A stretch of DNA of 31,594 nt from a virus: positions 1-31,594 of the IMG/VR virus record IMGVR_UViG_3300013122_000011, one strand, 5' to 3'. The translations under genes and the position numbers were made by a program. The notes beneath the pieces were generated by a model, which was not told where the DNA came from, made no database searches, and saw nothing but the letters and a program-made list of their open reading frames with translations. Positions 1-31,594 of the stretch are shown here, piece after piece (position 1 is the first letter of the stretch; each line of letters opens with the position of its first letter).

Positions 1-3000
1 AAAGGAACCCAAAACATCTGTCCATTTTGTGCAGCGTCCACTGATAAAATCCAGCCAATACGATCACAACTAAAAAGCTTTCCACAATCAGGAACCCACG
101 GATGAGTCGAATAATCAGCAGGTCTTATTCTAGCGTGGACGCTAAAATAAGCAAAATTGTTTGGAAAGTCGTATCCGTCAGCGGCCTTAACCCAAATATT
201 TCTCCACCCAAGAAGGTTCCATTCAGGGAGACAGGGTAGAAGAGTTGTCACAGAGTCAGCGTCAGGGTCTGCATATTCTATATTTTCACTATCAGCTGTT
301 CCCTTTTTACCATTTGCCCTTCCCCATACTTGAACATCATACCCTGTATCTGCTCCATTCGCACCTACAGAAACAAGGGTCTTTAGCATTGGAATATTCA
401 CTTCCCATGTCAATAGGCCGCCAGACGGGGAAGGCTCCTCGTGTACGAGCTGGTAGTGGGCAACTACTCCAGATGGCCCTGCAGATGGCCCTGTAATCTT
501 AACTACCCAGTTACGCATCCAATCATTGGAGTCAGGTGTTGTCCAAGCTATATTAAAACGGCAGTGTATCCGTTTAAGCCACCCTGTCCAAAGAGGAACT
601 ATCTTGGCAACTGTTATAGTAGGGGTAGGTATAGTGATATCTTGTGCAGTTACAGATAAATCAGGAGTTGACCAATCATCTGAAGGGTTATTGGCAAAGT
701 CTACCTGTTTGACCCTGAACTTATAATCAGCTCCAGGAATTAGCCCCTTTACAGGTATATACCAATAAGATGTTGCGCTCTCTGCATCTGTGTCAGGGTT
801 AATCTTACAATCCTTAAGGTCAGCCTCAAGAGTCTGACAAAGCAGCCAACCTCCAGAATCAAGCTTATAATTTACCCTAAACTTCCAGCAGTCCGAAGAT
901 ACAGAAGCCTTTAGAACCGCCACATATATCGTAGATGTAGTACCTACCAGGCCAGCCTCATTTTCACTCTTACAATCGCTATCGCTTCCCAAGGTAATCT
1001 GTCCAGGAGCGATGTTGTCAGGGGTAGTGGTAAAATAAGCAGGGTCGGGTATTGCCCAACCTGTCTCATTCCCGAATCTATCGCAAGCCTTTACCTTCCA
1101 TTCATAATCCTTCTCCAGTTCCAGGGCAGGGATCAGACAAGTACAGGTATTACCATCCCTTATGAGTGAGTCAAGATAGCTATTCTCTATCCACTTATCA
1201 TCCCCTGCATCATTATACACTCTGTGGGCTACTTTATAAGAGAGCAGGATAGTTGTTGAATCGACAGCCTTATTAAAGCTGACCTTTGCCTTACAGTACC
1301 TTGTGAATAGGTATTTATTTTGAATTGTGGTTATGTACTGGAGGTTTGGGTCATCTCCATACCATGTAGGCGGGTCATCATCAACTTGACCAACCGATAC
1401 ATCCTCAGCATCCGTAGTTATGAATGACCCCTGTCTCCTACCGAACTTATCTACCGCATGAATTTGAGTCCTTATGACAAAGGGGAAGACATCAGGGTCA
1501 AGCTTATTATCCTGCAGTGATCCAATAAGCACTCCATCATCATACATATCAATTGTAGAGGCATCGAACTTATGAAACAGCATCGGGAAATTACCATCCG
1601 TAGTGACTGCTGTTTCCTGTCCAGAGCAAATACCTGACCATCCATCACGGGAGCCGATATACTGAAAATCAAGCTCATAGTGGTCTATTGAACTCCACCA
1701 CTGGGGGTAGTGCCAACGAACAAAGACAGCATCAACTAAGGGGATACGGAAATGCCACGGCAGTACAACATCTCCAGGCTCAGGGTAAGAGCACATCAGA
1801 ATGGCTGGCTCGCTGGCATGCAAAGAGTCAGTCAGAGACCGTACCTCAAATTTATAATAGGGATAGTTCAGGACATCGTACTGGCCTGATGCCGGCTCAT
1901 CTACATCTCCTAACTCCTCAAGCTTGACCTTAAATCTATTCTGAGTATTGCTGACGTAGTGTATACCCTCTCCCGATGGAAGGGTGTCCCAATCAGCATG
2001 GCCAGAGGCTAAATACGCATCTGGGTTATCGCTCCTGTAGACAGCAACCTCATACTCCTTAATAAACCGTTCTTTCGGGTCTATTAACCAGCTATTAGCC
2101 CCAAATACGTTGCTGGCATTAGCCCTGTCCCACACTATCTCTATAAAATCGGCTCCTAACTCCCTCGCCTCTCCTTCATCAAGGCTCAGGGGGTGCCGCT
2201 TACACAATCGACTCAGCCTTAAATTAACCGGGACAGGCGGGTTAAATCCGAGGGATGTACTGGCGCCAGTTACTGTAAGCTGACCATCTACAGCAGAGCT
2301 AATAGCCCCTGAATCATATACAGCACGTACTTGAACTTTGTTCACAACCCCCATCACCGCTCCCATAGCCTTTGTAATCCTTGCCATGGTTCCAGGAGTT
2401 CTTATCTCGCATACTTGCTGGTAGTCTGTTGAATCCCCTATGGCCAAGCTAACAATAGCATGGTCATATCCATTCAAGATATGGCCAGTAGGGAGGCCAA
2501 ATTCAAGCCTTATCCCTACCTCTCCAGCAAGCTCCGTAAGACCCAGGGGAGATTGAACAGGATTTGGCCCCCATGGAACTAATGCCTCTATTACAGAGCT
2601 TTCCCGGCTATCTACCAAGTAGTCATCATAAGTAACATATTGAGGGTCTGAGCCAGTATCCCAAGGAGAAACCTGTCTAAGATTACCAAAAACAGAATGA
2701 GTAGTAATATTACCAGAAATTGTTTCCCTTCCCCAATTAACGGCATTTATCTCTGCCTCCCCTGTCCCTTTAGGCTGAATGGAAAGAATCTTATAATTCT
2801 CTGTTACATTTTCTTCCTGACCTATAGCATAATTGTCAAATGGTTTCGGGACAAAGCCATTAAGGCCACTCACAGATATAGAGTTCCCTGAGACAGAAAC
2901 GACTGAGAACTCCCCTACTATTTCATAATAATCAGTAGCAATTATCTCATCCTGGACTATTTGAGTTATCTGAATCTTCCAAGTTTCACCGCCAGGTTTT

Positions 3001-6000
3001 ACTAACTCTTGGTCAAGATATATTGTCCCACTATCAGAGTCAGCAGCAACATAGTCTACTATTCTCCCGCTGTAGCTTCCCAGGGTGAGGATATCATGAG
3101 TGAAGGCTATAACCTGACCGGCATGAAAGGTGATATGCTCTATACCCATTTCAAAGGTTATGACCTTAATACGCTCCTGATAGCTATTTAACCTATAGGT
3201 TAATTCTCTCTCCAGTTGAGATACCCTGGTTATGCCTATAAGCTTGGCAGACTCTCTTCTTATGGTCTTGGTTATATCAGAGCTATAAGCAAGGTCTACA
3301 TTCGAGGCTATCTTGACCCTTGTGTCCTTCTGGAAGTCTAAATCCTCATTTGAGAACTGGCATTCAAGAACATTCGGGGTCTTTGACAACGGGGTATATG
3401 ACAAAGAGAATGAATCCTTTATTATATTCCCCATGCCGATAACTGCCACCGGGTACTCCCATCTATCTATTATCGGGAATACTGTTCCATTCATCCAGAC
3501 TGGAGCACAACGGAAGGTATCACAAATGGTCTTTATTATATCAGGCGCAGGACTCCGTTCATCTATATTTATATCTAACCGAAATCGCTTCTGACCTAAC
3601 TGATAGTATTTGGTAGAGTAGCCTGATGATGGTTCACCATTTGTCCAATAAGGAGATGTAGCCTCCGCATAGGCATCAGACTTTAGGGAGAACTTTGCAT
3701 TCTTAAATACAGAAATGGGAATAGTTCTTCTACAAGTTTCGATGACAGACTTTGTCCAATTCCCATCAACATTCTTGGAGAATAAAGCTTCTCCACTTAT
3801 GTGCTTTTTATAATCAAACCAATTCCATGTCCCAGAGTTTATCTGCCTAAAATCACCAGGCTCATTCCCCTCTAAGTCATCATCCTCCTTAAAATACACC
3901 GCACGAACCATCTTAAAGAGGTCAGGGTCTCCATCATCTATCTCGTTAACACCGATATTAGTAGCTGTACGGTTTATGCCATCTGGAACCATTTGGTCAC
4001 AGTAATGGGCCATGTCTATAAATTGGCCAATATCTGTGTCTGCCTGGTTTATATAGTTCCCCAAACCAAATCTTCGATTAATAAGTAAGTCATACAAACA
4101 CCAGACAGGATTGTCACAGAATTCATATCCCCAATCGGTAATATCCTCTACACACACAGCACCAGATGCCATAGTGCTACGGTATGCGTTTATATCTTCA
4201 TCGAACCATGAAAACTCTCTCCGTACTCTTGTAGTACCATCACTGGCAAGGAACAGCTTCGGAGTTCTTATCTTCCTCGCCTTAATGTTATATAAAACTT
4301 CTGGAGGACTGCTATTGAACTCATTTGTGGCTCGAATAGCCAATGCTCCAAGTGCGGTGTTTGGATAGTCATATGCAGAGTATGTTACCTCGGTAAACGA
4401 CTTAACATACATATTGTCGGTATAGGTTGGATGAGCATCGTCATCTATTTTTGTAAGACGGACAACCTTAACGGTAAGCTTTTTCCCAACACCTATGAAC
4501 AAACTATTCATAGCATCCCGTATTGTGTTGGTCATTTGCTCTTTATATGTCAATTCGGCGGGGTCTGCATAAGTCTGCTCATTGAACTCTATCCCCATCA
4601 TATTACAGAATGCAGTTATCCCTGATACATTCTTATTCCTGTCGCCAAAGTTATATTCTTTCAAAACACTTTCAACAGTCCAATAATCACCTTTTGCTGC
4701 TATTGTATCACGTATATTAAACCTATACTCAGCCTCTGATTCATACCTTTCGCTGTCAAAGCTAATGTTGAGGTCATTCGCCATCCTTCCGGCTGCATCA
4801 ACCTCATACCCTTCTGACTGGTAGAAAAGTATCCACTCGACTACTTTGGTTATCCAAGCCAAAAGCTCAAATGCATAGTAGACTTTATGGCAAAGTACTG
4901 TAGTACCACCATAAAAATCATAAATCCTGGCCATACACCTATTATTAAGGAGGAAGTCTCCAGCCAAGGAATTGATGTCATTTATCCCCAGCTCTTCCAT
5001 CACTATATTATCCTGGAACCCTGTAAGGATAGCAAACCTCATCGGATAATCGCCAAGGTCTTCTATGTGCCCCTTACGGTTGGTATGGTAGGCAGTGAAG
5101 TCTATCTTTATCTCTACATTATTACATTCAGCAGTACTATTAAAGTTAGCAGAATCCCCTACATCCTTCAGCTCACGGCTGACGGTTTTCTCCATTCCAG
5201 CCTTCTGGTACCAGCGCACAGCATCTACAAATCTTGCCTCGCTGCCAGAGAGCCTTTGGGTATTGGCACCCTTAAAGAACACAAAGTCAGTCCCCGGCAC
5301 AGCATCTATAGGTATGTTGTTCACTGTAATCTTATCTATGCCACTCAGCTCACCCTCTCCTAAAGCTGTAAGCTGATGAAGAATCTGCTCCTCGGAAAGA
5401 GATATTTTCGGAAATGGAAGAGTAGAGTCACCTATCTTTAACTCTCCTGCAATCCATGTAAGGAAGTTCATATCAGAGATGTACCATTTGGCAACAGGCA
5501 CCTCTCCAGCGAGAAGCTCAGTGACCATTTCTGGAGTCCAAGCAACAAACCCGACCAGATAGCCCCCCATATTATCTTCACTACTGGAATACGAGTCAAA
5601 CATATGCACAAATCTTCCACCCGTAAGTCCAGGAGCTATCAAAGGAGTCATAGTAAAGCGTTTGGTATAGGCAGCATCCTGCACTAATTCATTCCACCAT
5701 TCCTTTACCATAGTCCCCAGAGTGGTAAGATGAGCATCTGTATAGTCTACATTATATTGGCTATAATATTCCTCCTCACCTTCTGTTACAGTGGTCATGG
5801 ACGTAACAGAATCAGATATTGCTGTGTCGGTGTCTATATCCGTCTCAACATCGACAGTCGCCAAAAGGTTGTTGTCTATATATTCATGTATAGCGTCTGA
5901 GTCCTCTGTAGAATTTCCTATTATGTCACGAATCCTATCTATAAGGGTTTTCCCGCTCCCCCATTTGGTTTCATTCTGAAGTACCTGCTTGAACCCATGC

Positions 6001-7004
6001 CGTGAAAAGGCTTGCATAAATCTTTGGAAGACCGTAGCATGGTTCTTCATCCCAGGGAATAAACCCTCATTTATAGCATGTACTATCCTCCCAATAAGCC
6101 TCTTTAAACCCCCAAAGCTCCACAGCCTAAAATAAAAAGCTGTATAGAGCCAGATGCTTTCATCCAGTGTACATGCAAACCCTCTAATCGGAGGCCAAAG
6201 GCCAATCAGGCCTATGTTTACATATGGTATCGCCCCAACGACACGGATATTGGATGGACAGATTGGAACAGCAATAAGATTCGGGATACCGGTTCCTTGC
6301 ATAGTTATATCTTTAGCAGATGTCCACTCGTAGCTCAATTGGAGCTTACTTTGAGTTGAGACAGAAATTACATTCCCGCCCGTCTTATATCTTCCATATC
6401 CTATGGGAACAGGGATTCCCTCATTCCCCATCTGCCGCACTTCCCAACCATAGGTTGGAGAGCTATCGCCCATACCACCATCACTATTCCCCATAGATGG
6501 CTTATTTGGCCCAAACAGCTGCATAGCAGCAGTCAGGGCTGCCATAGGGGCGATAGTTCCTATTGCTGCTCCTACATAAGAGGCAGCCAGTATTGAACTA
6601 CTCAGACCGGCTGAAATCCCAACAGTTCCACCAATCGTTCCAACAGCAGCTCCAGCAGATGCTCCAGCAGCAACAGCAGAGCCACCAATTGTACTGGTAA
6701 GACCTGCAGCAGAGGCGGCAGCAGAGGCGGCAGCTTGCATAACAGCATATATCGCCACAGGGACATGGATATTAGGATACATCAATACGGTATCCCTATC
6801 CCTAAGAGGTATCTTTGCTATATTGTTCAGGTCTATAAGTTCTTTATTTAGACGTATGGAATGATGGTTATTGAAAACATATGTAGACAGCTTTGGGCAA
6901 GCCTTAACAAACTTGACTATAAGTTCTGGTATCGTTCCTTCAGAAGAAGTAAAGTCAAGTCTATCACCAGTAAGTGGATTTGTTATTAGAGTAAAACGAG
7001 CCAT
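1..7004 (-). CDS. gpI-gpJ-like tail tip / host-specificity protein, 3' end outside window
   Basis: Frame is open from ATG 7004 to the left edge, giving 2334 codons without the C-terminus; lambda gpJ is about 1130 residues. I read this frame by hand and saw no stop. Residues 1-80 look like the small N-terminal domain of lambda gpI. Residues 85-165 are a Gly/Ala-rich hydrophobic stretch (for example AASAAASAAG). A segment with GIPVPIGYGRYKTGGNVIS at about 196-214 matches the region where gpI-type proteins pass into the gpJ core. The middle part is gpJ-like. From about residue 1490 the protein becomes a chain of fibronectin-III-like beta repeats, the usual stalk of a central tail fibre. Expected role: distal tail tip hub, receptor recognition and DNA-ejection trigger. 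The start follows the NlpC/P60 stop by one base (TAGTATG), with AGGA upstream inside that gene. Receptor specificity cannot be read because the C-terminus is missing. Confidence 0.9.
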   Translation of the reverse strand, partial: MARFTLITNPLTGDRLDFTSSEGTIPELIVKFVKACPKLSTYVFNNHHSIRLNKELIDLNNIAKIPLRDRDTVLMYPNIHVPVAIYAVMQAAASAAASAAGLTSTIGGSAVAAGASAGAAVGTIGGTVGISAGLSSSILAASYVGAAIGTIAPMAALTAAMQLFGPNKPSMGNSDGGMGDSSPTYGWEVRQMGNEGIPVPIGYGRYKTGGNVISVSTQSKLQLSYEWTSAKDITMQGTGIPNLIAVPICPSNIRVVGAIPYVNIGLIGLWPPIRGFACTLDESIWLYTAFYFRLWSFGGLKRLIGRIVHAINEGLFPGMKNHATVFQRFMQAFSRHGFKQVLQNETKWGSGKTLIDRIRDIIGNSTEDSDAIHEYIDNNLLATVDVETDIDTDTAISDSVTSMTTVTEGEEEYYSQYNVDYTDAHLTTLGTMVKEWWNELVQDAAYTKRFTMTPLIAPGLTGGRFVHMFDSYSSSEDNMGGYLVGFVAWTPEMVTELLAGEVPVAKWYISDMNFLTWIAGELKIGDSTLPFPKISLSEEQILHQLTALGEGELSGIDKITVNNIPIDAVPGTDFVFFKGANTQRLSGSEARFVDAVRWYQKAGMEKTVSRELKDVGDSANFNSTAECNNVEIKIDFTAYHTNRKGHIEDLGDYPMRFAILTGFQDNIVMEELGINDINSLAGDFLLNNRCMARIYDFYGGTTVLCHKVYYAFELLAWITKVVEWILFYQSEGYEVDAAGRMANDLNISFDSERYESEAEYRFNIRDTIAAKGDYWTVESVLKEYNFGDRNKNVSGITAFCNMMGIEFNEQTYADPAELTYKEQMTNTIRDAMNSLFIGVGKKLTVKVVRLTKIDDDAHPTYTDNMYVKSFTEVTYSAYDYPNTALGALAIRATNEFNSSPPEVLYNIKARKIRTPKLFLASDGTTRVRREFSWFDEDINAYRSTMASGAVCVEDITDWGYEFCDNPVWCLYDLLINRRFGLGNYINQADTDIGQFIDMAHYCDQMVPDGINRTATNIGVNEIDDGDPDLFKMVRAVYFKEDDDLEGNEPGDFRQINSGTWNWFDYKKHISGEALFSKNVDGNWTKSVIETCRRTIPISVFKNAKFSLKSDAYAEATSPYWTNGEPSSGYSTKYYQLGQKRFRLDINIDERSPAPDIIKTICDTFRCAPVWMNGTVFPIIDRWEYPVAVIGMGNIIKDSFSLSYTPLSKTPNVLECQFSNEDLDFQKDTRVKIASNVDLAYSSDITKTIRRESAKLIGITRVSQLERELTYRLNSYQERIKVITFEMGIEHITFHAGQVIAFTHDILTLGSYSGRIVDYVAADSDSGTIYLDQELVKPGGETWKIQITQIVQDEIIATDYYEIVGEFSVVSVSGNSISVSGLNGFVPKPFDNYAIGQEENVTENYKILSIQPKGTGEAEINAVNWGRETISGNITTHSVFGNLRQVSPWDTGSDPQYVTYDDYLVDSRESSVIEALVPWGPNPVQSPLGLTELAGEVGIRLEFGLPTGHILNGYDHAIVSLAIGDSTDYQQVCEIRTPGTMARITKAMGAVMGVVNKVQVRAVYDSGAISSAVDGQLTVTGASTSLGFNPPVPVNLRLSRLCKRHPLSLDEGEARELGADFIEIVWDRANASNVFGANSWLIDPKERFIKEYEVAVYRSDNPDAYLASGHADWDTLPSGEGIHYVSNTQNRFKVKLEELGDVDEPASGQYDVLNYPYYKFEVRSLTDSLHASEPAILMCSYPEPGDVVLPWHFRIPLVDAVFVRWHYPQWWSSIDHYELDFQYIGSRDGWSGICSGQETAVTTDGNFPMLFHKFDASTIDMYDDGVLIGSLQDNKLDPDVFPFVIRTQIHAVDKFGRRQGSFITTDAEDVSVGQVDDDPPTWYGDDPNLQYITTIQNKYLFTRYCKAKVSFNKAVDSTTILLSYKVAHRVYNDAGDDKWIENSYLDSLIRDGNTCTCLIPALELEKDYEWKVKACDRFGNETGWAIPDPAYFTTTPDNIAPGQITLGSDSDCKSENEAGLVGTTSTIYVAVLKASVSSDCWKFRVNYKLDSGGWLLCQTLEADLKDCKINPDTDAESATSYWYIPVKGLIPGADYKFRVKQVDFANNPSDDWSTPDLSVTAQDITIPTPTITVAKIVPLWTGWLKRIHCRFNIAWTTPDSNDWMRNWVVKITGPSAGPSGVVAHYQLVHEEPSPSGGLLTWEVNIPMLKTLVSVGANGADTGYDVQVWGRANGKKGTADSENIEYADPDADSVTTLLPCLPEWNLLGWRNIWVKAADGYDFPNNFAYFSVHARIRPADYSTHPWVPDCGKLFSCDRIGWILSVDAAQNGQMFWVP

Positions 7005-7005
7005 A

Positions 7006-7425
7006 CTATATTCCTGTCCTTATTCGATAAAACCCTTCTGTTCGATTTATTATCAAAGGGCTGTATAAATTCCCTCTCACGACACCGCTTCGTAGAGCTT
7101 GGATGATAACATTTGGCTCCTCGACTAATATCCCAACATGATTTGGCACCCATGCATTAATATCACTACAAATAAGAACAACATCATGCCTTTTAGGCTT
7201 ATCGACCCGGTAAGCATACTGCTGATAATTCTCTGTAAAATAGTCATTTCCATTCTTAGACCAATTCTCCTCATACCACCAATCCCTCAGCTCTACCCCT
7301 AAAACCTCCTTACAATAGAGCATAAGCAACCCATAACAGTCTAAACCTTTCCAGTCCCTGCCCAAATGCTTATAGGGAATTCCAAGAAACCTTCTCCATC
7401 CGGTTAATTTATTTGGCGATTTCAT
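7006..7425 (-). CDS. NlpC/P60-type tail tip peptidase (lambda gpK-like)
   Basis: A 139-residue protein with the NlpC/P60 signature. The catalytic Cys is C30 in GLDCYGLLMLYC, and the His is H96 in WVPNHVGILVEE; a third polar residue lies beyond it. This family cleaves peptide cross-links in peptidoglycan and in siphophage tips helps open the wall during DNA entry. Its place between a gpL-like gene and a gpI-gpJ-like gene matches lambda L-K-I-J. It is shorter than lambda gpK and carries only the NlpC/P60 part, without an N-terminal JAB/MPN metalloprotease domain. Start and stop are coupled to both neighbours through TAGTATG junctions, so translation by re-initiation is likely. Function is well supported by motif and context. 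Confidence 0.9.
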   Translation of the reverse strand: MKSPNKLTGWRRFLGIPYKHLGRDWKGLDCYGLLMLYCKEVLGVELRDWWYEENWSKNGNDYFTENYQQYAYRVDKPKRHDVVLICSDINAWVPNHVGILVEEPNVIIQALRSGVVRGNLYSPLIINRTEGFYRIRTGI

Positions 7426-7426
7426 A

Positions 7427-8407
7427 CTAAGTAGGTGGTATTACCATAAACCCGCCGAAGCGGCATGTATTGTCATGGGCCAGGCATCCATTTGGCCCTC
7501 TCAGAGTATGGTCACAGTTGTCCTCAGATGCCAGAGGGTATTGTCCGCTTGCATTCACCCCTGCCCCGATATAATAGTCAAATCCATATCCACATTCTGG
7601 ACTCTTGTAGGTAAATCCACAAAAATCCCTATAGTACATCCTCAAGGGAATCTCTACATCAATGATATTGAACTTGCTCTCCAGCTTGAAAGAAACCTCT
7701 GTTGGACTGATAATTATGCTGTCTATATACATAACCTCTTTAATGCAATAGGACTTATCCGAGAGCAGGTCATTGAAGACCTTCATATGGTATAGTCTAT
7801 TCCCTCTTAAGCCATTAGCTGTCTGGATTGCATTCCCAACCACCTTGTTTATATTGGATACAGCAACCGTCATATCCATTATCTCGAAGCTTATGTTAGA
7901 ACCTATAGGCTCTATGGACATAGGGAATGGAACATAGGTAATCGAGCAAGAATCAGTCTCTGTGCTATCGGGAACAAAGAATCCAACTGGGGCATTAGCA
8001 ACTGCCAGGAATAGATATTTAGAGAGCCTCACCCTGTCAGGGTTATCCCCATCGAAAATAAAACTATATGGCATTTGCCCTGAATAAGTTATCTGACCAT
8101 CTGTGTATCCAGTGACCAGTCTATTTGCCCCTGAATTCAGTCCCTCATCACAACCCATAATCCAGGCAGTTCCAGATGCTAAATTGGCTACACAATTTTG
8201 TATATCTGTATTTATGTCCAGCCCAACATCTGTCTCCCAATCAATTATCGCACCGCTTGTTATCGGGTCTATTGTGACAACCTGACCAGTAGTACCCGTC
8301 CTACAATAGCTGGTAAATGATGGGGTTACTTCAAAGGCTATCAGGTCTATCGGAGTATTGGTCTGCTTCTTAGCCTCTTCAATAAAGGCTTCTGGCAACT
8401 TCCTCAT
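7427..8407 (-). CDS. Lambda gpL-like tail tip protein (DUF2163 / phage BR0599 type), probable Fe-S binder
   Basis: A 326-residue protein. The C-terminal quarter carries conserved Cys at about 263, 272, 298, 308 and 315, in YRDFCGFTYKSPECGYGFD and in GCLAHDNTCRFGGF. This is the Cys-rich end typical of lambda gpL and the related DUF2163/BR0599 families. In lambda gpL four Cys hold a 4Fe-4S cluster, and the spacing of 9 and 7 residues in the two pairs here matches my memory of the lambda pattern. Role: ring protein at the tail tip between tape measure and gpJ hub. I chose ATG 8407 over an in-frame TTG at 8425. The ATG follows the upstream stop by one base (TAGTATG) and has GGAGG about 11 bases before it, whereas the TTG lies inside the previous gene with no good site. 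Confidence 0.85.
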   Translation of the reverse strand: MRKLPEAFIEEAKKQTNTPIDLIAFEVTPSFTSYCRTGTTGQVVTIDPITSGAIIDWETDVGLDINTDIQNCVANLASGTAWIMGCDEGLNSGANRLVTGYTDGQITYSGQMPYSFIFDGDNPDRVRLSKYLFLAVANAPVGFFVPDSTETDSCSITYVPFPMSIEPIGSNISFEIMDMTVAVSNINKVVGNAIQTANGLRGNRLYHMKVFNDLLSDKSYCIKEVMYIDSIIISPTEVSFKLESKFNIIDVEIPLRMYYRDFCGFTYKSPECGYGFDYYIGAGVNASGQYPLASEDNCDHTLRGPNGCLAHDNTCRFGGFMVIPPT

Positions 8408-8408
8408 A

Positions 8409-9029
8409 CTAATACAAGCCTCCAATATCCTCTATGAAAGTTATTTCCTTATCCCAGGCAAACGGGGTATTCCAATTCCTCTCAAAGTCATCGGCCTCGA
8501 AATATACCTTAAATGCCTTCATGACCAAATAAGAAGTGTCAAAGGTTCCAGACAGAGAAGATTTAAAGGTTATAGTGTTTGTACCCAGGGTGTCAACCTG
8601 ACCTACCTCTACAGAAGTTCCAAACCTACTGCATAGGCAGGCAAAATTTCCCTGAGCACCCACAGTGGCCGAGAATCCCAACTTAGTCATAACCCCATTA
8701 ACTGTGGAGTCTGTTGTCACTGTTACTATTTTGTTTGTCACATCCTTGCTTGCATACTTCGACTCATACTCCCAACTAGGAATATAGAAATTATCATAGC
8801 TGCCCTTTCGAGCCTTAAAGAACTCCAGAATCTCATCCTGTACCCGAATCATATCCGAGTGGGACATAAGCGACATTTTGTAGATAAACTTCCAAACTCC
8901 TATCTCTCTGTTGAAACGGCTTCGCCTTTGAGTCATGCCGTTCTCAAAGTTACTTATCAAAGTATCATACTTTACAGAGCTAATTGCAGTAGCCAGGTGA
9001 GGCTGCCATTTGAAAACTGCTTCTGACAT
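8409..9029 (-). CDS. Minor tail protein at the gpM position (DUF2460-like)
   Basis: A 206-residue protein between the tape measure and the gpL-like gene, the lambda gpM position. It begins with Trp/aromatic-rich sequence (MSEAVFKWQPHLATAISSVK). It has a middle segment with FFKARKGSYDNFYIPSW, resembling the part of DUF2460 and distal-tail proteins that describes a beta-sandwich fold. It ends in a beta-rich region with repeated Val/Thr strands. Role by context: distal tail component joining tube end and tip. It overlaps the next open frame slightly but not that gene's preferred ATG. The ribosome site is GGGAG about 7 bases before ATG, and the start follows the tape measure stop by three bases. 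Family assignment is by length, position and general sequence look, so it is less certain than for its neighbours. Confidence 0.7.
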   Translation of the reverse strand: MSEAVFKWQPHLATAISSVKYDTLISNFENGMTQRRSRFNREIGVWKFIYKMSLMSHSDMIRVQDEILEFFKARKGSYDNFYIPSWEYESKYASKDVTNKIVTVTTDSTVNGVMTKLGFSATVGAQGNFACLCSRFGTSVEVGQVDTLGTNTITFKSSLSGTFDTSYLVMKAFKVYFEADDFERNWNTPFAWDKEITFIEDIGGLY

Positions 9030-9032
9030 ATA

Positions 9033-12000
9033 CTATCTCCCTTTTCTGATAACCCTTCTGACCGGAGAGTTGTGCCGGAACTTATTTGATATCCCGTTAG
9101 CTATCATCTCCTGAGCTGGACGAGTGGCAAGAAGCCGGGAAAAGCTCGGAGCATCAGTAGCACTTATCTGGAACAGGTTAGTTGTAGAACTGTTCAAAGT
9201 CGGCATAGCAACCCCTGCCCCCTTCTCCTTCATGCTTCCATACTCTCCAGCTTTCCCCTCCCGTAGCCTATTGAGCATGTTCTCGCCCATCATCTTTGTA
9301 ACTCCGGCAGGTATGACGAACTCTCCTGGCTCCATAGCTGCCAGAACACTGTCCTTCCTTCCTGGCCATACCATTCCACCATTTGCATACTTCCGTATCA
9401 TACCACCTCTGGAGAAACCACCTGACATAAACATCGCAAACATGCCAAACAACTTCTCTGCACCACCTTCTTCTCCCCCCGCACCAGCAACAGCAGGGGT
9501 TAATCCTCCCATTCCTGCCATAGACCGGAGCTGGAGAAGAATACCTTGCTCAATGGTAGTCGAAAGTACTGTGGCCTTTTTAATCGCTTCAAGATTTACT
9601 TCGGATGTGCCGCCACCAGGCTTCGGTATTCCCATCATATCGAGCAACTTCGCTCCAAATCCAAACTTACCAACTGTGTTCCAGAGGGTTGTAAATATAA
9701 GAAGTTGGGCAATGGTTTTCCCGATGGAAGACCTCATTGAGTCAAGAAACTCCTGCATAGCATCCTTAGAGTCTCCTATCCCAGTAATTAAATCGCCAAG
9801 CTTGGAGGATATATCATTCTGGATAGAATCCCCAATTTGACGTGCAATATTTTGCCAGAATGTTGGAATCTTACTTACCTCATTCCCCAACTCGGCAAAG
9901 TCAGCCTTCATACCCATCAGCTCATTCTTATACTTCTGAACATCTGCATCTGCTACCCCAAACTCCTTGGCATGTGCTATGGCAAAATCCTGCATAGCTA
10001 TCTTTTGAGCCAACCAAACAGCCTTTGCCTCTACAACCCTCTTCTGCTGGTCGAGAAGCTGATACTTATTATACTTCCCAGATTCAATCTTCATCTGGGA
10101 AAGCTCCATCTCCTTGTTTATATAATCATCATAGGACTTGAGGATTTGGGGGTTGTTGTCCATTATTGTATCAACTATCTGCTTGCTGACCTTTTGGGAT
10201 TCTATTTGTGCATTCTTTATATCCTTCCATGCCTCAGCACGTAGCTTAAGCTGCTTGAGGCTTGCCTGCTCATCGGCTGGAATTTGTCCAGATATTTCTG
10301 CCAGGAGAGCCTTCTGCTTCTCTATCTCGACATTTATCTTTTTCCTCTGGCCAATTAGGATATCAAGGCGGGCACTCTGGCCATCCTGCAGGAGGGCTAC
10401 CTCTGTCATAGTCCTGCCAATCTCTTCCTCCAGGTCCATACGCCTACGGACTTGGTCTCTATGCCTCTCTTCGATTGCTTCCAGACGCCTTGCTGCTTCC
10501 TCCCTGATTTTTGGCAAGGTTATTTTCTCAAACTCATACTGTTTCTTTAACCATTCTCCAGAATCTGTGGTTGCCAGCCTATCCTGTTCATGCTTGGCTT
10601 TTGCCAATGCCATCTCAGCGGCAGCAACTTCATTTGCCTTGGCCTTTAACTTATCATAGTTAAAGAACTCCGATGCAAACATTATATCATATTGAGACTT
10701 AGCCCTATTGAGAGATGCCTCTGCATCAATTACCGCCTGGTCTGTAGGTTGAAGAGTCTTTTCGCCAGGTTTAGGCTTCTCAGCTTCCTTTTTCTCAGCT
10801 TCCTTTTTCTGGAATAAAGCTAAATTATAAGATTTCCAAATCTCTCTAATCCTATCCTGAATTAATTTAGGAGCCTGTTCTAACTCATCAATGCCCAAAG
10901 ACTTTAAGAGCCTTTTAACAACCTGAGTTGGGTGAGTTCCTTTTTCCAAAAACCCACTGTAACCAGACTCATATGCAGCATTTATCTTATCCATAGAGTC
11001 CTGGATTGTGGAAGCGGAATCAATAAGGTTCTTTCTATAGCTTGCCCAATCATCATCTGTAAAAAATATATGTCCCTTACTAGGCCCATTCTTCCCCATC
11101 CAAGTTATAGCCTTCATCCACTCTTTAAAATTCCCTACAACCGAAAGAGCCTTGTTATCTATCTTCTCTATGGTGCTATATATTTCTTCTAACTTATCCC
11201 TCATCTCAGGCAACCCAGATGAATCAATATCTAAAAGCTTCTTTGCCTGAATGTTCAAGAACTTATCATGTATCAAGTCGGCAACCTTCTTCAATCCATC
11301 CTTTAGCTTATTGACATCACTCGTAGCAAGCCTAGTCTTAATGCCCAATTGCCCCAAATAGTTATTTAAGTCAGAAACCGCTTTCGACCTCTTCGTATCT
11401 GTCATATCATCCATATTGACCAATAAGTCTTCAACGGCAGCAGAAGTCTTTATCAGAAGCCCTTCTTGTTCGGCATATTTAGCATTTATCTCCTCAATAG
11501 AAATCTTTTCCTTTTTGAAAGCATTATAAATTCCATAGATAACAGCTATTGCTGCTAATCCCAAAGTAATCCAGCCCAATGTAGTTGTTGTAAGCCATTT
11601 TAATGCATTCCCCAAAACATAAACAGAGGAAGCGGCAGCATTAGCTGATAAGCTATAGCTTAAGAATATTATTTCTCCACGAGCCAATGCTGATGCAGTA
11701 GCCATAGCGACAGCCTTAAGCATTATAAATTTTGATGCCAGGAGAACTAAGGCAATTATAACAGATGGGATAGAAACTTTTGCCAAAAAGGTAAGAGCCT
11801 TTACAAGGCTATATATAGCATTAGACCAATTATCAAATACTTGCATTATATCAATCTTTATCTTATTCATCAGAAGGTCAAGCTTTACGGTAGCGGGTTG
11901 CATCGCTTGAGCAAACATAATCCCCAACGAGGTGGAGTGCTGAAGCCTAACCTCCATCATAGCAAATGCTTGAGAGGTCTGAGACAGGGCAGCTCCCAAC

Positions 12001-13118
12001 GACCTCCCCGACCTCATCTCTAAACCCTGGAATACATCCTGTAGCTGGAACCCTCCCTTCCTGAGCTCAACGAAGTATTTAATAATATCCTGCATGGGCT
12101 TAACATTGCCCATCTTATCGAAAAGGTTCTCTATGCTCCCCCCAGCTTCATTAATTTGCTTGGCAAGCTTCGGGGTCTTTGCTGCCAAGTTGCTGAGAAA
12201 GTTGGATAAACCCGTTCCAACCGTACTTGCCTTTACTCCAGCATTGGTCAGAACTGCTGCTGCTGCAGCTGCCTGTTCAAGATTCCACCCTGCCAGTTTA
12301 GCAGTCGGGGCAAGATAGTTAAAGGCGGTGCTTAACCCCTCTATGGTCAATTTGGAAAAGTTTGCCGCACCAGCCATTACATTTGCTATATTCCCTACCC
12401 TATCAGCTTCTATGTTCCAAACCCTCATAGCTGTCGTGACTACATTCGAGGATGCCTCGAAGGAGGTTCCGGTAGCTCTGGCCAGCAGAGCAATAGGCTT
12501 CAAGGCCAGCATAGTTTCCTTTGCATTTAAGCCAGCCTGGGCCAATACGGTCATACCTTTAGCCACTTCACTCAAGGCTATACCTGTTATCTTAGAGGTC
12601 TCATAGGCTGCATTCTTAAGTCCAACCAACTCGGACTTAGTGGCCATAACTACGCCAGCCGTAGTTCCCAGCTCTTTTTGAAATTCTTTAAAGTCGGATA
12701 TGACCGTCTTAAGCCAATTAAAGACAGCCCAAAAGGTACGCCAGACTATAAAGAACTTAACTGTCTTGGCTAGAAACTCCTCCATATTCATGGCAAATCC
12801 ACGTGAGTATTTGCTCATGTGCACTTCACTCGTATTGGCAGCTGTGGCCAGCTGTTGCATAGACTTACTGGCCCTGCCGGCAGTTTGAATTATATTTTTG
12901 TAGTAGTTATTTATATCACGCAGGTAATCACGTAACTTAGGTAGGCCACCAAGGTCAAACTTGTTAATCTTGGCGAACTCTGATACTACTTTCCGTATGT
13001 CCTCTCGGAGCTTCTTAATTTTTTCTTTAAGGGCGGCAATCTCCCGGTCAAACTGCTTACTGACCGTAGCCTTAAAGACAACTCCAAGTTCTAGATTGTT
13101 AGAGCCTCCTGCAGCCAT
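9033..13118 (-). CDS. Tail tape measure protein
   Basis: A 1361-residue protein, the longest complete gene in the window. Residues 1-90 include a coiled coil (REIAALKEKIKKLREDIRKV). Residues about 145-400 resemble the TP901-1-type tape measure core, with Ala-rich helices such as NLEQAAAAAAVLTNAGVKAS. Hydrophobic segments lie at about 436-466, 467-500 and 513-531, as expected for a protein that enters the host membrane at ejection. Residues about 780-1100 are long charged helices. The C-terminus has a Gly-rich stretch followed by a region rich in VWPGRKDSVLAAMEPGEFVI, a segment often seen near tape measure C-termini. Role: sets tail length and leaves the tail on DNA ejection. By the usual 1.5 angstrom per helical residue it predicts a tail near 200 nm. 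AAGGAGAGATTCAA precedes the ATG. Confidence 0.95.
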   Translation of the reverse strand: MAAGGSNNLELGVVFKATVSKQFDREIAALKEKIKKLREDIRKVVSEFAKINKFDLGGLPKLRDYLRDINNYYKNIIQTAGRASKSMQQLATAANTSEVHMSKYSRGFAMNMEEFLAKTVKFFIVWRTFWAVFNWLKTVISDFKEFQKELGTTAGVVMATKSELVGLKNAAYETSKITGIALSEVAKGMTVLAQAGLNAKETMLALKPIALLARATGTSFEASSNVVTTAMRVWNIEADRVGNIANVMAGAANFSKLTIEGLSTAFNYLAPTAKLAGWNLEQAAAAAAVLTNAGVKASTVGTGLSNFLSNLAAKTPKLAKQINEAGGSIENLFDKMGNVKPMQDIIKYFVELRKGGFQLQDVFQGLEMRSGRSLGAALSQTSQAFAMMEVRLQHSTSLGIMFAQAMQPATVKLDLLMNKIKIDIMQVFDNWSNAIYSLVKALTFLAKVSIPSVIIALVLLASKFIMLKAVAMATASALARGEIIFLSYSLSANAAASSVYVLGNALKWLTTTTLGWITLGLAAIAVIYGIYNAFKKEKISIEEINAKYAEQEGLLIKTSAAVEDLLVNMDDMTDTKRSKAVSDLNNYLGQLGIKTRLATSDVNKLKDGLKKVADLIHDKFLNIQAKKLLDIDSSGLPEMRDKLEEIYSTIEKIDNKALSVVGNFKEWMKAITWMGKNGPSKGHIFFTDDDWASYRKNLIDSASTIQDSMDKINAAYESGYSGFLEKGTHPTQVVKRLLKSLGIDELEQAPKLIQDRIREIWKSYNLALFQKKEAEKKEAEKPKPGEKTLQPTDQAVIDAEASLNRAKSQYDIMFASEFFNYDKLKAKANEVAAAEMALAKAKHEQDRLATTDSGEWLKKQYEFEKITLPKIREEAARRLEAIEERHRDQVRRRMDLEEEIGRTMTEVALLQDGQSARLDILIGQRKKINVEIEKQKALLAEISGQIPADEQASLKQLKLRAEAWKDIKNAQIESQKVSKQIVDTIMDNNPQILKSYDDYINKEMELSQMKIESGKYNKYQLLDQQKRVVEAKAVWLAQKIAMQDFAIAHAKEFGVADADVQKYKNELMGMKADFAELGNEVSKIPTFWQNIARQIGDSIQNDISSKLGDLITGIGDSKDAMQEFLDSMRSSIGKTIAQLLIFTTLWNTVGKFGFGAKLLDMMGIPKPGGGTSEVNLEAIKKATVLSTTIEQGILLQLRSMAGMGGLTPAVAGAGGEEGGAEKLFGMFAMFMSGGFSRGGMIRKYANGGMVWPGRKDSVLAAMEPGEFVIPAGVTKMMGENMLNRLREGKAGEYGSMKEKGAGVAMPTLNSSTTNLFQISATDAPSFSRLLATRPAQEMIANGISNKFRHNSPVRRVIRKGR

Positions 13119-13130
13119 TTGAATCTCTCC

Positions 13131-13541
13131 TTATCCAACTCCAACTTCTTTCCTTCCAAATAGATTTGAAATGCGATTCTTGTGAAAGCCCTTCATTGTC
13201 TTTGTGCGCTCTTCCTGTTCTTGTATGGAGAGATTTTTATATGCCTTTGAGAACTGAAGCTCTTTGGCCTCACCCTCGGCCTTTGTATTCTCTTTTCCCC
13301 CTAAACTTTTTGCCACTATGTCAAGTATAGCAAAGTGGCGTTCCTCGGACTGACGGTACATCATCTCAATCTGTGGAAGCGTCAGCCCTCCGTTTCGGTA
13401 ACTTCCGGTGATGGTTCGGAGGGGGATGGTGTATCGCTCACAGATGGTTGTAAGGACGTAGCCGATGGAAATGCCTTTTGTATCTTTTCCAGCAGCACCT
13501 TCCCCTCTCTCTCGAAAGGGCCAGCATAGTTGTCCTCCCAA
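13131..13541 (-). CDS. Tail assembly chaperone, frameshift extension (gpGT-like T part)
   Basis: An open frame that overlaps the end of the 13870-13382 gene in the -1 frame and continues to a stop 12 bases before the tape measure. Listed bounds are those of the open frame from its first candidate start; it probably has no independent initiation. I see no convincing ribosome site, and the first residues simply read through the other frame. It becomes protein-like after the upstream gene's end, with LRTITGSYRNGGLTLPQIE and a charged helical tail. In lambda and most siphophages the two frames before the tape measure are joined by -1 frameshifting to make gpG and gpGT chaperones, which bind the tape measure during tube assembly. 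A shift near 13484-13490 would give a fusion of about 245 residues. A canonical slippery heptamer is not present (see findings). Confidence 0.75.
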   Translation of the reverse strand: MGGQLCWPFRERGEGAAGKDTKGISIGYVLTTICERYTIPLRTITGSYRNGGLTLPQIEMMYRQSEERHFAILDIVAKSLGGKENTKAEGEAKELQFSKAYKNLSIQEQEERTKTMKGFHKNRISNLFGRKEVGVG

Positions 13542-13870
13542 ACTATGCCAACAAGTTTGAGAACTTGCTCATTTGTGATAGACCTTAAGATGATATCCAT
13601 GTCAAGCTCTTCTTCAGGGTCAACCACATAACTGATTATGTCTTTTATATTCTTAGTTATTATATCTTTGATGAAGAGAAGGACATTGATGTCTTCGATT
13701 TTATCCAGGTTACTCAAAGCCTCGGCTACAGCAGACGATACCTGAGAAAACAGCCTTTCCTGGTCGAAAAATGAGAGCGGCAGAATAGTAATATTGGTTA
13801 ATCTCTTCCGTCCTATAGCAAGGGTGCTAAGGTTAGGCTTTAATACTTGTAATTCCTCGTTGTATTCCAT
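13382..13870 (-). CDS. Tail assembly chaperone (gpG-like)
   Basis: A 162-residue acidic, helical protein directly after the tail tube gene and before the tape measure, the lambda gpG position. It begins MEYNEELQVLKPNLSTLAIG, has a helical body with many Ile/Leu/Asp/Glu, and ends in a low-complexity Ser/Pro/Thr/Glu tail (SVSDTPSPSEPSPEVTETEG). That tail is encoded where the -1 frame overlaps, so it may be constrained by the second frame more than by function. Role by context: cytoplasmic chaperone for the tape measure, absent from the finished virion. AAGGA lies 7 bases before the ATG. The gene starts just past a perfect hairpin that follows the tail tube gene, which could lower its expression relative to the tube. 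Confidence 0.85.
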   Translation of the reverse strand: MEYNEELQVLKPNLSTLAIGRKRLTNITILPLSFFDQERLFSQVSSAVAEALSNLDKIEDINVLLFIKDIITKNIKDIISYVVDPEEELDMDIILRSITNEQVLKLVGIVWEDNYAGPFEREGKVLLEKIQKAFPSATSLQPSVSDTPSPSEPSPEVTETEG

Positions 13871-13898
13871 ATTAGCTTCCTTCTTTGATAAAGCCTGC

Positions 13899-13924
13899 AG
13901 GAGAGGGGTGAAATCCCCTCTCCT
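13899..13924 (-). terminator. Perfect 10-bp hairpin after tail tube gene (attenuator or mRNA-stabilising)
   Basis: Inverted repeat AGGAGAGGGG / CCCCTCTCCT around a 6-base loop, in the 78-base gap between the tail tube stop (13949) and the chaperone start (13870). No run of U follows the stem on the minus strand, so it is not a standard intrinsic terminator. A partial terminator or a 3'-end stabiliser of the abundant tube message are both possible. A similar hairpin follows the major capsid gene. Confidence 0.45.
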
Positions 13925-13948
13925 ACGGCTATTTGTAATTTCACCGCA

Positions 13949-14542
13949 TTAAGACCAGTATATCCGTCCAAGCGGGCAAGAGTTCCATACAGAGTGACCT
14001 CCGGTTACACCAGAATCTGCACGATTGGCTTTAAATGTTACGGTAGCAGATGTATTCTCCTCCTTCTTTAGGTCAAGTTCTGTATTCGAGAGAACTTGAG
14101 CACGGGGAAAGATGACATACATGGAATCCTGATTCGGATAAGTATAATGAGCCTCCATTCGCACATAGGCTGGAAGTTCCATAGCCCCGATAGGAAGTTG
14201 CCCACTACCATCCGTCCATGGGTCTTTACCAGCTGCAATGTTCATGTTAAGCGGGTCGATTTCCTCAAACGCACACTCAAGGCTCGCATTCTCTCGAATG
14301 GGGAGCTGAGCATCCTGCAGGAGAGGGAATCCTGCTTCATGAGAGAAATACTCACGCTCAATCATAAGCTTTGTACTGGCCATAGCACCCATAGAGTTTG
14401 CTGCCTGGAGCACAGCAGTATAAGCCCCAACATACCCTGCCTGCCCACTAGTAACTGTAGACAGAGCAACACGTATCTGAGCAAGCCCCAATGCTAATCT
14501 ATTAGGGTCTTTTGTTAATGGTCCAGTCTGAGTAATAGCCAT
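13949..14542 (-). CDS. Major tail tube protein (gpV-like)
   Basis: A 197-residue protein placed between tail terminator and chaperone genes, where lambda has V. The sequence is beta-rich, with a run such as MNIAAGKDPWTDGSGQLP and later AHYTYPNQDSMYVIFPRAQV, fitting a tube protein that stacks as hexameric rings. It ends SCPLGRIYWS. A very strong ribosome site (AGAAGGAGGTGAATAAAGT then ATG) agrees with the high copy number expected. The gene is followed by a perfect GC-rich hairpin, as is the capsid gene. Identification rests mainly on position, length, expression signals and beta character. No motif is diagnostic by eye, but alternatives are poor given the order of the flanking genes. Confidence 0.8.
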   Translation of the reverse strand: MAITQTGPLTKDPNRLALGLAQIRVALSTVTSGQAGYVGAYTAVLQAANSMGAMASTKLMIEREYFSHEAGFPLLQDAQLPIRENASLECAFEEIDPLNMNIAAGKDPWTDGSGQLPIGAMELPAYVRMEAHYTYPNQDSMYVIFPRAQVLSNTELDLKKEENTSATVTFKANRADSGVTGGHSVWNSCPLGRIYWS

Positions 14543-14545
14543 ACT

Positions 14546-14833
14546 TTATTCACCTCCTTCTTTTTGGTTAAGTGCTTCTCTGCTTTTAGGCGGAACAGGA
14601 AGCATATTGAATTCATTCAAGTGATTACAGTTAACATTAATACAATACATCTGTATATCGCCATATATATGCATTCTAACTCTAGCCAAAGCATTCGGGT
14701 TATTCCTAGCCCTTCCATATTCAAATTCAAACAATCCATTCGATAGCCTTCTGAGTAACCTCTTCCCGCAACGTTCACAATACAGCCACATCACTCTTCT
14801 CTGTTTAATAGGATTTTGTTTAACATTATCCAT
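14546..14833 (-). CDS. Small Com-like zinc-ribbon protein
   Basis: A 95-residue protein with two Cys pairs: C19/C22 in LYCERCGKRLLRR and C64/C69 in QMYCINVNCNHLNEF. The layout (CxxC followed by GK and a basic/Leu stretch, then a second pair followed by polar residues) resembles Mu Com and other small phage zinc ribbons. Com in Mu is an RNA-binding activator of mom translation. No mom-like gene is visible here, so only a zinc-binding, perhaps nucleic-acid-binding, role is proposed. The gene sits between tail terminator and tail tube, a junction where lambda has no gene. The frame stays open to 14968 inside the previous gene, but ATG 14833 is preferred: AAAGGGG lies 8 bases before it and it starts 14 bases after the upstream stop. 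Confidence 0.6.
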   Translation of the reverse strand: MDNVKQNPIKQRRVMWLYCERCGKRLLRRLSNGLFEFEYGRARNNPNALARVRMHIYGDIQMYCINVNCNHLNEFNMLPVPPKSREALNQKEGGE

Positions 14834-14847
14834 AATGTTTACCCCTT

Positions 14848-15303
14848 TTAGAGTTTTGCCCCCCAAGTAGCCTGTAGGTTTATAATAGAAATATTGGTTA
14901 AATCCATTTCTTCCTCCCCCATATCTCCCGACCTTAAGTAAAAAGACACACCACCTATAGCTACCCACGGAGTAACCTCGGTGTTATAAAGAGTCACCAC
15001 CTTACGGTCTGAATCAGATGATACAAGGTAATTCATAACCTTGTCATAAAGACGGTTATTATCCCAGCCCTCAAGGTCTTTACGGGTTCTGATGAATATG
15101 ACAACATCGATTGTACTTACTCTTCCAAAGTTAGGTCTAGCAAAGTTTATAGAAACCCAGGCATCATTAGAAGTATCTGTCTCTACAAACTCAGGTATCC
15201 ATTCATCAAAAACCACTGACAGCCCTTCGATTGTTATCAAGCTGTCCTTGAAGAACTTAACCAAAGATTTCCTTAAATTGATTAACTTTAAGCTGGCATC
15301 CAT
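14848..15303 (-). CDS. Tail terminator protein (gpU-like)
   Basis: A 151-residue protein in the lambda U position, just before the tail tube region. It starts with a helix (MDASLKLINLRKSLVKFFKD) followed by alternating strands, including STIDVVIFIRTRKDLEGWDN and a final strand SIINLQATWGAKL. This helix-plus-beta outline and length match siphophage tail terminators, which cap the tube as a hexameric ring and join it to the head. The start follows the upstream stop by one base (TAAAATG), with GGAGCGGGG just upstream. The call is by context and fold outline rather than a clear motif. Confidence 0.7.
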   Translation of the reverse strand: MDASLKLINLRKSLVKFFKDSLITIEGLSVVFDEWIPEFVETDTSNDAWVSINFARPNFGRVSTIDVVIFIRTRKDLEGWDNNRLYDKVMNYLVSSDSDRKVVTLYNTEVTPWVAIGGVSFYLRSGDMGEEEMDLTNISIINLQATWGAKL

Positions 15304-15304
15304 T

Positions 15305-15907
15305 TTAGACCCCGCTCCATATATTTTTTATATCCAGAATTACTAACCGGAACATAGATTTAACCTTTGGCATAACACGGGTAAATGATGGGCCAAACAC
15401 CGGGCGGGCTTTAATTGCCTTATACCCATACTCTAATACCCTGGCATACCAAGTTCCCTTCGTACCCCGTATCCTTCTCTTTATCCCATCATAGGCCCAT
15501 TGAGTAAAAGTCCTCGCAGAGTTCTTCATTAGACCGGCCAATATTATACTTGGGTTTGCTCTTGGCCGGACTACCTGCAAATTCTTGAGCACAGAGCCAG
15601 TCAGCTGCCATATAGAAAGACCAAATGCACTGGTAACTTTCCTCTTCCAATCTAAATAGGTCTGAGTAAGATGCCTTACCTTTCCTCCTTGAGTGGATAT
15701 TTTACGGGAAGAGCCTGAATAACTAATAATATTAGACATACCACGGCCAACAGTAATTGATGCCTCGACCTCCTCTATGTACATATGGCCAGCCCTTCTT
15801 AATTCGCCTCTCTCGCTGTAGACAGCAGTCTGAACCCGCTTACTTATCTGAGTGAGACGGGAGAATATCCGGTCAACATCCTTCTTCTCAAGGGATATAT
15901 CTATCAT
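15305..15907 (-). CDS. Minor tail / neck protein (gpZ or HK97 gp10-like)
   Basis: A 200-residue basic protein between the head-closure and tail-terminator genes, the lambda Z position. The N-terminus is an amphipathic helix (SLEKKDVDRIFSRLTQISKR). The middle is rich in Arg/Lys, and the C-terminal part contains KARPVFGPSFTRVMPK. An ARPF/ARPV-type motif near the C-terminus is characteristic of the HK97 gp10 / gpZ minor tail families. Role: links the tail completion complex and is needed for productive head-tail joining in lambda. It lies directly after the GT4-GT9 fusion gene with a 2-base gap, so both are on one message. Length is close to lambda gpZ (192). Confidence 0.75.
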   Translation of the reverse strand: MIDISLEKKDVDRIFSRLTQISKRVQTAVYSERGELRRAGHMYIEEVEASITVGRGMSNIISYSGSSRKISTQGGKVRHLTQTYLDWKRKVTSAFGLSIWQLTGSVLKNLQVVRPRANPSIILAGLMKNSARTFTQWAYDGIKRRIRGTKGTWYARVLEYGYKAIKARPVFGPSFTRVMPKVKSMFRLVILDIKNIWSGV

Positions 15908-15909
15908 TT

Positions 15910-17973
15910 TTATCCATTGAAACTGGCCTTAACTTCATCCAATACTTTATCATTAGAAAGCCCTCTATCGAATCCCTCAAGCATTAAATTAACTACAGGA
16001 TATATGCTCTTTGGAGAAAGGCTCTTTATACATGGAGCATCACATCCAGCTCTATTCCCCCAACATGGCCCCAGTATCGGGCAAGTCAATATATAATTTG
16101 GCTGAATGTCTACAGTCAATCCTTTAGGTTTAGTAACCCTTCTTGCCCCAGAGCCATATATGCAGATTTGAAGTTTATCAACAGCAGCGGCAAGATGTGA
16201 ACAAAAACTATCAACCCCTATATGGAAAATTCCATTCTTAACAACATATGCACTTTCCCTGTAGCTTAACTTGCCAGCTAAATTAATAGCCCCCTCTATT
16301 GGGGCATCATCTTTACCGCCAATCTGAATAAAGCTAACACCTTTGACCATGCTGATTATATCACTCATCCAAGGATAGAAGCGATAGGGGTGACCACCCT
16401 GATTGTTAAGAGTTATATACTTACCTCCAGAAATCATACCCTTTATTGACGGATTATCTATCTCCTTTTGCTCTATGTACATCTTGTCAAAATCAACATC
16501 ACAGAGCAGAGAATGCATCGCCCAGAGAGGAATATCCTGAGTCCCCCAATTACCTGTCCGTATTCTTTCATGTGGCCAATATACTTGTTTATATTGAGCC
16601 ATCAGCTCCTTATCCCATTCCAATATCTCTGATATATAACCATTCCCTACTAATATATCAGAAAACTGTTTGCTTGTCATATAGTCCATTTCCCTATTGC
16701 TGTGCTTTTCCATAATCCCCTTAAAGCACCCAGTAGTTATAAGAACATCGCCAGCAGAAGAGTGCTGAATGAAAAGAATCTTTTCTTTTCTTTTAGGAAT
16801 AACCTTCTTCTTTTCAACAATCGACTCTATTAAAGGCTGAAGTATGCCTCTTATTGATTTTTTATCACCATAGGTAAGGGCATTTAGTCTTGCATTTTCT
16901 ATGATAGAGTTAGGATATTTTTTATCAGCAATCATATTCAAATAATCCACACCCTGCTCTATATTCGCCCTCATTCTTGGGTCATGAGTAACCCCTCCTC
17001 TTTCCCACATAGGAAGAGTCAAATGACCAGAGTTACAGTCTATCAAAAACCCCTTCCCATCAGATAAAAGCTCTGTTATTGCGGTATTTTTAGAACCTAT
17101 AACAGGTAGCCCAGTCAACTGAGCTTCAATTATCGGAAAGCAAAGACCTTCTGCAAGACTGGTAATCAAGAGCGCATCTACTCCATTATACAGCTTATTA
17201 AGATTTTCCGTAGTTATCTCTAAGCTGTCTTTTTTGAATGCAACCCTATCCTTAATCCCCATCTTAATAACTGCATCTTTAAGATTAGTTCCAAACCTAT
17301 CATTTGCCTCCATATGCAAATAAAGAATTGCATCACCTCTCTTTTCTGAAAATACTTTGAATATCTCCAAAGTTCTTATTATGTCTTTTCTTATTTGGTT
17401 CTTTGCTATGACCGCAACAACAAAAAGGTCTTTACTTCCGAACAATGATTTTTTTATTTCATCTTTATCTTCCAAAGGCTTAAATACTTCAGAGTCCACA
17501 AAAGGCTTTAAGTACCGGAGCTTTGGTACATGAGGTTTGTATAATTCATATCCATGACGGCTATAAACTATAGGCAAATCTACACGGCTAAGAATTTGTA
17601 ACCAATCATCCTTAACAGAGTCAGAATCACAAGGGAAAACTTGTGCCCATTTAAACCCACTTTTTTCATGTATCAAATGTGATTGTTTATATATTTCCCA
17701 CATTCTCCATATATCATTATTAGAAAGGAATAAATCATACCCTCCACTACTCAAAAAGTTGAGCAGTTCCTGAATTCCTAATGTATCCTCTTTTGTTCCG
17801 ACAGAAATTATATTATGTATTTCATCAGATTGGAAAAGACGATTTGCATAATATGCATTATAACACAAGCAAATAATCCTATTGTCAGAAATCTGATTAA
17901 GGATTTGTTTATTGAATTTACCATTAGCTCCCTTGCCATACGGATTGTCGCCATGAAAAACTATTCTTGCCAT
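15910..17973 (-). CDS. Fused glycosyltransferase: GT4-type domain plus GT9 (heptosyltransferase-like) domain
   Basis: A 687-residue two-domain GT-B protein. Residues 1 to about 385 look like family GT4, with an EX7E signature at E275/E283 in SLAEGLCFPIIEAQLTG, the usual nucleotide-sugar binding motif. Residues about 398-687 look like GT9: ILFIQHSSAGDVLITTG at the start, IGGKDDAPIEG in the middle, and GVDSFCSHLAAA, the Asp-Ser-x-x-x-His-like-Ala motif of heptosyltransferases. Four Cys cluster near the end (CPILGPCWGNRAGCDAPC). It probably transfers two sugars in series, or uses one domain for recognition. It sits between head-closure and gpZ-like genes, with AAGGAGGTACAAAA before the ATG, so it is made with the structural proteins. 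Sampled 60-base lines here are near 35-37% GC, lower than the portal and capsid genes. Acceptor is unknown. Confidence 0.88.
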   Translation of the reverse strand: MARIVFHGDNPYGKGANGKFNKQILNQISDNRIICLCYNAYYANRLFQSDEIHNIISVGTKEDTLGIQELLNFLSSGGYDLFLSNNDIWRMWEIYKQSHLIHEKSGFKWAQVFPCDSDSVKDDWLQILSRVDLPIVYSRHGYELYKPHVPKLRYLKPFVDSEVFKPLEDKDEIKKSLFGSKDLFVVAVIAKNQIRKDIIRTLEIFKVFSEKRGDAILYLHMEANDRFGTNLKDAVIKMGIKDRVAFKKDSLEITTENLNKLYNGVDALLITSLAEGLCFPIIEAQLTGLPVIGSKNTAITELLSDGKGFLIDCNSGHLTLPMWERGGVTHDPRMRANIEQGVDYLNMIADKKYPNSIIENARLNALTYGDKKSIRGILQPLIESIVEKKKVIPKRKEKILFIQHSSAGDVLITTGCFKGIMEKHSNREMDYMTSKQFSDILVGNGYISEILEWDKELMAQYKQVYWPHERIRTGNWGTQDIPLWAMHSLLCDVDFDKMYIEQKEIDNPSIKGMISGGKYITLNNQGGHPYRFYPWMSDIISMVKGVSFIQIGGKDDAPIEGAINLAGKLSYRESAYVVKNGIFHIGVDSFCSHLAAAVDKLQICIYGSGARRVTKPKGLTVDIQPNYILTCPILGPCWGNRAGCDAPCIKSLSPKSIYPVVNLMLEGFDRGLSNDKVLDEVKASFNG

Positions 17974-17985
17974 TTTTGTACCTCC

Positions 17986-18600
17986 TTAGATTCTTGTGTC
18001 CTGTTTGGCCTGTATAATCAGGCAGCCAGGAAGGTTGACTCTATCTATTGTATCCACCTTGTATTTTTCTGAAGCAGTAGGCATCTGTATGGTATCCTCC
18101 ACCTTTACATCATAATCAGCAGAGGTATAAAACCAGCGATTATCCTCCTCTACAGAGCTTTGATTCCGAGCAACAAGCTCTATCTTTTGAGTCACAAGAC
18201 ACCCATACATAGTAGGTTCTACTATAGAGCCAGAATAGACATACTCCATAGTGTTATTATCCCTATACCCAACTACTCTGTCAAGTCTTGCTACAGCATT
18301 ACATACATATAGCATACCATAGTTATTCATTCCAGAATTCAGGAGCTGCTCTGGAACCATAGAGGCTACCAGGTAATATTCATCCGATACAGAGTTCTGT
18401 ATTATGTTGCCATTCTCAAATATTGTATCATACTTAATGGAGAACTTCCGTATGAACTGCATTATCGACTGATATTGAGAAACAGCTGGCCCATGGAACA
18501 CTACCTCTATGTCAAGGTAATCTTCTGCAGAATCGCTCAGCCTGGTGCACAGGGTTCCTATCTTACGGATGACTTTTGATATTTGGTCACCTACCGGCAT
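17986..18600 (-). CDS. Head closure / head-tail joining protein
   Basis: A 204-residue protein after the adaptor-like gene. The C-terminal half has strands resembling siphophage head-closure (stopper) proteins: DVKVEDTIQMPTASEKYKV then DTIDRVNLPGCLIIQAK, the pattern of a property value, a measured variable and a final beta strand seen in these barrels. It would close the portal channel and receive the tail. ATG 18600 overlaps the previous stop by one base (TGATG), and GAGG lies 6 bases before it. The GTG at 18603 is too near the site. It is followed directly by the GT4-GT9 gene instead of by the gpZ-like gene as in lambda. Confidence 0.65.
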   Translation of the reverse strand: MPVGDQISKVIRKIGTLCTRLSDSAEDYLDIEVVFHGPAVSQYQSIMQFIRKFSIKYDTIFENGNIIQNSVSDEYYLVASMVPEQLLNSGMNNYGMLYVCNAVARLDRVVGYRDNNTMEYVYSGSIVEPTMYGCLVTQKIELVARNQSSVEEDNRWFYTSADYDVKVEDTIQMPTASEKYKVDTIDRVNLPGCLIIQAKQDTRI

Positions 18601-19061
18601 CACTCACCTCTATTATTTATCAGAACAGAATCTTCAACCTCATAGGTCAAATCCTCTCCTGTCCTGCTGTCCTGGACAAATCCAGTACTTACGGTCTGAC
18701 CAAAAGCATCACCCTCAGTCTCAGCAGTAAGAATACCAAACTCTACAGGGTATTCCGACTTAGCCAACTCATACTCGGAATCCATCTCAGCTAACCTGTC
18801 CCGATAATTATTAACTATCTGCTGAAGTTTTGCCTTCGGAACATCAAAATTGACCAATGCAGCATCATACAGATAAGACACGATGTGTCTCTTCAACCGC
18901 TTTTTTAACCATTTTATTCGAAAAGTGTCATCTGTAGGACAGCCAAAGCTCAACTCATCGGCAGCTTCCGAATAGGCATTATCATAATCATCATCAACAA
19001 GCTCGCTTGACAATCCTTTAATTTCTTGTTGGCATTTAATTACTAACTCGCTCTGAGTCAT
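18600..19061 (-). CDS. Head-tail connector adaptor-like protein
   Basis: A 153-residue, mostly helical acidic protein, in the position of siphophage adaptor proteins that bind below the portal. Helices are seen around DDYDNAYSEAADELSFG, FRIKWLKKRLKRHIVSYLYD and KLQQIVNNYRDRLAEMDSEY; the C-terminal 45 residues look extended. I chose ATG 19061 because GAGGAG lies 7 bases upstream. The in-frame ATG at 19082 has no ribosome site and lies deeper inside the previous gene. With this start the overlap with the upstream gene is 26 bases. The C-terminus couples to the next gene by TGATG. Function is inferred from order and helical content. Confidence 0.55.
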   Translation of the reverse strand: MTQSELVIKCQQEIKGLSSELVDDDYDNAYSEAADELSFGCPTDDTFRIKWLKKRLKRHIVSYLYDAALVNFDVPKAKLQQIVNNYRDRLAEMDSEYELAKSEYPVEFGILTAETEGDAFGQTVSTGFVQDSRTGEDLTYEVEDSVLINNRGE

Positions 19062-19404
19062 CGGAAGGCTCCTCTTTGCCATCAGGCAAATAAGTTATAC
19101 GGTCAGCAAACTTATCTGCCTTATGCTGGCTAAGAAATTCAGCTATAGGGTATCCTCCAGCTATAACAAACTGCTTAGCAAATCCATAGTAATGCTTATA
19201 GACAGGATGAGTTGGAGGGATTACAGAGTAAGGACGCATGTCCTTAAATTGAGGTTGGTACACAAGAATAGACTTTTTAACTTCTGATTTAGGTAAAGGC
19301 TTTTCTTCCTTTTTTTCTTCCTGCTTACGGGCAAGCCTCTCTTTTAGCCTTTTGGCCATATCAACTCTTTGTACATCTTCGTTGAACTTGTTTTTTTGTA
19401 CCAT
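19036..19404 (-). CDS. Hypothetical neck-region protein (gpFI position)
   Basis: A 122-residue protein I do not recognise. The N-terminal third is strongly charged and coiled-coil-like (AKRLKERLARKQEEKKEEK). The middle contains aromatic residues (PVYKHYYGFAKQFVIAGGYP), and the end is acidic/polar. It is the first gene after the major capsid, where lambda carries FI, but no similarity to FI can be claimed. AAGGAGAGGCCAAG precedes the ATG. It lies just past a perfect 13-bp hairpin, so it and the genes after it could be expressed at a lower level than the capsid. Confidence 0.7.
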   Translation of the reverse strand: MVQKNKFNEDVQRVDMAKRLKERLARKQEEKKEEKPLPKSEVKKSILVYQPQFKDMRPYSVIPPTHPVYKHYYGFAKQFVIAGGYPIAEFLSQHKADKFADRITYLPDGKEEPSDDSERVSN

Positions 19405-19427
19405 CTTGGCCTCTCCTTCTTGTAAGA

Positions 19428-19463
19428 GAAGGCAAGCCTCTTATGGAACAGAGGCTTGCCTTC
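19428..19463 (-). terminator. Perfect 13-bp hairpin after major capsid gene (attenuator or mRNA-stabilising)
   Basis: Inverted repeat GAAGGCAAGCCTC / GAGGCTTGCCTTC with a 10-base loop, in the 81-base gap between the capsid stop (19486) and the next start (19404). On the minus strand only TCTTACAAG follows the stem, so a U-tract is missing. Likely roles are partial termination that sets the capsid-to-neck ratio, or protection of the capsid mRNA 3' end. Confidence 0.5.
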
Positions 19464-19485
19464 GGGTTCTAACTCTTCATGATGA

Positions 19486-20793
19486 TTATAACCAGGTTAT
19501 ATCATCATCAGTGTCGCTTACTTTTACAACCATCCAGTTTGCCTCGCCGATTTTTGGTCCACCACTAATACCAGCACCAATCTCCATATTGAACGGAGGC
19601 CGGTCGGTCTGGAAGTGGCTCCAAGTATAGCGTCCAGGCAGCGGATTGCCGATGGAGCTATTCTTCACCAAGCTCGGAGTGGAAATCCAGTTATTGTTAG
19701 AGGTTCTTGACGACTTCTGGCCTTCGAGAATGATATAATTCGTTTTCATTCTCTTTTTCAAGGCAACAATCCTGTCGCCAACGGCCAGTGCAGCACTGAT
19801 TGCAGCAGGAATAGTGATGGCATTGGCATTCGGCTCAGATGTCAATTGCTGAACAATATACTGAACTCCTGCAGAAGTTGTGATTAGCAGGTCATCCCCT
19901 AAATGGAAGGGTGCTGAATCCTCAACATACAGGATTGTATCACTTGCCCCCGAAGCGATACGGATTCTGGTCTCCTCGTGATAAACACGGGAGTCTATCT
20001 TAATCGACTGTCCCTTCAGCCCAGTCAGAACCTGGAACACAGCCTCATTCTCGATGTTTGCAACAACGAGCTGGGGTGCTCTGGCTATCTGAGTCTGAAA
20101 AGAGGTACACGCCTCTGCCTTGGCTGCTGTCAGGTCGTTCATCCAGATTCTGGAAGTTTCATATCCCAGCTTTCTGAAGAACTGAACCGCCCCCTTGATA
20201 TCTGCCAACGGGTCTGCCGTTGCAGGAACATCCCAGCTTCCAGAGGTAGTCCATCGAACCCGATGGGAACCTGAGGAACTGGTAATGTCAATATACCTGA
20301 AGCCGGCAATGTTCGGGTTAAAGGTATAGTTTACATCCCACCTGTCCTCCTGGTAAAACCCCCGAAGAACTGTATCCATGGAGATAAGTTCGATGAGGTT
20401 GTTGATACGAAGATCAAGCAGGTCGAGTCCCTTAGTTACCAGGCCTTCCCCAATACGCTCCAGGGGAGCGGCAGGGTTAATTGCCCGCAGGAGGACTTCC
20501 TCGTTGAAAATCATACCTTCTCGCCAGTGCGCTGAGCCATACTGCTTGTATGCCTGCCCAGGCAAGTCGATTCTCATATGGTCAGCACCAAGCCGTACCG
20601 GATAAGTTCGGCCATAGGCTCCAAACTGCACCATATCTATAACATCCAGGCTATCCACTTCTTTAAAAGGAAGGAAAGCTTCCGTAAACATGAACTGGTC
20701 AGGATCAGGTTCAAACTCGTTGACGATGGTGTCCATGACTGTGGGCCTGAATATATTTTGGTCTTTCAGTTTAAGTAAAAAATCTCCAGCCAT
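19486..20793 (-). CDS. Major capsid protein (lambda gpE-like family)
   Basis: A 435-residue protein after the decoration gene, as in lambda D-E. The N-terminal half has the pattern of gpE-type capsids: AFLPFKEVDSLDVIDM, YGRTYPVRLGADHMRID, then SAHWREGMIFNEEVLLRA and NLIELISMDTVLRG. The protein would form the HK97-fold shell. It is longer than lambda gpE (341 residues). The extra length includes a beta-rich stretch at about 283-350 (TILYVEDSAPFHLGDDLLIT ... LAVGDRIVAL) that resembles part of the decoration protein next door. A very strong ribosome site, AGGAGGTGAGTATAG then ATG, agrees with the most abundant virion protein, and a perfect hairpin follows the stop. Sampled 60-base lines run from about 42 to 58% GC. 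Confidence 0.9.
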   Translation of the reverse strand: MAGDFLLKLKDQNIFRPTVMDTIVNEFEPDPDQFMFTEAFLPFKEVDSLDVIDMVQFGAYGRTYPVRLGADHMRIDLPGQAYKQYGSAHWREGMIFNEEVLLRAINPAAPLERIGEGLVTKGLDLLDLRINNLIELISMDTVLRGFYQEDRWDVNYTFNPNIAGFRYIDITSSSGSHRVRWTTSGSWDVPATADPLADIKGAVQFFRKLGYETSRIWMNDLTAAKAEACTSFQTQIARAPQLVVANIENEAVFQVLTGLKGQSIKIDSRVYHEETRIRIASGASDTILYVEDSAPFHLGDDLLITTSAGVQYIVQQLTSEPNANAITIPAAISAALAVGDRIVALKKRMKTNYIILEGQKSSRTSNNNWISTPSLVKNSSIGNPLPGRYTWSHFQTDRPPFNMEIGAGISGGPKIGEANWMVVKVSDTDDDITWL

Positions 20794-20812
20794 CTATACT
20801 CACCTCCTCTCG

Positions 20813-21478
20813 TTATGTAACAATATCAATAAAATGAAGTTTCTGGTTGTTGTTCTTATTGAACATATCCTTCGCAATAGTCTGGCCGGCAGGAAGCCAC
20901 TGAAAGCCTTTAACTTCACTCTTTATGAATGTCCCTTCGATGTACGCTTTAGTTCCGCTATCAGATGCACTCGAAAGCTCAACATCCTCAAGTATAACAC
21001 AAGCATTCATATCAGAGAGCTGACCAGAGCAAATCCAGCCACAGTCCTCGCCACTTACCACAACAAGAAGGTCATCGCCCGTTAATCCAGTAAGAGTATT
21101 CCCAAGGGTTACAATTCCTGTCGTATTATCTACGGCAGTTACATAGCCTTGAACGCCACCAAAAACACCTGTGGTATAGTCGAAGAATGATACTCTATCC
21201 CCGACAACGAAATGGTATGAGTCGGCAGCATTCACAAGCGTAACATACTTAGTGGAAACGCTCGAAACCTCTCCCCCAAACCCATAGGGATATGCATAGT
21301 AAGGGGATACATTACCCCTAACCCAAAGCCGTGGGCCTTTTATTGACTCGGTATCTGAACCAAATCTTGTCGTATCAATTGTAACCGGGATTGCCTGAAA
21401 GTTCTCCCCAATCAGGCAATCTTTTTTCCTTCCAGCATCATAACCGAAAAAAGTCTGGCTCGGTGTATTTTCAGCCAT
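20813..21478 (-). CDS. Head decoration protein (gpD-like core with added beta domain)
   Basis: A 221-residue protein between protease/scaffold and major capsid, the lambda D position. The C-terminal segment ACVILEDVELSSASDSG followed by KAYIEGTFIKSEVKGF has the pattern of gpD-type decoration proteins (a strand, a loop with small residues, then a strand ending near a hydrophobic). Lambda gpD is 110 residues. The added length is an insert at about residues 70-140 (VTLVNAADSYHFVVGDRVSF ... LTGLTGDDLLVVV) that looks like the insert in the capsid protein. Role: binds capsid trimers after expansion and stabilises the shell. The start overlaps the protease stop by one base (TAATG), with AAAGGAGGTGATAAGTA upstream, one of the strongest sites here. 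Confidence 0.75.
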   Translation of the reverse strand: MAENTPSQTFFGYDAGRKKDCLIGENFQAIPVTIDTTRFGSDTESIKGPRLWVRGNVSPYYAYPYGFGGEVSSVSTKYVTLVNAADSYHFVVGDRVSFFDYTTGVFGGVQGYVTAVDNTTGIVTLGNTLTGLTGDDLLVVVSGEDCGWICSGQLSDMNACVILEDVELSSASDSGTKAYIEGTFIKSEVKGFQWLPAGQTIAKDMFNKNNNQKLHFIDIVT

Positions 21479-22053
21479 TACTTATCACCTCCTTTATTCT
21501 TTTTTCCGAAATACTTATTGAAAATAGTTTTGCCCAGAGCGATATCTTTCTCAATCTCGGCATTCTGTCCTGAGTTGCTGTGTCCACCACCAAGAATCTC
21601 TTTGTCATCTTCGCCATACCAGGTCTTCAGCTCCTCAGTGAAAGCTTCCCTCAAAGCCTTCTCATCCAGAACATCATCCTTGATATAGGCATCAATGTCA
21701 AACAGACTCTTAACCTTCGAGAAAAGACGAGGCTTAACCGGAGACTCGGAAAGCATCGAATCCATAATGCCTTCAGCCTTGGACTCAAGCTTATCCCCAA
21801 TCATCTTGGCAATCTTCTTGTCCTTCTCCTTGTTCTCGCTTTCGAGAACTTTAATTCTACCCTCGAACTTGCCAAGCTCTGCTCCAAGAACAACCTGAAA
21901 GGCCGACTCCTTCTCAGCCAGAGCGGCCTTGATAGCATCTGCCTTTTCCTGTTCTGTCTTTTCAGAGAGCTTTGCCCCGACTTCCTGAGTGACCTGGTCG
22001 AACATCTTCTGGTACTCATCAGGGTGCAGTTCTTTGAATTCCGCTAGTGTCAT
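21478..22053 (-). CDS. Scaffolding protein from an internal in-frame start (Nu3-like)
   Basis: A 191-residue product nested in the 3' part of the protease gene, in the same frame, equal to residues 254-444 of the long form. It starts at ATG 22053 (MTLAEFKELHPDEYQKMFDQ) right where the protease part ends and the coiled-coil part begins. The internal start has AAAGGAGGTGAACAAG before it, better than the site of the full gene. The sequence is highly charged and helical, with KVLESENKEKDKKIAKMIGD, and ends basic (FNKYFGKKNKGGDK), as scaffolds do for capsid binding. Lambda uses the same plan: Nu3 is translated from inside C. The scaffold would be made in excess over the protease fusion. The start is inferred; the SD match is seen directly. 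Confidence 0.75.
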   Translation of the reverse strand: MTLAEFKELHPDEYQKMFDQVTQEVGAKLSEKTEQEKADAIKAALAEKESAFQVVLGAELGKFEGRIKVLESENKEKDKKIAKMIGDKLESKAEGIMDSMLSESPVKPRLFSKVKSLFDIDAYIKDDVLDEKALREAFTEELKTWYGEDDKEILGGGHSNSGQNAEIEKDIALGKTIFNKYFGKKNKGGDK

Positions 22054-22812
22054 CTTGTTCACCTCCTTTAATTGATTATACAACTTTTGAGAAAAACGTT
22101 GGAAGAAGATGCCAGCATCTTCCACCGCCCCATAAGTCACCCAGTCACAAGAGTTAAAGCCAGCAATTCCTCCATATTCCTGAATGATTTCCTCTCCCTG
22201 CTTCGAGTGTTTAACCTTGTCACTGGGGATAAGGACATCAACAGAGAACTGGACGCCAGCCGGGTCTTGCTTTATGGACTCCCTCAGAGCTTGTCGTTCC
22301 TCTGTCCCGCCTAAAACCTTTATCTTTCCCACAAGGGCAAGGCTGCCCTTATGAGTGACTGTCTTTAAAGTGTCAGGATTAATTGATGCTACCCAATCTG
22401 TAGGAGGACGGGTTCCAGGCCCCATAGAAAAGAAACCCATATCATGACCAGAAAAGATTTTGAAATGACCGCTTTCCATTATGCGGTCTTTCATCTCATT
22501 TATGGCATTCTTCGTAAAACGGGTTTTATTATAAGTAGGCTTTGTGTCGGCAAGTAGGATAGGAACTTCATTGTTGTCAAAGTCAAAGTCTGCCATATCC
22601 TCTAATTTAAGAGATTCTGCTGCGCTGGTGAAGAATAAAAATCTTTCTGCTTCCACGGTTCCCTCCTTGCTATGGTATTTACGCCAATTAGTATAGCAGA
22701 TGCCTAGAATCTGGTCATGGTCCCTGTCAGGGTCTGCATTTTCCAGAGTCTCTACACATCTACTAATATAATCGTTCTTTTCCTCTCCTGACTTTGGCTT
22801 TGGAATTGGCAT
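21478..22812 (-). CDS. Prohead maturation protease fused to scaffold domain (gpC-like)
   Basis: A 444-residue protein. Residues 1-50 form a leader seen in phage protease proteins (MPIPKPKSGEEKNDYISRC, two later Cys/Trp motifs). Residues about 80-250 are the protease-like domain, with likely catalytic H123 in FSGHDMGFF and S190 in AGVQFSVDVL, the order and spacing expected of prohead serine proteases. Residues 254-444 are a charged helical scaffold, also made alone from an internal start. It would assemble inside the procapsid, cleave head proteins and itself, and leave. ATG 22812 is chosen over a TTG at 22839 because AGAAGGG lies 7 bases upstream. It is separated from the portal by the enzyme cassette, whereas lambda B and C are adjacent. 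Protease residues are assigned by eye. Confidence 0.8.
   Translation of the reverse strand: MPIPKPKSGEEKNDYISRCVETLENADPDRDHDQILGICYTNWRKYHSKEGTVEAERFLFFTSAAESLKLEDMADFDFDNNEVPILLADTKPTYNKTRFTKNAINEMKDRIMESGHFKIFSGHDMGFFSMGPGTRPPTDWVASINPDTLKTVTHKGSLALVGKIKVLGGTEERQALRESIKQDPAGVQFSVDVLIPSDKVKHSKQGEEIIQEYGGIAGFNSCDWVTYGAVEDAGIFFQRFSQKLYNQLKEVNKMTLAEFKELHPDEYQKMFDQVTQEVGAKLSEKTEQEKADAIKAALAEKESAFQVVLGAELGKFEGRIKVLESENKEKDKKIAKMIGDKLESKAEGIMDSMLSESPVKPRLFSKVKSLFDIDAYIKDDVLDEKALREAFTEELKTWYGEDDKEILGGGHSNSGQNAEIEKDIALGKTIFNKYFGKKNKGGDK
22059..22069 (-). promoter_or_regulatory. Internal Shine-Dalgarno AAAGGAGGTGA for nested scaffold
   Basis: An 11-base near-full match to the anti-SD region, 5 bases before ATG 22053 (8 bases from GGAGG), lying inside the coding sequence of the protease-scaffold gene. 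It decides the nested scaffold start. Confidence 0.8.
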
Positions 22813-22846
22813 ATATGAACCCTTCTGAAATATCAGCAAAAGTTTA

Positions 22847-23035
22847 CTATTTATGCAAACAATTTATTTTAAGGGCTGCCCCGTTCTTCAAATCATACCC
22901 GCCAAAGTATGGACAGCTCTTACACCTTACAACCTTATTATTGGTAGGGATTACCAGCTTCATTTTATCTTCATGAGACAGACTACAATCCCTAAAATCA
23001 ACCAAAACACGTATGTCGACTGGAGCTATCAGCAC
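22847..23035 (-). CDS. Small Cys protein, probable metal binder
   Basis: A 62-residue protein, GTG start at 23035. AGGAGA lies 7 bases upstream, overlapping the end of the preceding methyltransferase gene. Cys at 17, 38, 41 and 59 (VRCKSCPYF and KINCLHK) could hold a zinc ion. I do not recognise the family. It lies between the last cassette enzyme and the protease gene, so it could belong to either the cassette or the head module. A peptide substrate for the radical SAM enzymes was considered but is not supported, since there is no obvious leader/core division. Confidence 0.55.
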   Translation of the reverse strand: MLIAPVDIRVLVDFRDCSLSHEDKMKLVIPTNNKVVRCKSCPYFGGYDLKNGAALKINCLHK

Positions 23036-23046
23036 TATCCTGTCTC

Positions 23047-23688
23047 CTATATAAGCTCAAAAAACCCGTTACCATTTTTATGTTGAGACCAATTATCCTT
23101 TATTCCTTCTTTACGATAGCTGAATTCTCTGACGGTCCAACCGCAGGACTTAAATACATCCTCCCACCATATCTCTGTTTGAGCGATAATATGGGTTTTA
23201 TCCAAATCATATGCAGGGACATTATATTTCAACCCATTACCTAATGGAATAACAGCAAACATATGAGAACATCTACCCCTAAGTTCAGAAAGGGTTCTCT
23301 CTATATCTACAACATGCTCGAATACATCCTTTGCTATGCAGAGGTCGAAATGAATATCAAATGGTATTCCTAATCCATCATATAATTTTACATAATCCTT
23401 AACATCAGAGTCACAATTAGAAATTGCATACGGGCTTATATCACAACCCCACGCATCTCTCCATAACAGACGGAAAGCCTTTACCAAATATCCTTTAGCA
23501 CATCCAAAGTCTAAAATTTTACTTTGTCTACCTATACAAAGCTTATCGATGAATGCCATTGCTAATCTAATAGTAGCCTCTGGCATCCATCGATAATTAG
23601 TGTATAAAGATACCCCTGTCTCTATTCCTCGTTCAAAATAATCCTCACCGAATTCCATATCTAAGCCACTCTGTTCTGTTACATTCAT
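23047..23688 (-). CDS. Class I SAM-dependent methyltransferase (Methyltransf_11/23 type)
   Basis: A 213-residue protein with SAM-binding motif I at about 58-67 (ILDFGCAKGY), an acidic residue ending the next strand (WGCDISPYAI), and the post-I region DLCIAKDVFEHVVDIE, a common layout of small-molecule or sugar methyltransferases. FEHV is typical of the Methyltransf_11/23 families. It is the last of the seven cassette enzymes. The start is uncertain: ATG 23688 is chosen, with a TTG at 23700 and an ATG at 23658 also in frame. None has a good ribosome site, and the start region overlaps the preceding radical SAM gene in another frame, so translation is probably coupled. Substrate unknown; O-methylation of a sugar is one possibility given the glycosyltransferases nearby. 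Confidence 0.8.
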   Translation of the reverse strand: MNVTEQSGLDMEFGEDYFERGIETGVSLYTNYRWMPEATIRLAMAFIDKLCIGRQSKILDFGCAKGYLVKAFRLLWRDAWGCDISPYAISNCDSDVKDYVKLYDGLGIPFDIHFDLCIAKDVFEHVVDIERTLSELRGRCSHMFAVIPLGNGLKYNVPAYDLDKTHIIAQTEIWWEDVFKSCGWTVREFSYRKEGIKDNWSQHKNGNGFFELI

Positions 23689-24535
23689 TACATGGGGCAA
23701 TAACCTTTTCTCTCTTTGAAAAGAAAAAGCTATTAAAAAGACCCCGTATATTATTCATCTCCTTGCCTTCCCAAATCCTTACCAAATCCCCTGGCTCAAT
23801 TATTTTCCCTAATTTACAGTCACCTCTTACATCATCAGTACAGCAGATAAGAACATCTCCATTCCAGCCAACGTGTGACAGTATAAAAGGATAATCACAT
23901 ACAGAGGGGCTTAAACATCCCTCATCATAGCCATTCTTCCAAGCATATTCTGAAACCAAACCAAACCAAGGGTTAAGCTTCTCTGTTACATGGACATTAT
24001 CATGAGGTAGATACCTTCTGTACTCAGAGAAGAATTGGCCTATATCTTCTTCTGTATGATATTTATTCAATACCATATTCATATGAATATTTACTTTCTG
24101 ATTATGGCCTAAACTATCAACAATTCTTGTAAAGGCATCATCGGAAAATACCTGCCTCATGCCGGATTTATCATACATATGCTTTGTCATAGCTATTAGG
24201 ACGGTGCTACCACTTTCATTTATAGCCTTTAATAACTCATCTAAATCTCCAGGCATATAGGCACAATTAAGGAATAGCTCAAAATGCTCTATTCCTATAC
24301 TCCCCAAATACTTTACATAACCAGTAAGATGAGGATAAAACAATGGCTCTCCCAGACCATTTAGATTAAGGCCGATGTTAGGATTATAAGCAATAGCATC
24401 TTTGGCTATAATCTTTGCCAACTCGATGTCCATATGGCCTACTGGTCTTGTCATAGAAGAGCGTGGGCATTCAGCACAGTTCAAATTACATGCATTAGTT
24501 AGCTCTATTTGTACAGCGACAAGATTAGTTTCCAT
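23645..24535 (-). CDS. Radical SAM enzyme with SPASM-like C-terminus (second of two)
   Basis: A 296-residue protein. The radical SAM CX3CX2C motif is C16/C20/C23 in NACNLNCAECPRSS, binding the 4Fe-4S cluster that cleaves SAM. A GEP motif follows in LNGLGEPLFYP. The C-terminal third has a SPASM/twitch pattern: a Cys, then GWNGDVLICCTDD, GDCKLGKI, an IWEGKEMNNIRGLF segment and a final CNEC pair, for auxiliary cluster binding. This class acts on peptides, sugars or other small molecules by H-atom abstraction. The start overlaps the previous stop by one base (TAATG). No B12-binding domain is present. No precursor peptide is evident nearby. It is one of two such enzymes in this cassette, and they are only distantly alike by eye. 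Confidence 0.9.
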   Translation of the reverse strand: METNLVAVQIELTNACNLNCAECPRSSMTRPVGHMDIELAKIIAKDAIAYNPNIGLNLNGLGEPLFYPHLTGYVKYLGSIGIEHFELFLNCAYMPGDLDELLKAINESGSTVLIAMTKHMYDKSGMRQVFSDDAFTRIVDSLGHNQKVNIHMNMVLNKYHTEEDIGQFFSEYRRYLPHDNVHVTEKLNPWFGLVSEYAWKNGYDEGCLSPSVCDYPFILSHVGWNGDVLICCTDDVRGDCKLGKIIEPGDLVRIWEGKEMNNIRGLFNSFFFSKREKVIAPCNECNRTEWLRYGIR

Positions 24536-25503
24536 TATTTATCATACCCCATCCCTTCTATATGAAGTTCTTTGTAGATGTCTGCAACTATACCTCTATA
24601 CTTTTTAGGGACTGTTGACTCCCAAAGCTTATGTTCCCTATCAAGCCAAAAAGGAGAGCAGCTCTTGACGAAGTTGTCATTGACTGGATGCTTCAGATGG
24701 TCCCAAGCCCTTGTGCCGCCCCACCAATGGATAAAATAAGGGTCTGCCTTAGTCCCATAATATGTTCCTTCGGGAAGGGTATGGCCACAAGCTTGGATAT
24801 AAATATGCTCAACCGGAACTCTAGTTTCTTGCCACTCGCCCTGAAGCCTACAGTACAGCCACTGACCAGGCTCAAACCAAGCAGCCTGAGGAACGCCTCT
24901 TTCAATATACTGACGTTGTTCTGGAGTAGGATTTTTTATTCCTCTTGTCTCTGAAAAGACTCCAACAGTATCTGGTATAGAAGAATCTTGCCCAGGCTCA
25001 TCACAAGACTTATCCCCCGAAGGATGGTAAAGAACCCTGTCTTTATTTGCCCTAACTTCTTGCTGATAGTCCCAAAGCATCTTCATGCGGTACATAGTCC
25101 CAGAGGCATTTATGTTCTGATGATTCCGTCCCTCATCCCAATAGAAGCCAGCTATCCCGACTTCAGGCCTCATGAAACTAAGGAACCAGTCCAGCCAGCC
25201 ATCCTTCATTGCCATACAATCTGTTTCCATCGTGAAGAGATACTCATACTTGTCATGGACTAAATCAAGTATTTCATCAAGCCCAACAGCATGAGAATGC
25301 TTCCTCCGCACACAATCTATAATAGTCACTCCATCCCCCAGTTCTGTACCTGTTATAGCCTTTAGACTACAGTGACCTGGCCAAGAATTTGCTACATAGA
25401 TGTCGAATGGGTTTTCGTTCTTTTTACTCTTGATAGAGTAGATGCTTGTTTGTGACCACTTTGCAACATGGCCATGTGTTAGAGCTACTGCTACTTTTTT
25501 CAT
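24535..25503 (-). CDS. GT-A-type glycosyltransferase-like protein
   Basis: A 322-residue protein. It begins with a GT-A-like strand (MKKVAVALTHGH), has YLFTMETDCMAMKDGWLDW at about 88-106, where ETD is in the position of a DxD metal motif, and a C-terminal HWWGGTRAWDHLKHP region typical of Trp-rich acceptor or metal-binding ends. The family number is not clear; GT2-like is the best guess. I chose ATG 25503. GGAGG at 25510-25514 lies 6 bases before it, while the in-frame ATG at 25557 has no site and would overlap the upstream gene. Sampled lines inside it reach 58% GC, unlike the AT-rich methyltransferases next to it, so it may have a separate origin. Donor and acceptor unknown. Confidence 0.7.
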   Translation of the reverse strand: MKKVAVALTHGHVAKWSQTSIYSIKSKKNENPFDIYVANSWPGHCSLKAITGTELGDGVTIIDCVRRKHSHAVGLDEILDLVHDKYEYLFTMETDCMAMKDGWLDWFLSFMRPEVGIAGFYWDEGRNHQNINASGTMYRMKMLWDYQQEVRANKDRVLYHPSGDKSCDEPGQDSSIPDTVGVFSETRGIKNPTPEQRQYIERGVPQAAWFEPGQWLYCRLQGEWQETRVPVEHIYIQACGHTLPEGTYYGTKADPYFIHWWGGTRAWDHLKHPVNDNFVKSCSPFWLDREHKLWESTVPKKYRGIVADIYKELHIEGMGYDK

Positions 25504-25538
25504 CTCCATCCTCCGTTCTTCTTGGTTTATGATTTGGT

Positions 25539-26246
25539 CTACAAAGAAAGTATCCATACTGTACTACTTCCCTTTAATCTATATAAATCTCTATTAATAT
25601 ATTCAGAAAATCTATCAATAGAGCTAATAAGCCCTTCAAATTCTTTATTCCCTATTCTATAATCATGCCATATTATAGAATACCTATCAGACTTATTCTC
25701 CCAAGCCCACAGACTATCCTTCCACACAGAGTCTCCTGAATGGTCAGCATCTATAAAGCATAAATCGAAATTTTCCCCCAACTTAGTTTCCCAAGACTTT
25801 CCTCTAATTGATTCATATTTTATATTATTCAAGGATGCAATGTAACCTGTAGGAACTTGTAAATTACCGGGCATATATCGAAAATCCTTATCATCTACAG
25901 ATACTATGCTTGACCCTCTATTAAGCATATATAATAGAACTAAACCAATTCCAAGAGATGTGCCAAATTCAACTATATTTTTAGGCTTTATAAATTCAGA
26001 AATAAAGGTCAACTCCTGTACATAAAACCCATCATCACGATAAGGTTCTGGAACTTCAGGCTTACTCCCATACCAAGCCCTAAAAGATTCAATATCATTA
26101 AGAGCTTGCAAATTCTTGTCCTCTCCTTTGAAGCCAAGGCTTACTAAATCAAATCCTGATAACTTTAGATAAAAGTATTCTCTCCAATCATGAATACAAT
26201 CACCTAAGAAACCGGAGAAATATTCTTCACTAAGTTCCTTAACCAT
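25539..26246 (-). CDS. Rossmann methyltransferase-like protein (Methyltransf_24 type), second of tandem pair
   Basis: A 235-residue protein with SAM-binding motif I at about 91-100 (IVEFGTSLGI), an Asp at the end of strand two (IVSVDDKD), and LCFIDADHSGDSVWKD followed by SIIWHDYR. The FIDADH...D pattern is typical of Methyltransf_24 and of the related cephalosporin-hydroxylase-type O-methyltransferases such as TylF/CmcI relatives. The ATG overlaps the preceding methyltransferase stop by 8 bases with GAGG 4 bases upstream, so the two are coupled. One sampled line is 25% GC, among the lowest I counted. Sugar or polyketide O-methylation is the usual role of the family; the substrate here is unknown. 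Confidence 0.75.
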   Translation of the reverse strand: MVKELSEEYFSGFLGDCIHDWREYFYLKLSGFDLVSLGFKGEDKNLQALNDIESFRAWYGSKPEVPEPYRDDGFYVQELTFISEFIKPKNIVEFGTSLGIGLVLLYMLNRGSSIVSVDDKDFRYMPGNLQVPTGYIASLNNIKYESIRGKSWETKLGENFDLCFIDADHSGDSVWKDSLWAWENKSDRYSIIWHDYRIGNKEFEGLISSIDRFSEYINRDLYRLKGSSTVWILSL

Positions 26247-26991
26247 TCTTCCTCAGAAGACAGACCGCATCTGTCGTAGTTACCTCAACCTTATGCCAAT
26301 CTTTTTCATCATCAAGCCATTCACTTATTGCTCTTTTAACACCTCCAGGGATTTCATCAAAATTGTTCCCCTCGAATGTAGCATCATCCATAAGCAAGTA
26401 ATTCGACATTTTACTAGCTATTTCTAGTTCCATCAATGTATGAGCATATGAGTGTATTGTATCTATAAAAATCATATCAAAGCGGGAATTTATCGAATTA
26501 AGAAACTCTATGCTGTCAGATTGAACAAACTTCCAAAAACTATACTTCCCATACCTGTTAGCTGTTCCTGATAGAGGGTTCCTATCAACTGACAAAAGGC
26601 TGCCATTATGCTTTTCACACCAACAAAGAAATATACTTGTACTTATGGCAGAATCTCCTCCAACGCCAAGCTCCAATATATTTCTCGGCATACCACAGAA
26701 GCTAATAGCTCTCTCATAATCATGAGCAATTGGCACTCTTAAAAGATTTATAATTCGATGAACCTCCAACTCACTGTCAAATTCTTTTCCAACCATACCC
26801 AAGGCAATTGGAACAATCTGGTTAGTATTCACCTGATACTCTGAAAGATGTTTCCAGTTCGACCACTCGTCCAATTCTCCTGGAAGTACATTTTGACCAT
26901 ACTTTAATAGCCAATCCCTTGTTGAATCTTTTTGCCCTGGATTTGTGCTTCCATAATACTCAAAAAGCCACTCCCTTGTAAGCTTAAACAT
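26239..26991 (-). CDS. Rossmann methyltransferase-like protein (Methyltransf_24 type), first of tandem pair
   Basis: A 250-residue protein of the same superfamily as its downstream neighbour. Motif I is ILELGVGGDS at about 105-114. It then has LLSVDRNPL, MIFIDTIHSYAHTLMELE and YLLMDDATFEG. The acidic DD after the last strand fits a metal-assisted O-methyltransferase. The N-terminal 95 residues are unrelated to those of the neighbour by eye, so the pair is not a simple recent duplication. A good site (GGAGG, 5-base spacer) precedes ATG 26991. A sampled line is 28% GC, well below the portal. It begins 14 bases after the radical SAM gene stop. Confidence 0.78.
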   Translation of the reverse strand: MFKLTREWLFEYYGSTNPGQKDSTRDWLLKYGQNVLPGELDEWSNWKHLSEYQVNTNQIVPIALGMVGKEFDSELEVHRIINLLRVPIAHDYERAISFCGMPRNILELGVGGDSAISTSIFLCWCEKHNGSLLSVDRNPLSGTANRYGKYSFWKFVQSDSIEFLNSINSRFDMIFIDTIHSYAHTLMELEIASKMSNYLLMDDATFEGNNFDEIPGGVKRAISEWLDDEKDWHKVEVTTTDAVCLLRKNG

Positions 26992-27005
26992 ATCATCCTC
27001 CGATG

Positions 27006-27944
27006 TTATATAAAATCTTCATGTTTTCCGGATTCAATTAAACTACCAATAATCTCATTCTGACCGGCGAATACGCAATGATTACACATATTGGTATCCA
27101 CTAAAGATTCTCTCTTGGAATACATATCCTCTAATTGAGTCCAATGATATATCCTATATTTCTCATTAAACTTCTTCCCAGCATCATCATTCAAAACCGT
27201 GCTGCTACAAGGGAATATATATCCATCACAATAGAGGAATGGCTTATAATATCCCCAATAACAATTACTTGGTCTTTTAAACTGCTTCTTCTGATAGAAC
27301 AAAGGTTGGCCAATCCTCTCCACAATCGGCTCAATTTTATTATGCTGGACTTCTAAATCTTCCGATGAGCAGCAGCAATTAGGAACCACACGCACATAAT
27401 CAGCACCATTCTCTCTGGCCATTCGAGCTATCCTCTCCAGAGTCTCTATGCTTGAGTCTGGTCCATAGCAGTAGCTATAGCCTAAAGTACCTCGTATCTT
27501 AGGTATTACAACCGAATCACAATAATCCAGACTGTTGAGAGACACCCGTATCCAGTCGAATTTATCCAGAATAGTATTCGAATAGTCTCCCATCATCGTC
27601 CCGTTGGTAATCAAGCCCAACCGGATTTGAGCATAATACTTGGAAAGCCACTTCACATACTCATCAAAATTAACATACATCAACGGCTCTCCCCCACCAG
27701 TTATCTCGATTGTATTTATCCCTTGTTTTATGAATGCTGTAGTAGCATCAATTAATTCATTGAATCCAAATTCATACTTCTTCTCCCGATTGGCAACACT
27801 ACAGAAAGAACACTTCAGGTTACACTTCTCGGTTAAGGCCAACTGAAGAGAAATAGGACGGGGATAGAGCAGTAAGGATGAGTCTTTAATGCATTTTTTG
27901 ATAAACTTTGAGCCTGTGCTAGTATAGGTGTTTGTATATTCCAT
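27006..27944 (-). CDS. Radical SAM enzyme with SPASM/twitch-like C-terminus (first of two)
   Basis: A 312-residue protein. CX3CX2C is C41/C45/C48 in TEKCNLKCSFCSVA, and the SAM-binding GGGEP motif is at 83-87 (IEITGGGEPLMY). The C-terminal region has a Cys cluster NCYWGYYKPFLYCDGYIFPC and a final CNHC, a twitch/SPASM-type set for an auxiliary cluster. The sequence between (LGLITNGTMM, IRVSLNS) matches the radical SAM barrel strands. These enzymes usually act on peptides or small molecules. AAGGA lies 5 bases before ATG 27944, 10 bases after the GT2 stop. Its GC is mixed (about 40 to 53% in sampled lines). The substrate cannot be told from sequence. Confidence 0.9.
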   Translation of the reverse strand: MEYTNTYTSTGSKFIKKCIKDSSLLLYPRPISLQLALTEKCNLKCSFCSVANREKKYEFGFNELIDATTAFIKQGINTIEITGGGEPLMYVNFDEYVKWLSKYYAQIRLGLITNGTMMGDYSNTILDKFDWIRVSLNSLDYCDSVVIPKIRGTLGYSYCYGPDSSIETLERIARMARENGADYVRVVPNCCCSSEDLEVQHNKIEPIVERIGQPLFYQKKQFKRPSNCYWGYYKPFLYCDGYIFPCSSTVLNDDAGKKFNEKYRIYHWTQLEDMYSKRESLVDTNMCNHCVFAGQNEIIGSLIESGKHEDFI

Positions 27945-27954
27945 ATATATCCTT

Positions 27955-28725
27955 CTACTTGTCTAAATATTCCTTATAATTAATCATGGCAACACCAGCA
28001 GCACGCTCTTTCTCATAGGTGTCCCAAATCTCTTTATTCTCTTTATCCTTTTCCCAAAGACCCTGGCAAAGGTTTGCAATTTGACTTTTCCTCTCATTGC
28101 TTTTCATCCACCCGAAGTGCCTTATAACAGGATTATCAATATTCATACTAATCCCTATTTTAACATCTGGCCTCCGGTCAACTATCTCATGAACCCGTCT
28201 ATAGAATTGAATTTTGCTCTTCCCGTCAGGCAGCATGACCCTTTTTAAAAGCCTTGGCTGCCAATCGGGATTTATATTCAAAGCCTCTCTCCAATTGCTT
28301 CCAACATTTTCCATACTCCCATACTCAACTTTAGTCTCCTCCCAATCCTGGTAGTGACATCTTGGAAGTGCTATTAGAAGAATTTCTTCATCAGGATTCT
28401 TTTCACACTCATCAATAACTGAGCGTATCCTTTTGGCATCCTCTCTCCACATACGCTCATCTCCATCTATTATCAAGACCCAATCCATACCCTCGGAAAG
28501 TTCTATGAGCTTTGTACGGGAGTACCCATATCCATCAATCCTTATCATCTTAGACTCTATCAAGTTAAGTTTATCCCCAACCACTTCCCTCAACTTTTCT
28601 ATAGTCCCATCAGTACTCCCGCTGTCTACAACTGTCCACATATCTACAACATCTTTGAATATGTCCCAAATAGGTTTTATATTCAATACCTCATCTTCAA
28701 AATTACTCGCAAGCCCTAGTTTCAT
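27955..28725 (-). CDS. GT2-family glycosyltransferase
   Basis: A 256-residue protein with GT2 features: VVDSGSTDGT at about 32-41 (nucleotide-binding loop), WVLIIDGDERMW at about 82-93 (the DxD metal motif, D87/D89), and QFYRRVHEIVDRRPD further on, where a conserved HE is seen in bacterial GT2 enzymes of the lipooligosaccharide-type group. It transfers a sugar from a nucleotide donor to an unknown acceptor. ATG 28725 is chosen over ATG 28731: GGAGG is 7 bases before the first but only 1 base before the second. It is the first cassette gene, directly after the portal, and no promoter is evident between them, so it is probably on the portal message. Confidence 0.88.
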   Translation of the reverse strand: MKLGLASNFEDEVLNIKPIWDIFKDVVDMWTVVDSGSTDGTIEKLREVVGDKLNLIESKMIRIDGYGYSRTKLIELSEGMDWVLIIDGDERMWREDAKRIRSVIDECEKNPDEEILLIALPRCHYQDWEETKVEYGSMENVGSNWREALNINPDWQPRLLKRVMLPDGKSKIQFYRRVHEIVDRRPDVKIGISMNIDNPVIRHFGWMKSNERKSQIANLCQGLWEKDKENKEIWDTYEKERAAGVAMINYKEYLDK

Positions 28726-28748
28726 TTTCATTCCTCCCTATTCTTGTT

Positions 28749-30434
28749 CTACTCTTGAGGTTTTGGTTTTGGCTCAGTAGGCTTCTTGTCCTGTGGCTGA
28801 GCGCCGGCATTTCCCTCTACATTCTCATCCACTTTCACATACTCCTCAGGGTATCTCTCCTCTTCCGTAGCCCTGTAAAGTAACTGATTGTGATAATCTC
28901 CAATCCCCAACTTATCGGCAGTAAGAGACTTTGGAGTGCCGAGATGGTAAGTGAGGCTCCCCCGCTTGCTGCCAAGAGATGCATTCGCAACATTCAGCAT
29001 ATCCACCTCAGCCGACATAGGAAAAGAAACCTTTATGAGAGATTCTGGACGCTTCACGACATCTCTAAATTTAGGCTTCTTTGCCTTAAACTCTACTGCC
29101 TCCCTGACCGTCATATCCACAAAGTACCTATCAAAGCACCCTTTGGTAAAGAATATAAACTTCCAAAAGTCATTGATAAAGAAATTCCTTGCCATATCCC
29201 GAACATCCGATATGAAATCCAGATACGGTGTGCGGCTTCCCTTTACACTGGCATATGTTGGGCCTTTTATATCGCTGGAAGTTATATCATACGGTTGCCT
29301 CAACCCGCCACTTATCCACTTCAGGAAGTCCTCATCCTCTCCCGACAGACGAGGCAGATTTGGGTTAAGAAGTAATGGCTTCACACCAGGAGGGCAGAAC
29401 AAGCGGTCTGCTGGACGGAGGGGCTGGGCCAAACCTGTCTCCTTTTTCTTTTCCTCCGGAAGGGCCAGCCACCGAACCCATGTCTTTTGGTCTTCAAACT
29501 GGTAGAAGATAAAGAAGGAAGATATGGCCTTCATGTACTCAAACCTCCACTCCTTTGCCTCCTTATAGTCCTCTATCGGCTCAAACACAGTACGGAGACT
29601 GCTCACATACCTATCCATCTCCTTAACACCAAAGCGCCAGTTCAGAACATAACTCCTGTATAAAAGCTTATTTCTGGACTTTTTCTTAACATCCGGGTTT
29701 TGCTCGACATCTTTAGGGTCAAACCCTTTAGTCTGGTCATATTCAAGCGCAAGCTTTGGCAAGTACCCCACATACACACTCGGATAGAACACATATCCAG
29801 AACCCTTAGCAGCTTCCTTCGGGTCTGTCCGAACCTTGAAAAAGAGGGGGAGGTTATTCTTACGCTTATGGGCTATTATATCCTCAACCATTCCTGGCTC
29901 TATAATATCAACCTCGACAAAGCCGTCATCTTCATGAACTGTGAGCTTGAGGAAAAGCTCTGACTCAACCAGCTTTCGTGTTACAAATCCCGATATGGAA
30001 GAATACAGCTCATTCCTCACATCATATACAATCCTATCTATCCACCGATTTATTTTCCAGTTCTCGCTATAGAACTGGAATCCTTCTCCGGTTATCCTCC
30101 CAACTATCCGCTCTATGGAAGTCCGTACAAATGCATCCTTTATGTACTTATCCCAAGCCGTAGCATTGATAGTTGCCCTGTCCCACTTGGACTCTTCCTT
30201 TGACCTTGCCTGGTACCCGTAGAATGCTTGAGGGATGACGTAGCTGGTAGGGGAGTTCTTAATAGTAGAGTCATAATTTGGGCTCCATGCTGCTGATTGA
30301 ATAACATTCACAACACCGCCCTTCCCTAAATGGTTAAGAACTTTCTCTGCAGTCCTATTATTGATATCATCATATTTAACCATTAAAGGAGGTATTTTAG
30401 CCATTTTAGCCGGAGTTTTCACTGGTTTTCTCAT
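28749..30434 (-). CDS. Portal protein
   Basis: A 561-residue protein with the outline of a siphophage portal: a N-terminal clip/wing part, a long helical and beta middle (VTRKLVESELFLKLTVHEDD, YKEAKEWRFEYMKAISSFF), a region LPRLSGEDEDFLKWISGGL, and a disordered Pro/Lys/Glu-rich tail (KKPTEPKPKPQE). It forms the dodecameric DNA channel at the head vertex. It lies upstream of protease, scaffold and capsid genes as in lambda, but with the enzyme cassette in between. ATG 30434 is preferred to ATG 30446: GGAGG (30440-30444) lies 5 bases before it. Sampled lines run 52-60% GC, above the cassette methyltransferases. Confidence 0.88.
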   Translation of the reverse strand: MRKPVKTPAKMAKIPPLMVKYDDINNRTAEKVLNHLGKGGVVNVIQSAAWSPNYDSTIKNSPTSYVIPQAFYGYQARSKEESKWDRATINATAWDKYIKDAFVRTSIERIVGRITGEGFQFYSENWKINRWIDRIVYDVRNELYSSISGFVTRKLVESELFLKLTVHEDDGFVEVDIIEPGMVEDIIAHKRKNNLPLFFKVRTDPKEAAKGSGYVFYPSVYVGYLPKLALEYDQTKGFDPKDVEQNPDVKKKSRNKLLYRSYVLNWRFGVKEMDRYVSSLRTVFEPIEDYKEAKEWRFEYMKAISSFFIFYQFEDQKTWVRWLALPEEKKKETGLAQPLRPADRLFCPPGVKPLLLNPNLPRLSGEDEDFLKWISGGLRQPYDITSSDIKGPTYASVKGSRTPYLDFISDVRDMARNFFINDFWKFIFFTKGCFDRYFVDMTVREAVEFKAKKPKFRDVVKRPESLIKVSFPMSAEVDMLNVANASLGSKRGSLTYHLGTPKSLTADKLGIGDYHNQLLYRATEEERYPEEYVKVDENVEGNAGAQPQDKKPTEPKPKPQE

Positions 30435-30448
30435 TTTTCCCTCCATTT

Positions 30449-30940
30449 TTACTTAAAATTTGATAATTTGTACTTCTGCTTTCTTAAGGACTGTTTACTA
30501 CTTTTGAAAGTACGCAGCCTCCTGTAGGCTACATTGAAATGCTTAGCCAGACACTTTATCCCCCTCAACCTTAAAACCTTTACCGTTATCGGCCTGATGT
30601 TAAGCATATAGGATATTTCATTTATATCCAGTCCATCCAAATAGAAAAGCTTGACACACTCCCACTGCCTCTTAGGCATCTTTACATTTTTAAGATTTTC
30701 AATATACTCTAAAGGCTGACAGGCGGGAGGGGTGCTTTCATACGGCAGCACATCATACAGTTTATCCTCGTTCCATTTATTCTCAACACTTCCTCTGCCT
30801 TTAATGCGGGAGAAAAAGAAAATCGAGTAGTCATCAATCCTGAGCTCCTTCAGGCCTACATAATCCTGGTTAACATACTCCTCTGCCTTAAGGCAAAGAG
30901 TCTTACATGTAAATCTCTCATCACACATCCGGCACAGCAT
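30449..30940 (-). CDS. Sigma-region-4-like helix-turn-helix protein with N-terminal Cys cluster
   Basis: A 163-residue protein. Residues about 88-134 (PKRQWECVKLFYLDGLDINE, then ISYMLNIRPITVKVLRLRG) match the sigma-70 region 4 / LuxR-type DNA-binding helix-turn-helix. The N-terminus has Cys 3, 6, 12 and 16 (LCRMCDERFTCKTLCL), which could bind zinc. It has no region 2, so it is not a full sigma factor. It may be a DNA-binding regulator of the late operon or a packaging-associated recognition protein. It starts 3 bases after the previous gene stop and ends 14 bases before the portal start, so it is transcribed with the virion genes. Confidence 0.65.
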   Translation of the reverse strand: MLCRMCDERFTCKTLCLKAEEYVNQDYVGLKELRIDDYSIFFFSRIKGRGSVENKWNEDKLYDVLPYESTPPACQPLEYIENLKNVKMPKRQWECVKLFYLDGLDINEISYMLNIRPITVKVLRLRGIKCLAKHFNVAYRRLRTFKSSKQSLRKQKYKLSNFK

Positions 30941-30943
30941 AGG

Positions 30944-31594
30944 TCATCTCTTCTTATTACTACCAGGTATATGAACTCCATATTGCTCTTGCTGCCATAG
31001 GGGATGTTTCTCACTTCCTATCCAAATGTCTCTGGACGAGTGAATGCCCCAAGCTACTGAATAAACAGAGTCATCCAGTATCCGCTCCTCGGCAACAGCC
31101 TCTTCATCCTTTTTCTCCTTTTTCCGCTTTAGCTTAAAAGGAGAGCCAAAAAACCTCTCAAACTCATCATGGTCAAAATTTTCCAGCTCCTCCCTGAATA
31201 AGTCTGGGCGGTCTGGAATAAATGGCTCTATCTCCTCAGTCAGAGGGTTGCGGTAATACGGAACCTCAGGGCATTTAAAAAGTCCGTTGCTCATCAACTG
31301 CCACATACTGGTGAAGGCGACATACTGGTTCTGATAATTCGGGAAAACCTCTTCACACTCATAGTCCTCATCATCACACCAGCTCTTTATATCCGAGGAA
31401 AGATACCGCTCTAGGGTTATATTGTCAGGAAACCCAAAGTTCTCCATCACAGTATCGAACTCCTCCTTTATATCCTGTATCTCACTGCTCTCTATCCACT
31501 TCAGCCTAAGTACAAAATATATCCATTGGAACCGTGGGTCGGAGACAGACGGAAGCTTCCCCTTTGCTATAGTAGATATGAAGGTACGGTTGGC
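30944..31594 (-). CDS. Hypothetical protein, 5' end outside window
   Basis: Frame is open from the right edge to a stop at 30944, giving 216 visible residues. A GTG at 31450 could be a start (AAAGGAGG lies about 11 bases upstream), but the frame continues protein-like to the edge (FQWIYFVLRLKWIESSEIQ), so I call a longer gene cut by the window. Seen in it: a run of acidic and aromatic residues (SWCDDEDYECEEVFPNYQNQ), a Lys-rich coiled-coil-like stretch (KLKRKKEKKDEEAVAEE) and a basic C-terminus. No terminase motif is present. I do not recognise the family. Confidence 0.7.
   Translation of the reverse strand, partial: ANRTFISTIAKGKLPSVSDPRFQWIYFVLRLKWIESSEIQDIKEEFDTVMENFGFPDNITLERYLSSDIKSWCDDEDYECEEVFPNYQNQYVAFTSMWQLMSNGLFKCPEVPYYRNPLTEEIEPFIPDRPDLFREELENFDHDEFERFFGSPFKLKRKKEKKDEEAVAEERILDDSVYSVAWGIHSSRDIWIGSEKHPLWQQEQYGVHIPGSNKKR

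Follow-up and report, generated by a model that had tools for sequence, protein, structure and literature searches.

A likely virion-glycosylation island occupying two sites of the late operon in an uncultivated tailed phage

The window, by which we mean the whole 31,594 nt stretch analysed from IMG/VR record IMGVR_UViG_3300013122_000011 (an environmental bacterial virus), carries what is, on comparison of its genes with those of relatives, likely to be a modular virion-glycosylation island of an uncultivated tailed-phage lineage, its genes here divided between two slots in the late operon. The window ORFs and Pfam confirm that, as a first-pass annotation had claimed, seven enzymes and a small Cys ORF form a real, tightly packed row between the portal and head protease genes. 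The count of seven was correct for that row, but an eighth enzyme had been overlooked elsewhere: a 687-aa GT4 + GT9 glycosyltransferase. Most relatives hold the entire island at the head-neck junction; since this largest glycosyltransferase is encoded there, we regard the enzyme set as split. The features concerned are:

15305–15907, minus strand: neck/tail-completion protein, one border of the usual island site (PHROG 5, tail completion/Neck1, 5e-5)
15910–17973, minus strand: GTx2, the GT4 + GT9 (heptosyltransferase-like) double glycosyltransferase (PF00534 8e-10, PF01075 1e-7)
17986–18603, minus strand: h3, head-completion position, the other border of the usual site (PHROG 37539; synteny)
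21478–22812, minus strand: head maturation protease/scaffold, downstream border of the cassette (homologous to the L028 protease; probable ATG start at 22812)
22847–23035, minus strand: putative 62-aa Cys-containing ORF (CxxC) with a GTG start (ORF only)
23047–23700, minus strand: class I methyltransferase 3, paired with radical SAM 1 (Methyltransf_11/23, PF08241/PF13489; PHROG 27380, 5e-29)
23645–24535, minus strand: radical SAM/SPASM enzyme 2 (PF13186 3.5e-9, PF04055 1e-8)
24535–25557, minus strand: GT-A-fold glycosyltransferase (fold match, without a Pfam family)
25539–26246, minus strand: methyltransferase 2 (Methyltransf_24, PF13578 4e-6)
26239–26991, minus strand: methyltransferase 1 (Methyltransf_24, PF13578 2e-7)
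27006–27944, minus strand: radical SAM enzyme 1, with SPASM/twitch-like C-terminal auxiliary-cluster Cys (PF04055 5e-13)
27955–28725, minus strand: GT2-family glycosyltransferase (ORF extends to 28731; PF13704/PF00535 below cut-off)
28749–30446, minus strand: portal protein, upstream border (PF05136 weak; family called portal by PHROG/Pfam in L028)

All eight cassette ORFs are encoded on the minus strand, in the order GT2, radical SAM, two Methyltransf_24, GT-A-fold glycosyltransferase, radical SAM/SPASM, class I methyltransferase and Cys ORF, with the enzymes packed co-directionally with the head and tail genes; the window sequence shows no excess of promoter- or terminator-like sites over chance. 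The proposal that a glycan-building and methylating cassette is read with the structural genes is supported. Since other phages conserve both the order of the genes and their protein families, the cassette is no chance assembly, and a fortuitous row of domain-like ORFs is ruled out by the same family conservation. The names of portal and protease rest mainly on relatives (labelled L003, L004, L015/L027, L028, L110 and L254): in L028 the portal has PF05136 (3e-6) and a PHROG portal match, and the protease matches PHROG 3244, head maturation protease (6e-17). “Lambda-like” is a fair description of the order terminase–portal–protease–decoration position–MCP. The start at 28725 already given to the first cassette gene is also the better one, with GGGAGG 7 nt upstream.

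In this large lineage, the island is led by GTx2 and normally sits at the head-neck junction (1–19 ORFs), with portal and protease adjacent. GTx2 follows h3 in 75/76 contigs with h3, a set found partly by GTx2 itself; among the 24 decidable contigs found by portal, GTx2 follows h3 in 19 and h3 adjoins the neck gene without it in 5. Portal and protease are ≤200 nt apart in 53/60 portal-found contigs. In the window and its closest relative, GTx2 stays at the head-neck junction while the remaining enzymes lie between portal and protease, a slot also occupied in two other branches. Empty versions exist for both slots; the enzymes occupy one gap or the other, and nothing else is replaced. The site had been thought unfamiliar for such a combination, and it is indeed the minority slot in the lineage, but Firecracker and S-CBS4 (below) provide precedents. 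With concrete genes, slots and empty-site relatives in hand, it becomes possible to test whether phages in the environment carry tailored sugar coats.

Island content is variable: glycosyltransferases, methyltransferases, radical SAM and sugar enzymes, including GT–methyltransferase fusions (GT2–methyltransferase in L110; GT2 with rhamnosyl O-methyltransferase/CmcI, 3e-30, in L254), and further DegT aminotransferase, WbqC, hexapeptide transferase, PfkB and GNAT. Nor do the seven genes form a fixed set: the ones found most often across relatives are GT2, radical SAM 1 and the final methyltransferase, whereas the others come and go. Between the window and L110, these three are 50–58% identical and are kept equally well as the MCP (49%). 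Methyltransferase 1 and the GT-A-fold protein have homologues in L004 and L015/L027 (50–57% and 60% identity, respectively), and methyltransferase 2 in L003 (47%). As to the host, only two relatives are binned in MAGs, one alphaproteobacterial and one of Melioribacter, and this binning may be wrong.

Among the glycosyltransferases, the GT2 of the window shares 58% identity with an L110 homologue that clears the PF00535 cut-off and carries a fused methyltransferase. The PDB entries nearest to the GT2 profile are GmaR (4e-8) and SunS (5e-7), which glycosylate flagellin and a peptide, respectively, and we count this proximity to enzymes with protein or peptide substrates as suggestive of a protein acceptor. 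Both matches are distant and weak, and may mirror which GT2 structures have been solved; the window GT2 (20.9 bits) and its L110 homologue (29.7 bits) fall far short of the 350-bit cut-off of the SunS family TIGR04195. The designation “GT-A-like” for the protein at 24535–25557 is right: its AlphaFold model (pLDDT 82.6) matches the GT-A enzymes SpsA, 6p61, TarP and hyaluronan synthase (Z 13–15 over about 170–200 residues), and the acidic metal-binding motif E111-x-D113 is invariant. The GT-A-fold protein and GT2, like portal and MCP, have zero matches in 50,697 phage records; the GT-A profile has none in contigs of 84,980 species, nor in 398 Pseudomonadota genomes, the latter a search without a positive control. 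A TibC-like protein heptosyltransferase role for the GT9 domain of GTx2 was considered and is unsupported, TibC being absent among the PDB matches listed. Phage glycosyltransferases and radical SAM enzymes take part in DNA modification in other phages, and the cassette could in principle decorate phage DNA bases with sugars and methyl groups; however, GT2, GT4 and GT9 differ from the DNA glucosyltransferase families and no base-modification enzyme or PHROG of that kind is found among the cassette matches, which makes DNA hypermodification highly improbable.

The catalytic motifs of the cassette enzymes are intact: in radical SAM 1, CxxxCxxC (C41/45/48) and the four auxiliary Cys (C228/246/287/290) do not vary among 37 homologues, and its Cys motifs and fold place it in the auxiliary-cluster (SPASM/twitch) radical SAM superfamily. 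The model (pLDDT 92.6) resembles SkfB, DesII, SuiB and BlsE (Z 17–19); the nearest folds are thus mixed, from peptide maturases (SkfB, SuiB) to sugar/nucleoside enzymes (DesII, BlsE, BtrN), with similar Z, and the fold comparison did not separate peptide from sugar enzymes. All NCBIfam scores lie far under the cut-offs for named radical SAM enzymes (SkfB/SuiB, DesII, BlsE, viperin), and folds of different function score alike. In the 398 Pseudomonadota genomes, the sole match to radical SAM 1 is a phage contig within one MAG.

SkfB and SuiB among the top folds, the SPASM domain in radical SAM 2, the SunS-like GT2 and the Cys ORF directly downstream of methyltransferase 3 could together suggest RiPP-like chemistry, in which the maturases would crosslink, form thioethers on or epimerise a virion protein or the Cys ORF, with the glycosyltransferases adding sugars. 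We consider this improbable: DesII and BlsE score about equally, the cassette has no visible peptidase or exporter, and the Cys ORF has no homologue in relatives keeping radical SAM 1 and methyltransferase 3, such as L110, where methyltransferase 3 is followed directly by the protease with no ORF between. The Cys ORF belongs to no Pfam or PHROG family and has no homologue among the 3607 ORFs of the relatives; a RiPP locus built on it was dropped, the ORF not being conserved.

Methyltransferase 3, which probably starts further in, at Met 5 or Met 15, matches proteins in phage isolates only where they adjoin radical SAM 1 homologues. Such adjacent homologues (25–26% identity for radical SAM 1, 34–39% for methyltransferase 3) are found in HTVC008M and SynMITS9220M01. 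These are, however, T4-like phages, and the pair lies in nucleotide-sugar/heptose regions rather than near structural genes: SynMITS9220M01 has it among genes for heptose and nucleotide sugars, HTVC008M next to a carbamoyltransferase and UDP-glucose dehydrogenase. A cassette split from the structural operon, named in the first-pass annotation as evidence against its reading, is not seen within the lineage but holds for this pair in T4-like phages.

A pelagiphage and a cyanophage also carry the pair in their sugar clusters, so the main rival is late modification of the host surface glycan (LPS core/O-antigen), which would prevent superinfection or release progeny from debris and for which late transcription would be convenient timing. 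The heptosyltransferase-like GT9 domain and other LPS-type GT families in the window fit this idea, as does the published view of pelagimyophage GT/radical SAM cassettes as modifying the host O-chain (PMC7029224). Against it, the island is restricted to two head/neck-gene slots across the lineage, and cluster O phages provide a virion-protein precedent in the portal–protease slot. None of the 418 island ORFs has at least two hydrophobic segments, compared with 32/1340 other ORFs, so the islands are without flippase, polymerase or multi-spanning lipid-carrier transferase; acetyltransferases of the multi-spanning kind are equally missing. LPS core glycosyltransferases are peripheral, so this absence is compatible with action on host LPS, and we regard such action as unlikely. 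A lipid-linked O-antigen/capsule locus with export is rejected, there being no multi-spanning polymerase, flippase or phosphoglycosyltransferase. Of the two options originally offered, virion glycosylation is the better supported.

Under virion glycosylation, the soluble GTx2, GT2 and GT-A enzymes would use host nucleotide sugars late in infection to assemble a short glycan on a protein of the virion (capsid, decoration or tail tube), with GT2 the most plausible enzyme for the protein-linking step. The methyltransferases would O-methylate the sugars; together with methyltransferase 3 (and radical SAM 2), radical SAM 1 may rework one residue by radical chemistry, for example deoxygenation, epimerisation or dehydrogenation, before it is methylated. 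The variable enzyme set would fit a rapidly changing coat on the outside of the particle, serving adsorption, stability or hiding from ligands. More tentatively, it is possible that the whole lineage shares a swappable coat system, with the island in either or both slots, in which virus-specific radical SAM enzymes, working with a methyltransferase, make a sugar new to virus particles. New here are the radical SAM enzymes and a swappable island common to a large group of unstudied phages: the comparative evidence points to diverse exchangeable glycan islands within the structural operon of a much larger environmental group, with radical SAM chemistry taking part in glycan building. It also brings to light a phage-borne radical SAM/methyltransferase pair.

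As far as our literature search found, virion glycosylation is established for only a few mycobacteriophages. In cluster O/Corndogvirus (Firecracker, Corndog), a methyltransferase and glycosyltransferases likewise lie between portal and capsid protease in the late operon, and the window shares this Corndog-type arrangement. Firecracker has portal gp32, O-methyltransferase gp33, gp34, GalNAc-T-like gp35, GT gp36 and protease gp37 and, as in the window, a Methyltransf_24-type methyltransferase and several glycosyltransferases; unlike the window, it has no radical SAM in this slot and no GT4–GT9 double enzyme there, and it belongs to another phage lineage with other hosts. Passages in PMC11600133, PMC12363180, PMC11256854 and PMC13313380 relay the results of Freeman 2023: PMC11600133, citing that study, describes three tandem glycosyltransferases downstream of the O-methyltransferase as modifying capsid and tail tube, and PMC12363180 names Corndog gp38 and Che8 gp110 as essential to glycosylation of the capsid. 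By analogy, we count this as favouring virion proteins as the target. Aligned with hhalign against single-sequence targets, for which remote kinship is possible, the GT2 profile (against gp35 and gp36) and the GT-A profile (against gp34 and gp36) gave probabilities <1%; with no detectable sequence relation between the glycosyltransferases, the parallel is one of slot and class only, “works like” rather than “member”. Synechococcus phage S-CBS4, although it has three enzymes only (GT–GT–methyltransferase) and no annotated radical SAM, also places GT4, GT2 and a methyltransferase, of predicted function, between portal and head maturation protease.

The first-pass annotation placed seven sugar/SAM enzymes and a small Cys protein between portal and protease, and this observation is confirmed as a whole: all eight ORFs lie on the minus strand of the portal-to-head protease interval, neighbors being separated, or overlapping, by anything from a few to some tens of bases. 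The enzymes stand as listed; the list, however, was incomplete, having overlooked a GT4+GT9 protein (the "double GT") between h3, the head-completion position, and a Neck1-like gene. The window is an entire IMG/VR record of 31,594 bases, probably a fragment, in which no tRNA genes were found.

28749-30446, minus strand, portal, one border of the cassette
27955-28725, minus strand, GT2
27006-27944, minus strand, radical SAM 1
26239-26991, minus strand, methyltransferase 1
25539-26246, minus strand, methyltransferase 2
24535-25557, minus strand, GT-A protein
23645-24535, minus strand, radical SAM 2
23047-23700, minus strand, methyltransferase 3
21478-22812/22839, minus strand, head protease, the other border
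15910-17973, double GT, 687 aa, GT4 domain and GT9 domain

Domain searches uphold the GT2, radical SAM, two Methyltransf_24, radical SAM/SPASM and class I methyltransferase calls. The GT-A protein matched no Pfam family in the domain search; its AlphaFold model predicts a GT-A glycosyltransferase fold, in line with the original call, and its ExD motif is invariant. Radical SAM 1, confidently modeled (pLDDT 92.6), has CxxxCxxC plus four more cysteines, all invariant in 37 homologues. The double GT has a C-terminal Cys cluster (C631, C637, C644, C648), invariant in five homologues, that is possibly a metal-binding finger.

The GT-A protein, radical SAM 1, methyltransferase 1, the portal and the double GT each served as a query in the scans for relatives, and HMM mapping places these relatives in a single lineage whose genes run terminase-portal-protease-x-MCP-x-h2-h3-[island]-neck-h4-h5-tail-tape measure. 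Its island starts with the double GT, then usually GT2, and up to h4 spans 1–19 ORFs or 1–12 kb in 35 contigs, a set partly recruited via the double GT, so that its counts are no frequency estimate. In contigs found by portal, independently of island content (the best 80 of 370 matches, with fractions skewed toward one part of the lineage), the double GT follows h3 in 19 of 24 decidable cases, the site being empty in five, and 53 of 60 have the protease no more than 200 nt from the portal. Island G+C is below that of the same contig's structural genes in 33/35 cases, which fits exchanged genes, although sugar genes are often AT-rich regardless. The only host hint comes from two lineage contigs, one assigned by binning to an alphaproteobacterial MAG and the other to a Melioribacter MAG.

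What is new is a lineage-wide modular island with two slots, h3|neck and portal|protease, together with a radical SAM/methyltransferase pair. The window and its closest relative, L110, retain the double GT at h3|neck and have GT2, radical SAM 1, methyltransferase 3 and others at portal|protease. In L022 and L011 radical SAM 1 plus methyltransferase 3 immediately follows the portal, and the L022 record has no double GT at h3; the portal-protease interval of L254 holds a GT2-methyltransferase fusion and another methyltransferase. Portal-slot cases fall in three separate places of the portal tree (window and L110; L022, L011, L260, L037 and L231, the last four contigs stopping short of the protease; L254), which, being midpoint-rooted with the default site label checked for part of the rows, gives no direction of slot change.

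Searched against 50,697 phage records, radical SAM 1 and methyltransferase 3 both match, as adjoining genes, the same three and no others: Pelagibacter phage HTVC008M (two entries) and Synechococcus phage SynMITS9220M01, where the pair adjoins heptose, nucleotide-sugar and GT genes. Of 30 lineage contigs, several ending early, 9 have methyltransferase 3 as the next gene downstream of radical SAM 1, and 18 have it within ten genes. Adjacency and sugar-gene neighbors together point to linked steps on a sugar. Among 398 Pseudomonadota genomes radical SAM 1 occurred in one, the phage contig itself. A methyltransferase 3 homologue (L004:6616-8430) is split by an intein-like insertion of ~380 aa, and the same island has homing-endonuclease-like ORFs (1466-2032, 3536-4189; AP2/HNH-type by eye).

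The recurrent island enzymes are the double GT, GT2, radical SAM 1 and methyltransferase 3; methyltransferases 1 and 2, the GT-A protein, radical SAM 2, a B12-binding radical SAM protein, a short DegT aminotransferase, WbqC, a hexapeptide transferase, GNAT, PfkB and an RMNT_CmcI-like methyltransferase vary. GT2-methyltransferase fusions in L110 and L254 tie methylation to glycosyl transfer. At least two hydrophobic segments occur in 0/418 island ORFs versus 32/1340 others, suggesting that soluble enzymes make the product; this would fit an acceptor located in the cytoplasm, a virion protein for instance, and LPS core would be compatible too.

The slot is less novel than first held. In Firecracker (cluster O) the order runs portal, O-methyltransferase, gp34, GalNAc-T-like, GT, protease, capsid, and S-CBS4 has GT-GT-methyltransferase between portal and protease. 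Cluster O GTs and the O-methyltransferase are said, in a passage of PMC11600133 citing Freeman 2023, to modify capsid and tail tube; Corndog gp38 and Che8 gp110 are called essential for capsid glycosylation in passages of PMC12363180 and PMC11256854, likewise citing Freeman 2023. Lineage GT profiles showed no sequence relation to Firecracker's GTs; with slot and enzyme classes shared, the window system appears to work like Firecracker's, membership of the same family being unsupported. The proposed interpretation is partly supported, virion glycosylation being the better supported of its two options. The most probable reading, in our view, is a virion-glycosylation island of modular build to which radical SAM chemistry has been added; modification of the host surface ranks second and seems rather unlikely.

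B12-binding radical SAM proteins lie inside islands at L022:7014-9224 (Pfam), with homologues at L003:18887-19999 and L029:1726-3003, and possibly perform further radical steps on the glycan. Short DegT-type aminotransferase-like proteins (207-215 aa, about half the usual length) occur at L003:16939-17586, L028:1865-2488 and L231:4638-5279, the first two 66% identical. Among structural genes, the decoration-position protein (20813-21478) is common to the window and L110 only, other relatives having a different protein there. The protease C-terminal scaffold-like halves of these two align and the N-terminal domains differ (S49 in L110, 5003-6433; another type in the window, 21478-22839), which we read as a domain swap. 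Between terminase and portal, a sigma-70 region 4-like gene (30449-30940; PF08281 just at cut-off) is present only in the window among mapped contigs.
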